Positions 1-64,000 of a DNA stretch of 64,000 bases are shown here, piece by piece. Numbering within the stretch: the first letter of the stretch is position 1; each line of letters begins with the position of its first letter. This DNA is from Trichobilharzia regenti (Eukaryota > Platyhelminthes > Trematoda > Strigeidida > Schistosomatidae): positions 125,517,809 to 125,581,808 of the forward strand of contig OX235264.1 of assembly GCA_944472135.2 (NCBI GenBank). The letters run 5' to 3'. The translations under genes were made by a program, and so were the position numbers. The notes under the pieces were generated by a model. It saw only the letters and a program-made list of their open reading frames with translations, was not told where the DNA came from and ran no database searches.

Positions 1-47
1 GAATCAAGCTGTATTCAAAAATAATAAAAAATAATAATAAAAGAGGA
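1..47 (+). repeat. 3' tail of a tRNA-derived SINE (family S1)
   Basis: The window opens inside the tail of the SINE seen whole at 20750, 21513, 22994, 31494 and 34256. The shared end GAATCAAGCTGTA is followed by an A/T-rich tail. The tRNA-like head lies outside the window. Confidence 0.75.
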
Positions 48-208
48 CAGAGCAAACTGCTGAACAGTTCACACGCCTTTTGGTCGACGGCCAACAGGAT
101 ATCACGTCTACGCCAGAGATGGCTTAAGTTGGGGTATGCCAAACGAGCCTTCTGTATCCATGCTAAGATTTCGTCAGCAATCAGCTTGTTGGGACTGATG
201 TGAAGTGG

Positions 209-490
209 TCAACATGCTCCACCAACCGCTTCACTCCTGCCTATCATTAAGCTAGTAGTCAATGCAGTCCATTCCTGTAGCATTATCTTGCATTTGACAA
301 GAGGAGCAAATCGCATACCAAACATTTGCAGATTGCAGCTCAAGGTGTTCAGAATACTCTGCATTTTGTCAGCGTCTTTACCTAGAACTTGGAACCAGTC
401 AAAAACGGACTTATCCGCCCTAACTCTCACTGTTATCCCTACACCTGCGAGTCCTCGCGAACTAAGTGAGGAGTCTCCCGGCACCTCCAA
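209..490 (-). pseudogene. EN-RT deletion fusion within RTE-B
   Basis: One open frame crosses the deletion junction. The first part (SSRGLAGVGITVRVRADKS) is endonuclease. From about residue 37 it is RT downstream of the catalytic motif (GKDADKMQSILNTLS, then MFGMRFAP). The same RT stretch is seen with its natural upstream YADD-type motif at 13650-13830 and 42890-43100. It is a remnant, not a functional protein. Confidence 0.65.
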
Positions 491-963
491 GGTGAATTTT
501 GCAGATCCACTTAGTTGGCCGGGTGGGTTAAGTGAGTAACCACACTCCAGGCTTGTATGCGTGACTCCGAACCCAACATATATCCATTACTCGAGATGTC
601 AGAGTGCTGGCTAGTGATGCTTGTTGTCCGTTTTTGCGAAGGTTCCTGACGTTAAATGCTCCAATATGAAGTTGGCCACGTAGCATTAAGAGGTTCTCGG
701 GAGTGTTTTCTGACTCTTATTGTTATTTGTGGTCACAGAATGGAATGAAGGTAACTGACTAGCCTGCAGAATAGTACTGACAAAAGTAGGGAAGCAAGAT
801 GATGATGACAGGGATAAAGGATGATCAGGAGGGCTTCATATGTTTTTGGAAGTGTGTGGGTGACTGTTACTTTCCGACTTTGCCCGCACCGATGAAGTTG
901 ATTTTTTCTTTGGGTACCTGAAAGAGAAAGAGCATCCAATGTTGCGTGACTGCGGAGCCCAGA

Positions 964-1549
964 GGAGAATTTTTAATTTTTTTAAAAATTCTTTTTGATT
1001 TACAGCTTGATTCCACACCGTATTTCCGGTACAAGTGTGGAATATTCAGCATCTCTGTCTGTCTGTTTTCGACATAGAACTTTGCACAAATGTGCGGAAG
1101 TTCAAGTCGCCACATTCCGTGTAGCACGCGAAGCAAGAGAAGAAAGTACAAGAAAAGCATAATAGAAACAGTGAGCAGAGGTGTGAGACAAAGGAGTAAT
1201 AAAGAAATACAAAACAGTTTCATTGGAGATCATAAGTCACAAGGAGTGGATGCATCTGCGCCACTGAGAACGATTTTGGGCCATGTCACCAATTGTTTCC
1301 AACCATAGATTTTTACCGTCCCGAGGACCCCAGCCTGGAAGTCTACACCTTTCTACGTGGCTTAGACCAACTGTTGTGGATTTCATTGACTGATGCCAAG
1401 TTTTTGTTTGACCGCCGCTAGCTTTCAGCATGGATATCGGTAGCCCATATTTCGAAGGCCGACCATAGATATCAGATGTGCGTCGGCAGGGGGTCCAACC
1501 TCGGACCATGTGCATGGTCGGTGAAAGTATTAACCACTGTGCCACCGAT
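964..1549 (-). repeat. S1 SINE, split by an RTE-B insertion
   Basis: The tail half is at 964-1052 and the tRNA-like head at 1424-1549 (minus-strand box A region near CACTGTGCCACCGA). Together they rebuild the S1 order seen elsewhere. GCCCAGA occurs on both outer edges (957-963, 1550-1556) and is a plausible SINE target duplication inside the RTE-B leader. Confidence 0.7.
1053..1423 (-). mobile_element. 5'-truncated RTE-B 3' end, nested in a SINE
   Basis: Minus-strand RTE-B C-terminal coding remnant plus 3' UTR, ending in the family's terminal CTGTCTGTCTG region. TTCAGCAT flanks it on both sides (1045-1052 and 1424-1431), and in intact S1 copies this sequence occurs once at that place. It is therefore a target duplication, and this insertion is younger than the SINE. 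Confidence 0.8.
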
Positions 1550-2674
1550 GCCCAGATTACTTAATGTCCATTCTTAATTACAAGATTCCTGTTAGCCACA
1601 GGATGTGGGGACTTACAGCTTCCGTGACCTAATTCAGAATAATACACATAATGGCGTAAGGCTGGTCACATACATGACCTGTCTGAACTGGCTTTTAGGT
1701 TTGGTTCCGTATTAGCAAATTAGCTTTGGCCACGGACCACTGTAGGGTAAGTTGGGATGTATAATTTTTGGCGTTGACCTTTTCTAAACCCCTCTGTCTT
1801 CAGAGTTAAGAGATAGGATAGCTGGCATGCAGATCATCTAAAGGAAACAGCTTATTACTGTTATACACCCCAATTCTCTAGCAGTACGACTTCGCCCACA
1901 GGCACCCATCATAGTGTAAAAAATCAACCATTATGCTTTTAGTCTACTCTCTATCCCAACAATCTTTCTGTCATGGTAGGACCTGCAGGAACATTAGTTT
2001 CAAGCAGTCTAGCTTGTTGGGCCATTGAGATATGCAAGCGCGACCACCACGTCAAGGTAGCAGCTATCAGTAGGTTCATTTCTAGAATCCTGTGATGTAC
2101 TTTTAAGGTTTTCATCTTTCCCCCTAATCGTTTCCTTGATATGCTAATGTTTTTTAATACCAAGTCGGCTTGCCAATATTGTTAAGCTTGATGTCTGTTT
2201 AAAATATGTTTTATAGTTAATGTATTCGTTGAGTTTTGTTTTCTGATAAACTAGTCCCAAACTCTTGTCATCTCCCCTTTTTTATTTATTTTGTTTATTT
2301 AATTCTCGTTTGTACTGGTGGATTTTGTAAACTGATACACCGATTTTGCGGTTTTTCACTACTGCGCGTTTTTACTTCACTGATGCGGTATTTGATAGTC
2401 ATTGATGGACGGTTTTTATATTGTATGAGGTGGTTCGCTAAAATTAGAGTTTGTAATTTTAATCAGAGTAACTGCAGTGGTGTTTAAATTTAAGATCTAT
2501 TACTCAAAAGTGGTCTCACTTACCGAAGTGTTACATACTTTGTCTTCAAAGTTTTCAACTTGTGCCTTCTAATGTAAACTTAATAATTATCCATAGTATG
2601 TACTGAAGGCATAGTCTTCCTTTTTTATATATGTATATATATTCAAGTGCTTGTGTATTGTTATCTTTTCTTCC

Positions 2675-2684
2675 AGTGTACATA
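2675..2684 (+). promoter_or_regulatory. Splice acceptor just upstream of the NUP35 ATG
   Basis: A pyrimidine-rich tract (TTATCTTTTCTTCCAG) ends at 2676, only 8 nt before the ATG at 2685. It could be the acceptor of a 5'-UTR intron or a spliced-leader trans-splice site, both common in schistosomes. Sequence alone does not decide between them. Confidence 0.6.
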
Positions 2685-2888
2685 ATGAACGGCGTCACTT
2701 TCAATCATAACGAGCCAATGGCTCTGGGATCTCCTCCAAGTGGAACCACATCTCCAAGTACTTGTCAGTATCTTCCAGGATTTCTCATGAGTGAAAATCC
2801 ACAAATGGCAAATGCACAATCAACTGAATCCAAGATTTCACGTCAAAGTCCTGTTTCTCCTCTGTCTGGGAATGCATATAATATGCTA
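2685..2888 (+). CDS. NUP35: NUP35 exon 1
   Basis: 68 codons starting at the first ATG after the acceptor. The EPMALGSPPS and QYLPGFLM blocks match the conserved N-terminal motif of NUP35. The donor is CTA|GTGAGT, phase 0. Confidence 0.9.
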
Positions 2889-5800
2889 GTGAGTTTTATA
2901 ATCGCCTAATCACACATTTGATAAAAAAAGCTGCTTTTACAATCCGATATCTAAATCACAATGAAATCCTGTCTGTATAAATCGACTAGATTTCAAGGTT
3001 TCGACTATTGTAGGAAGTTAACATTTTTAAAAATACATTCGGAAGTTTTCTTCTCGTTTTGAGGCTCGGCGTAGAAAGTGAGTCTTAATTACAATGTTTT
3101 TAAACATATCGATCCATTACCAGGGGAAAAGTGCAGCTTTGTCTAATGTAGTAAGAATGTAAACAAAATTAAAGGGACAGTCAAATGAAAACATGATTAG
3201 AGTATTTTTTCAGCTGTATTGTGTAGGTAAATAATGAGTATTTGTGGTTGGGTTCTGCCTGACGACGTTAATTAAACTAATAAGTTTCCAGACCGTAGGT
3301 GTCACGAACTTCTTGGAATAATTTGAGCTCCGAGTCAGATTGATTCATTATAAATTATTTAAATTAATCCCAGGGTGTTAAGAAAATCCAAACAAGATAT
3401 TTCTGAACGTTTCGCTGTGTAAGCCATAGCTTTAGAAGATTTATTCGGATTATTATTAATCATCAAAATATATGGTCAAAATTTTTTTTACATAAATTGA
3501 AGTCAGTTTATTGGAAGAGGATTTCATTCACATAAGGAAAGATTGACTTCTGAAGCCTTGCACATTTTAATCACATCGAATGCCATGAACAGGAAAGAAG
3601 GAATAAACTTATCACCTATATGGTGAACTCTTATGAAGCAAGACAGATGAAAAAACAACAAACACTCTATGAGCCTCCATGGTCTTTTCAAAACGTGTAG
3701 TATCATGTTTATCACATGTGAATTCACGTCTTTTCCATATGACAAATAACATGCGTACACACACACACTTATAAAAAACTAATTTTTACATATCAACGAT
3801 AGAAAAATATACACAACAACAATTTGACACTTGGGACATGAGAGCCACCTCTTGCACAACGGGTCATATTAATTATTTAATTGAATTTTAGATTTGCCCG
3901 TCGATTGATTGGACCGAAGTGCTCGGTCTCACTCAGGTTGACATGTCGGCTTCTTTTGCAGATGCTTAGACAATTAAATACTAACTAAAATGCCCATACA
4001 TTGTACAAGAGGTGGCTCTCGTGGCCCAAGTTGTCTAGTGGGTAATGACGCTTTGGCGTTTGAAACTATGGTCACTGGGTTCAAGCCTCACTGTTGGGAA
4101 CATCATCACTCACTGAGAAATGCAGGTACATCCAGCTGACTAGTCCCAAATAGGACGAAATGCGCGTTATTCTGGATTCCACTGCTAGTTACCATCCACC
4201 AGTTAAATATTTATGTAGTTATGATGTAAAGTAAAATTCACTGGGGGGGGGTTACTTACTCTCTGTTTTTATTTAGTTCTCCTTTTGTTAGACTTTCTGT
4301 TTACTCTTTTCTTCAAGTTTTTATGACTGATGTCCTATTTTTAAAATTCTTCATTCTCCACTTTGCTAACCAAGATAAATTACAGTGATTTGGGCTGCTG
4401 TGTAATTTAACCAGTTCTTGTATTTAACTGTCTCTGTGCATTTGTCTTTGATTTAACCTTCTTGATCTTGATTAAGTTAGAGTTCAATGCATAACTATGA
4501 CAACTTAAACTGTTGTACTTCTGTGCAAAGTTCTGTATTGAAACTCACTTCATCAATCAGTCAGTCAGTCGTTTTCAGTGTACATTTAGGATCACTTTTT
4601 CTTTATGTGCGGCTGTGGATTCACCCTGTACGTATGTTAGACATCTCAGACTTTCTATCGAAAGACATAAGACTAACTAACTCCGATTCAATTTTGAATT
4701 GTTCACTTTAACTAAATGTCAATTTTCTATTGAAGGTGAATTGACTGTTTCATATGTTCATATATCAATCGTAGTCATCTACCAAAATCTATTCTGTTAT
4801 AATTTGCTTGTTTACCACCATCCGGTTTAACCGATTGGATTGCGTAAGTTATGCTTATAGACTAAAGCGAAATTTAGTATATAGATAGCAACACTTCTAC
4901 ATTTTGACATGTTAAACACAAAAGCTAACAATAAAACTAATCACAGTGACGTCATAAAAATCAAATTAATAAACCATTTCTAAAGTTAATCCTACTTTAC
5001 TGTAACCTATAAGCTTTGTAAATCCTATGTGCAGCCTAGAGTGTACAAAGTGTGCTCATATTGTGACTAACAGTTCAAATAAAGTGATCCTGATATAGAT
5101 TGCTAATGCTGTTACGTTATTTACTCCGATGGTGGTAGGAGAATCGGTTGGGGGTGGGTGGGTTTCACTACTTTTCTCGCTCAGTGAAATTTATCTGCAA
5201 CTTTGAGTTAGCTGACGTCACCTGAATGATTTGAGCATGAATCTTGTGATATTTGAATATAAAGCAAGAAAAACAGTGGTTTGTGCAGAATAATATGGTA
5301 CCATCATGTATTTCGTTAGCTTCTCATCATCTGCTTACAGTCTAAATAAATTATGGGGTTTACGTACAGAAAAGTTTTAACATACTTGCAAATTTTACAT
5401 GTTGTCAGTTAACAAAAAGTTCCACAATAAGTGAACAGTGCTCATAAAACTGTGCTTATATAGTTTTTACACAGGCAGTTCAAGTTTAAACAAAATAAAT
5501 GAATGCATACAGTTGTAAAGGAGTTGCGTAATAAAGACGAAATATGCGTTAGATACAGAGTGACTTATAAATTAGGTAACAATGTATTGAGTTCAACTGA
5601 AATCATAGAAACAAGAGACAAGCAAAATTACAGATTATAAAAGGGGGTGAGGTCAAAGACAAAGATTACGTAATCAGATGAGAGAATAAAGATATTCAGT
5701 TACCAGGGCAAGAAAAGACTAATAACTGCTTCTTTTTGAACACATAAATCTGGTTTCAAGCGTTTGATGGAAATTGCTTTGGCAAACTTGAGGAGAATGA

Positions 5801-8800
5801 AACTCCTTTGTCTATTGATAATTTTAAAGGATTTCTCCATTTCTACCTCATGACCCGTGTCGAGGAGATGTCTAGTAATAAGGCTACTATGAGAGTTTGT
5901 TCCCTTGAGACGTAGGCTTTTCGGCACATGTTCAGAAAATCGGAGGTGTGCCCTTCCTTCTGTTCTCCCGATGTAACTGCTCCCACAGATACACGTAAAT
6001 TTATGTACACAGTTGGAGTTAACATGAGAAGGGCATCTATCGACTTTCGACTGCGCCGAAAAGCATGTTGTTCGATGGACGGGAACCAACTTAGCTGCAG
6101 GATAGTCTCTGGCTAGCGATGTTCTCAGTCTTCTGTTGACCATTTCTGTAATGTTTTCACCTTTAAAATCCAGTCGACTGAAGACAGACTTTTTTCAACT
6201 GTGATTGGTTTGGTATTTGAGCCTTCACATATTCCATATTTGTTAATGAATCTTTGAAGATAACTGTTGTTTTTCAGCACCTTTTCGAGATTCGTGAATT
6301 CTTCCTCTAGTTTCTCTGCAGAGCATCTTGTGGTACTATGAAAACTTTTCTAATTTATAAAAAGGCCAATTGAGTATCGTCTTATTGACCAACTTTTTTA
6401 CCTGACTTTCTAACCTAACACTTCAACGTACTACTTGATATTTCCTTTTATTTGTCTGTAAAGTTGTAGCCTATCGCATTTCAAGTCGTTTGTGTCAATC
6501 AGTAGGTCTTGGGTTCTAAAGTATAAACATTCAGTAGGATATTATGACCTAGATCTTACACTTGGTGTACTTCAGAGTTGAATGTGTAAATTTTGATTGG
6601 ATTAAAGACTACTGGCAATCAGTCAGTCAGTTCTCATATTCACTGTGTAAACGTGTAGAGTAGCAAGGTATTCACCTCTGTCGAAGATATCATCTCAAAT
6701 AATGATTATATATTCTGCTTTCTTAGGCTTCTTCAGCATTGGTGTAGGAGGAGAGAAATGTTGTGTAGTAGAGTCTTGAAGACCACTTGGTCAATGATTA
6801 AAATCAATTTCTTCTGACGTAGTCTTCGTTAGTACTTACATCCGATATCCTGGAATACCATGGTATGGTAAATACTTTATGCTAAGCATTTAAAGGGAAT
6901 ATATTTTTTGGGTTTGTACTCATTTCTTTCTGTGATAGCTTATTTTATACTTTTATTGCATTATTTTTAGGCTCCTCAACATAATGTAAATAAATTGCAA
7001 CCAAGATTTATGAGTCAAGCGCAGGATACAGTTGCACGTCGTTTAACATCACCTCCAATACGAAGTATGTGGTCGTCTGTTAATGCTACTTGTGTTCCTG
7101 CTAAAAACACATCAGATAATTTTGGCGGTGTAAAACACAGTACACCAATTCCTGCTGTTGGCACACCAGTAAATCCATCAATGAAAAGGTTGGGAACTGC
7201 AAGCCCATTTCAGTCACCCGGTGATCCAAATTTCCATCGTACTCCTTTGCATAATATTGGAAATAATTCTACCTCTTTCGTTGGATCTCCACTGCACAAT
7301 AATAACAGTATGACAGGGAATCCAAATGATGATTTGGTTAATAAGCAAGAGGGTTTGATAACGCCTAATCGTTTAGCTGAAGCACTGCTTACACATCAAA
7401 GGTAATTATTGACTGAGCCCTTCATATTTACTCGTCACATTCTATTGCTCGTTAAAACGATTAAGCTGACTTCGGACCGACTTAAAACTCTGACACCATC
7501 GAATAATCACACTGCTGCGTGGTAATGATTTAAGGTTTCTACAATGCCATGGATATATGCGTGGATTGCTTTATCTATTTCATCAATTTATGTTGCTTTA
7601 GTTGTAAAGTTACTTTTTACACCTGAGGTTGATTAGAAATAGCGAAAAAATACCTATGTGTTAGTTGGCTCCTGATTAGTATATTTTTGATTTGGTTGTG
7701 TTCTCTGAAGTGGTTGATTTAATTACGAAGCCTTCATTGTCTCCCTCCCCCCTCCTAGAAAACTTCAGCGCATCCTCTAACATGAAGTGAGTAAACTTAT
7801 TTGAATTCTCCATGAATGATGCTTCGCATATGCCAGTTTACGCCGTCTCTGGCGTAAACGTAATATCCGGCTGGCTATCGACCCAAGGGCGGGTGTACTG
7901 CTCATCAGTCCGCTCCATCTCCCTTATAGCTGTGAGACGTGGCCATTGAAACTGGAAGACATGAAAAGCTCGGCTAGCTGTCTTTGATCATAAGGTGCCT
8001 GCGCTCTATCTCCCATGTGACAAGTGGTATAGTGAGGTGGGCAATATTGAGGTTAGGCGTCGAGTTCTAGGTAGGTGGGGGGAAATCAATCGACGAGGCT
8101 GTGAAATTACATCGACTGAGATGGTTAGGACATGTGTTACGTATGCCTAGTCATCGCCTTCCTCGACGGGGAGTATTAGCTGATATAGGGTCAGGCTGAA
8201 AAAGAACTAGCGGTGGTCAAACCAAAACATGGCCTCATCAGTGGATGAAATCCACAACAGTTAGTTTAAGCCACGTAAGAAGATGTAGACTTCCTGGTTG
8301 GGTCCTCGGGACGGTAAAAACCAATGGTTGAAAACAGTTGGTGATATGGCTCAAAATCGTTCTCAATGGCTGGCACAAATGCATCCACTCCTTGTGACTT
8401 GTGATTTCCAATGAAACTGTTTTGTTCTTCATTATTACTATTCTTTTTTCTCACACCTCTGTTTACTGTCTCTATTATGCATTTCTTCTAGTTTCTTCTC
8501 TTGGTTTGTGTGCTACAAGAAGGGCATGTGGCGACTTGAACTGCTGCACATATGTGTAAAGTTCTATGTCGGAAACAGACAGACATGAATGCTGATATAA
8601 TTATATTTCCTGACAACTATTGTCATGATCGGCTATTAAGTGACATCTTTATTGATTTGGAATTCATTTTTGTCATGTGATTTATTTTCCATTAGTTGGT
8701 AAATTTGATCAATGATCAAATGATGAAACGAAAGATGAGTTCTACCGAAAGCTGTCTAGTTTGCTGCGAAAGGCCGAAAGCTCAGATGTAGTCGTTCTAG

Positions 8801-11800
8801 TTGGTGACTTTAACGCTCAAGTAGGGAAATTGTGTCATTCTGAGAAGGATGTCGGTGGCACCTATGGAGCTCCGTGCCAGCGAACCGACAACGGTGACCG
8901 TCTCCTACAGTTCTGCTCTGATAATCATTTGTTTCTTGTAAGCACTAACTTTAAACACAAGGAGAGACACTGTTTAACCTGGCGACCCCCATCATCAAAC
9001 CAACGCTGGACACAAATAGACCACATAGCAATAAGCTATCGTTGGCGTGGGTCGGTAGGAGATTGTCGCTCCTTTTGGAACACGTGTGTAGATACCGATC
9101 ACGCACTGGTCCGGGCTCGTGTGTGCTTACGACTGAACGGACGTAGGAAACAGCTGGCGGTAAAACCATCACGTCCCCAGCTCGATCAGGAAACTAAATC
9201 CCTATTTGAGGAAGAACTAGCTAAACACATCTGAATTCGACAGCTGTGCTCACCCTGGAGAAGCCTGGAAGAATATTCAGTCAGCTATAGATACAGCTGT
9301 AAAAGCTGTGAATAAGGCAAATCCAAAGGTGAGTAAAAACCACTGGATTTCGACTGCCTCATCCGAACTGATAGATGCTAGAAGACTTATTCCGGCGAGC
9401 TCCGAATTCAATGAGGAGCGAAAGCTGCACAAAAGGAAACTTACTAAAAGTCTCCGCAAGGACCGTGAACAGTGGTGGCTGACAAAGGCGAAAGAGATGG
9501 AAAAAGCATCGGCGATAGGCAACACTAGGCAACTCTTTAGACTCATCAGGGAAACGGGTGGGAGAAGGCAAATCATAAGTGAGACTATTTCTGAGAAAAA
9601 TGGCTCCTTAATTAGCTCTCAGGATAGACGCCTTGAACGCTGGAAAGAACACTTTGAGGGACAATTTAACTTGCCTACAGCCACACTGAACCTCCCCGCC
9701 ATCCACCACACCCGAATGGGATATAGACACTGGTCCGCCGTCTGTAAGTGAGGTCACAAAAGCTATCAGTAATTTGAAACGAGGCAAAGCGGCAGGACCC
9801 GACGGAATTATTCCGGAGGTGTTTAAATATGGGGGTGACATACTAGTTTGTAGATTAACTGAGGTACTAGGCAAAGTCTGGGAATCAGAGACAGTTCCAT
9901 CAGACTGGGGTAAGTCACTTATTATACCGATATTCAAGAAGGGAAACAAGTCCTCGTGTGATAATCATAGGGGGATCAGCCTAACGAACATAGTCTCTAA
10001 AATCCTAGGCTCAGTAATCATGCATAGACTAAGCAGAACTCGGGAGGAACAGACAAGGGAAAATCAAGCAGGCTTTAGACCAGGTAGAGGGTGCATAGAT
10101 CATATCTTCACTCTTCGACAGATTCTAGAACATAGACACACTTTTCGGCGTCCAACAATTGTCATATTTCTTGACTTGAAGGCGGCCTTCGACTCCGTGG
10201 ATCGAAAGGTACTATGGCAATGTCTGACTGTGAAGGGAGTGCCAAGAAAGTACATTGCACTAATCAAGGCACTCTATTCAAACTCACGTAGTCGTGTAAG
10301 GGCTTATGGGGAATTGTCATCTGAATTGATAACAACCAGTGGTGTCCGACAGGGATGTACATTATCCCCATTCCCGTTTAACTTCATCATAGATATGCTA
10401 ATGGAAGTACCCTCTGGTTTCATAAGGTAAGTAATGTTGACGTTAGGCGTAGAGTGTTGGACAAAGAAGGAAAATCAATCGACGAGGCTATAAAGTTACA
10501 TAGATTGAGATGGCTAGGTCACGTGCTGCGCATGCCTATCCATCGCCTCCCCCGACGGGCATTACTAGCTGATATAGGCGGTGCAGGTTGGAAAAGAGTA
10601 AGTGGTAGCCAAACAAAAACATGGCATTAATACATGAAATCCTTGACAGTTAAACTGAGTCAGGTAGGGAGATGCAGACTTCCGGGTTGGGGCCCTCGGG
10701 ACTCTAGGAATCAATGGCTGGAGACAATAGGTGACATGACTCAAAATCGTTGTCAGTGGCGCAGATATATTCAGTCTCTGTAATCTTCCAATCTTCCAAT
10801 CAAGATACTTAAAGCTGGGAAAACACCGGGACCAGATGGAATCCCAGCAGAGGCTTTGAAAATAGACCCAGAGACAACAGCGGACTTGATGACACCACTG
10901 CTGGAGAAGGTGTGGAAAGAGGGCAAAGTACCCGAGGATTGGAAGAACAGCTACTTATTCAAACTTCCAAAGAAAGGAGACTTAAGTCAATGTAAAAACT
11001 GGCGTGGAATTATGCTTCTGTCCATTCCAAGCAAGATACTAAGTCGCATCATCCTAGAGAGAATCAAACAAGCCCTAGATGGAAAACTTCGTCCGGAACA
11101 GGCTGGATTCAGGAGAAACAAATCATGTATTGATCAAATCGCCACTCTACGGATCATCATTGAACAAAGCTTGGAATGGCAGTCACCTCTCTATCTCAAC
11201 TTCATCGACTTTGAAAAGGCCTTCGACAGCGTCGATCGAGAGGTCATTTGGAAACTACTTCGCTACTACGGGGTGCCATCGACAATTATACACCTCATCC
11301 AACAGTTATACGACAATGCTGCATGCCAAGTAATCCACAACGGGAAACTTACGGAAGCCTTCGAAGTGAGGACGGGAGTGAGGCAAGGCTGTCTACTATC
11401 ACCAATGATCTTCCTGATTGCAATTGATTGGATAATGCGACAGACAACGGCAACCAACGAGGGAACAGGCATAAAATGGACTGACACAAAAGACTTGGAG
11501 GATCTGGATTTCGCCGATGATATATGTCTGATTTCCCATAAACTGGAAGATATGCAAGTGAAAAGTAACAAGTTGGCAGAAGAAGCATCAAAGATAGGAC
11601 TTCACGTGAACATAGATAAAACAGAGATAATGAAGATTCCTAGCCAACATCAACAGCAACACCAACAGACCACAATAAGCATAAATGGGAAGAGCCTGAA
11701 AGAAACAACCTCCTTCACCTACCTGGGAAGCATCGTCTCAACTACAGGCGGAACTGACGAGGACATCAAAGCCAGAATCGGAAAAGCAAGACAAGCTTTC

Positions 11801-14800
11801 ATTACTCTCAAATCTGTGTGGAGGTCAACAGCAATCAGCATCAAAAATAAGATCCGGATTTTCAACTCCAATGTGAAGTCAGTGCTACTATACGGATCAG
11901 AGACTTGGCGAGTCATAAAGAGCATCTCAAACAAACTTCAAACCTTCATTAACAACTGTCTCCGCTCAAGATCAGATGGCCAGAAAAGATCAGATCTGGG
12001 AGCGAACCAGTCAGGAATCGATTGTGAAACAAATAGGCAGAAAGAAATGGAGATGGATTGGCCATACGCTGAGGAAACCATCAAGTGACATCACTAGACA
12101 AGCCCTCGAGTGGAACCCGAAAGGGAGGCGGCGAGTTGGTCGTCCAAGGGTGACTTGGAGGAGGTCATGCGAGGAGGAGATGAAAGCATGTGGACAGACC
12201 TGGAGCAGGGTGAAAAAGTTGTCAGAAAACCGAAGGCAATGGAGGTGCGCAGCTGAAGCCCTATGTTCCTCTAGGAACTAAAGGATACAATAATAATAAT
12301 AATAATAATAAATCTTCCATATTCCTTTCTACCATTACCCATTCTGTTTCACTCTTATACTTGTCAAACTGTATTGATTCTCTTCACTCATCTTTTTGTC
12401 TACCTTTGTGTGCTATTTGGAACGTGACAACTCGAACTGCTGCACTTCGGTGACAAGTTGTATGTTGAATCCAGAGAGACAGAAATTTGATCAATAGTCA
12501 TGTGTTTGTTAATTGGTGATCCATCTAAGTAAAAGGCTTCTAGAAGTTCCCTAGCGTTTTTGGCGTTTCCTCTTTTTAAAAGTGCTACATCTTCCCAATC
12601 AAATTAGGGTTTTTGAGTCGAAATGGACACCTATTTTGACCAATGTAGTGTTTATTACAGTTTGTGCAAATTATTTTGTAAATGTTTATTGGTGTTGTCT
12701 TCTTTGATTGCTGGATCCTTTCGTCTACACAATATTGAATGAAGGGAATGTTTTGGTTTACGTGCCATGTCTATTTCAAGTAGTTAAAGTTTATGTCAGA
12801 TATCACTTTTTTTGTGGTTTTTGAGGATGGTTTCAGGCTAGTGTTTCGATTTGAGTTCAAACATTTTTTCGATGAAATTGCATGAGTACTCATCATTCCT
12901 CTTGAAGACACCTAATAGGTGTTTCTCTCCTCTATTCTCTTCAGCACTGGATTGCTACAGTGTGTTTGAACTCTTTTAAACAATGTCTGCACATAGTCAT
13001 TGGGTTATTGCTATTATAGTTGAGCATTTGATCTGTGTGTGTGTGTTGGTATTCTGTATACTTGTGTTTCCAGATTTCCTGTGTTTTTGTTTTCTTGATT
13101 AAGACATCTAAGAAAGGAATGTTTTCGAACATATTGATTGATTAATTTATGGGTGTATTTCAAGGAGGAATCCAAGACGTCATAAGATTGAGTGAGAGTG
13201 ACTAAGACTAATATGTGGTATAGATGAGAATAATAGTCACTTGCTTGAACGTTATAATCTCTTTGTGTCCTGTTTATGGGAAACGAATACTAAGCAAATA
13301 CGAGAGAGAACCAGGTAGGCTTTAGACCAGGAAGATCACATCTTCACTCTTCAACAGATTTTAAAACATAGGCACACTTGATGGCGTCCAACAGTCGTCA
13401 TACTCCGTGACCGGGAAGCGGCATTCGATTCTGTCGACCGAGAGGTTCTCTGGCGATGCTTGGCTGTAAAGGGAATGACGAGAAAATACATTGCACTGAT
13501 TGAGGCACTCTACTCGTACTCATGCAACCAGCCAGGTGGGAGCTTACGGCGAGTTGTCATCTGAAGTGGTGACAACTAGTGGTGTATGTCAGGGATGCTC
13601 ACTATCCCTATTTCTATTCAATTTCATCATAGATGTACTAATGGACTTGACCCTAACTCACTTCAGAGACTCAGGGATTGACTTGTTACCAGGGAATAAT
13701 CTCGTTGACTTAGAATATGCAGATGATATAGTCCTTGTAGGTGAAGACGCTGACAAAATGCAGAGTATTCTGAACACCTTGGGCAACAGTTTTCGAATGT
13801 TTCGCGTGCGATTCCATCCCTTGTCAAATGAAAGATGATGGTACAGGACTGGACTACAATGAATTCTAGCTTAGAAATAGAGGGTGAAGTGGTAGAACGT
13901 GTTGACCGCTTCATTTATTAGGGAAGTTGCATCAGCCAACACCAGGAGGTTGATCGGTGACGACATCTCAGCACGGATACCGAAGGCTCGTTTAGCATAC
14001 GCCAACTTAAACCATCTCTGGCGTTGACGTGGTATCCGGCTGGCTGTTGACCAGAAGGCGTGTGAACTGCTCAGCAGTCTGCTCTGCCCTCTTTCATGGT
14101 TGTGAATGAAACCTGGTCATTGAGTGTGCGACCCATGAAAAGTTTGGCTGGCTATCTTTGATTATGGGTATCTGCACTCCATTCCCAGTGTCAAGTGGTA
14201 TAACAAGATGAGCAATATTGAGGTTAGGCGTCGAGTGCTAGGTAAATAGGGGAAATCAATAGACGAGGCTGTGAAGTTACATCGATTGAGATGGTTAGGA
14301 CATGTGTTAGGCGTGCATCCCTAACCATCAATCGCCTTCCTCGACGGTAAATGCTAGCTGATTGACATAGGATCGATAAGGTTGGAAGAGAGATAGCTAG
14401 TGGTGGTCAAATCAAAACAGTCAATGAAATCTACAACAGTTAGTTTAAGCCAGTCACATAGGGAGAGGTAGACTTTTGATGTGATTGTGTTTTCTGAGCT
14501 GGATGGTTAATTTGGGAAGCTTTCATCGCCCTACTAGGCGACATCTTCAGCGCATACTTCAATTTGAATTGAAGTAAGCTTTTAGATTTCTCCACGAGTT
14601 TCTTGATCATTTCTCCTGGTGACCAGCTTGAACGTGATTGGTTGTTTTTGTGTGTTTTCATACCTTCTAGGTTACTTGTATTGGAACTGATTGTTTCTTT
14701 GACTTGAACTTTGACCCTTTGTGTGTGAGGTTTCTTTCTTATTGGTTGATAAACTTTGTCTATCTCGATGTGTCTATTGATTGATGATTCACTAGAATAC

Positions 14801-17800
14801 CAGGCGGGCTTCTAAAAATTCTCTAGCATTCTTGTTGTCTCCTCTGTTTAATGTTTGAACGCTGGTTGTCTCAGTCGAACTGATGTCCGTGGTTGTCTTC
14901 ATCTAGTGATACGAGCGAGGGAGTGGATATCATATCGTTTGACGGCTAACTTATGTTCGTGGATACGAAGACGAAGGGGATGTCCACTGTGGCCAATGTA
15001 GTGTTTTCCGCAGTTGTTACAATTTATTTTGTAGATGATGTTGGTTTTATCTTCTTTCGCTGTTGAGTCTTTTGGTTGACATAGAAGTGAGTGAGGTGAC
15101 TTTGTTGGTTTGTGTACGATGTCAATTCCTAAAGGTTTGAAGAGTCTTGTAGTGATTTCTGAGATATCCTTTATATATGCTAAGGCGATTTTCTTTGTAC
15201 GAGTGAGATGTAGACTGGCTCTCTGACTGGTTGGAGTTTTAGGGTTTGTAAGAACCAATGAAGACTGGAGACAATTGGTGATATGACTAAAAATTTTTGT
15301 TTTCGATGGCGCAGATGCATTCACTCTTTGTAACTTGTTAAATCCAACAAAACTACATTGTTTTTCGATATTACTATTATTTTTGTCTCATATTTCTGAT
15401 TATTATCTCTCTTTTGAATCTTTCTGTACTCTCTTCTCCTACTTTGTGTGCTGAGTGAAGTATGGCAACTCGAACTGTTGCACATCTGTGCTACGTTGAA
15501 AACAGTCAATCAAGCAAAATTAGTGTGAAAGCACTTTGGATGTGTAATGCACACAACTTATAGTTTGTTTATTGTGTCTACATAGAGCTCCATTATGGAT
15601 AAAATTTTTATTTTGATGGAGCTGGCAATTGATTAATGTGACCGATTTCTTAACAACTGTAAACATAAGAGGACAAAAAGTTCAGCGAAGAGTCTCTTTT
15701 CGATGAATTCCTTCAGTCTTAAGATAAACTGTCACATTTGACTACTTCCATGTGTATATACGAATTTAACTGTCCATGTAAAGTGAGACGTATAAGTTGT
15801 TCGATGCCTGTTTTATCTAAAAGAGTTAAAGAACATTACCTCACTTGTCCACGAAAAGGTAACAGTGGATCAATACGGAGTACTATAACTGAACATTCAA
15901 TATGTAGGGAGAATTCATTCAAATTCATCTATGAAGTCAAAATGAACTTCTCGAAAACGATAAGCTTCTGTATACTTTGCATTGCTGAGGAGGCCTTAGA
16001 GATTCGGATGGAAAACCCTGTATTTTATGTACACAGAAGAAACTCCTCTCTTTCTACTCCTTGGGTATAACTCCAAGTTCAACTATTTTGTTATTAATAC
16101 TATTTTGTGAATTTTTCGTATGACATTGTGGTAACATCGTGTTCTTAACTGACTCTCTGTTTACCTCTTTTTACCTACTACATAATTTATTTTGGATACT
16201 TGTCTCCATCCTGTTTTCCTGGATATTTTTCATGTTACGTAACCCTATTTAAGACTTACTAATCTTCATTATCCCACTCTAGTTGCTGTCCGATTATTCA
16301 TCTGTCTGTCCGTCTCTGTTTCCGACATAGAACATTGCACATGTGTGCAGCAGTTCAAGTCGCCACACGCCCTTCTTGTAGCACACAAACCAAGAGAAGA
16401 AACTAGAAGAAATGCATAATAGAGACAGTAAACAGAGGTGTGAGAAAAAAGAATAGTAATAATGAAGAACAAAACAGTTTCATTGGAAATCACAAGTCAC
16501 AAGGAGTGGATGCATTTGTGCCAGCCATTGAGAACGATTTTGAGCCATATCACCAACTGTTTTCAACCATTGGTTTTTACCGTCCCGAGGACCCAACCAG
16601 GAAGTCTACATCTTCTTACGTGGCTTAAACTAACTGTTGTGGATTTCATTCACTGATGAGGCCATGTTTTGGTTTGACCACCGCTAGTTCTTTTTCAGCC
16701 TGACCCTATATCAGCTAATACTCCCCGTCGAGGAAGGCGATGACTAGGCATACGTAACACATGTCCTAACCATCTCAGTCGATGTAATTTCACAGCCTCG
16801 TCGATTGATTTCCCCCCACCTACCTAGAACTCGACGCCTAACCTGAATATTGCCCACCTCACTATACCACTTGTCACATGGGAGATAGAGCGCAGGCAAC
16901 TATGATCAAAGACACTGATATGTATCCACATGATGTGTGTATTGTTTTTGAAAAGCTATTATATTTTGCTATGTGTATATGGATCGATATTTCATTATAA
17001 CTGACAATATGCTTTTGTCAGTCCACTAACTGAATAAACATGTATGCCCTTGTTGTCACATGAAGTTACAACCAATCATGTTAAGACTGTCTGTCCATTG
17101 GTTCATGTGTATTAGCCATTTTCATATATACTTTTGTATTAGATACTTGTTCCCACATTTCGTACATCTAAGTACCCTTTCACTCACACTCTTGTGTGAC
17201 ATTTATTTTCCTTGTCTGGAAAACACAAGTATCATCGTAAACCTGGTGGTCTTCTGATTTCCCTCTTTCCGCGTCAGGACTATTAACTACTCGACGAGTG
17301 CATAACATAATTGGCGACGGGGAAAGCTACTCTAATAACTCACTCAGCAGCCGTACATAACAGACAGCTAGCCGAGCTTTTCATGTCTTCTACTCTCAAT
17401 GGCCAGGTCTCACAGTTAGCCATAAAGGAGGACAGAACGAACTGATGAGCGGTACACCCGCCCTTTGGTGGATAGCCGGATATCAAATTCATCACAGCTT
17501 CTGAAATATGCCGGTGACGTAAACAATATGCCTAGCTAGTTTTTATTATTATCTGACGAACCTAATGTGTACACACACACACAAAGAGAAAAATAATTTT
17601 ATATATATTTGCGATTGTACAGGCTAAGTGAGCAAATTTACCGTCGAAAAGAGACTCTTCACTGAATTGTTTGTTCTTATATTCATGTACTAAAAGAGGT
17701 TAGAAATGATTAAGTAGTAATCTTGAGTTTGAAATTGTTCTATTAACTGAAATCAGTAAGTCTGTAATCTTAATTCCGTTGATTAATATCCCATCATCTA

Positions 17801-20800
17801 AGTATATAAACTTGTGTGGAATGTAAATAAATTCACTTTACTGTTCTTGATTCATCTATTTATTTCCCTTACAGTTTCAACGATAATGACTCTCCAAATT
17901 TACACGATTGTTGGGTGACTGTTTTTGGGTAAGTCTGTTGACTATTTGAAGTATATTCCATTTTCAAGTGTTGGTGGTTTGCACGGATATGACTGGTTAC
18001 GAGGTTTTTATTATGGGCTGACATAGGTTAGTCAACCATTGCGGAGTTGTTTCGTCCTAGTTTTGGACGCTTCATCCGTGCACACCCACCGCCAGGGGTT
18101 GAACACAGGATCTTCTGGTCACAACGCGACCTCATGGACGACCATTAAGCCTCTGGGGCCCGATCCAATAGCTAGTCCATGAATTCCAACTTCACCTTGT
18201 AACGGGAAGGTACTGGGTTTGAATCCCATTGGGTGCGTACTGATAAAGAGTCCCAAACTAGGACAAAACAGCTATCCAATACTCCAGTACTGGTTTTCAA
18301 ATGGTCGTCTAACCGATGTAAGCTCATGATGAAATCCTGTAATCAGTCAAATCCTTGTAAACTACCAATACCTCAATATTACCTTGATGCTCACTAACGA
18401 TTGACCCCACTCAGATAGGTATTTAGTTACCTGGGTTCTAGTGAATAGTCGTGAGCAGTGGTGTATAGCAGGTCAAATGTGAGGACAAATACCCACCACC
18501 GATGACATTGGCTAGTGTGCGCGCTATGTCATATATTCCATTTTGTTTACTGTACTGATAAATATATATGAAGTGTTATTGATAGGAGTACCCTGGTAGT
18601 GCCTTAGATATCTTTCTGAGGTTGTAGTTACTTAGCTGATTGTGGAATTGTCTTAAAACTTTGATTGGAAGTGAATCGGTCACAACGACTATACAGAGGT
18701 GAGATTTAATATTACTATCAAGTTAAATTATGTGACAATTATCAGACACCTGGAATTTAATAACAGTGTAGACTGTTGTTCTTCCACGTGGTTGTTTTTT
18801 CCCTCACTCACATTTCTGTTTGTTATCTGTCCTTTGTTGACTCTCTCTCTCTCTATTCTCTTCTCATGCTTTGTGTCGTAAATGCAGAAGGTGTGGTGAC
18901 TGGGACTGCTGTACATCTGTGCAAAGTTCTATGTTGAAACTAGTCAGTCAGGCAAGGTAATTTGTCGAAAATATCGACTCTTTACACTTTATGTCATATT
19001 TGTACTTCTGGTGTGGGGGGGGAGGGTGCCTTCCTTGTTCGCCCTTATTTCAGTTTGGTCGACATCTCTTCCTTTTTGATCCTCAATAAAATAATGGATT
19101 ATGCAATTGACTTTATAAAAATGTTGTCTTCTGAACACTCTGATCAACGTTTTCAAAGAGTACTGCAGTTCCCGATGGCAAATTTGTTTCTTCAGAAAAC
19201 TAGTAGGTATCAGTGCTTCCTCGGATATTCTTTGCTCAGTCTTTTCTTCTAAGTGTCTAAATGGAGATTTTTGCGATATTGAAATCTTCCTCGGATAATC
19301 AGTGGTAGACAAGTGGTTATGAACCTACTGGTGATGTCTGTTGTGTCTGTCGAGTTACGTGGAAATTTCATCATGGAGTAAAAGGATGTCTGACTTTTAT
19401 CAACTGATACCGTTTGTTTTACGATAATAATAATAATAATAATAGTGTGCTTTATTCCAAAACAAACAGTGCTTATAATACAACATGGAATTTTCCGCAT
19501 TTGTCACAGTATCTTGCATCGAATTATTTACTCAGAATATAAATAAAATTAACCATAGAAACTTTTCCGATAAGATCGATAAGAAGATTCTAGAAGAGAC
19601 GAATTTCACAGATGATATATGTCTAATGTCACACAAACTAGAATATTTACAGGCAGGCAGGCAGGCAGGCAGGCGAAAACCAACAAAATGACTGAAGAGA
19701 CAGAGAAAATAGAACTGCAGGTGAACACAGAGAAGACGGACGTGATGAAGATAACCAGTCAACAGCAACAAAAACCAGCACCAATCACCATCAACAGGAG
19801 AGAGAATTAACAGAGAGGTTTCCCCCTTCACTTATCTAGGAAGCATCGTTTCGGCTACAGGCGGAATGGATGAAGGTGTTCAAAGTCAGTTGGAATCGCA
19901 AAGGCAAGATACGTCTTCATCAACCTAAAACCAGTATGGAAATCTTCCACTGTCACTCAGTATAAGGAACAAGACTCGGATTTTCAACACCATTGTGAAG
20001 TCAGTCCTTCCGTATATGGTTCCAGAACTTGGCCGGCGTATCACAGAAAGGATTTCGAATAAGTTCCATACTTTTATCAACAGCTTCCTTCACTTGCTCC
20101 ATATTGAAGATTAGACGTCCAGATGGCCAGAAAGAATTAGCAACAAGAAACTATGGGAACAAACCTACAGGTAAGAGCCAATCGCTCAACAAGTGTGTGG
20201 GAGAAAGTGGAGATGGATTGGTCGAGCATATTATTGATGGGGCCAACGAATGACATCGCACGCTAGGCCATCGCTGGAGTGGAATCCAAATAAGAATAAA
20301 CGAGTGGGTTGTCGGTTCAACGGTGACATGGAGGAGATTGTGTGAGGAAGAGACGACAGAGTTTGGGCAATCATGGGTCTAGTCAGCTGAGGAGGACGGC
20401 ACAAAATAGAACGAAGTGAAGATGTTTTGTTGAAGCCCTATGGTTCCACTCGGAATAATAATAATATTAATAATAATAAGAGTAATAATAATAATACTAA
20501 TAATAATAGAAACTTTTCCACATTTACAGTAGAAATAATCTGAGAAATGGACAAAGTATAAAATGAGAATAATAACTATAATAATAATGATAGTAATAAC
20601 AGTACGTTTGTTTCAAACATTATGGTCGTTACAGTTAGTGGAAATAGAATATTGTATTTGATGTTCTTTTGACATAGCAGCATAGTGAGCGGGCGGGAGT
20701 AAACAAAAAAATAACAGTTATTACAGAACTTATATGGTGTTTACAATTATGGTAGAGTGGCAGAGTGGTTAGGACTCTCGCCAACCATGCACATGGTACG

Positions 20801-23800
20801 GGGTTCGAGCCCGCACCGACGCACACCTGATATCTATGGTCGGCCTGTAAAATTTGGGCTACCGATATCCATGCTGAAAATTCCATACTTGTACCAAAAA
20901 TACAGTGTGGAATCAAGCTGTAAATCAAAAAAAAAAAAAATAAAAAAATAAAATAAAATGAGAGGACTATAAATAATAGAGAAATAATTACAGTAAGAGT
21001 TGATGGAACAAGGGTGGATTAAATCGTCTATTTACTAGTGGAAGGAAGGTTAGTTAGTTAGTTAGTACGCGCCTGACACGCGCGTAAAGTCTTTTGAAAT
21101 GACTTCTTGTTCTACCTCAGGAGATACAAGGTGAAAGGTGAGGGTAAAGTGGATGCTGATCACAGTCTGACTAAATCCCTTTAGCGAATTTATTGCATGC
21201 AATCAAGTGCTTATCAACTATATTAGGCCCAATGGGATACCATTCACCTTACTGACTGACAGTCTTCAGAGTTCTACGAAGTATGACATAGTCTTTTTTA
21301 AGCAATCCAGGAAAGAATAAGTGTGAAGAATAAAGAAGATGAAAGAGATGACAAACTGTAAGAGGAGGGGTTGGTTGGTTGAGTTATGCCCGAGTGCCCT
21401 AACTTTTTACTGTAAAGTAGTGGTGGACAAAATATTTTACTAGAAATCACTGAGACGTAGTAAAACCAGGATATATCAGGTGGAAGTGCTTGACGTCAGA
21501 CTTGATTTCTGTGCGTCGGTGGCACAGTGGTTAGGACTCTCGCCGACCATGCAAATGGTCCGGGGTCCCTGCCGACGCACACCTGATATCTATGGTCGGC
21601 CTGCAAAGTTTGGGCTACTGATATCGCATGCTGAAAATTCCATACCTGTACCAAAAATACAGTGTGGAATGCAGCTGTAATCAAAAATAAAAAAAATAAA
21701 ATAAAAATATCACTATCATCAATTTTGCAACTGTCATAGGAACCAGAAGCTTCATTTAACTTTCTTTCACTTCGGAAACTGAAATTAACAGTCTGACATT
21801 TGGAAGGATTTAGTTTAAGATCATTAGAAAAAAGCTGTTCATCTTGGTACAGGCTAACTGGTAGTTAACACTCACTGAGACAGTTAGATCGTCCGCATGC
21901 TTAGTAAAGTTCTTTTCATCAGGGTGAAGCAAGTCATGCAAGAAGAAAAGGAGAAGGAAGAGCACCTTGAGGTACGCCAGCCTTAGTAAACAATTCCCCT
22001 TACATACAGTGGGACTGCTTTCTTTCTAAGAAATAAGAATGCGCCCGCTTGACAACCCAACACTCATTTTGAGTTGCAGCAAACTTATTTAACAAAATGT
22101 CCCTGGTTACCACCGAGTGAAAAGCAGATGCGTAATCTAGGAAGGTGCAGCGAACAAATTTAGCCCCCTTGTCTAAGCTGGAGGCAGTGTTATGATACAA
22201 GACTGCAGCTGCATCTAAAGTACTTCTACTGTGTTTATTGGAAACGGTAAGGGGCTTCAAGTGAAGGTTCAAGATCAAGTCAAAGCAACTTTTCCATAGT
22301 TAAATTTGACACATGCCCGGTAGATGACTTTGGTATAGGTATAACCTTATTCTTTCTTAACTTTAGTCTCTTTCAAGAAACCTTCTGTACTCTTCTTTTA
22401 TTACTTCACTCAAGGTTCCCACCACCTCGAGCTGCATTCATTCTCAATCAATTTGCTCAACTTGGTACTATTGAAAAACATGTGGTAAGTTGATTTTTAT
22501 CATAATGTAACAACAGAAGAGAAGAGCCAGGCAACGGATCGTTTATTAAGGAAATCAACACCTTTTTATGCATATCTTCATGTACATTATTATAGCTTAT
22601 TCAAGCAAACAAACACACTCATCTGATTGGTTGTTTCTCACAGACAGTTGAGCTTGCATCTCTTTGTGACTGTTTCTTGAATGTCAGGCCATCTATATGT
22701 TAACTGTATCTGCCTACGCAAAGTCTTCTCTGATTGGTTGTTGAATCAGTCTTGTTCATATTTTCTCACCACCAATGTTTGCGACATACCCATTGACGTA
22801 AAATACTGTCTACCATTTTTGGCTAGCCTGCTCTCACCACACTGTGTCACACGATCTACTGTCAATTAACTAATCTTTTATTTGAAGATCTTGGAGAAAG
22901 TGGAGATATCATGCAATGAGGTCCGCCGAAAATTCTGTACATTATATATAAACACTGTTCAGGATAAAGCTGTCATTATTATTTATCAATCGTGTGTGCG
23001 TCGGTGGCACAGTGGTTAGGACTCTCGCCGACCATGCACATGGTCCGAGGTTCGATCCCCTGCCGACGCACACCTGATATCTATGGTCGGCCTGCGAAAT
23101 ATGGGCTACTGATATCACATGCGAAAAATTCCATACCTGTACTAAAAAAGTACGGTGTAGAATCAAGCTGTAATCAAAAAACAATATTATTACCACTTTA
23201 TACATCCTGAATATTATTATTATATATTTTTCCTTTCTTCCCTTTTAGATTACAAATAATGGTAATTGGATGCATATTAAATACCAGAACAAAATGCAAG
23301 CTCGTTATGCTTTGAATAAAAATGGAAAAGTTTTTGGTGATAATATTATGGTTGGTGTATCCGTGTGTACTGATCCAGTAAGCTAATGAGAATGATGGTT
23401 TACGTTGTATATTTTTCTATGCTGTGAGAGTGTGATCGTTGTGCTCCTATGGATTGATAAATTCTGTCTTATAAATCGTGCAGGGCGGTAGTGTTTGAAA
23501 CTACAAGAAAGTTTGAGTCTCACAGTAGCACCTGAATTGATTATCTCCGAAGGTTATAGAATTGTAAGAATTGACAGAAGATAAGGGCCAGGTAACAGAT
23601 CGTTTATTTAGGAAATCAACGTGTATTTATAGATTTTCATGTACATTATTATAGATTACTGTAAGCAAACAAATACAGTCTTCTACTAATTGGTGGTTTC
23701 TCTCTGAACGTTAATCTTTCTTCTCTTTGTGGCCGTTTCTTGAAGTTTAGATCATCCGCTATCTGAAAATTGTGTCCGCCTACGCAAAGTCTGCTGTGGT

Positions 23801-26800
23801 TGGTTGTTGAATCAGCCTTTGTTCTTATTTTTCTCACGACCAATATTGGAGACGTAAACATTGGCGTAAATTACTGTCTACCAAATTTTGGCTAGCAGCC
23901 AGCTCTCACCACAGAATGACTAGTTGGCTGACTGACTGACTAGTTTCAACACAGAACTTTGCGCGGATGTACAGCAGTCCGAGTTGCTACACTCTCTGCA
24001 TGTACCAGGCAAGGCAAGAGAAGAGAGTTAAGCCAGATTCATCAAAGGAGAGATAATAAACAGAAGGATGAGTGAGGCAAAAACAATAGTAATATCGAAT
24101 GACAATATAGTTTTACTGGATTTAACAAGTCACAAAGAGTGAATGCTTCTTCGCCAGCCATTGAAAACAAAGATTTTGAGTCATATTACCAATCGTCTCC
24201 AGCCTTCACTGGTTCTTACCATCCAGAGGACGCCAACCAGTCAGACAGCCAGTCTACATCTCCCTGCCTGACTGGTTTAAACTCACTGTTGTGGGTTTCA
24301 TTAACTGATGAAGCCATGTTTTGTTTTGACTACCACTAGCTATCTCTTTTCCAACCTTATGGATCCTATGTCAGTCAGCTAGCATTTATCGTCGAGGAAG
24401 GCGATGGCATGATATGCTTGTGTAACACATTTCCTAACCATCTCAATCGATGTAACTTCACAAACATATCGATTGACTTTCTCTCCTAAACCTCATTATT
24501 AATATTGAGGTTATCGAATAACGTTATTCCAATAGCCGAACATATTTCTTATGGCGTAAAAGTAAGAATATGTGTCTGTTTGTCTGTAATAAAATCATTA
24601 GAGATGTTTCTGACTTCAGGTCACTCAATATCATTTTGGTTTAGAATTTCCGCACCGTAATGATATCATAAATATCCTCTTTATATGTCGGCCTTCTGGT
24701 TGTTTTACATGAATCCTGTCCTGAAGTTAAAAATGAGTATTTACTTCGATTGGACACCAGTTAGTTAGTAAGTAGTGTAATGTGTGTCTAATCTTTTGGT
24801 TGGTGCAGACTGGTTGGCTCGCCATCATGGTGCACTGTGAATTGTTGATATTAAATGGTTGGAAGCGGCAATCGGAAGGAAGCCTTACCTGACCTAGGTT
24901 TCGTGCTTGTTGGCACTCACCAGTCACAGCAAGGTGTACCTGCAATCTTGAAGTAAGTCATATTCCTTGTAAGATTCGAACACATGTCACCTAGTGTTCT
25001 GTAATCAGAGACTTTATCATTGAGCTATTCAGGTTCGCGATTCACCTCTTGTAGAACTGTATTGATCAGTCACGAATCCGAATAGCTCAGTGGTAATGTC
25101 TTTGATTGCAGCACACCGGGTGACGCGGATTCGAATCTCACAAGGGATAGGATTTCCTTTAAGATTACAAGAACACCTTCCTGTGAATGTTCAGTGCCAA
25201 TAAACACGAAACCTAGGTCAGGTAGGATTTCCTTGCGATTGCCGCCGCCAACCATCTAATCTATCAACAATTCACATTGACTGTTTCACTAGCCTCTAAA
25301 GCCTCAGGATGGTCGGGGGTGGGTGTCTTGCGCTGCGGGTTGGCCACCCCTCCGTACACCTCTTGAAATGCTCCCATATGACCGGGCGTCTTACATAGCC
25401 TCTCCTGAGGAAGTCCTACTCACTGCCTTCACGTGGCGAAGGTGTTTTTCACCAAAGTGAGAGGGCAAAAGCGGATGCCCGGCGCTCTTCACCGGGTTGA
25501 CTGTCCATTGGATGACAGTCTAGGGGAGATGGCTAAACCCCGATTCCAAACCTCCAACGAGTGGCGTATGAAGCCCACCGGAGCTCACCGGCAGACGTAT
25601 GGACAATGGGCTTATTGGATGCCCTGGATGACTGGCCCCATTCAAAAAGGCGAATGAACCGGACTCCGGTCACCGGCTGCCAATGGATAGTGGACCCCCT
25701 ACTCCACTCCTACTGCCTTTTAGGTCACACTTGGTTGTGTAAAGGCTAGAGCTGCACTCTCAAACAAAAGGCCGAGCGATGCTGGGGACATCACTCGTAC
25801 CCAATTCCCATGAAACTTCATGGTTCATGAAGCCGGCTCATCCTCCCGTAGGAGATAGCCGAAGTAAAGTAAAGTAAGTATATGTAGTGTAATGGGCAAC
25901 TGGATGATAGTGTAGCTAACGTCTGTTTTTCGGCTCTGTGATACATGTACATACTTAGTTAGTCTAGAAGATAACGAATTAAAGATGCTGGATGGTTGGT
26001 TGGAGGGAAGTTAAGAGGAATTCCTGGACACATGCCTTTTGTACTTACTCATACTCATCAGTGAGGTGTATTCAAAACCTTACTGCAGGTATCTGCTGCC
26101 GCTTCACTACCCAATGCAGTGCTGCAGTTGGAGACGTTACATTCACTAAGCGATGCTGAACATGGCCATGATCATCGACTAATATGTAATCCCGATCTTT
26201 TACTGTCTGATATTTTGAGATATCGGTGACCTGAGTTTGTGTACTATAGCGGTATTAACATTATTGTATACGCCGTAGTCAATCCTGTAATTCTTCTTAT
26301 ATTTTATTCCAAAATACTCAAGAATATAAACTTTTCTTTATTTAAGACTTATTCCATAAAAAGTGATCTACTTGTGCCACAGATCCTGGTGACTTCGAAT
26401 ATTTTATACCACTTGCGTTGAAATTGACTTAGGTTTTTAGTCTTCTTTTGTTGTCTGTTGAAATTTTTAGAGGAAACTAAGTCGTCTAATTTAATTGAAT
26501 TTTTGATTTTCCTATCGATTGATTGGACTGAAGTGCTCGGTCTCTGGTTGACATGTCGGCTTCTTGTGCAGATGCTTCGACGATGTCTGGGCATTTAACC
26601 TAGTTTTTAATTGGTGGATGGCGACTAGCAGTGGAATCCAGGATGCTATTAATTAAATGCCCAGACATCGTCGAAGCATCTGTACAAGAAGCCGACATGT
26701 CAACCTGAGTGAGACCAAGCACTTCACTCCAATCAATCGACGGGAAAATCTAAAATTCAATTAAATAATTAATATGACCCGTTGTGCAAGAGGTGGCTCT

Positions 26801-29800
26801 CGTGGCCCAAGTGGTCTAGTGGATAACAACGCTTTGGCGTTTGAAACTATGTACACCGGGTTCGAGCCTCGCTGTTGGGAACATCATCACTCACTGAGAA
26901 ATACAGGTACATCCGGCTGACTAGTCCCAAGTAGGACAAAATGCGCGTTATCCTGGATTCTACTGCTAGTCACCATCCACCAGTTAAATGCTAAGTCGTC
27001 TAATGTTTAATAGTAGACAGTGGTTGATGGATACGACAAACTGTAAACAACAGTTTGGAGAATTTCTCGTTTTTTTATAACTTTTTGTCAAAAACTTACA
27101 GCACTAAATTTTATCAATACGTCTGATGTTATTATTTGTATCCCCCATTATTTATTGATTATATATTTTTGAATTATTATATTCCTTTGAGTTCCGATGG
27201 GGGAACATAGAACTTCAGGCTTCTGGAGCTTTGTAATCTCAGTAGCAGTGGTGTTTTTTACGGGTTGGGGTTGCTGGTCAGCCTTACACCCAACCTTCCC
27301 TCCATGTCAGGCTTACAGGTGAGTTGGTGGTGGTGGGGGTGGGGTGAAAGTTTGCGCCGTTTGGGAATCGAGGACCGGACCACTTGGGTATGATTGACGA
27401 GCATTGTATCGCTGAACCACCGACGCATGACTACTGATTGATTACATGAGACTGAAATTCTCAATGACTATTGATGGACACTCCAACAGAACCTGAACAT
27501 TAACACGGTGAACCAGAGTTTGCCATCACTTTGTACCAGAAGCGAACATGTTAACAGAAACTCAGCACTCTGATCCAGTGTTGACAATCAACACGGGGAA
27601 TTCAAAAACTAACTTGAACAAAAAATGACAACTAATACCTGCTGAATAGAAGGGGGTTCTCTTGCTCCCACCCCCCATCCAATGGCCTAGTGAAAAACTC
27701 TGTGTAGCACTTGAAACGATGGATGCTGAGTTCGAGTCTCAGCAAGGGGGAACAAGAGGGGAAAGTGTCATGATTCACTGCGAATACAGTCACATTATCC
27801 TGCTGATGAGCTCCGAATCGGACGAAAAGTGCATTCTGGTTCCTACTGCAAGCCACTTACCGTCATTTCATGTTGCTTTACACACTAATGGGATGTGATA
27901 GGCAATTCTAATTATTTATTTATTGCTTTCTTTTTGTTCATTGACAGCAAGTAATAGATGGAGAAAAGTCTGGTGTGTTTTGTAGACAGACAAATACCAG
28001 TAATATCAATGATTCTGTATTCCTTAGTCCATCGAATAACAATAACAGTATGCATAATATTCGTCGTGGTATCGATGATGGTGACAATAAAAGAACAACT
28101 AGAACAATGATGAATAGAACTCCGAATAGAGATATGGGTGGATTAAAGCCGCTATCATTAAATAATACTGGAATAGATTCTGGCAATCATATGATTGCAG
28201 ACAAACCAGTATGTAGTAGTAGTAGCATTGGCAGACATAATTCAATGCGATCGTTGGCTGCATCTAATCGACCAACAAGTCTGTCAAGAACAGCAAGTGT
28301 AAGTTGACCAACTTTCATTCCATGTCCTAGTCTGTCGCTTTTCACCCCTTCCCACAATCTACTTTGGTTATTATTTTTATTTTCCTCCAAAGTTTAAGGA
28401 TTTCGTTTACTGCCACTAAAAAGGCCGTATCTTTCATCAGTATCCCCAACTATAAATCTGTAACGGGATAAGAGACTTGGTAAGGGACATTTTTGTTGGT
28501 GAGACGCACCGTATTTATACGTTTGTAGCCATATTTATCTGTCTGTTTTCGACATAGAACTTTGCACAAATGTGCGGAAGTTCAAGTCGCCACATTCCGT
28601 GTAGCACGCGAAGCAAGAGAAGAAAGTACAAGAAAAGCATAATAGAAACAGTGAGCAGAGGTGTGAGACAAAGGAGTAATAAAGAAATACAAAACAGTTT
28701 CATTGAAGATCATAAGTCACAGGGAGTGGATGCATCTGTGCCACTGAGAACGGTTTTGAGCCATATCACCAACTGTTTTCAACCATAGATTTTTACCGTC
28801 CCGAGGACCCCAGCCTGGAAGCCATTCTACACCTTCCTACGTGGCTTAGACCAACTTTTGTGGATTTCATTGACTGATGCCAAGTTTTTGTTTGACCGCC
28901 GCTAGCTTTTTTCCAGCCTGACCCTATATCCGCTAACATAGCTCGTCGAGGGAGGCGATGACTTGGCATACGTAACACATGTCCTAACCATCTCAGTCTT
29001 TGTAACTTCACGACTTCGTCGATTGATTTCCCCTGTTTACCTAGAACTCTACGCCTAACCTCCATGTTGCTCACCTTATTATGCCACTTTACACGGGAAA
29101 TAGAACGCAGGAACCTATGATCAAAGCCAGCTAGTCTTTTCATGTCTTCCACTCTCAGTGGCCAGGTCTCACAACCATAAAAGAGGACGGACCGGACTGA
29201 TGAGCAGTACACCCGCCCTTTGGTCGATAGTCGAACATCTCGTCTACGCCAGAGTCGGCGTAAACTAACAAATGCCATATTTATGGTCGGCTAGGTCAAC
29301 GGATAATGAACTGTTCTGATTGGTGGTTAATTTTCTGAAGGTCAAAAGGTCTGAGACGAAAAGTTGTCTACTGACAATAGACTGTTCTGATTAGTTGTTA
29401 ACTTTTTAGAGGTTAAATCTTGAGATTGTTTCCTGACCACAACGTAAACGAGTTGTAGGTTTTGAGAGATGAACACTTCTATTTCTGTAGCTATTGTCTC
29501 AAAATGCTGTTTTTCAATTTCGACTACTTCCTATCAATCTGCATTTATCTACTATTGATAAATCTTGTTAGTAGCACATGCCACAATATGATGATATAAT
29601 TCACTGGAGGGAGAGGTTAATCACCGAATCTTTGCTGATCGAATCATCCGATATATTAGATTATTTTCTACCATGGTACCCAAACTCCTCTACACTCCTC
29701 TCACACTAAGCCTGAATAATTGTTGCGGTCATTAAATGTGCCAAAAATAGTAGTTTCTTCTACAGCATGTTATGGAATGATTATGAAAGGGCATAGTATC

Positions 29801-32112
29801 TACCAGTCGATGAGGTGTGAGGATGTAAGTGAAGTGCGTATTTAGGCATGTTTCTGTGAGAAATGTTTAGTAGTATTATCAGGAGTAATCGTGAGCAGAG
29901 TAATATAATAAACTTTGTGATCGATTTTGGTCACGGATTGATATCAGTTAGAGATTTATTAAAGAACCTGAGAGTACTGAACTGGTGTCTCACCCTAGTT
30001 CTGGACTCTTCAACAGTAATCACTCGCCGGGTTTCGAACCCAGGACCCTCTGGTCACAAGGTGAGGTTGTAGGCCATAAACCCATAGGGACGTGCCTGAT
30101 CCAATGGTCAGTCCATGCATTCCAACTCCTGCTAATTCGTAATGTTTATAGCGCAACCGCCAGCCAATGTCACGGGTGAGTAACTGATCTCCTCCCTGAC
30201 TTGGTGGACTCCACTGGTTGCGAATTCTCACTAGAACTCCATGTAACTTTCTGTATACAGCCAGTTGCTGCTAGTGAGCATTAGATTCACTATCAAGGTG
30301 TTGGTTTACGGTGATTTGAATGATCACACGATTTCATCATCAGGTGACATTGGTTAGAGAACCACTGGAAAACCTGAGTAGACTGGACAGCTGTTTCATT
30401 TTTAGTTAAGGACTCATCAGCAGCGCACACGTATGAACAAGTGAAGCTTAGTAAGAAATAAGCATTCTAAGTACTGCATATCAGCAATTCCTTTTAGGAG
30501 AAACTTCTAGCGATTATACATAGACCGAAATTGACGATGACTACTTGATTCCATATTAGTTTGTTTATTAGATGTATCACACAGTCAGTGAAACAGCAGT
30601 ATTATTTACTGGATGACAAGGTTTCGAACACAATTTATTTATTGTTCATAATCACATAACCATTTATAATCAGACGACTTTGAAACTTGAGTTTTATAGT
30701 TTTCTTTGTTTTCTCCTCCTATTTGTCGTCGTTGGAATAGTAGAATTTTCCAGATGTCTAGGTGGTCGGGTGTTGAATCATTTCTATTACATGTATTTGT
30801 AGTTGATTCGATAAAGAAAGCTTCTGTTATCAATCTCTCCCTCTGTTCACCCTGTGACATTAGATTTCAAAACTGTCATCCTATCCCATCCACCCTATTG
30901 TGTATGGTTGTGCGTGACTGCATGTAATGCTATGGCTGAACTATTCTCTAGATTTCTTATCTTATTAAGGTCAACCAATCTAGATTTCGCTAGGTTTCTG
31001 TGCTCGACTAGTCTGACTGAATGAACTTGTTCTACTAGTTTGACCTATGTATTCGACCTGACAATCATTGCAGTCAGGGTATTAGGTGAACTAAATTGTT
31101 TTGTTTTAAAGGCTCCACAGGATCTTTTAACCGACAAAGCTTGTTTCTAATTGAGTTTGTGGGTTTGAATGCCATTTTTATTCTTGCCTTGTTAAGAATT
31201 CTGCGTAGGGCTTCCGAGGTTCCTTCCTTGTATGGAATTCCTACTGATGATTTAGATTCCGTATTGTTGGTGTTGTCTTGCGCACATTTGACTTTCATGT
31301 CGTCATTATTATTATTATCACTGTCACTACTATCATTATTTATTTTATTTTTGGATTTACTTACATATTTCCTGACTAATATATCCGGATAATTATTAAG
31401 TTTCAAGGCTTCTTTTATGTATCACTTCCTGTCTTAGATTTTCCTTGGTACGACTTAGTTTTTGTGCTCTATCACTTAAACATTGATAACTGTGCGTCGG
31501 TGGCACAGTGGTTAGGACTCTCGCCGACCATGCACATGGTCCGGGGTTCGAGCCCACGCCGACGCACACACGATATCTATGGTCGGCCTGTGGAATTTAG
31601 GCTACCGATATCCACGCTGAAAATTCCATACTTGTACCAAAAATATGGTGTGGAATCAAGCTGTAATAAAAAAAATAGAAGCTTTGCTTGTCGAACCAAC
31701 TGCAACACGTGACCACCTAGACATCTGGAAAATTCTACTATTCCAACGACGACAAATAGGAGGAGAAAACAAAGAAAACTATAAAACTCAAGTTTCAAAG
31801 TCGTCTGATTATAAATGGTTATGTGATTATGAACAATAAATAAATTGTGTTCGAAACCTTGTCATCCAGTAAATAATACTGCTGTTTCACTGACTGTGTG
31901 ATACATCTAATAAACAAACTAATATGGAATTACTTACTACCACCACAGTGCCCAAGTTTTACACATCTATTAAGATGACTAATTGAGTTAACATTTTAAC
32001 CTCATTCAGATTATACTTAACTTGTATTTTTTTCCATTACTTGTAGGTTCGACAGGACAGGGATTCTGGATTAATATCCAAAGCACTCGGCTATATGTTT
32101 GGCTGGTCATAA
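2685..32112 (+). CDS. NUP35: Nucleoporin NUP35/Nup53 (seven coding exons)
   Basis: Exons 2685-2888, 6971-7401, 17875-17928, 22415-22484, 23249-23377, 27948-28298 and 32047-32112 join in phase to 1305 nt (434 aa plus stop). Every intron is GT-AG. The family protein is a scaffold nucleoporin of the nuclear pore inner ring that binds Nup155 and Nup93 and the pore membrane. Visible here are the N-terminal EPMALGSPPS and QYLPGFLM blocks, a Ser/Thr/Asn/Pro-rich region, the MPPN RRM-like domain at about residues 222-297 (CWVTVFGFPP, LNQFAQLGTIEKHV, NGNWMHIKYQNKMQARYAL), a low-complexity linker, and a C-terminal amphipathic helix SGLISKALGYMFGWS. The length is somewhat above the human protein (about 326 aa), from a longer N-terminal part and linker. 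No in-frame defect was seen. Introns 1-6 are about 4.1, 10.5, 4.5, 0.8, 4.6 and 3.7 kb and hold the repeats listed. Confidence 0.95.
2889..3865. other. NUP35 intron 1, no feature recognised
   Basis: AT-rich intron sequence. Short open frames here have no family-like composition. I see no repeat shared with the rest of the window. Confidence 0.5.
3866..4215 (+). repeat. Sm-alpha-like SINE with hammerhead
   Basis: A leader block (3866-3990) shared with 26500-26780 precedes a tRNA-like head with box A-like GTGGCCCAAGTTGTCTAGTG and box B-like GGGTTCAAGCC. A hammerhead-like segment and ACCATCCACCAGTTAAAT follow. The order tRNA-like promoter then hammerhead is that of schistosome alpha SINEs. Confidence 0.8.
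4128..4190 (+). ncRNA. Degenerate hammerhead ribozyme
   Basis: Helix I pairs ATCCAG with CTGGAT; helix II pairs GTCC with GGAC around CAAATA; GAAA is kept. The core reads CTGACTA where active ribozymes have CTGATGA, so the essential G5 is lost and it should not self-cleave. Confidence 0.75.
4243..4575 (+). mobile_element. RTE-B 3'-UTR fragment
   Basis: Contains the RTE-B 3' UTR signature: a pyrimidine-rich tract, ACAACTTAAACTGTTGTACT, then TGCAAAGTTCTGTATTGAAA and a short CAGT repeat. The coding part is absent. Confidence 0.65.
4576..5685. other. NUP35 intron 1, no feature recognised
   Basis: AT-rich, no coding similarity seen. The last 150 bases may belong to the 3' end of the PLE that follows on the minus strand, but no boundary is visible. 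Confidence 0.4.
5688..6345 (-). pseudogene. Penelope-like element fragment: RT end and GIY-YIG endonuclease
   Basis: The 147-aa frame at 6143-5700 carries FTCICGSSYIGRTEGRAHLR, the GIY-YIG block with its Cys cluster, then HLLDTGHEV and AKAISIKRLKPDLC, the usual C-terminal half of PLE endonucleases. Upstream on the same strand, in other frames, come NNSYLQRFINKYGICEGS and a WSTED-like stretch, typical of the end of PLE RT. Frames are broken, so it is a relic. Confidence 0.8.
6971..7401 (+). CDS. NUP35: NUP35 exon 2
   Basis: Begins after TTATTTTTAG and ends AG|GTAATT (phase 2). It codes for a Ser/Thr/Asn/Pro-rich segment with several short SP/TP sites (LTSPPIRSMW, FQSPGDP, VGSPLHN) and ends in LITPNRLAEALLTHQ. 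Confidence 0.9.
7402..7680. other. NUP35 intron 2 start, no feature recognised
   Basis: AT-rich sequence after the exon 2 donor. Nothing identified. Confidence 0.4.
7683..7815 (-). mobile_element. PLE 3'-end fragment
   Basis: Matches 14475-14605 (TTGGTTGTGTTCTCTGAAGT, CTTCAGCGCAT, CTCCATGA-type blocks), the end of the PLE nested at 14475-15209. Confidence 0.55.
7820..8592 (+). mobile_element. 5'-truncated RTE-B (+), inverted twin of 16285-17510
   Basis: C-terminal RTE-B coding remnant (RRRVLG, LRWLGHVLRMPSHRLPR-like, broken by frameshifts) and the full 3' UTR to CGGAAACAGACAGACATG. From about 7980 it is almost identical, inverted, to the copy at 16285-16915; a 64-codon frame in each (8432-8238 and 16462-16656) is the same residue for residue. 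Confidence 0.8.
8761..9234 (+). pseudogene. RTE-B endonuclease domain fragment
   Basis: APE-type endonuclease part of RTE-B. VVVLVGDFNAQVG holds the catalytic Asp/Asn. QRWTQIDHIAIS and DTDHALVRARV hold the later Asp/Asn and the D-H pair. The N-terminal part (LHIGAFNVR...) is lacking and the frame stops at 9234 where RTE-B normally continues, so the protein is broken. Product role in an intact element: nicks target DNA to prime reverse transcription. Confidence 0.8.
9308..9751 (+). pseudogene. RTE-B linker between EN and RT
   Basis: Lys/Arg/Glu-rich linker (NKANPKVSKNHWISTASSEL, EHFEGQFNLP) that precedes the RT domain in RTE-like elements. It is shifted relative to both neighbours by small indels. 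Confidence 0.65.
9774..10430 (+). pseudogene. RTE-B reverse transcriptase, deleted before the YADD box
   Basis: RT fingers and first palm motifs: GKAAGPDGIIPEVFKYGGD, NHRGISLTNIVSKILGSVI, NQAGFRPGRGCIDHI, VIFLDLKAAFDSVDRKVLW (motif A Asp), GVRQGCTLSPFPFNFIID. At MLMEVPSGF the sequence jumps to the C-terminal region, losing the YADD motif. The downstream RRRVLDKEGKSIDEA and LRWLGHVLRMPIHRLPRRA stretch lies at 10435-10640. Confidence 0.85.
10856..12088 (+). pseudogene. RTE-A reverse transcriptase, frame broken near 11970
   Basis: RT from PDGIPAEALK onward: NWRGIMLLSIPSKILSRIIL, EQAGFRRNKSCIDQIATLR, LNFIDFEKAFDSVDREVIW, GVRQGCLLSPMIFLIAI, LDFADDICLISHKL (catalytic FADD kept), SFTYLGSIVSTTGGTDEDI. 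After CLRSRSD an 8-nt deletion relative to the copy at 41240 throws the frame, and the zinc-like tail continues in another frame at 11976-12281. 5'-truncated and not functional. Confidence 0.88.
11976..12281 (+). pseudogene. RTE-A C-terminal segment
   Basis: KKWRWIGHTLRKPSSDITRQ, GRRRVGRPRVTWRRSCEEE and WRCAAEALCSSRN are the conserved C-terminus of RTE-A. This copy keeps the GRPRVTW reading that the long copy at 38.6-41.6 kb has lost. Confidence 0.8.
12488..13195 (-). pseudogene. Penelope-like element fragment: RT motif and GIY-YIG
   Basis: The frame at 13132-12941 reads NIPFLDVLIKKTKTQEIWKH and TEYQHTHTDQMLNYNSNNP, the PFLDV...PTHTD..LN..S.HP block of Penelope RT. Downstream on the minus strand a Cys-rich CNKHYIGQN segment follows. 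Frameshifts and stops throughout. Confidence 0.8.
13500..13838 (+). pseudogene. RTE-B RT palm fragment with YADD
   Basis: GVCQGCSLSLFLFNFIIDVL, then SGIDLLPGNNLVDLEYADDI (catalytic YADD), VGEDADKMQSILNTLGNSF. A fragment bounded by frameshifts. The RT body is otherwise similar to the copies at 9774 and 42890. Confidence 0.8.
14475..15209 (-). mobile_element. Penelope-like element nested in RTE-B
   Basis: Minus-strand PLE: LFKPLGIDIVHKPTKSPHSL, then INCNNCGKHYIGHSGHPLRL (GIY-YIG block with Cys pair) and RLRIHEHKLAVKR, in a frame at 15324-14899 whose first ~30 residues are RTE-B read-through. GTAGACT occurs at both edges (14468-14474 and 15210-15216) and once in uninterrupted RTE-B, marking a short target duplication. 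Confidence 0.8.
15660..16270 (+). pseudogene. PLE GIY-YIG fragment (+)
   Basis: The frame at 15738-16070 reads CIYEFNCPCKVRRISCSMPV, LSKRVKEHYL and CIAEEALEIRMENPVFYVHR. These parallel the CPCG..YIGRT...L..RV.EH and AEAL.I....P blocks of PLE endonucleases, with the YIG part lost. The following ~200 bases are probably its 3' end. Confidence 0.6.
16285..17510 (-). mobile_element. RTE-B (-), interrupted by an LTR
   Basis: 3' UTR and C-terminal coding remnant at 16285-16915, continuing at 17363-17510 (TAGCCGAGCTTTTCATGTCT, CGCCCTTTGGTGGATAGCCG). It is the inverted twin of 7820-8592. The break is an LTR-like insertion. Confidence 0.8.
16916..17362 (+). mobile_element. LTR-like insertion (probable Ty3/Gypsy-type LTR plus leader)
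   Basis: Begins TGATATG and ends CATAACA, with near-duplicated GACAC/GACAG at 16911-16915 and 17363-17367. CATAACA also occurs at 17301-17307, directly followed by TAATTGGCGACGGGG, which resembles the LTR/primer-binding-site border of Gypsy elements. So the unit looks like one LTR (16916-17307), about 48 bp of leader, and the last bases of a second LTR. Inference from short motifs only. Confidence 0.5.
17511..17874. other. NUP35 intron 2 end, no clear feature
   Basis: Contains a short (CA)n tract near 17571. A 40-bp stretch at 17640-17680 is an inverted match to 15665-15705 at the edge of the PLE fragment. Otherwise unremarkable. Confidence 0.4.
17875..17928 (+). CDS. NUP35: NUP35 exon 3 (start of MPPN domain)
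   Basis: A 54-nt exon between TTTCCCTTACAG and GTAAGT. With one base borrowed from exon 2 it reads SFNDNDSPNLHDCWVTVFG, whose WVTVFG is the family signature. Confidence 0.93.
18040..18178 (-). repeat. tRNA-derived hammerhead SINE (-)
   Basis: On the minus strand a tRNA-like head (box B-like GTTCAACCCC) is followed by GGATGAAGCGTCC, AAAACTAGGACGAAAC, a hammerhead core with helix II GTCC/GGAC and GAAAC, though the CUGAUGA box is changed. Related to the elements at 18180-18540 and 29985-30440. Confidence 0.6.
18180..18540 (+). repeat. tRNA-derived hammerhead SINE (+) with shared 3' body
   Basis: The tRNA-like head has box B GGGTTTGAATCCC. A hammerhead-like segment follows, then a body (TCGTCTAACCGATGTAAGCT...GATGACATTGGCTAG) that reappears on the minus strand at 30140-30345 after the hammerhead at 30372-30428. 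The same order in both copies shows this is one element type. Confidence 0.65.
18232..18300 (+). ncRNA. Degenerate hammerhead ribozyme
   Basis: CTGATAAAGAGTCC, CAAACTAGGAC and AAAACAGCTATCC keep helix II and most of the core. There is an insertion in the CUGAUGA box and GAAA has become AAAA. Predicted inactive. Confidence 0.6.
18770..18960 (+). mobile_element. RTE-B 3'-UTR fragment
   Basis: CTGTACATCTGTGCAAAGTT and CTATGTTGAAACTAGTCAG are the family 3' end. It contains a (CT)n run at about 18840. Confidence 0.6.
18961..19480. other. NUP35 intron 3, no recognised gene
   Basis: A 96-codon + frame at 18962-19252 and a 107-codon - frame at 19312-18989 overlap, and neither has a recognisable composition. 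A (TAA)n run lies at about 19424-19444. Confidence 0.4.
19560..20520 (+). mobile_element. Old RTE-A copy with (GGCA)n expansion and (AAT)n tail
   Basis: FTDDICLMSHKLEYLQ corresponds to the RT catalytic region of RTE-A (LDFADDICLISHKLEDMQ), followed by shifted remains of the C-terminus and the family's GCCCTATGGTTCC end with an (AAT)n tail. A (GGCA)n tract at about 19650-19671 sits inside the coding region. Clearly more diverged than the copies at 10.8 and 38.6 kb. Confidence 0.75.
20748..20945 (+). repeat. S1 tRNA-derived SINE
   Basis: Box A-like TGGCAGAGTGGTTAGGACTC, box B-like GGGTTCGAGCC, then the body CTATGGTCGGCCTG, the tail GGAATCAAGCTGTAA and poly(A). Confidence 0.85.
21513..21705 (+). 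repeat. S1 tRNA-derived SINE
   Basis: GTGCGTCGGTGGCACAGTGG head, body TATCTATGGTCGGCCTG and A-rich tail. The box B region is shortened (GGTCCGGGGTCCCTG). Confidence 0.85.
21720..22330 (-). pseudogene. Non-LTR reverse transcriptase fragment of another lineage
   Basis: The frame at 22278-22000 reads HSRSTLDAAAVLYHNTASSL and KFVRCTFLDYASAFHSVVTR, which looks like the RT motif A region (FLDY.SAF) with a leading helix. It is not RTE-A, RTE-B, element C or element D. The rest is too eroded to place. Confidence 0.5.
22415..22484 (+). CDS. NUP35: NUP35 exon 4 (MPPN domain)
   Basis: A 70-nt exon reading FPPPRAAFILNQFAQLGTIE then KHV, followed by GTAAGT. The acceptor is the less usual AAG, but the phase and the match to the human FPQASASYILLQFAQYG region support it. 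Confidence 0.92.
22508..22858 (-). repeat. LTR-like repeat, diverged copy
   Basis: About 350 bp similar along its length (roughly 80% by eye) to 23572-23913: CGGATCGTTTATT, CATGTACATTATTATAG, GCCTACGCAAAGTCT, ATACTGTCTACCA, CTCTCACCACA. I could not find a target duplication here. Confidence 0.55.
22994..23185 (+). repeat. S1 tRNA-derived SINE
   Basis: Complete: GTGCGTCGGTGGCACAGTGG head, box B GGTTCGATCCC, body and tail GAATCAAGCTGTAATC. Confidence 0.88.
23249..23377 (+). CDS. NUP35: NUP35 exon 5 (end of MPPN domain)
   Basis: 43 codons in phase 0 between CCCTTTTAG and GTAAGC. NWMHIKYQNKMQARYALNKN and FGDNIMVGV are the RNP1-like and C-terminal strands of the MPPN fold. Confidence 0.93.
23572..23913 (-). 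mobile_element. Solo LTR (342 bp)
   Basis: On the minus strand it begins TGTGGTGAGAG and ends CTTCTGTCA (TG...CA), with GAAT repeated on both sides (23568-23571, 23914-23917). A TATA-like TCTATAAATACACG lies inside. These are the features of a solo LTR. The family is not recognised. Confidence 0.65.
23930..24505 (-). mobile_element. 5'-truncated RTE-B (-)
   Basis: Begins with the RTE-B 3' end on minus (TTTCAACACAGAACTTTGCG) and extends into the C-terminal coding remnant (CCTCGTCGA-like and CATCTCAATCGATGTAACTT). Heavily mutated. Confidence 0.7.
24787..25275. repeat. Head-to-head inverted pair of a second tRNA-derived SINE (S2)
   Basis: The right arm (+, about 25070-25275) starts with a tRNA-like AATAGCTCAGTGGTAATG and GGATTCGAATCTC. 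The left arm (-, about 24787-25060) is its inverted copy (GAGATT...ATTGAGCTATTCAGG, then TTGTTGGCACTCACC). The arms meet near 25062, giving a ~200-bp palindrome with imperfect arms. Confidence 0.75.
25285..25885 (+). repeat. GC-rich ~600-bp unit ending in (AAGTA)n
   Basis: Base composition is clearly richer in G+C than the flanks. It begins near CTCAGGATGGTCGGGGGTGG and ends AAGTAAAGTAAAGTAAGTA. Two overlapping open frames (25433-25657, 25561-25749) have no recognisable product. It could be the 5' leader of a non-LTR element or a separate non-autonomous element; no second copy is in the window. Confidence 0.5.
25886..26465. other. NUP35 intron 5, no feature recognised
   Basis: No repeat shared with the rest of the window and no convincing coding frame. 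Confidence 0.4.
26490..27000 (+). repeat. Sm-alpha-like SINE preceded by an inverted repeat
   Basis: Left arm 26490-26600 and right arm 26655-26770 are inverted copies (GACATGTCGGCTTCTTGTGC against GTACAAGAAGCCGACATGTC). The spacer carries the inverted hammerhead end (AGCAGTGGAATCCAGGAT). A full alpha SINE on + follows: tRNA-like head GTGGCCCAAGTGGTCTAGTG, box B GGGTTCGAGCC, hammerhead at 26909-26968. The right arm plus SINE matches 3866-4215. Confidence 0.78.
26909..26968 (+). ncRNA. Degenerate hammerhead ribozyme
   Basis: ATCCGGCTGACTAGTCC, AAGTAGGACAAAATGCGCG and TCCTGGATTC. It has the same CTGACTA core as the copy at 4128, and the GAAA G is also lost. Predicted inactive. Confidence 0.7.
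27250..27440 (-). repeat. Possible tRNA-derived SINE (-)
   Basis: Minus-strand GGTCCTCGATTCCC resembles a box B, and GCGTCGGTGGTTCAGCG resembles the S1 head. The rest of the body does not match S1. Confidence 0.4.
27680..27862 (+). repeat. tRNA-derived hammerhead SINE (third type)
   Basis: tRNA-like segment (ATGGCCTAGTG..., box B GAGTTCGAGTCTC) followed by a hammerhead core and CCTACTGCAAGCCACTTACC, which parallels the CCACTGCTAGTTACC end of alpha SINEs. It lies just upstream of NUP35 exon 6. Confidence 0.6.
27793..27848 (+). ncRNA. Hammerhead-like segment with intact CUGAUGA and GAAA
   Basis: CTGATGAG, CTCCGAATCGGAC, GAAAAGTGC. Both conserved core boxes are present and helix II can pair TCCG with CGGA. 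Helix I pairing is weak in this copy, so activity is doubtful. Confidence 0.55.
27948..28298 (+). CDS. NUP35: NUP35 exon 6 (linker)
   Basis: 117 codons in phase 0 between TTGACAG and GTAAGT. Asn/Ser/Arg-rich, low complexity (CSSSSIGRHNSMRSLAA, SRTAS). This linker between the MPPN domain and the membrane helix is usually poorly conserved. Confidence 0.88.
28539..29273 (-). mobile_element. 5'-truncated RTE-B insertion with 11-bp target duplication
   Basis: GCCATATTTAT lies at 28528-28538 and 29274-29284. Between them is a minus-strand RTE-B: an uninterrupted C-terminal frame at 29278-28793 (SLRRLWRRRDVRLSTKGRVY, FYGCETWPLRVEDMKRL, VKLQRLRWLGHVLRMPSHRL) then the 3' UTR. It is a recent insertion in NUP35 intron 6. 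Lacks EN and RT catalytic parts. Confidence 0.9.
29285..29980. other. NUP35 intron 6, short internal duplication only
   Basis: A ~75-bp imperfect tandem duplication at about 29305-29455 (CTGTTCTGATTGGTGGTTAA against CTGTTCTGATTAGTTGTTAA). Nothing else recognised. Confidence 0.45.
29985..30440 (-). repeat. Hammerhead SINE array (-)
   Basis: On minus: a hammerhead at 30428-30372, the body shared with 18300-18540 at about 30345-30140, then a second tRNA-like unit (box B GGGTTCGAAACCC near 30040) with another altered hammerhead (GAAGAGTCCAGAACTAGG) at about 30020-29985. Two units lie head to tail. Confidence 0.6.
30372..30428 (-). ncRNA. Hammerhead ribozyme relic with intact core boxes
   Basis: Minus strand: GCTGCTGATGAGTCC, then ATGAAACAGCTGTCCAG. 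CUGAUGA and GAAA are kept and the predicted cleavage triplet GUC is present before CAG. Helix II is eroded (GUCC facing AAAU), so cleavage would be weak at best. Confidence 0.6.
30548..30775. repeat. Left arm of a 228-bp inverted repeat
   Basis: Inverted, nearly perfect partner of 31703-31930 (ATTCCATATTAGTTTGTTTA against TAAACAAACTAATATGGAAT). It contains the PLE C-terminal coding end and 3' UTR. Confidence 0.85.
30548..31460 (-). pseudogene. Penelope-like element fragment: linker, GIY-YIG and C-terminus
   Basis: The frame at 31406-31074 reads VGIPYKEGTSEALRRILNKA and RIKMAFKPTNSIRNKLCRLK, the PLE linker. The next ~50 bases in another frame give CNDCQVEYIGQTSR, a GIY-YIG block. The frame at 30860-30639 reads RERLITEAFFIESTTNTCNR and PDHLDIWKILLFQRRQ, the PLE C-terminus. 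All three parts are in order but in different frames. Confidence 0.85.
31494..31676 (+). repeat. S1 tRNA-derived SINE
   Basis: Complete copy: GTGCGTCGGTGGCACAGTGG, box B GGTTCGAGCCC, tail GGAATCAAGCTGTAAT and poly(A). It sits inside the PLE inverted structure. Confidence 0.9.
31703..31930 (+). repeat. Right arm of the inverted repeat: PLE 3' end (+)
   Basis: Reads HLDIWKILLFQRRQIGG... to the same stop as the left arm, preceded by a different linker (EALLVEPTATRD). The spacer holds the rest of the minus PLE and an S1 SINE. PLEs are known for inverted partial copies. Confidence 0.85.
32047..32112 (+). CDS. NUP35: NUP35 exon 7 (C-terminal membrane helix)
   Basis: Follows TTACTTGTAG and reads VRQDRDSGLISKALGYMFGW, then Ser and TAA. 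It matches the conserved LVSKAMEYMFGW end of animal NUP35, the amphipathic helix that inserts into the pore membrane. The extra C-terminal Ser is a small lineage difference. Confidence 0.95.
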   Translation, partial: VRQDRDSGLISKALGYMFGWS

Positions 32113-32555
32113 ATTTAAAACCAATATTTTTGGGTATTAACCAGTTTCGATTGTTGGTAATACCGGAGATATGTAGTTGTGGTTTTACTGAGATTTATCT
32201 TATCTTATCCCATATTGTAAAATAGAAGGATATCGTTATGATTATAAAACAACGGTACATTTTGTTTTGACCTAATCCCATCTTTTCACGCAAAATATGG
32301 TACATGTATGCACTTATCTGTATTAGTGTTGCGTAAGTGTGTCTAGACGTTCTGGTTGGGATTTTTTGAGGCTTACAAAACACATAAATGATGGTTTAAA
32401 GTTGACAACGGGCGTAAACACAGTCATGCCCTGGACACCCTGTGCTTATTTTTGTTTTAGATTAGAAGAGAGCCTTTTCAAGTGGACTTATAGTTGCAAG
32501 ATGGATGTTAAGCGGTATAATATGGTGAAAAATATTTATGTGAAGTAAGGAGGAG
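32113..32555. other. NUP35 3' flank
   Basis: Expected 3' UTR. No canonical AATAAA close to the stop, so the poly(A) site is not placed. Confidence 0.4.
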
Positions 32556-33340
32556 GGTTGGTTAATCAGGTTGTGACGCTGCATCGATCGAGATCGCCGG
32601 GCATATGGTACGCATGCACACCCAGCCATCGCCCTTCCTCGTCGAATGATGTTAGGTGACGTTGGATTATTCTGGAAACCGAACCGAAGTGTGCTTTTAG
32701 AAGTGTGTGGGCAATTGTTACTACGCGGCTGCTCACACCGTGGAAATTGATTGATTCTTCGGGTACCTAAAACAGAGAAAGGGTTAGTGTTGCGTGACCG
32801 CAGAGCCCAGGGGACAACTGCTTGAGGTCGGCCGGTCACACAAGGCCTGTATGAACTGGTTTCTGGGATTGGTTCCGTATTAGTAAACTTATCGCCGGTT
32901 ACGGACCACCCTAGGATAACTCAAGATGCACAATTTTTGGGGTCGACTTTTTCCAACCCCGTCTCTCCGGAGTAGAGAGACAGAAAAGCTGGCATGTGGT
33001 CATCTGAGGGAAACAGCTCACTGCTGTTACACCCCTGTTCCCCAGCATAGTGTAAGAAAGATTCTTACGCAATGCCAGTAACTGCTTTTGGTCTAATCGC
33101 TATCCTAACAACCTTGATGGCACAGTAGGACCTGCAGGAACATTGGTTCCCGCCAGTAGTGTAGCTTGTTGGGTCATCGCGATGTGCAAGCCTGACCACC
33201 ACGTCAAGGTAGCAACTATCGGTCAGGAACCGAACCGAAACATGGCAACAGTGTATACAGTTTTAGGCTATGCGTCTAATCCATGTAGGAAGGTGCAGAG
33301 ATGCTAGTAACCAATGACTTCAGACTGTTGGTAACATTTT
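32556..33340 (+). mobile_element. RTE-B C-terminal relic, interrupted
   Basis: Eroded + strand RTE-B (GACGCTGCATCGATCGAGAT, CGCATGCACACCCAGCCATC) broken at 32689-33227 by a minus-strand RTE-B leader, and resuming with AAACATGGCAAC and ATGTAGGAAGGTGCAGA. Confidence 0.6.
32689..33227 (-). mobile_element. RTE-B 5' leader only, with 12-bp target duplication
   Basis: About 539 bp matching the leader at 720-2072 (minus strand: TACCTTGACGTGGTGGTCAG, GACCTGCAGGAA inverted, CGGAACCAATCCCAGAAACC). AACCGAACCGAA lies on both sides (32677-32688, 33228-33239). It contains no EN, no RT and no RTE-B 3' end. Confidence 0.75.
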
Positions 33341-33534
33341 TTTCTTTATGTGTGTGTAGAGTGACATCTTTGAAGGGTTACACTTTTATACGTTGAAAAT
33401 TCATTCGAGATTAACGTGTGTCAGAGTACAGAAATGTATGTTATGATTTCTGAATTATTCTTTTTAAACACTGGAAAAGTTAATTATTCGAGCCACTATG
33501 CAATGATTACTGCTAAAGTGTCGTCAGAGTCATG

Positions 33535-34862
33535 CTTAAGAATTTTACTATTATTCTTGTTATTCCCCTTTGGTTCCGAGTGGAATACAGACCTTCAACA
33601 GCGCAACTCCACTTTGTCCTATTCTCTGCTATCTTCTTAAGGCAGGTCCACAAATCGCCTATAATCTCTCATCTCCTTCTCCTCACAACACAGTCTCTTC
33701 CATATCACACTCCCAACTCGTCGTTTCCCTCACTCGGGTTCCACTAGATCCATGGCTTCGCATGCGATGTCATCCGACGGTCTCCTCAGTGTGTCCAGTC
33801 TATCTTCATTTACTCCTACATATTTGTTGAACAATAGATTCTTGATTGGTTTCTTGTCACTGATTCTTTCTCGCTGGCTATCTGATCTTCAATATGGATT
33901 CAGCGAAGGCAGCTCTTGTTGATAAATGTCTGCAGTTGGCTTTTGGAAATGTTTTCTCTGACCCGCTAGCCAAGTTTCTGACCCATATAGAAGAAGTGAC
34001 TGACTTAAAATTGATGTTGAAAATCCGAATTTTGTTCTTTATGCTGAGTGCAGAAGATTTCCAAACTGATTCTAGAGTGATGAAGGTCTGATCTTGCCTT
34101 TCCGATGCTGATAAGGACTTGGGCACTGCGAGCCGTAGTGTTGAAGCAGTTTCCAAATTACTTCGTGGCAGTCAACGCTATTGAAGGCTTTTTCGAAGTT
34201 GAGGTAGAGTGAGGTTTGACTGCCATTTTATGGTTTGTTCTGTGATGCCGACGCGTGCGTCGGTGGCACAGTGGTTAGGACTCTCGCCGATCATGCACAT
34301 GGTCCGGGGTTCGAGCCGACGCTGATGCACACCCGATATCTATGGTCGGCCTGTGGAATTTAGGCTACCGATATCCACGCTGAAAATTCCATACTTGTAC
34401 CAAAAATACAGTGTGGAATCAAGCTGTAATCAAAAATGAAAAAAGCTGTAATTTGATCAGCACACGATTTACCTTTCTTGAATCCAGCTTGTTCCAGTGG
34501 GTAGCGGAGTTCTGTATCAAGTGCATCCTTTATTCTCTCCGGGATGATTCAACTTATTATTTTACTTGACGTGGACAAGAGCATGATTCCACGCTAGTCA
34601 GTTCTTGCACAGGCCTAGGTTGTCTGTCAGCTTGACAAGGTATCCTTTCTTCCAATCGGCAGCTTTTTCTTCTTTCCAAACCTTTTTCAATAATGACGTG
34701 AGCAAATCTGCCGTAACCCCTGAGTCCGTTTTCAGTGCTTCGGGGGGGATTCTTTCTGGTCCCACTGCCTTCCCAACTGGCCTTCAGGAGGGTGATCTCA
34801 CTCAAAATTTCTGCTTTCGTTGTAGGATTAATGCCCACTGGCAGGCAGTTCTGTGCATGCTG
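33535..34862 (-). mobile_element. Degenerate RTE-A (-) with nested SINE
   Basis: Its 3' end (GGTTCCGAGTGGAATACAG plus an ATT-rich tail) is at the left. The frame at 34156-33878 reads FITLESVWKSSALSIKNKIR and IFNINFKSV, matching RTE-A FITLKSVWRSTALSIKNKIR. The frame at 34838-34557 starts GINPTTKAEIL, matching the pre-RT region. Many frameshifts. Confidence 0.8.
34256..34437 (+). repeat. S1 tRNA-derived SINE nested in RTE-A
   Basis: Complete S1 with head GTGCGTCGGTGGCACAGTGG and tail GGAATCAAGCTGTAATC. RTE-A remnants lie on both sides. Confidence 0.88.
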
Positions 34863-34864
34863 TT

Positions 34865-34978
34865 GGATCCAAGTTTTCCTCTTTACTTTTCCACTTTTGT
34901 GTGCTACATGCGGTGTTGTAACTTCAACTGGTGAACATATTTGTTAAGTTCTATGGTGAAACCCAGTCATTTGGTCAG
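34865..34978 (+). mobile_element. RTE-B 3'-UTR fragment
   Basis: TTTGTGTGCTACATGCGGTG, AACTTCAACTGGTGAACATA and AAGTTCTATGGTGAAA follow the family 3' end. Confidence 0.55.
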
Positions 34979-37300
34979 TAGGACGAACACACGTCATTTT
35001 TCATAGACGTAATCTTTTATTCTTATGGAACTTCCTTACATACACGTGGATTATCTTACACTACCCTGCATCATCGGTTAACTGCTTTACAAAATAAATT
35101 CATGCTTTTCTCAATGTCCTCTCTTTTCACATTTTATCGCATTGTATGCCCCAAACCAACCACTGCTTTCAGCAATTCTTTCCCAATAGAGTTCTCAGCA
35201 TTCATGTATTCTTTTCCAGATGCGATGGGCACTGGAGAAGAAGCAAACGAACGTTAAAAAATAAAATTACCATACATGTATGACCTGTGGGCAGCTCACT
35301 GTCATCGCGCCCAGAGGATGAGATTTACTAGTGGTTTAGCCACTAGGTTTTTAGCTTAGACTGCTCATGACCCCACTAAGGCGGAAGTGGGCTGTAGCCG
35401 TACATAATTCTTCAAAATTATCAGTCTACAGGTTTCCTAACTCAACAGACTGGGTGCTTACCTTCACCGATTAAGACGACTTATTGGGCTGAAGGTACGC
35501 GGTTAAGCCTCTTCGCCAATCATTGCGCTGTTATGTTACGGTAAGACACGACCTATAGCTGGTTTGGAAATCTTCATCATATAGCATTTCTGATCGCAAA
35601 ATGTCTCGTATTTTTGACGATTGACTTGTTGCCCTGATTTCCCTCTAGTTTCAGCAGAAACCTGCGTTTGTAGACGACGTATATCACATGAACGTGAAAG
35701 AACCATTATCTCTTAAGACGTCACTTTACATAAATGTAAGCTAAACCACTACAAGGCGTACACTAACATGGATAGCTCCAAGTGATGACGCGATAAACAA
35801 TGAAAACAAATGAAAACTGGTTTGGTTCCACATAACATGTATACTTTACATCACTTCATACACTGTTTTTCACAAGTAACATCATAGTTTTTTCTTCCCA
35901 GACTACCAGAATGGATTGGCACTTTATAACAACTGGTAGGAACCAAACGTAAAGCCGCATCCGTCCACATACGCCCTTTCATGTCACAAAAAACAATAAC
36001 TTCACGATAACTTGCTCCAACTCAACTAGGAAAAATATGCAAAACACAAAGAAAAATAAATGAATATTTAGCAACAAGATTTGTCGTTCTGATGATAGCA
36101 TTGAAATATAGAAGAGCCGCTAACTGGGAATTTCTATCAGATTAATAGTGCATATCAATGAAAGTTCATATGACACGCAATTAATTCATCACTAAATGAC
36201 AATTCGAATTTGCCTACTTACCCAGTGACATCTGAAAAGAGAAACAACAGATAAGAACCAATTTAGACAATCAGTCAGTGTGAAAGACCAATCACTAACC
36301 ATCTCATAAGACGTGTTATACACGCATCACATAGTACATATTCAACAAGACGAAAGCAATAAAAAACTATGATTTATCCTAGTCGAAAACTAACATGTTA
36401 ATAGCGCTTTGTATTCCACGGGAAGTCATCGAAACTCCTCTTCAGTATGCCCAGTCATTCAGTCTGAAGAGTCTATCATAAATGACAGTTATGTTAAAAA
36501 TACCACTAACTTACCATATAAATCCATCATTTTGTCTCCATCTCAACACCAGTCATTCAGAAAAACTAGACACCACTTACTTGTTGGCTAACAAAAGCCA
36601 GACTCAGACAATTCTCTCTCTCTCTTGTCTTCATGCATCCGTCAACACTGACTAACCATATCCACAAGAGTCCCAGCGAATCTCTCAACACTAACTACTT
36701 GAAACACTTACTAGCTAACTAAAAATCATCAGATCAAGCGTTAAATTTGACAGAGATCTAGGACGACCATATCTCACTCGTCCCCACTCTCTGAGTCACA
36801 GTAAGTCTACGCGAAAACCTAATACACAGTAAAATAAACCACTGGGGACACGCTACATCCGCATAAATACCCTCTCCTACATTCATACACCAAGACACTT
36901 CGTCCAATACACCATCACATCGCTTATAACTCGTCACAACAAGTAGTTTATTCACGGTGTCCAATCTCACACTCGCTCACAATCCCTCAACTAGCAAAAG
37001 TCTACTATTTCGTCCCCCCCCCACAACCATTTTATAACCCTGAAATGCAACACATGTTTCATCAAAAAATACCACGTGAAATCGAGCGCAATCTTAGTGG
37101 GCATACGAAAATACAACACACAATTCACGCTCCAACCAATTCTCAGAAGAATTTTTCTCGAGCACAGTAACCCCTTTGTATATGTTAGATAGAATTCAAC
37201 GACGGTCCAATTTAACTAATGGCGGTTACACTTATGCGCTTTCACTCAATGTTTCTTATACTCTCTTCATCGCATATATTTAGTTGATTAGTACGACGAC
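34979..37300. other. 2.3 kb without a recognised gene or repeat
   Basis: Short frames only. 36760-37020 is C-rich on +, ends in a C9 run, and could be an LTR or UTR of an unrecognised element. No second copy lies in the window. Confidence 0.4.
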
Positions 37301-37760
37301 TCAGTGAAACACTGCGCGTGCCGATGTATAAACCACGGTATATTTCAAACGCAAGCAATGCTTATGACTCGTTTATAAGTCTTTTTTCTAAGAGGCCGCA
37401 ATGGATAACGTCAATTAATGTAGCTCATTTAGCTGGAAGGGACCGACAAACTACAAACAAATTCATCAAGACAAACGAATCCTCTAAAATCCATTCACAG
37501 TGGCGTAGAAGCAATAACTCTCATATCTTGTGTGACCTGACTCTGTTCCTTACACCTCATTCATTCTGTGGCTTTCCACAGTCGCTAGTTTTATTGACTT
37601 CTTAGTCGTTGCTGTCAGCAACTAAAACTCAGTTTGGTGTGAGGTGATGTAACCCAGCTTTACAAATGGTCATAGATATTGCGACTGTCTCATTCTAGCT
37701 TCCTTTATCACCACACCCGCACACACTGTCAGGAAATCATGAGGCTAACTTCGTTCTCAA
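37301..37760. other. RPL38 downstream region
   Basis: A 95-codon + frame (37318-37605) has no recognisable family. Otherwise nothing seen. Lies between the unannotated stretch and the RPL38 poly(A) signal. Confidence 0.4.
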
Positions 37761-37764
37761 AGTA

Positions 37765-37770
37765 TTTATT
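37765..37770 (-). terminator. RPL38 poly(A) signal
   Basis: AATAAA on the minus strand, starting 14 nt after the RPL38 stop codon. Confidence 0.65.
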
Positions 37771-37783
37771 TGTTAATAGCACA

Positions 37784-37806
37784 TTACAGTTCTTTGACAG
37801 TCAGAT
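37784..37806 (-). CDS. RPL38: RPL38 exon 3
   Basis: A 23-nt exon after CTTCCTTTAG that supplies the end of NLTVKEL and TAA. The fit to the conserved VKEL terminus is the main reason for this model. Confidence 0.9.
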
Positions 37807-38076
37807 CTAAAGGAAGAGTCAAGATTAGCCAGTACTTCATTATAATTACTTGGAGGTAGTGAGCGTTTAATCTTTCCAACTTTTTCCTTTTCAACTACAA
37901 CAAGCGTGTATAAAAATCGGCTGCAGCGAATTTTAAATTTGACATTGTCTTTATTCTCTTTGATTTTAACGGCTACAAAAGTTATCATTATGATTAGGTT
38001 TGAATGGCTTACACTTGGCATCTGCCCGTTGCGTCATGTGCAGAAATTCTTTTATGTTGTCCACCTGTCGAGGCAT
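37784..38076 (-). CDS. RPL38: 60S ribosomal protein L38 (eL38), three exons with tiny introns
   Basis: Coding exons, minus strand: 38076-38013, 37972-37850, 37806-37784. They join in phase to 69 codons plus TAA. The start reads [20 protein letters not shown], the middle [20 protein letters not shown], the end IKRSLPPNLTVKEL. Animal eL38 is 70 aa with MPRKIEEIKDFL, NVKFKVRCSRYLYTLV and SLPPGLAVKELK, so start, length and end all fit. It is a structural protein of the large cytosolic ribosomal subunit. Both introns are GT-AG, 40 and 43 nt. Intron 2 has no in-frame stop, so an unspliced reading gives a false tail ending CQRTVMCY. The gene converges with NUP35. Confidence 0.95.
37850..37972 (-). 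CDS. RPL38: RPL38 exon 2
   Basis: Follows CTTTTGTAG and ends CCTCCAA|GTAATT. It holds the basic core of the protein. Confidence 0.93.
38013..38076 (-). CDS. RPL38: RPL38 exon 1
   Basis: Codes for residues 1-21 plus one base; donor GCCAAGT|GTAAGC. Six nt of 5' UTR precede the ATG after an acceptor TTTTATTTCAG. Confidence 0.93.
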
Positions 38077-38260
38077 CTTTGGCTGAAATAAAAGTCAAAG
38101 AATACAGTTTGTTAAGTAAATTCACTCAAGTTCCAAGCGGTTTCTCTTACCACAATGAAAACTTTGATGGATTCTAGTGTAATGTCAAACGAGCCGTGTT
38201 TCAAATATTCTCATATGCATGAGAAATTGCGCGACCGCAAAACACGTCAGTATGGCTTTT
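38077..38260 (-). promoter_or_regulatory. RPL38: RPL38 5' UTR with a short intron
   Basis: The acceptor CAG at 38085-38083 lies 6 nt before the ATG. A donor TTGTG|GTAAGA sits at 38151/38150, which would make a 68-nt 5'-UTR intron. A trans-splice acceptor is the alternative. Confidence 0.55.
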
Positions 38261-38481
38261 TAATTTTTTATTACCGTCATTCGATGACCAAGCTGTCTAC
38301 ATAATTCCATATAGTCCGACAAACTTGTCTTTCCTTCGTCCAAGAGATACTCCAACTCAATTGGATGTCCATATATTCAAGTCGTAATTCAAACTCCACT
38401 ACTAGTTCATTGTGTACCGGATGAAATCAAGCAGAGGTTGTCAATTTCTGAATGGGATTTCGACAATATCACTTAATACAC

Positions 38482-38502
38482 ATCCTAACCCTAACCCAAC
38501 CC
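38482..38502. repeat. Short telomere-like repeat
   Basis: CATCCTAACCCTAACCCAACC: about three imperfect CCCTAA units just upstream of the RTE-A copy. Too short to mean more than a chance or small interstitial repeat. Confidence 0.4.
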
Positions 38503-38552
38503 AAAAAGTTGCTTCTCTCTAAACTTTACTTAATGTAATCATTCCTTTCTCA

Positions 38553-41500
38553 GGCGTGAGGCTAGCAACCCCACCCTGTAAACAAAATTGCTACAGAAAC
38601 TTCAGCAAAATGAACCTCTTTGCACCAAAAGAAAAAGTCTGTGTAGGAACATGGAACGTCCGAACTATGTACGAGACTGGAAAGCTGCCCAGATCGCCAA
38701 CGAGATGAAAAGATACGGAATACAAGTGCTGGGAATATGTGAGAGCAGATGGAATGGGAGTGGACTCACCAAATTGTCAACAGGTGAGTCAGTGATCTAC
38801 TCCGGTCACCCAGAAGATAACCACACGCACACCGAGGGCGTGGCTATCATGATGTCACCAACGGCAACGAAAGCCCTGATACAATGGGAGGCGATTTCGT
38901 CCAGGATAATGACCGCCAGGTTCAACTCCAAAGGAAGGAAAGTGTCAATCATACAATGTTATGCACCCACAAACAACGCAGACCTCGAAAAGAAAGAAGA
39001 ATTCTACAGGCAACTACAGGCAACAATGGACAATACTCCAGCTGGCGACATGAAAATACTAATGGGAGACATGAACGCCAAACTGGGACCAGACAATACA
39101 GGAAGGGAACTCATCATGGGTAGAGAAGCTCTAGGAGAAATGAATGAAAACGGAGAACTCTTCGCCGACTTCTGCGCCTTCAACGAACTGGTGATTGGTG
39201 GCAGTGTATACAAGCACAAAGATATCCACAAGGCTACATGGGTGTCACCAGACGGGCAAACCAAAAACCAAATCGACTTCATCTCAATCTCAAGGAAGTG
39301 GAGGCGCAGCCTACTGGACACAAAAGCAAGAAGAGGAGCAGACGTTGGCTCAGACCACTATCTCGTACAAGGGACAATCCAAATCAAATTAAAAGCTTTC
39401 AGGGAATCAGGAGCTGCAGATAGACCACAAGCCAAGTTCAACACTCAAAAGCTGAAGGACCAGGCTACAAAGGACATCTTCATTGCAAGCATAAAGGACA
39501 AAGCCGAGACACAAATCAACACCAGCGAAAAGGTCAGCGTGGAAAAGCACTGGAACAACTTGAAAACGGTGTGGAGCCAAACCTGCATAGAAATTCTAGG
39601 CAGAAAAAAGAGACAGGACAAACAGTGGCTCACTACGGACACTTGGAAACTAATAGAAGAGAGAAGGACAGTGAAGCAAAAGATTATCCAGTGCACTGAC
39701 GAGCAACAAAAACAGGAGCTGAATGCAAGCTACAATACACTGAACAAAAGAGTGAAGAAGAGTGCCAGGGAAGACAAAAGAAAATATTATGAAACCATGG
39801 CAAACGAAGCAGAACAAGCTGCAGGCAAAGGAGACCTCGCCACACTCTACCAAACAACTAGGCACCTTTCGGGCAAACGTTCGACACAGATTAAGCCAAT
39901 AAAGGACGACAATGGAAAGTCAATCACCAAAGAGGTGGAACAGAGAAAGCACTGGGTTGAACACTTCAAAAGACTTCTAAATCGTCCGCCACCTACAACA
40001 CGTCCAGCAATACCAACAACGGAAGCAGAACTACCAGTGAACACTGACCCCCCGACGAAATCAGAAGTCCTGAATGCAATCAAGATGCTTAAAGCTGGGA
40101 AAACACCGGGACCAGATGGAATCCCAGCAGAGGCTTTGAAAATAGACCCAGAGACAACAGCGGACTTGATGACACCACTGCTGGAGAAGGTGTGGAAAGA
40201 GGGCAAAGTACCCGAGGATTGGAAGAACGGATACTTATTCAAACTTCCAAAGAAAGGAGACTTAAGTCAATGTAAAAACTGGCGTGGAATTATGCTTCTG
40301 TCCATTCCAAGCAAGATACTAAGTCGCATCATCCTGGAGAGAATCAAACAAGCCCTAGATGAAAAACTTCGTCCGGAACAGGCTGGATTCAGGAGAAACA
40401 AATCATGTATTGATCAAATCGCCACTCTACGGATCATCATTGAACAAAGCTTGGAATGGCAGTCACCTCTCTATCTCAACTTCATCGACTTTGAAAAGGC
40501 CTTCGACAGCGTCGATCGAGAGGTCATTTGGAAACTACTTCGCTACTACGGGGTCCCATCGACAATTATACATCTCATCCAACAGTTATACGACAATGCT
40601 GCATGCCAAGTAATCCACAACGGGAAACTTACGGAAGCCTTCGAAGTGAGGACGGGAGTGAGGCAAGGCTGTCTACTATCACCAATGATCTTCCTGATTG
40701 CAATTGATTGGATAATGCGACAGACAACGGCAACCAACGAGGGAACAGGCATAAAATGGACTGACACAAAAGACTTGGAGGATCTGGATTTCGCCGATGA
40801 TATATGTCTGATTTCCCATAAACTGGAAGATATGCAAGTGAAAAGTAACAAGTTGGCAGAAGAAGCATCAAAGATAGGACTTCACGTGAACATAGATAAA
40901 ACAGAGATGATGAAGATTCCTAGCCAACATCAACAGCAACAACAACAGACAACAATCAGCATAAATGGGAAGAACCTGAAAGAAACAACCTCCTTCACCT
41001 ACCTGGGAAGCATCGTCTCAACTACAGGCGGAACTGACGAGGACATCAAAGCCAGAATCGGAAAAGCAAGACAAGCTTTCATTACTCTCAAATCTGTGTG
41101 GAGGTCAACAGCACTCAGCATCAAAAATAAGATCCGGATTTTCAACTCCAATGTGAAGTCAGTGCTACTATACGGATCAGAGACTTGGCGAGTCATAAAG
41201 AGCATCTCAAACAAACTTCAAACCTTCATTAACAGCTGTCTCCGCTCAATACTCAAGATCAGATGGCCAGAAAAGATCAGCAACAGGGATCTCTGGGAGC
41301 GAACCAATCAGGAACCGATTGTGAAACAAATAGGCAGAAAGAAATGGAGATGGATTGGCCATACGCTGAGGAAACCATCAAGTGACATCACTAGACAAGC
41401 CCTCGAGTGGAACCCGAAAGGGAGGCGGCGAGTTGGTCGTCAGTGCAAGGGTGACTTGGAGGAGGTCATGCGAGGAGGAGATGAAAGCATGTGGACAGAC

Positions 41501-41612
41501 CTGGAGCAGGGTGAAAAAGTTGTCAGAAAACCGAAGTCAATGGAGGTGCGCAGCTGAAGCCCTATGTTCCTCTAGGAACTAAAGGATACAATAATAATAA
41601 TAATAATAATAA
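38553..41612 (+). mobile_element. Near-full-length RTE-A non-LTR retrotransposon
   Basis: A 5' leader (GGCGTGAGGCTAGCAACCCC region), EN-RT coding region, GCCCTATGTTCCTCTAGGAA end and (AAT)n tail. EN and RT motifs and the tail are those of the RTE clade, to which the schistosome SR2/SjR2 elements belong; the exact name was not checked. The 5' boundary is approximate and no target duplication was found. Confidence 0.85.
38610..41557 (+). pseudogene. RTE-A endonuclease-reverse transcriptase with two frameshifts
   Basis: Endonuclease: the first block (VCVGTWNVRTMYETGK) starts at the ATG at 38610. One base is missing at about 38684, so the long open frame (AAQIANEMKRYGIQVLGICE onward) is in another frame; it runs open only because it reads upstream through non-native codons. 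MGDMNAKLG and the GSDHY block follow, then the linker. RT has GPDGIPAEALK, NWRGIMLLSIPSK, QAGFRRNKSCIDQ, IDFEKAFDSVDRE, RQGCLLSP and FADD at about 735-738. The C-terminus has KKWRWIGHTLRKP. After GRRRVGR, at about 41442, a 4-nt insertion relative to 12145 shifts the last ~45 codons. The correct frame resumes at 41382-41582. All catalytic residues are present but the copy cannot make the whole protein. Confidence 0.88.
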
Positions 41613-41639
41613 CATAATTTTTGACGCCAGGATTCGGTT

Positions 41640-41895
41640 CTAGCAAACACTCAACCTTCCGAGCATCCAACACCTCCCTGAATGGGATATAGACACAGGT
41701 CCTCCATCCCTAACTGAGGTTACTAAAGCTGTCACCAATCTGAAACTAGGCAAAGCAGCGGGACCTGATGGAATGACTCCAGAGGTATTTAAGTACGGTA
41801 GAGACAGCTTACTGTCTGCATTAACTGAGGTACTAGGCAGCGTCTGGGAATCAGAAGAAGTCCCATCGGGTTGGTGTAAGTCACTGATTATTATT
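41640..41895 (+). mobile_element. RTE-B fragment (+), start of RT
   Basis: TGAATGGGATATAGACACAG, AGCAGCGGGACCTGATGGAA (AGPDG motif) and TTGGTGTAAGTCACTGATTA match 9710-9925 of the RTE-B copy. Confidence 0.75.
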
Positions 41896-42004
41896 ATTGA
41901 CTCGTAGGTTAAAATTAGTTTAGAATGGTTGTAAGCTTGGGATTGTAGGACTGTGTACTTATAAGTTCACTATAGTCCAACCACACGTAAGTTTGCTAGA
42001 CTGT

Positions 42005-43351
42005 CTCTGTCTGTCTGTTTTCGACATAGAACTTTTCACAAATGTGCGGAAGTTCAAGTCGCCACACTCCGTGTAGCACGCGAAGCAAGAGAAGAAAGTA
42101 CAAGAAAAGCATAATAGAAACAGTGAGCAGAGGTGTGAGACAAAGGAGTAATAAAGAAATACAAAACAGTTTCATTGAAGATCATAAGTCACAGGGAGTG
42201 GATGCATCTGTGCCACTGAGAACGGTTTTGAGCCATATCACCAACTGTTTTCAACCATAGATTTTTACCGTCCCGAGGACCCCAGCCTGGAAGCCATTCT
42301 ACACCTTCCTACGTGGCTTAGACTAACTGTTGTGGATTTCATTGACTGATGCCAAGTTTTTGTTTGACCGCCGCTAGCTTTTTTCCAGCCTGACCCTATA
42401 TCCGCTAACATAGCTCGTCGAGGGAGGCGATGGCTTGGCATACGTAACACATGTCCTAACCATCTCAGTCTTTGTAACTTCACGACTTCGTCGATTGATT
42501 TCCCCTGTTTACCTAGAACTCTACGCCTAACCTCCATGTTGCTCACCTTATTATGCCACTTTACACGGGAAATAGAGCACAGGCACCTATGATCAAAGCC
42601 AGCTAGTCTTTTCATGTCTTCCACTCTCAGTGGTTAGGTCTCACAACCATAAAGGAGGACGGAGCGGACTGATGAGCAGTACACCCGCCCTTTGGTCGAT
42701 AGTCGAACATCTCGTCTACGCCAGAGTCGGCGTAAACTAACAAATGCGAAACGAGCCCCTTGTATTCGTGCTGAGATTTCGTCAGAGATCAGCCCGTTGG
42801 GGCTGATGGTACTTCCCAAATAAGTGAAGCGGTCAACGTGCTCTACCACTTCACTTCCTATTTTTAAACTAGGCGTCGATGTAGTCCAGTCAGTCCTGTA
42901 ACTTCATCTTGCATTTGGCGGGAGCGAATCGCATGCCAAACATTCGTAGACTGCGGCTCAAGGTGTTTAGAAGACTCTGCATTTCGTCAGCGTCTTCACC
43001 TAGAAGGACTATATCGTCTGTATATTCCAAGTCAACGAGATTATTCCCCGGTAGCAAGTCAATCCCTGAGTCGCTGAAGTCACTTAGGGTTAAGTCCATT
43101 AACACATCTATGATGAAGTTGAATAGAAAAGGGGATAATGGGCATCCTTGACGGACACCACTGGTCGTCATCAGTTCAGATGACAGCTCGCCATAAGCCC
43201 TCACCTGGCTGTATGAGTACGAGTAGAGTGCCTTAATCAGTGCAATATATTTTCTCGGAATTCCCTTTACAGCCAAGCATCTCCAGAGAACTTCTCGATT
43301 GACAGAGTCGAATGCCGCCTTTAGGTCAAGAAATATAATGACTGTTGGACG
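42005..43351 (-). mobile_element. 5'-truncated RTE-B (-) with RT palm and 3' UTR
   Basis: From CGGCGTCCAACAGTC near 43350 to the terminal CTGTCTGTCTG at 42010. It shares long stretches with 28539-29273 at very high identity. The coding parts are described below. Confidence 0.85.
42265..42849 (-). pseudogene. RTE-B C-terminal region, split by a stop
   Basis: 42849-42634 reads VEHVDRFTYLGSTISPNGLI and ARFAFVSLRRLWRRRDVRLS. After GCET a stop replaces the Trp seen at 29150. 42624-42265 continues EDMKRLAGFDHRCLCSISRV and RLRWLGHVLRMPSHRLPRRA. Confidence 0.8.
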
Positions 43352-43522
43352 CCGGTAGGAATCCAAAATGAAGTCCCGTCTCCTACTTCGGTATGATAAA
43401 TGAGATCTCATCTCGAGATTTAAATACTCCATCTTCTTATCATAAGGTTTCGAACGGCGACAAATGTTTGTGCAGATCACTACATTAACTAGCTGTAACC
43501 AATAATGTTCGCATATCACCAC
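42890..43522 (-). pseudogene. RTE-B RT palm fragment
   Basis: RRPTVIIFLDLKAAFDSVNR (motif A), GVRQGCPLSPFLFNFIIDVL, LVDLEYTDDIVLLGEDADEM (YTDD instead of YADD) and RMFGMRFAPAKCK. The first ~57 residues come from sequence outside the element. The frame ends early because of a short insertion near 42890. Confidence 0.85.
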
Positions 43523-44181
43523 TCATAATATAAAACAAAAACAACTCTACGAAAAACATGTGACAACCTACCGGATATCTCTACAGTCAGTTATCACTTG
43601 TTCCTACCGGCCTCCTTGATATACTCGAGTTTAAGAAAACAAACAGAAATTGAAGGTCTGGAATGTGTTTCCGCATGTCCAGTTATTCTCTTCCTTTCAT
43701 TAGTCGGACGCTTTAATATGCAGTCATTTTGACGTTTCGTGTGCTTACATCTGTTTATATCAATTTATTGCACTAGAAAATTAGAGTTTACATGGCAGCA
43801 GCTTAAATAGCTTTCAAAGATTTGTGGGAACCACTAACTGAGTGGTTTGGCGAAGTGGATTAGATATTGCTGTTGCTTAACATTTTATTATAAAGTGTAG
43901 TTTTCCACGAGTGGTGAAATGTAATTTGAATGGTTTCTTCAGGAAAGGAGGGTGGCAATTTCCATCTTGTGAACTAAATTCAGCTTTTGTCGTGTGAATC
44001 ACATCAGAAGCTTTTCGGTTTAATCTAACTGACTTAATTCACTGAAGAATTGCCCTTCTGTTCACTCTGCATTTTGTGTGTGGTTTAACTTCATTCTGTG
44101 TTTGGATACATAAATACTACAGATATATGTACATACATGCAGAAAAAAGTCCGTAATTTGTCAAAAACTTACGTCGACATA
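43352..44181. other. No feature recognised
   Basis: AT-rich sequence between RTE-B and the BEL-B element. No coding or repeat match seen in the window. Confidence 0.4.
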
Positions 44182-44538
44182 TAACAGCCACGTACCCTAA
44201 ACCGATAATGCCCAGCTCTTGCTACGCTGGGCCTCACGCTCATCCTCCTTGCTTCTCAGAAACGCTTAGTACGAACGGACAAAAAACCAGAACACAGGTT
44301 GGCGACTCGAGAATTCTTTATTCTAACACCAACATATAGCTAACCTTACAACTAAGGTCTGTGAACAAATATTACAATAATAAATCACAATATTACTTCT
44401 GACGGTTTGTCCAGACTTCTTTCTGAACAGCCACCGATGAGACGATGACTGGAGTATTGATGCCTATGCGAAAATTAGGGAAGTTGGGTTTGAGCAAACA
44501 ACCGTGAATTGATCGTTCAATCTTCAACTACATTGACA
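44182..44538 (-). repeat. BEL-B 3' LTR
   Basis: Matches 51808-52164 almost exactly except for the outer ~45 bases, where several changes cluster and the terminal TGTCAG has become TAACAG. A polypurine-like TGCCGGGGAG precedes it on minus. Confidence 0.8.
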
Positions 44539-45490
44539 CTCCCCGGCAAAAAAGGATCCAACCACTTTTTCCATCACGACCAATACACGTTGACTTGGAT
44601 GCCATTGCGAGAACCCGGGTCACACGGACAGAGCTGAAATGGAAAACAAACAGAAAAGCCAACACTCCACAAGCATACCCACAGCACAATCTCACACATC
44701 GATGAAGACCTGCGCCTCCAGTTAAAGGCATCCTCTTGCAACACAATCGCCACTTGCTAGAATGACTCTTGCAGAATGCAACGTGACCATAGCACCACCT
44801 CACGATACTCTACGCACATCCTCTTATCTACTTACTACCAATTACCACTGCAATCGCTTGTCCCTCATTCTGCCTCAGTTCTAGTAGTGGTGACGAATGC
44901 GAGCCTCAGTCGTTTACACTCTTTCTCCCCGGCGTGTCGGACCGCAGCTAACAATTATCTCCGTGTGCATTTCATTCTCACCAATAGCCTAGCCTCCCCG
45001 GCGTATACGCCCCATCTGCTGTCCTTAACATCAATCTATTCATTCATGGATGTAGAAGAGTGGACACAACTTCAGAAGTAATCACGACGAAAATTTTAAC
45101 AAAATTATGCAACAAAAGCAGGGTACGAAAACAACCAGCAAACACAATGAATCCAAAATACACCGATTGATATGACACACCACACGTATATACAAACAGC
45201 ACAAACAAACTCGCAGATCGTGTCTCGATGGAATTCCTTTGAAGAATTGCAGGACTTACACCAGTACGCCTACAACACTTCACAGGTTGACGATTGTAAG
45301 TTGTGGAATGTCCGGACACAAACAGAATTACCAACAGCTAGATGACAGATGATATCAATTCAGTATATACAATATGAATATATGTACAAAATCACACACC
45401 GAGCATTTTTGACTGCTCATTGATGCGCTACCCTTTGAAGAACTGTAGGACTTACAGCAGTACGCCTACAACCCTTCTCAGGTTGACGCC

Positions 45491-46138
45491 CTAGGTTGGA
45501 AAATCGTTGCAGAGTTCATTTGCTAACTTCCTTCTATCAGCTATATCCTCAAATCTAAACGGCAACACGCCCATGTCATTGTATCGTAGAATATAGATGA
45601 CCAACAAACACACGACATATCTCATCAACCAAGTGTAGAAACAGAGTAATTTACACCAAAGATAATAACATTCAATTAGTAACTTGAAACTAGAAATGCC
45701 TTTATTCATGCAAGTCAATTTAACAATTACTCTCTCGTTTACACTTGGCTTATTCACACTAAACTGACCATTGATATTCGTCCTTTCAAACGAACTGATA
45801 CTACCATAGTCATTGCACAAGATACTTGAGTTGATGGGTGTCTGTTTCATTGTGGATGACAGCACCAACGATGACTGAGTGACACAAGGTGATGAACTTA
45901 GTGGTGGATCAGAAGCTGTTCTTGTTCGGCTCTCAGATAGTTGTCCAACTGCAAGATTACCACCACTGCTGTCTTTCACTACTAGTTCGGGTTTAGCACT
46001 ATCATCTGATGATAGGTGGGCTACACGCTGATCAATTACACTGACTGCCTCACAAGTATGCACACCTTTTGGAAGTGCATCTGCGTTCAATTCTACTTCA
46101 CGTTGTAGTTTTTTTTGATTTACAGCTTGATTCCACAC
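45491..46138 (-). pseudogene. BEL-B second ORF (membrane-segment C-terminus)
   Basis: Native part starts at about LQREVELNADA; the first residues come from SINE sequence. Near-identical to BEL-A 48107-48752. It has a Ser-rich stretch, then a hydrophobic run (LWCKLLCFYTWLMRYVVCLL, then VIYIL) and ends FRFEDIADRRKLANELCNDF. Function unknown; could be a Gag extension or a relic of an envelope-like protein. Confidence 0.65.
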
Positions 46139-46284
46139 TGTATTTTTGGTACAAGTATGGAATTTTTAGCATGAATATCGGTAGCCCAAATTTTGCAGGC
46201 CGACCATAGATATCAGGTGTGCGACGGGGTCGGCTCGAACCCCGGACCATATTCATGATCGGCGAGTCATAACCACTGTGCCAC

Positions 46285-46653
46285 TGTCAATGGAGTTGAA
46301 GATTGAACGATCAATTCTTGGTTGTTTGCCTAAAATCAACTTCCCCGATTTTCGCGGAGGCATCAATACGACAGTCATCGTCTCATCGGTCGCTGTTCAG
46401 AAAGAAGAGTGAAACATCGTCAGAAGTAATACAGAGATTTATTATTGTAATATTTGTTTTCAGACCTTAGTTTACTTAGTTCGCTTATTCCTTTTATATG
46501 TTGGTGTAACAACAAACAAATCTAAAGCGGCAGATCAGTGTTTTGGTTTTGTCGTCCGTTATAACTAAGCGTTTCTGAGAAATCTTCGAAGAACAGAGTG
46601 GGCCCGAGCGTAGCGAGAGCGGGGCATTAACGGTTTATGAGACGTGATTGACA
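46285..46653 (+). repeat. BEL-A 5' LTR
   Basis: Begins TGTCAATGGAGTTG and ends GTGATTGACA. Confidence 0.88.
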
Positions 46654-46797
46654 GTTTCTGACGATAGAAACAGATCCGGCGGATTCAAACAGTTGGTGAA
46701 AGTTTGGATAGTCACCGTTCATTTTTCCTGGTGCCTGCCAAGTCCTCTTTGAACAAGCAATATCTGGAACTGTTTTGGAATTGGGTCAAGTTCAACA

Positions 46798-47955
46798 ATG
46801 CCTGGGTCAAAGAAGGGACAGAGTGTCTTGGATGCAAACAGGAAAGTAAGTCATGGTGACTTGTCTGTTAGTTGTAACGATGTGTCTGATGTTAAGCATG
46901 ACATGGTTGATGTTATTGTTTCGCCGTTCAGGGATAATAGGAACATCAAACTCCCTAAGTTTGAACCACGGTGTTTTGATGGAAACCCAGCTGATTATTT
47001 ACAATTTGTAAAGGAGTTTGAGATCATGTTGAGTGGTATTTTATTAAATGATGAATTGAAGTTAATGTATTTGATGAGATATTGCGCTGGAGATGCTTCA
47101 AGAGCTATACAGTGCTGTAAGTTTATGAAGCCAAAAGAGGGCTACTACGAGGCTATGAGCATATTACGTCAAAGGTTTGGAAGACCTTCGATGATTGCAG
47201 GGGAATTATTCGAGGCTGTTCAGGGTAATGGTGGTCAATTACAGGATAACTCCAAGGCACTCACTGAGTTTTTAGATAATTTGCTAATTTACAAGAATGC
47301 AATGATTTCGATGAATTGCATGAATGACCTCAACTCGAGTTCTATTTTAGAAGTAATAGCAAGACGTATACCTACTCGGCTGCGAAGGAAGTGGGTGGAG
47401 ATAAGCTCCCGTATGGAGGATGAGGGTATCGAGCCGAAGTTTGATGATATCCTGAAACTGGTAAAAGATAGCGTCAATCAATCTATGAGCAAGTTTTCCA
47501 GTCTATTAGATCTCACCCATAGAATAGAGCAGTCTGAGATCAAAATGCAATCACTGATGACGAATAGGCCTCAGAGAGGTGGATATCGAGAAGGTTCCAT
47601 GATGTTTAGTAATGCATATAGACCTAGTGAGTGTAACAGGTTTCATAGTACATCCTCAACAGATAAGTTACAAGATACAAGACAAACACGGTTGTGTTTT
47701 ACACGTTTGCAAGAGGTGCATACAGAGGTGAACTGTGAACCGGTGAGCAAGTTCAGTGATAAGCTAAATGTAAACTCCAGGCCTTACTCCGAATTGTGTA
47801 ACGATAACGGTGTTGTGAAGAAGTCTGTAGTTGCAACTGGTAAGCCATTGTTGAATAGAGTGTCACAGAATAGAGTTACTGCTTCAGAGTGGAGTTCTGA
47901 CTCCACAAGTTTACAAGGTATTACTAGTCAGAGTGAAGTTATAAAACCTTTATGA
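46798..47955 (+). pseudogene. BEL-A gag-like ORF
   Basis: 385 codons from MPGSKKGQSVLDANRK. The DUF1759-like region KLPKFEPRCFDGNPADYLQF...LMRYCAGDASRAIQ lies at about residues 50-105. The C-terminal half is basic (NRPQRGGYREG) and lacks a zinc knuckle. It ends EVIKPL* where BEL-B continues, because one base is missing near 47945. Almost identical to the BEL-B ORF (for example I for F in MLSGILLN). Confidence 0.82.
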
Positions 47956-48752
47956 TTTGTGAGGAGGAACCAAAATTGTCTACTTCTGTTATTAAAGAAT
48001 TTGAAAATGATGAAGTTGATGGTAAATTGAATATTCGTGATAATGATCATGATAATTCACAGTTGTCTTTGGTTGATCATTATGAGATGAGGGATATGCC
48101 TACTACTGCTAAGTTAAATAAAAGTTCTGTAGAACTACAACGTGAAGTAGAATTGAACGCAGATGCAGTTCCAAAAGGTGTGCATACTTGTGAGGCAGTC
48201 AGTGTAATTGATCAGCGTGTAGCCCACCTATCATCAGATGATAGTGCTAAACCCGAACTAGTAGTGAAAGACAGCAGTGGTGGTAATCTTGCAGTTGGAC
48301 AACTATCTGAGAGCCGAACAAGAACAGCTTCTGATCCACCACTAAGTTCATCACCTTGTGTCACTCAGTCATCGTTGGTGCTGTCATCCACAATGAAACA
48401 GACACCCATCAACTCAAGTATCTTGTGCAATGACTATGGTAGTATCAGTTCGTTTGAAAGGACGAATATCAATGGTCAGTTTAGTGTGAATAAGCCAAGT
48501 GTAAACGAGAGAGTAATTGTTAAATTGACTTGCATGAATAAAGGCATTTCTAGTTTCAAGTTACTAATTGAATGTTATTATCTTTGGTGTAAATTACTCT
48601 GTTTCTACACTTGGTTGATGAGATATGTCGTGTGTTTGTTGGTCATCTATATTCTACGATACAATGACATGGGCGTGTTGCCGTTTAGATTTGAGGATAT
48701 AGCTGATAGAAGGAAGTTAGCAAATGAACTCTGCAACGATTTTCCAACCTAG
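47952..48752 (+). CDS. BEL-A second ORF, continuation of gag in another frame
   Basis: 266 codons, MICEEEPKLSTSVIKEFEND to ADRRKLANELCNDFPT. In BEL-B the first part is in frame with gag, so this is probably the C-terminal half of a longer ancestral protein rather than a separate gene. It is acidic and Ser-rich, then has a hydrophobic segment at about residues 215-240 (YYLWCKLLCFYTWLMRYVVC). Its role is not known. Confidence 0.6.
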   Translation: MICEEEPKLSTSVIKEFENDEVDGKLNIRDNDHDNSQLSLVDHYEMRDMPTTAKLNKSSVELQREVELNADAVPKGVHTCEAVSVIDQRVAHLSSDDSAKPELVVKDSSGGNLAVGQLSESRTRTASDPPLSSSPCVTQSSLVLSSTMKQTPINSSILCNDYGSISSFERTNINGQFSVNKPSVNERVIVKLTCMNKGISSFKLLIECYYLWCKLLCFYTWLMRYVVCLLVIYILRYNDMGVLPFRFEDIADRRKLANELCNDFPT

Positions 48753-48754
48753 GG

Positions 48755-49215
48755 CGTCAACCTGAGAAGGGTTGTAGGCGTACTGCTGTAAGTCCTACAG
48801 TTCTTCAAAGGGTAGCGCATCAATGAGCAGTCAAATGTGCTTGGTGTGTGATCTTTTACATATGTTCATATTGTATATACTGAATTGATATCATCTGTCA
48901 TCTAGCTGTTGGTAATTCTGTTTGTGTCCGGACGACTTCCACTTGGATCATCAACCTGAGAAGGAATGTAGGCGTACTGGTGTAAGTCCTACAGTTCTTC
49001 AAGGGTAGTTTGTCGTGTCAGAATCCACAACATTTGTTGTGTTGATTGTACATATGTTTGTGTTAAATAGTTGTGTGAGTTCCAATTGATGTAATTGTTG
49101 GTTAATCTTGTTTGTGTCTGGACATTCCACAACTTACAATCGTCAACCTGTGAAGGGTTGCAGGCGTACTGGTGTTAGCTCTGCGATTCTTCAAAAGAAT
49201 TCCATCAAGACATGA
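48755..49215 (+). repeat. Three tandem ~190-bp units in BEL-A
   Basis: Units start near 48755, 48950 and 49140. Each has a GTCAACCTGAGAAGGGTTGT-like start, GGCGTACTG and TCCTACAGTTCTTCAA. The BEL-B copy has only two (about 45230-45305 and 45420-45490, minus strand). Confidence 0.7.
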
Positions 49216-49861
49216 TCCGCGAAGTTATTTGTACTGTTTGTGTATACGTGTGGTGTGTCTTCGCAATTTGTGATTTTGGATCAGTTGTGTTTACTGACTG
49301 TTTTCGTGCCTTGTTTTTATTGCATAATTTTGTTAAAATTTTCGTCGTGATTACTTCTGAAGTTGTTTCTTGTCTTCTACATCCGTGAATGAATTGATTG
49401 ATGTTAGAGACAGCAGATGGGGCGTATACGCCGGGGAGGCTAGGCTATTGGTGAGAATGAAATGCACACGGAGATAATTGTTAGCTGCGGTCCGACACGC
49501 CGGGGAGAAAGAGTGTAAACGACTGAGGCTCGCATGCGTCACCGCTACTAGAACTGAGGCAAAATGAGGGACAAGCGATTGCAGTGGTAATTGGTAGTAA
49601 GTAGATAAGAGGATGTGCGTAGAGTATCGTGAGGTGGTGCTATGGTCACTTTGCATTCTGCAAGAGTCATTCTAGCAAGTGGCCGCGCAGGTCGTCATTG
49701 ATGTTTGAGACTGTGCTGTGGGTATGCTTGTGGAGTGTTGGCTTTTCTGTTTGTTTTCCATTTCAGCTCTGTCCGTGTGACCCGGGTTCTCGCAATGGCA
49801 TCCAAGTCAACGTGTATTGGTCGTGATGGAAAAAGTGGTTGGATCCTTTCTTGCCGGGGAG

Positions 49862-50230
49862 TGTCAATGCAGTTGAAGATTGAACGATCAATTCTTGGTT
49901 GTTTGCCTAAAATCAACTTCCCCGATTTTCGCGGAGGCATCAATACGACAGTCATCGTCTCATCGGTCGCTGTTCAGAAAGAAGAGTGAAACATCGTCAG
50001 AAGTAATACAGAGATTTATTATTGTAATATTTGTTTTCAGACCTTAGTTTACTTAGTTCGCTTATTCCTTTTATATGTTGGTGTAACAACAAACAAATCT
50101 AAAGCGGCAGATCAGTGTTTTGGTTTTGTCGTCCGTTATAACTAAGCGTTTCTGAGAAATCTTCGAAGAACAGCGTGGGCCCGAGCGTAGCGAGAGCGGG
50201 GCATTAACGGTTTATGAGACGTGATTGACA
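49862..50230 (+). repeat. BEL-A 3' LTR
   Basis: Same ends and length as the 5' LTR. It is preceded by the polypurine-like TTGCCGGGGAG at 49851-49861. Confidence 0.88.
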
Positions 50231-50409
50231 GCCACCGACGCGCAGGAATCGATCCTACCGATATCTGTGAGGATAATTGTTGTAAAATATTTGTGCAGAA
50301 CCTCTATTTAACTTAGCAGTAGTGGACATTCCCCTCATTTCATCATGATCAACCAAAGACAACTGTGAAGTACCATGATCATTATCACGAATATTCAATT
50401 TACCACCAT

Positions 50410-51639
50410 CTATCTGGTCGACTTCATCATTTTCAATCTCTTAATAACAGAAGTGGATGATTTGTGTTCTTCCTCACAAATCGCTAAAGATTTTATACCT
50501 TCACTCTGACTAGTGATACCTTGTAAACTTGTGGAGTCAGAACTCCACTCTGAAGCAGTAACTCTATTCTGTGACACTCTATTCAACAATGGCTTACCAG
50601 TTGCAACTACAGACTTCTTCACAACACCGTTATCGTTACACAATTCGGAGTAAGGCCTGGAGTTTACATTTAGCTTATCACTGAACTTGCTCACCGGTTC
50701 ACAGTTCACCTCTGTATGCACCTCTTGCAAACGTGTAAAACACAACCGTGTTTGTCTTGTATCTTGTAACTTATCTGTTGAGGATGTACTATGAAACCTG
50801 TTACACTCACTAGGTCTATATGCATTACTAAACATCATGGAACCTTCTCGATATCCACCTCTCTGAGGCCTATTCGTCATCAGTGATTGCATTTTGATCT
50901 CAGACTGCTCTATTCTATGGGTGAGATCTAATAGACTGGAAAACTTGCTCATAGATTGATTGACGCTATCTTTTACCAGTTTCAGGATATCATCAAACTT
51001 CGGCTCGATACCCTCATCCTCCATACGGGAGCTTATCTCCACCCACTTCCTTCGCAGCCGAGTAGGTATACGTCTTGCTATTACTTCTAAAATAGAACTC
51101 GAGTTGAGGTCATTCATGCAATTCATCGAAATCATTGCATTCTTGTAAATTAGCAAATTATCTAAAAACTCAGTGAGTGCCTTGGAGTTATCCTGTAATT
51201 GACCACCATTACCCTGAACAGCCTCGAATAATTCCCCTGCAATCATCGAAGGTCTTCCAAACCTTTGACGTAATATGCTCATAGCCTCGTAGTAGCCCTC
51301 TTTTGGCTTCATAAACTTACAGCACTGTATAGCTCTTGAAGCATCTCCAGCGCAATATCTCATCAAATACATTAACTTCAATTCATCATTTAATAAAAAA
51401 CCACTCAACATGATCTCAAACTCCTTTACAAATTGTAAATAATCAGCTGGGTTTCCATCAAAACACCGTGGTTCAAACTTAGGGAGTTTGATGTTCCTAT
51501 TATCCCTGAACGGCGAAACAATAACATCAACCATGTCATGCTTAACATCAGACACATCGTTACAACTAACAGACAAGTCACCATGACTTACTTTCCTGTT
51601 TGCATCCAAGACACTCTGTCCCTTCTTTGACCCAGGCAT
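50410..51639 (-). pseudogene. BEL-B gag-like ORF
   Basis: 409 codons from ATG (MPGSKKGQSVLDANRKVSHG). The block KLPKFEPRCFDGNPADYLQF, VKEFEIML and KLMYLMRYCAGDASRAIQ is the BEL/Pao Gag type (DUF1759-like capsid). No CCHC zinc knuckle is visible. In a BEL element Gag forms the particle. Compared with BEL-A it reads on through SLAICEEEHKSSTSVIK, then leaves frame after a 1-nt loss near 50440 and stops. Confidence 0.8.
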
Positions 51640-51807
51640 TGTTGAACTTGACCCAATTCCAAAACAGTTCCAGATATTGCTTGTTCAAAGAGGACTTGGC
51701 AGGCACCAGGAAAAATGAACGGTGACTATCCAAACTGTCACCATCTGTCAGATATCGACAGAAACTGACTGGAAACCGTCAGAATCTGACAACGTACCGT
51801 CAGAAAC

Positions 51808-52164
51808 TGTCAGTCACGTCTCTTAAACTGTTAATGCGCAGCTCTTTCTACGCTGGGCCTCACGCTCATCCTCCTTGCTTCTCAGAAACGCTTAGTACGA
51901 ACGGACAAAAAACCAGAACACAGGTTGGCGACTCGAGAATTCTTTATTCTAACACCAACATATAGCTAACCTTACAACTAAGGTCTGTGAACAAATATTA
52001 CAATAATAAATCACAATATTACTTCTGACGGTTTGTCCAGACTTCTTTCTGAACAGCCACCGATGAGACGATGACTGGAGTATTGATGCCTATGCGAAAA
52101 TTAGGGAAGTTGGGTTTGAGCAAACAACCGTGAATTGATCGTTCAATCTTCAACTACATTGACA
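51808..52164 (-). repeat. BEL-B 5' LTR
   Basis: Begins TGTCAATGTAG and ends GTGACTGACA on the minus strand. The upstream half is clearly related to the BEL-A LTR, the rest much less. Confidence 0.82.
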
Positions 52165-53140
52165 ACATGAGAATCATAAAAATTTTTGAACGATGGGACT
52201 AGCAGTTTCTAGTGGGTGATGGGATGCAGTGCGGTTAGTGCGACCTAGGCGACTTATGGTTTTGTAAATTTTGCACTGGTTTACTGCCATCAACCTGTAG
52301 AAATTTCGCAGCAGTCTTTCGGACGTCTTAATCCAAGAGGCCGTGGAACTTCTCATCTCCAAGAATTCGACAATGTGTTGAGATGACGGTAAAAGCCAGC
52401 TTCCGAAATCGATACAGGGAACCACGAATGTTGGCTTAATCGCATTACTCTGACAGAACTACATCTCGAAGTGACAGACACAAAGGAGGCATTGTGTGCT
52501 AAATAATATCCAGTGTTTCGCAGCAGGTCCTGGAATCTCAGATGGCTGCTAGTTCCAACACTGTAGGACCACCTGGTTTATGTATCACACAAAATTCTCG
52601 ACGCGCCTGGTGGAATAATGACTTCTATATGCTGTGAGAGCAAAGTGGAAGACACTGACTCCTCTCGACTTGTGCTGAAAATCAGGAAGCTGAAAAACTA
52701 TATAATCATACACATTTAGTATGAACAAGTAAACTTACATGAAATGCATACCATTTTTACTGCCACGATCAATTATGTCACAAATTACAATTGTGAATTA
52801 GCATAGATTATCACCTTTTCAAAAGTCCAAATCGTTGAATTACAGTACAAGCGATCAGAACAAATTCTCATAAATGTTACATTGTAAACCCTTCACTAAG
52901 TTCACCATCGAAGGTGAGTGACAACCCAAACTTAGTTTCATTTCCTGATGATGGTTTCGGTCAACTGATAAACAACATATGTCAAGGAACTTATCCATAA
53001 GTTCCTGTTGTTATGAAGACGCTCTGCATCGATACATACTATGTACTTTCTTTGACTTGAACTCCGAAACACCGGTATTGTAAGAAGGAAGCTATATCGA
53101 TTGGCAATTAAAGTGGAGAACAGAACAAGCCTACAAACAA
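52165..53140. other. Between BEL-B and element D: nothing firm
   Basis: Two minus-strand frames (52425-52174, 53153-52938) have no recognisable similarity. The part nearest 53140 may be the tail of element D. Confidence 0.4.
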
Positions 53141-53252
53141 ATGTTTTATACAAATTTATTATGTACTTTTATTCGTATTCGGTCGTTTTTGTTGAACTTG
53201 TTCACAGTTTACAGTTTACAATTTATTTAGGATAGTAGGCTATATGCCTGTG

Positions 53253-56093
53253 TTAATCCTTTCGATTTATTGCATACAGGAGGTCCAATCTCGCCTTGAA
53301 TGGATCAACGGATGGCGCTGATACGACGTGTTCCGGTAGGGAGTTCCAATGGTTCACAATTCGATGCGAAAAACGGATTTCCAGACGCAGACGATTCGAC
53401 CGTGGTTTTTTAACCTTGAGGTGATGTCCTCGCAATTGGTTGGTGCTAGAAGGAAGAAATAATTTAGATAAATTAGCTCCAAAATCATTTCTTAGGATAC
53501 GGTATGCTAGTATTAGGTCACCCCTAAGTCGTCTGTATGACAGTGGAAATAAACCCAGTCGACTTAACCTCTCCTCATATGACAGGGTTGAGAAACCCTT
53601 TATTAGCTTAGTTCCTACTCTTTGCACCCTTTCTAATAAGTCTATTTCGTATTTGAAACACGGGCTCGCTGCCTGGATCCCATATTCCAAATGAGGTCTG
53701 ATATAAGTCGGATATAATATACGAAATATATCAGCGTCAAAGTTCGCAAAAGCCTTGCGTATGGCCCATAACATTCTAAAATCCTTAGTGGCTGCAGTTC
53801 TACAGTTTGTTGCTGTTTTCAAGTCATGCTGCACAACCACTCCCAAGTCCTTGTGCTCAGTGACCACTGGGAGAGTAATGCCATTCATTGAGTAATTGTG
53901 CACGTGACTATGGGATACATGCATAACTACACTCTTGCTTAAGTTAATCTCCAAGGCCAGGTGCTTACACCAATCACTTGACAAGTTTAAATCTTCCTGC
54001 AAAGCAAGTTGATCACTGTCATCGTGCAAAGCCCTCCATATCTTGATGTCATCAGCAAACAGTAAGCAGGATGACTTAACTACCGATGGAATCTCATTAA
54101 CATAAATCAGGAAAAGAAGTGGGCCTAGAATTGTACCCTGAGGAACGCCACCCTTGACCGATTCCCATGTTGATAAAACCCCGTTAACTCGTACTCTTTG
54201 TCTTCTGTCCTTTAGAAAGTCTTGAATCCAGTCGGTAACCACTTTATTGATTCCCAGACTACCTAACTTTACTAGAAGACCTGAATGAGAAACCCTGTCA
54301 AACGCCTTGCTAAGGTCTATGAATATGGCATCCACCGGTATATTAGCATCAGCTGAGCTTGCCCAACTTTCTCTGGCCAAAAGAAGGTTGGTCAAGCAAG
54401 AATGACCTGCTCTAAAACCGTGCTGTTCCACAGCGAAAAGTTTGTTCCCTTCAATGAACTGAATGATAGCATCACGAATTATTCTTTCTAGTAGTTTAAC
54501 AACAATACTGGTCAAACTAACAGGACGATAGTTATGAACTAAGTTTCTAGATCCGGTTTTGAAGACCGGACTAATGATGGCATCTTTCCAGTCTCTTGGA
54601 CATTTAGACTGGCCCAGAGACATATTGAAGATTACCGACAATGGCTCGGCTATGATTTCAGCCAATGCTGTTAATATACGTGGGTGGAGTTCATCAGGGC
54701 CACTGGACTTACCAGGATTGAGCCTTAGAAGCCACTTTAGGACAGTATCCTTTCCAATGTATAAGGGTGCCATTTTCAAGTTACCTTCTGGAAAATTTAC
54801 AAAGCTGGTATCAATATTATCGGAGAATACTTGACTAAAGTGCTTGGACAAAGCCTCAGCCTTAGTCAAGTTATCCTCAGCCATGTTTGTCTGGTCAACT
54901 TCAAGCATAAGAGGTGGGATAGCATCACTCTTACGTGTTCTTCTCTTTATATATGAGAAGAGTCTTTATGGGCAGCCTGGTGAACTTTTAACTAACTGGG
55001 TTTCGTAAGCTATCCTTGACTGGTGGATCAAAGTTTTACACTGGTTTCTGGTTTCACAGTATTTCAGCCGGAACTGCTGTAGCCCAGTAGAAATAAAGAG
55101 ATTCCAGAACCTTTTTCTCCGTCTCAGGAGTGCTATAGCTTGTCTATTTATCCATGGTGGCCGATTTGTTGGCCTTTTAGGAACCCTCCAGGGGATGAGA
55201 TCAGTGGTAACCCTCTCAAGTGTTTTCTTAAATCTATCCCATTCATCTTCAATGGATGAGACAATGTTGACTGACCAGTTGGCAGTTGAAGCACGCTCCT
55301 TTATAGCCACTATGTCAGCATGCCAAACACTAGGCCGGGATTTGGGTTGAAAACTGACTAAATTGCCAGCCCTTAAGTTAAAATCTAACACCCCATGATC
55401 ACTGTTTGCTAGAGGTGGATGAATAACTAGACCATCCACGTCGTCGTTGTCATGAGTAAGCACTAAGTCCAGCAAGGAAGATCCTTGGGTAGAACCGAAT
55501 CTTGTACTACCTAAGGCATGTTGTGTCAGGGCATTTTCCATGGTTGTCAAGAGTAACCGGCTGTCAAACTTATCAGCGGATCCTGGAGATGTGACAGCTA
55601 CCCAGTCTATATGAGGTGCATTAAAATCACCTAGAATAAGACAGCTACTGTGTTTACTCCATTGTTTGAGGTGATCTAAAATGAAGTCATCACACTGACA
55701 GTAGGGACTTCTATACAGAACTCCAATGAGTAGAGTGCAGGTTGCAAAGCTTACTTCACAGCTAATTACCTCACCTGTCCCACTGTCATGAGCTTCAGAT
55801 TTCACGGAATGAACATGTAGGGAGTTGTTGATGTACAGAGCAACCCCGCCACCTCTACGACCCTTAATCCTGTCGCTGCGCAAGCAACTAAATCCGCATA
55901 GCTCAGGTGTGTCATCTAATCCCGAAACCAGCCATGTTTCAGTAATGGCCACAATACCTGGGCTAAGGTCTTCTACTAATACACCTAGCTCGTGAAATTT
56001 GTTCCCGATACTACGTATATTTGTGTAAACTGCCTTCAGGCTTCCTATGCGGTCTGGCTTATCCACACAGGTCTTGGAAGCATACGTTTCCAA
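53253..56093 (-). pseudogene. Element D ORF2: endonuclease-reverse transcriptase with one stop
   Basis: The EN part (56093-54966) has VYTNIRSIGNKFHELGVLVE, IVAITETWL (catalytic Glu), RRGGGVALYI, LILGDFNAPHIDW and NSDHGVLDF. A single in-frame TAA after SPGCP separates it from the RT part, and no frame change is needed. RT (54908-53253) has NPGKSSGPDELHPRIL, NYRPVSLTSIVVKLLERII, QHGFRAGHSCLTNLL, IFIDLSKAFDRVSH, GGVPQGTILGPLLFLIYVNE and LLFADDIKIWR (catalytic FADD), then a long C-terminal domain. CR1/Jockey type. The stop at about 54966 disables it. No ATG begins the frame, so initiation may rely on ORF1 overlap. Confidence 0.88.
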
Positions 56094-56251
56094 GACCTGA
56101 CTATTTGAAAACCCACCAGTTTAAGGTTAGTCTCACCATTTTTATGTCTTCTTTCTAGCTGGGACAAAACTTCTTTTCGTTTAAGTCTGCCTTCAAGAGA
56201 TAAATCAGGTCTGGCTGAAATTCCTGACCCCGCAAGGTTGTGTACATTAGC
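56045..56251 (-). pseudogene. Element D ORF1, C-terminal part beyond the insertion
   Basis: Read on from the target site: LANVHNLAGSGISARPDLSL, EGRLKRKEVLSQLERRHKNG, ETNLKLVGFQIV. This is the end of the RRM/C-terminal region and overlaps the start of ORF2. It proves element C sits inside ORF1. Confidence 0.8.
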
Positions 56252-56275
56252 CAGTAGATGATTCCGTTCATCAGG
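56252..56275. repeat. Target-site duplication of element C, left copy
   Basis: 24 bp starting CAGTAGATGATTCC and ending GTTCATCAGG, identical to 62338-62361. Confidence 0.95.
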
Positions 56276-56411
56276 TCATCGGCACGGTACGTTCAACGTT
56301 TGCGTTACATTTTTACGTGATTCGTTACATAAAATTTATCTTGTTGTAATACTTGCACAAGTACTATACCACTTCCATACTTGCAACCATTAAATTTCAT
56401 TTCTAATAGTT

Positions 56412-57581
56412 ATGGTTAATCAAAGTAAAAAGCGACGAACCCATTCCCCTGTAAAACTGGTGTCTAACATAACGTCCTTGATTGCTACATCAAGCAACAC
56501 ACCCCCTACAAACGGCTATAATGAGTCACACAACTCACTTGTAAGCCGTAAGCGTCGAGCTGAAACTGAGGATAAAACTGTACTGACAGCTAGTATTAGC
56601 ACTACTCCTAAAAATTCAGTACCCTCTGCTCATACAGAACCCCTCCCTTCACCTTATGTGCTTATCGAAAAACTCCAGCCATCAAGCTCTTCTTCAGCAC
56701 TATCTTCAGAAATAGAACTTCTAAAGTTGTCTATAGGTGAACTTAAGGCTGAGTTAAGGGAAATAAAAAACAGTAAGTCAGTAAATGCTGGAAACATCGA
56801 AACCGATACCGAGATATCCAAACTATCAGATCAGATCAGCGATATCAGATCGCAGGTCTGTGAACTGACACCTCTAACTATCCTCATGAAAACTGTAAAT
56901 CTTAACAAGCTTGACACAGAATCGGTAACTAGGGTAGATAACCTCATTAATTTTGTTACCACAGAAGTAACAAAACGACTCGACGCAAAACTGAGTGCTA
57001 TTGTCTACAACGTTCCGGACAATGAGGCACTAAAAAAGGTACAGCGCATCTTACTTAGTGAAGCGAAAATGCCTAACTCCAAGACTAAGTGCTATAGGCT
57101 GAAGAAGAGTCAACATGAAAAGTGTTGTCCTATTCGTTTTCAGTTCGAAACACCGGCAGAGACAAGAAAATTCATCCACTCCCAACACACCCTATCGCAA
57201 GCCAAAAACTACAAACATATAAAGGTCGGGGTGGACAAAACAGTCATAGAGAGGCGCGCACACAACTATCTCACTAAGACTAATTGTGAAATAGGTAATA
57301 GGACATTGCAAGCAGCCATTATTCCCAACCCTGTGAAAGATACAGTAGACCCCACCGCATCACCCCTCTCAAAACACACAGAAATATCCCATCAGAGTGC
57401 AACACCAGCCGAAAGGCCACTAGACTGTAACCAAATAAATAACAAAACCATACCACCCATCACCGCAGAATCTAAAATGCCATTAAATAACCCCAGAAAA
57501 AAAGTCAAAACCCCCGAAATTCGACTTTGTCCTCTCCTAGCCATAACTTCATTGCTAAAGGTAAGGAAAATATGCCCCTAA
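56412..57581 (+). CDS. Element C ORF1: coiled-coil/RRM-like nucleic-acid binding protein
   Basis: 389 codons from MVNQSKKRRTHSPVKLVSNI. A basic start; a heptad-like stretch at about residues 95-160 (SSEIELLKLSIGELKAELRE, TEISKLSDQISDIRSQVCEL); then an RRM-like part at about 195-285 (LSAIVYNVPDNEALKKVQRI, CCPIRFQFETPAETRKFIHS). This is the ORF1 layout of many CR1/L1-type elements: trimer-forming coil and RNA-binding domain. The frame ends at ITSLLKVRKICP. A longer Asn/Ser-rich tail is open in the neighbouring frame (57527-57994), suggesting a frameshift around the A8/C5 runs at 57497-57518. Confidence 0.8.
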   Translation: MVNQSKKRRTHSPVKLVSNITSLIATSSNTPPTNGYNESHNSLVSRKRRAETEDKTVLTASISTTPKNSVPSAHTEPLPSPYVLIEKLQPSSSSSALSSEIELLKLSIGELKAELREIKNSKSVNAGNIETDTEISKLSDQISDIRSQVCELTPLTILMKTVNLNKLDTESVTRVDNLINFVTTEVTKRLDAKLSAIVYNVPDNEALKKVQRILLSEAKMPNSKTKCYRLKKSQHEKCCPIRFQFETPAETRKFIHSQHTLSQAKNYKHIKVGVDKTVIERRAHNYLTKTNCEIGNRTLQAAIIPNPVKDTVDPTASPLSKHTEISHQSATPAERPLDCNQINNKTIPPITAESKMPLNNPRKKVKTPEIRLCPLLAITSLLKVRKICP

Positions 57582-57994
57582 ATCATACCAACAAAAACAG
57601 TGGCAGCTTAAATAAACCCACACTTCCCACGGTCAATAGTACTAGCACCCACAACGTGCTTAATCGCACCATGGCACACACTGATATCCAATGTCACAAC
57701 AATGTCACCCTCAATAGTACAAGTGGTAATAGTCAGAACTCGGCTATCAACAACTTAGGGTCTTCAGAGTATGGCACACAAACAAATTTTGACCGGATAT
57801 ATGGTACAAGTCTGCTGGGAACTAACCCACAATGCAGTACACATGAAACCCACACAAGGACACAACTAGCATCAAACAATAGGTGGAATAATAAGCCATG
57901 GTCATCACAAGGATCCAATCATTTTTTATCCCCCGCGTCCCTGTCAGCGTTGAAAAAACAGCTGGTAGGGATGTTAACACTCCTAAACCACTAG
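57527..57994 (+). CDS. Element C ORF1 tail in the next frame
   Basis: LSSPSHNFIAKGKENMPLNH then Asn/Ser/Thr-rich sequence to LKKQLVGMLTLLNH. Overlaps ORF1 by 55 nt and ORF2 by 97 nt. Best read as the original C-terminal extension of ORF1; it could also be joined by programmed frameshifting. Confidence 0.5.
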   Translation: MSSPSHNFIAKGKENMPLNHTNKNSGSLNKPTLPTVNSTSTHNVLNRTMAHTDIQCHNNVTLNSTSGNSQNSAINNLGSSEYGTQTNFDRIYGTSLLGTNPQCSTHETHTRTQLASNNRWNNKPWSSQGSNHFLSPASLSALKKQLVGMLTLLNH

Positions 57995-60900
57995 AGCTGG
58001 CTCCCTCCTTGCATGAAAACAGGAACGGTCTAGTGCACCCGTATCCATTAGGCACACTTGACACCTGCACAAATATAGGTCAAATAAAGAACCCTACCCA
58101 CTTCTGTAACCTAACTAAAAATAAAAATTCCTTGGTCTATAGCAAATCCAGTACTCCAACTCCTAATTCTCCACCGAAAACAGCACACAACAACTCGATA
58201 GACATAGGTGAGCATGATGCTGGAACTCCTCTTAACATAGGATCATCATGTCAAGCAGAACTACTGTGTGCTGAACCATATTCGGGGCTGACTAACGAAC
58301 TTAAATACTTCAAATGCTACTTCAACTCTCATCTTTACCTAATCCTCATAAATGCTAGATCTGTTCTAAATAAATTGCCGATGCTCAGAGCACTCACAGT
58401 AATATACAAACCCCCTGTAATTGTCATCACTGAATCTTGGTGTCATTCGAACATCTTGGATGAAGAAATAAGCTTAGATAACTACACACACTTTCGGTGT
58501 GACAGGGAAGGTGGTAAGGGAGGGGGTTGTCTCATGTACTTTCTGAATGCACTTACTGTATCACAGCTAGAAAGTAGTACACTTAACATGCCTGAGACTC
58601 TATGGGTTAATGTACACTTAAATAACGTAACAGCATTAATTGGATGCACCTACAGAGCACCTGGCACCTTTAGTAATTACGAGACCCAACTTATTAATAC
58701 TCTGGAGCAATTATCCGACTTACAATACGACCATAAGATCCTATGTGGGGACTTTAACTTACCTGAAATCAACTGGGATATACCCACAGGCCCAACTAAA
58801 TTTGATAAGTTCTTAGGCACACTGGATATACTTGGCTGGAAACAAACTGTCACTACTCCCACAAGAGGTAACAACGTACTAGACTTAATCTTCTGCCACA
58901 ATATAAGCCCCCTTTCAACGCTAGTAGGTTCTGAGTTTCCAGGGAGCGACCACAAAACAGTGATGTGTGCACTGCCAATTCCGCTGAGTAGCAATGCATC
59001 TCATACCTCCACTTCACAACAAGTAATATATAGGAACTATAGTAAGGCAAACTGGGCCTTGGTAGAATCAATGCTAAGATCCTCCGAATGGGATGAATAC
59101 TTCACTACTGATGACCTCTCGAGAGCCCTAACCATCTTCTACCATAACACTAACACATGCTTAGATGCTGTCATTCCACTCCAAACACTAAAGGTTTCCC
59201 CACACAGAAAGTCATTCATAAAACCAAAGGATCGTAGGAAACTGAAGAAACTCTCAACAAGTTACTTCAAACACCACGACTTTGGCACTCTAGGTCTAAT
59301 ACTTAACACCCTTAGCTCCATCTCACAAGCTCGAGATTTCCGTATGAGAAAGGAAGAACGCATCGCAGTAGCCAGTCCTGCTAGAGTGTATGCACTCACA
59401 GAAATCTTAAGGAAGCGAATGAATCGCAAAAATCACAGCATTTCTCTCCTCATAGACAAAGGTAGGCTATGCACTAACTCTGCAGACATATGTGAACTAT
59501 TCAACAAAACGTTTGCAGGTAACTACATTAAGCCCTCAGTCCAGCTACTCGATATACACCCTATTACTAATATGGCACAAACACCATCTCCACTCACACC
59601 AAACCAAATTAGCACTGTAAAATTCACTTACGCTAATATTAACCAAACTATAAGAACCCTCAAAAGTTCAAAAGGTTTCGGTACCGACGGTATATCATCT
59701 TACTTCTATAAATATGGTGGCCCTGACATTCCTCTACTGCTGCTTAAAATATTCACAATGTCCCTAGAAACTCAAACTTACCCTGACATATGGAAGACTA
59801 CATTCATTATGCCTAAACACAAATCTGGCTCGAAAACTGAAGTCAGTAACTACCGGCCGATCAATATCACACCTATAGCATCTAGAATCATGGAGAGACT
59901 AGTCAAAGATAACTTAATCAAACATATGCTTAGCTGCAATATTATAAGTCCGAACCAACATGGATTCCTGAAATCCAGATCATGTTTAACATGTCACCTA
60001 GACTTCTTCAATTTTGTAACCAGCAGTCGTGACAGACGGCAACTAGTACTTGTCATCTACTTTGACATTTCTAAGGCATTTGACCGTGTTGACCATTTAC
60101 TGCTAACAAATAAGCTGAACTCCTTAGGAATACGTGACCCATTATTAGGATGGCTTAAATCATTCCTTAACAATAGGTCCCAAATAGTTAAACTCGGGTC
60201 TGCAACCTCCAAACCTAGCCCTATCACTTCTGGTGTAGTACAAGGTAGTGTCATTGGACCCCTCCTATTTACACTATACATCAATGACATATGCGCTTGC
60301 TTCACGCACGGGAAACCATTCATCTTTGCAGATGACCTAAAAGTAGCTTATACATTCCAAAGTGATGACTTAGGGAACTTCGAGAATGTAGTGCAGAAGG
60401 AATTAGATAAAATGACTGCTTGGTCGTCCCTATGGAATCTCCAATTCAATCTGAACAAATGTGGCTGGATCTGCTTCGGCGCACCCTCAATTGACCTGAA
60501 ATTAACGCTCCAATCTGCTAACCTAACAAGACTCCGAAGTGTCGTTGACCTAGGCCTTAGGTACTCTAGTGACTTGACATTCTCTGAGCAAGTAGCATCA
60601 CAGACTAGAAAATCGAGGATGCTCTTAGGATGCATACTCAGGAACTTTCACGACAATGAAGCCAAGCTAATTCTGTACAAAACATGTGTCAGACCACTAC
60701 TAGAATACTGTCCATTTATTATAAGCAGCACTCGCACACGTGACAAGCTAAGGATGGAAAGTATCCAACGATATTTTACCTCAAAACTCCTTGGCTATGA
60801 TTGTAAGAAAGACTACATCTCACGGTGCATGATCCTAAAACTTGACCCACTTTGGACAAGGCGACTTATTATAAACCTAATATTCTTCTTTAAGGTCCTT

Positions 60901-61194
60901 CACAAAATATCATTCTCAGGTAACAGGGACATACAATTCGCACAGGAAGGTTCTTACGATCTGCGTAACCAAACTTCCACAGTGACAACTCATTCTTTTA
61001 GGTCAACACTCCGTGAAAACTTCTTCACAGTCATGTATTCTAAAATATGGAATAGCCTGCCTATAGATATCAGAACTTGCTCTTCGGTTACAAGCTTCAA
61101 ACGCTCTCTATACAGACTGTTTCACTCTACTGATTATATTAATAAACTATTTACTCCTAGAACGAATCAAGCACTAATCTACTACAGCACCTAA
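57898..61194 (+). CDS. Element C ORF2: intact endonuclease-reverse transcriptase
   Basis: 1098 codons without a stop. After a ~140-residue lead, the APE endonuclease: LYLILINARSVLNKLPMLRA, VIVITESW (catalytic Glu), GGKGGGCLMYF, CGDFN at 283-287 and SDH at 350-352. RT: SSKGFGTDGISSYFYKYG, NYRPINITPIASRIMERLV, QHGFLKSRSCLTCHL, IYFDISKAFDRVDHLLL, SGVVQGSVIGPLLFTLYIND and FADD at 810-813. The C-terminal domain has LLGCILRNFHDNEAKLILYK, TCVRPLLEYCPFI and WNSLPIDIRTC. The protein nicks target DNA and copies the element RNA. The start is uncertain; the first clearly useful Met may lie further in. Confidence 0.9.
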   Translation: MVITRIQSFFIPRVPVSVEKTAGRDVNTPKPLELAPSLHENRNGLVHPYPLGTLDTCTNIGQIKNPTHFCNLTKNKNSLVYSKSSTPTPNSPPKTAHNNSIDIGEHDAGTPLNIGSSCQAELLCAEPYSGLTNELKYFKCYFNSHLYLILINARSVLNKLPMLRALTVIYKPPVIVITESWCHSNILDEEISLDNYTHFRCDREGGKGGGCLMYFLNALTVSQLESSTLNMPETLWVNVHLNNVTALIGCTYRAPGTFSNYETQLINTLEQLSDLQYDHKILCGDFNLPEINWDIPTGPTKFDKFLGTLDILGWKQTVTTPTRGNNVLDLIFCHNISPLSTLVGSEFPGSDHKTVMCALPIPLSSNASHTSTSQQVIYRNYSKANWALVESMLRSSEWDEYFTTDDLSRALTIFYHNTNTCLDAVIPLQTLKVSPHRKSFIKPKDRRKLKKLSTSYFKHHDFGTLGLILNTLSSISQARDFRMRKEERIAVASPARVYALTEILRKRMNRKNHSISLLIDKGRLCTNSADICELFNKTFAGNYIKPSVQLLDIHPITNMAQTPSPLTPNQISTVKFTYANINQTIRTLKSSKGFGTDGISSYFYKYGGPDIPLLLLKIFTMSLETQTYPDIWKTTFIMPKHKSGSKTEVSNYRPINITPIASRIMERLVKDNLIKHMLSCNIISPNQHGFLKSRSCLTCHLDFFNFVTSSRDRRQLVLVIYFDISKAFDRVDHLLLTNKLNSLGIRDPLLGWLKSFLNNRSQIVKLGSATSKPSPITSGVVQGSVIGPLLFTLYINDICACFTHGKPFIFADDLKVAYTFQSDDLGNFENVVQKELDKMTAWSSLWNLQFNLNKCGWICFGAPSIDLKLTLQSANLTRLRSVVDLGLRYSSDLTFSEQVASQTRKSRMLLGCILRNFHDNEAKLILYKTCVRPLLEYCPFIISSTRTRDKLRMESIQRYFTSKLLGYDCKKDYISRCMILKLDPLWTRRLIINLIFFFKVLHKISFSGNRDIQFAQEGSYDLRNQTSTVTTHSFRSTLRENFFTVMYSKIWNSLPIDIRTCSSVTSFKRSLYRLFHSTDYINKLFTPRTNQALIYYST

Positions 61195-62337
61195 AAGACG
61201 CACTTCAACACCCTTAGCAATCTTTAAACTATAAATAAACTAGCAGCATGGATGCATAAAGACAGTACGGAACATACAGGATTAGTTTACCCTTAGAAAT
61301 AGGACGTGTCACTTTATTGTAACCTTCAAACGCTTGCTATATAAACTGTTTTATTCCAATGACTACCCCTACCAGAAACCATTAATTACTTCTAAAACGC
61401 ATCAGTCATTAGAACACTAAAACGCTCAGACTCATTAATACACATTATGACACTAAATAAACTCTAAGACTTCGCATAAATAAAGTGAAAAGGCAACTAT
61501 AATTAAAAGTAATTTTTTACTTATATGTTATAAAATTGACATAAACATTTATACATATACATTAATATCCTTTTAATGTTCACATACTTTCTCTTTCTGG
61601 TATTCTGCTGCTCTTATTCATCTTCTGGTCGAGGTCGAACAACCCTGCATCTAAACTGAAATGAGGATTAATTCCAAACCATCTATATCATAACCACTCA
61701 AATTCCATGAACGATCCAATTCTACCATTTGAAGACGCTGGCGAACATGCTGTAAATGAGTATTCATGATCTGAAATGAAGAAGCAACTGGTTTTCAACA
61801 TTTTTCTGAACTTACGAATACAGTCCGCCATGCAGACACAAATGGAGCAAATGGAGAATTCTGGAATCGACCTCGACACCATTTGATGCAGTAAAACAAC
61901 TTAATATGACCTTATCTAGTTTTCGTATCCACGGTCAAATTTCTTTCCTGTTATAAAACTAAGATAAGACTGCTGAAAAAGTGGAATAAATATATCACTG
62001 ATCTCAACATAATACATCAATAAACTTCAAACCAAGGGTGTTGCTCACAACAAAGTTATATAAGAGAATTGACTTCAAGCTTTTTTTCCCAGATATCCGT
62101 ATTACATTCATCTGATGTCTGGTTTTTTTAATGCGAAGACAATATTTCTATATCTCTTTATGTGCTACACAGACTTTATAGCAGACTGTTCCGACTGACT
62201 CTCATGTCAGAGAGAACAACCAAACTGTAAATTCATCATACATCAAATTATGTGTAATTTATATAATAACTTATCCATGCCTGTACAATTGGTATGTTCC
62301 TGCATAAACAGGAAGAAATATATATTATTATTATTAT
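61195..62337 (+). repeat. Element C 3' UTR with duplicated ORF2 end
   Basis: 61320-61425 resembles the last ~100 bp of ORF2 (61087-61190): CTTCAAACGCTTGCTATATA against CTTCAAACGCTCTCTATACA, and CTTCTAAAACGCATCA against CTCCTAGAACGAATCA. The rest is AT-rich without coding similarity. The tail is TATATTATTATTATTAT. Confidence 0.75.
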
Positions 62338-62361
62338 CAGTAGATGATTCCGTTCATCAGG
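62338..62361. repeat. Target-site duplication of element C, right copy
   Basis: Identical to 56252-56275. It follows the (ATT)n tail of element C directly. Confidence 0.95.
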
Positions 62362-62407
62362 AGAACCTAAGACTACTTTAAGCAACCTACGCTGACTAGA
62401 ACATTCA

Positions 62408-63238
62408 TCATCTCTTTCTAATCAGCTTTTTAATCGATACTCCAGGGAAATTCGCTGGGAGCATCTTCCTTATAATACTACTCACTAATTTAAAGTCGTG
62501 ATCGTGCCTTTTCACGGGATCAGATTCTTTGGACTCTTCCAAATTTCCAACAATTATGTTAGAGTCTAAGGAGAGCTTGTCGTATTTAGCAGTGGCTACG
62601 TCCTTTCTCACCACTATTGATGCAGCCTGGCTACAGGTGACAGACGTTTGCCTACCATCAATATTACTACATTTCTTCCGACTGCTTATTTTTGTTACCC
62701 ATTTATCATCCGCCTGCAGTTGATTCTCAGGGCTGCTGCAGTTTTTGATGGTACAATCAAGATCAGTGTCTGCACCACCTTCATGGTGAACTTCGCTTAC
62801 GGTATTCTCTGGTTCTGAGATGCTGTTTACAGCTTCCGTTTTGTTACCTTTTCGCTTACTAAGACGCTTCGAACGCCTAGTAGGTTTTACTTCCGGGGTA
62901 ACTGGGATAGTAACCGCCGGTGTGATAACATTCATGAGGGCACTTACTGCGTCATCTTCAGACAGGCAGTCCGTGTCACTCTTACTAGCCACGCTATCAT
63001 CAGGAAGTTCCATGGCTTTAGACAGCAGTTCGTGAGCATCCCTTATTAAGGTCATCTTTGGGGAACAACACATTTTGCACATCCAGTGGGATGTTGGAGC
63101 AGTACAACGTTTGTATGTAGCTGGACGTAATCCAGTACACATCTTATGATACCACTTTTCACAGTTATTACACTGTATTTCATCATCTACCAAAAAGTAA
63201 CACTCCGCCCTATTACACTTATGTAGTACTTTTGACAT
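62408..63238 (-). pseudogene. Element D ORF1: PHD-finger protein, N-terminal part
   Basis: MSKVLHKCNRAECYFLVDDE then IQCNNCEKWYHKMCTGLRP and HWMCKMCCS: a C4HC3 PHD finger at about residues 8-58, as in CR1-type ORF1 proteins. A basic stretch (RRSKRLSKRKGNK) follows, and the start of an RRM-like part (VSSIIRKMLPANFPGVSIKK). The frame ends after LIRKR because of a 1-nt shift. The next segment (ECSSQRRLLKVVLGSPDER) runs straight into the target site and resumes at 56251. Intact family members use this protein to bind their RNA. Confidence 0.82.
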
Positions 63239-64000
63239 AATGAACTTCTACTGGAAACAGCCAAGATAATTTACCCAATATAGACTATATAAGTGGTTAA
63301 AATCAAAACTTAACAGACAAAAGTCAAGTTAAAGTTTTTTAAATGTTCTTGAAGTGAATAACACAACAAAACAGCGATTTGTCAAAAACGTGAAATACGT
63401 GAAAAAAGCACTCCCTTTCAAACAGCGCGCGCTCAGAACGATCGAACCATTCGCGCCTTCGAGTTGTCCATCAATGGCTACCAATTCTGAAAACAAACGT
63501 TCAATGTTCACCTCCATTGACAACATATATTTGAGTGAGTGCCATGCTTCATGTGACTGAACGCTATCTAAGGAAGAGAAGAGACTCCTGAGCTGCTGCA
63601 AAATGGTATAAAATGCAATTACGGATAATACAATATTGGAAGTATATTAACAAGATAAATAAAGGAAGAAGCTATAGAGTACTTGAAATGATAATGCACA
63701 TTTGCAATGTATGACACTGATCATATTGGTCTTTCCATGAAAAACTGTGATGTTTTCGATGAAAATATGGTTATTCTCGAGCATCGGAGTTGTTGTTGTT
63801 TTTTCTTCATCAGAGCTGAAAAACTATATGAGAGAGATGACCGGGCTTAGTAATAAAATCTCGGCGTCCGAATATGCTAACACGATTAGAAACCTTCGAA
63901 CTTTAACTTCAGCATCATCATTTGAAAATTAGACGAGTCAAGGTAAGTAATCCAACCTGCTCAACGTGCTAGTGACTTCAAGGCAGTTATTTCCATTATT
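63239..64000. other. 5' end of element D and flank
   Basis: 63420-63480 has several CpGs and may belong to the element D leader. Two overlapping frames (- 63601-63329: SVQSHEAWHSLKYMLSMEVN; + 63354-63560) look somewhat protein-like but I cannot name either. On +, a 60-codon frame from the ATG at 63750 ends shortly before a donor-like GTCAAG|GTAAGT at 63946. A host exon is possible but unproven. Confidence 0.35.

Follow-up and report, generated by a model that had tools for sequence, protein, structure and literature searches.

Two BEL-type retrotransposons of Trichobilharzia regenti, BEL-A and BEL-B, lie one inside the other in opposite orientation and have gag and ORF2 blocks in common that are nearly identical and end at sharp edges, while their LTRs are of distinct types. 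The gag that they have in common is private to the pair among the copies examined. The explanation that we prefer, and hold to be probable, is DNA-level gene conversion between the nested inverted copies after insertion rather than template switching. Both elements are contained in the window, the stretch of 64,000 nucleotides of contig OX235264.1 that was analysed, and the coordinates of their features are included in Table 1.

BEL-B is flanked by ACATA (44177-44181) and ACATG (52165-52169), a duplication that matches at 4/5 positions, and BEL-A is flanked by a perfect 5-bp target duplication, GCCAC (46280-46284 and 50231-50235). Ends of the form TG..CA and a 5-bp target duplication are typical of BEL/Pao; the BEL-A LTR has the ends TGTCA..TGACA, and the BEL-B 3' LTR is without the CA end. 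BEL-A is nested within a SINE that itself interrupts BEL-B, and the order of insertion is BEL-B, then the SINE, then BEL-A in opposite orientation. Good matches to this SINE occur at five other places in the window and partial ones at two. ARAGORN found no tRNA in the window, so the label tRNA-like stands on box motifs, which we take from general knowledge, and on the repeat copies. An earlier sequence-only reading had treated 46285-51808 as one BEL pair and had missed this geometry. The copies are not adjacent, and since BEL-A (+) is inside BEL-B (-), BEL-B extends over 44182-52164 and the proposed span mixes BEL-A with one half of BEL-B. Together the two elements form interleaved inverted repeats within 8 kb.

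Table 1. Features of BEL-A, BEL-B and their surroundings (positions in the window)
Feature	Position	Strand	Remark
BEL-B, host element	44182..52164	-	cut by SINE and BEL-A
BEL-B 5' LTR	51808..52164	-	357 nt
BEL-B 3' LTR	44182..44538	-	
BEL-B ORF1	50410..51639	-	409 aa, DUF1759
BEL-B gag block common to BEL-A	50499..51736	-	2/1238 sites differ
BEL-B ORF2 block common to BEL-A	45408..46110	-	1/703 sites differ
SINE in BEL-B, 3' part	46111..46284	-	presumably tRNA-like; repeat copies in window
SINE in BEL-B, 5' part, far side of BEL-A	50231..50253	-	start approximate
BEL-A, nested within SINE of BEL-B	46285..50230	+	
BEL-A 5' LTR	46285..46653	+	369 nt
BEL-A 3' LTR	49862..50230	+	2/369 differ from 5' LTR
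BEL-A ORF1	46798..47955	+	385 aa, DUF1759
BEL-A ORF2	47952..48752	+	266 aa
BEL-A gag block common to BEL-B	46701..47938	+	2/1238 sites differ
Middle stretch, divergent between BEL-A and BEL-B	47939..48132	+	22/192 sites (11.5%)
BEL-A ORF2 block common to BEL-B	48133..48835	+	1/703 sites differ
3' region, short patches common to BEL-A and BEL-B	49422..49849	+	
Left arm of inverted duplication, inner end in BEL-B	35000..45507	.	minimum extent

As the sequence-only reading had proposed, both elements are pol-less, no pol being present between the ORFs and the LTRs of either. The DUF1759 matches (E 8e-11 and 1e-10) are above the curated cut-off, and we take this domain to be a gag-type domain linked to BEL/Pao. 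The two separate ORFs that had been described are both present at this locus, and there is no intact single ORF in either element, but in T. regenti database entries ORF1 and ORF2 are halves of one ~650-aa protein, ORF2 being the C-terminal half. The reading frame of BEL-A is broken between ORF1 and ORF2 and that of BEL-B by the SINE and other changes. Judged by eye, the C-terminal half of the ~650-aa protein holds a hydrophobic stretch. The TR-GAG elements of plants have LTRs and gag without pol, as do BEL-A and BEL-B, which differ from them in their BEL-type gag (DUF1759), in the C-terminal half with its hydrophobic stretch and in their animal host. The Nonaut elements, named LTR elements of the schistosome relative Schistosoma mansoni in the available part of PMC8293314, are likened to the pair by name only, their non-autonomous nature being taken from the name. 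A search of IMG/VR with the gag, from which near records of the own genome were possibly left out, gave one pattern match that is unconfirmed as a relative.

Divergence between BEL-A and BEL-B is far from uniform. The two sharp-edged blocks together differ at 3/1941 sites and the remaining interior at 81/1061 (Fisher 1e-33). The block borders for this comparison were chosen after viewing the differences; a shuffle test is independent of such a choice, and the longest run with at most two mismatches is 1238 nt as against a maximum of 595 in 10,000 shuffles. The near-identity that had been noticed in the gag-like and second ORFs is thus borne out, as is the strong difference of the LTRs (52/350 aligned sites, and a further 26 columns with gaps) and of the leader start, where 8/45 sites differ in the first 47 nt in addition to indels. 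It had also been claimed that the identity continues up to the polypurine tract. This does not hold, as stretches with 6.4% (48836-48929), 14.4% (49131-49319) and 4.3% (49320-49711) divergence intervene and only the final stretch, 49712-49861, is close again (1/150). BEL-A additionally carries a repeat unit of ~0.19 kb and is without ~32 nt relative to BEL-B. Over the leader start, the middle stretch, the post-ORF2 repeats and the LTRs, divergence is 6-18% with indels. In the patches of the 3' region, BEL-A equals BEL-B at 8 sites in a form found in 0/15 aligned A-type copies, and a hybrid neighbour element, C, has the BEL-B version of this region.

The identical blocks are mostly coding, which would be expected if protein-level selection held gag and ORF2 alike. 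With 3/1941 sites differing, all codon positions are alike, the untranslated leader (46701-46797) is alike too and this gag shows more than 4% divergence in its other copies, so that selection can be given virtually no weight. An assembly or polishing artefact, in which one block was copied onto the other, has a very small chance of being correct: nested inverted copies are difficult to assemble and the locus is known from the assembly alone, but the blocks carry three differences, end mid-element and keep divergent flanking stretches.

Copies of the family were drawn from LTR searches in which 40 of 2135 and 40 of 5424 candidates were scored. A complete LTR-gag-LTR copy of A-type was found in 15 of the 20 stretches examined, and, judged by contiguous layout and length rather than by a domain scan, none of these 15 has pol. 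Gag is 99.8% identical between BEL-A and BEL-B, the nearest of 22 other copies being at 95.7/95.8%, and the combination seen in the pair occurs in 0/22 of these copies. For ORF2 the identity is 99.9%, and the nearest of 19 others is at 98.7/98.6%. The ratio of LTR divergence to gag divergence is 83.7 for the pair, the extreme of 171 pairs (next 22.7, median 0.77). Among 136 pairs it is also the most extreme in the length of its longest concordant run, in each of the two pieces of the alignment (180/398 and 93/332 polymorphic sites); many other copy pairs exceed all shuffles as well. Since four A-type copies have a 71-site ORF2 run in common with BEL-B (BEL-A has 93), less weight falls on the ORF2 block as evidence than on gag.

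Phylogenetic trees place the parts differently. BEL-A and BEL-B are joined at 100/100 in the gag tree, where the bootstrap is not fully settled, and at 95/87 in the ORF2 tree, whereas the LTR tree rejects them as one clade (AU p 0.0002); the middle stretch, which is short, leaves that clade unrejected (AU p 0.21). Their gag falls among most A-LTR copies, with L023 outside, yet it is more than 4% from every A-LTR copy examined and its sister is element C. These signals of gag direction conflict. For ORF2, conversion from BEL-A to BEL-B is favoured.

Template switching would make the RNA parent of BEL-A or BEL-B a recombinant, with the LTR of one subfamily and the gag and ORF2 of the other, that inserted by chance into a near relative. 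Such a history is in keeping with a family that is mosaic in general, with database protein copies that mix sequence types along their length and with the unexpectedly long common runs of many copy pairs. Dating alone permits it: comparison of the blocks (3/1941) with the BEL-A LTR pair (2/369) gives p 0.18, which does not separate conversion from template switching. We nevertheless consider it unlikely, because it requires at least two separate double-ended blocks, with the gag block in only two copies, one nested in the other, and this gag in 0/22 other gag copies. Nor does it readily account for a 317-nt patch in the BEL-B LTRs, and RNA recombination cannot account for an event at C that includes flanking DNA.

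The BEL-B LTR pair is identical over 317/317 nt and then differs at 10/40 sites at the outer end (p 1e-10). An older date for BEL-B from uniform LTR divergence was dropped for this reason. C holds a copy of the BEL-B 3' end plus flank, with 3/2823 mismatches including ~1.5 kb of flank and 19/529 just beyond. The stretch belongs to an inverted duplication whose right arm is outside the window (C3:125600228 onward) and whose left arm has its outer end somewhere from 20500 to 35000; the comparison leaves out 36501-42684, which is unread in the right arm. A further-out inverted copy lies on the same axis. C had been considered as proof that BEL-B ORF2 was overwritten after the duplication. That view was abandoned, since the duplication reaches only as far as the end of ORF2 and the ORF2 of C is part of its own 5' half.

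Of the two processes that had been suggested for the pair, template switching and interior conversion, DNA-level conversion at this locus is favoured by the inverted nesting, by a gag private to the pair among the copies examined and by the non-reciprocal events in the BEL-B LTR pair and at C, the latter taking in flanking DNA. Sharp-edged blocks that two loci have in common against the background, the pattern looked for in gene conversion, are present here. BEL-B is an old pol-less element, interrupted by the SINE before the younger BEL-A, of the other LTR subfamily, inserted in opposite orientation. Non-allelic gene conversion would then have homogenised the gag and ORF2 blocks of the inverted pair, with the LTRs, leader start, middle stretch and post-ORF2 repeats keeping subfamily-specific sequence. 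Two more non-reciprocal events are seen here: the BEL-B LTR pair is identical over 317 nt but departs from this in its outer 40 nt, and the BEL-B 3' end with its flank was copied into C within the inverted duplication. Conversion of BEL-B by the parent of BEL-A elsewhere in the genome, before BEL-A inserted, is highly improbable; PMC4921805 documents such conversion for distant LTR elements, but no such parent is among the copies examined and BEL-A would have had to land by chance in just the element converted by its parent.

For LTR elements, non-allelic gene conversion is described in humans (HERV LTRs, PMC4921805), and for plants PMC7251063 reports that an element already in place is often the one with the more similar LTR pair, compared with the element nested in it (1042/4126 pairs). 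Both resemble BEL-A/BEL-B in patchwork sequence with sharp borders. BEL-B follows the plant pattern over its first 317 nt (0/317, BEL-A 2/369), whereas its whole LTR pair is more divergent (10/357). The cases so described concern LTRs. In BEL-A/BEL-B the longest blocks fall in internal coding sequence, are common to a host element and the inverted insert that it contains, and leave the LTR types distinct. We regard the pair as a new instance of a process that is already known. A literature search found no report joining gene conversion, nested same-family retrotransposons and an internal region, which is not proof of novelty.

The body of a retroelement here seems to have been transferred between LTR types, which the earlier reading ascribed first to template switching; the surroundings argue instead for conversion of the DNA once BEL-A had inserted. 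It is possible, though less likely than not, that a nested backward insertion acts as a self-converting inverted repeat, in which a dead host keeps its LTR type while its gag and ORF2 are renewed or exchanged. If true, the chromosome itself could generate new LTR-body combinations, with no reverse transcription involved, and these could later be propagated; the inverted duplication nearby would then show this cluster to be a hub of local recombination. An element of this kind can be wrongly dated or classified when part of its sequence is used: BEL-B seems young by 317 nt of LTR and by gag, yet it is older than the SINE and BEL-A inside it.

The suggestion that the pol-less body has spread under two LTR types is in part sustained, as B-like LTRs (~90%) adjoin leader, gag and middle stretch in L056 and ORF2, repeat and 3' region in L046, L052, L055, L064 and L065, one end being seen in each. 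As for pol-bearing relatives with each LTR, none is among the 15 complete A-type copies, judged by layout. A B-like LTR pair ~8 kb apart (C339) was rejected as a pol-bearing element, since 3 kb of it holds ORFs that by eye look like a LINE and not like BEL pol. A candidate exists for the B-like LTR only: in L058 (C2, near 51330000) such an LTR is followed by gag and then by a weak match to aspartic protease that scores under the curated cut-off.

BEL-A and BEL-B each carry a DUF1759 gag, and no pol was found in either element between gag, ORF2 and the 3' LTR. BEL-A lies within a SINE that lies within BEL-B, and the order of events is therefore BEL-B, then the SINE, then BEL-A. A perfect 5-bp target duplication (GCCAC) flanks BEL-A, and the flanks of BEL-B (ACATG and ACATA) still agree at four of five positions. 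The interrupting SINE is presumably of tRNA origin, as its box-like motifs suggest; other copies (~82-91% alike) occur in the window at 1423, 20757, 21504, 22995, 31482 and 34257, with a fragment at 989-1052. The motif GCCGGGGAG upstream of the 3' LTR recurs twice within the 3' region (window 49430-49438 and 49499-49507).

Positions of the nested pair (window coordinates) and of the neighbouring hybrid element
Element	Position	Strand	Remarks
BEL-A	46285-50230	+	LTRs 369 nt, 2 mismatches between the pair
BEL-B	52164 to 44182	-	Interrupted by the SINE and BEL-A
Element C	C3:125597788-125601553	+	~28 kb right of BEL-B, outside the window

Divergence between the two elements was claimed to be uneven in the sequence-only reading, and this is borne out. 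In BEL-A coordinates, the gag block (46701-47938) has 2 mismatches in 1238 positions and the ORF2 block (48133-48835) has 1 in 703, versus 8 in 45 plus indels in the leader (46654-46700) and 52 in 350 plus 26 gap columns in the LTR. The further claim that the interiors are nearly identical up to the polypurine tract does not hold, as there are 22 mismatches in 192 positions in the middle stretch (47939-48132) and 27 in 188 at 49131-49319. The counts are 6 in 94 at 48836-48929, 17 in 392 at 49320-49711 and 1 in 150 at 49712-49861. Mismatches are rarer in the two blocks than in the remaining interior (Fisher 1e-33), and the longest stretch with at most two mismatches is 1238 nt, versus a maximum of 595 nt in 10,000 shuffles.

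The two elements were also compared with other genome copies. Their gag blocks are 99.8% identical, compared with at most 95.7% to BEL-A and 95.8% to BEL-B among 22 other copies; for ORF2 the values are 99.9% between the pair and 98.7% and 98.6% to the nearest of 19 others. In the middle stretch the pair is 85.5% identical and the nearest of 20 others reaches 95.9% (BEL-A) and 90.1% (BEL-B), while the 96.7% of the 3' region is barely above that of BEL-A and its nearest A-type copy (96.5%). Thirteen gag positions are private to the pair and absent from the 22 others, and seven more are common only to the pair and element C. Against 15 A-type copies, 12 positions in the 3' half are private (ORF2 4, 3' region 8, LTR 0). 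In a database alignment of 50 gag hits, eight BEL-A residues occur in no aligned row (one of them is absent from BEL-B) and nine others in just one or two; these rare residues, read against rows that represent 90% clusters, weakly support the private sharing. The ratio of LTR to gag divergence is 83.7 for the pair, the highest of 171 pairs (next 22.7, median 0.77), and ranks 2 to 12 all include L031, a copy with a 5' LTR unlike its 3' LTR. By length of the longest concordant run, the pair ranks first of 136 in both alignment pieces; the margin is narrower in ORF2, with 93 sites compared with the 71 that BEL-B shares with each of four A-type copies. Many other pairs likewise lie above all shuffles, and the family therefore recombines or converts in general.

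The gag tree, from a bootstrap that is not fully settled, unites BEL-A and BEL-B with support of 100/100 and places element C as their sister (100/98). The ORF2 tree unites them at 95/87. A single clade of the two is rejected in the LTR tree (79 rows, AU p 0.0002); for the middle stretch (194 nt) they group in 0% of bootstraps, and the AU p of 0.21 does not reject the grouping.

These patterns probably result from non-allelic gene conversion between BEL-A and BEL-B. Such conversion would explain the gag block that is common to these two only, among the copies examined, as well as the abrupt block ends and the LTRs that remain different. The direction for ORF2 was likely from BEL-A to BEL-B, judging by sequence similarity, since the shared block is closer to A-type copies (up to 98.7%) than to the B-LTR copies L046, L052, L055, L064 and L065 (85.6-95.2%). 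The signals for gag conflict. Its position among A-LTR copies, with the B-like copies L034, L056 and L058 outside (as is the A-LTR copy L023), favours BEL-A to BEL-B, whereas its distance of more than 4% from every other copy, together with element C as sister, favours a local origin; the LTR, ORF2, middle stretch and repeats of BEL-A are 96-99% identical to their nearest. The two mismatches in gag reflect one odd base in each element, that of BEL-A being present in 1 of the 22 others and that of BEL-B in 0 of 22. The ages do not settle the matter (3/1941 in the blocks versus 2/369 in the BEL-A LTR pair, p 0.18).

Gene conversion between LTR elements has ample precedent: published studies describe it for human HERV LTRs (PMC4921805) and report that in nested plant elements the LTRs of the host were more alike than those of the insert in 1042 of 4126 pairs (PMC7251063). 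The case here differs in that interior coding blocks of a nested inverted pair are involved, and the locus would be a new and unusually clear example of this known process.

The LTRs of BEL-B show no mismatch over 317 nt, followed by 10 mismatches in 40 positions (Fisher 1e-10). In these outer 40 nt, three changes in the 5' LTR and four in the 3' LTR are absent from 27 B-type LTRs. The simplest reading is that BEL-B is old and that its LTRs were homogenised across the 317 nt; possibly, the outer end of one LTR was instead replaced by a patch from elsewhere.

In element C the 5' LTR (92.7%), gag and middle stretch are A-like, the 3' region and 3' LTR (2/357 mismatches in the LTR) are those of BEL-B, and no target duplication was found at its flanks. 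The match to BEL-B runs from 45507 down to 42685 with 3/2823 mismatches, ~1.5 kb of it in chromosomal flank; past 45508 the mismatches rise to 19/529. A near-identical inverted copy of window 35000-36500 is present at C3:125609233-125610733 on the same axis within 2 nt, and no near-identical second copy of 19000-20500 was found among the 40 of 15611 candidates scored. The inverted duplication (window 35000-45507 and C3:125600228-125610733) is near-identical in the parts of the other arm that were read, namely the 35000-36500 copy and the BEL-B match. Its arms are about 10.5-25 kb, and the ~37 kb spacer contains BEL-A. The inner end lies within the homology of BEL-B and element C, as expected if, as we infer, this homology started a non-reciprocal copying event. 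Within the window arm, ~0.7 kb (35725-36405) is ~71% identical to a tandem array on contig C8 (75.76-75.79 Mb, spacing ~1.73 kb).

A search of the genome (954 Mb, 548 contigs) gave at least 42 matches to the A-type LTR (40 of 2135 candidates scored) and at least 41 to the B-type (40 of 5424). Around A-type LTRs, 20 stretches were retrieved. Fifteen contain a complete LTR-leader-gag-mid-ORF2-repeat-3' region-LTR copy, none with room for pol as judged by layout; in the remaining five the pieces are partial, solo or nested. As read from the printed flanks, the target duplication of the 15 is a perfect 5 bp in eight and shifted by one base in one, with a 4/5 match in two and no match in four. A candidate for a relative bearing pol was found for the B-like LTR type alone, among the copies examined: L058 on contig C2 (LTR 90.3%, gag 84% alike over 801 nt) has a weak aspartyl-protease match downstream of gag (PF13650, E 3e-4, 21.9 bits, below the cut-off of 24.3). 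This suggests that the B-like LTR is associated with a lineage that carries enzymes; among the copies examined, none was an A-type counterpart. The gag-only copies L031 (551-4536) and L036 (419-4386) have 5' and 3' LTRs of different types, with 56 and 28 mismatches, respectively. At ~4303 in L021, an A-type 5' LTR directly follows the 3' region of another copy and GCCGGGGAG, as in a tandem LTR array. Open frames of 991 and 1099 codons in the window (38582-41557 and 57895-61194) resemble, by eye, reverse-transcriptase-bearing LINE polyproteins.

In the protein search, the top matches come from Trichobilharzia regenti (84-91% identity), with a T. szidati entry at 61%. The T. regenti copies diverge from each other about as much as from BEL-A, which makes T. 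regenti almost certainly the source of the window. ORF1 and ORF2 of BEL-A form a single protein in database entries of 637-655 aa; the frame is split between the two halves in BEL-A and disrupted by the SINE and other changes in BEL-B, and unbroken copies are also present in the databases. S. mansoni has LTR elements that bear the name Nonaut (PMC8293314). A search with the C-terminal half, limited to proteins 0.55 to 1.75 times the query length, gave 33 matches, all named Trichobilharzia (one name incomplete). The database protein P0035, whose name begins Trichob, matches this half at 56% over 70% and also has a PAP2 phosphatase domain, which is either a fused gene or an annotation merge.
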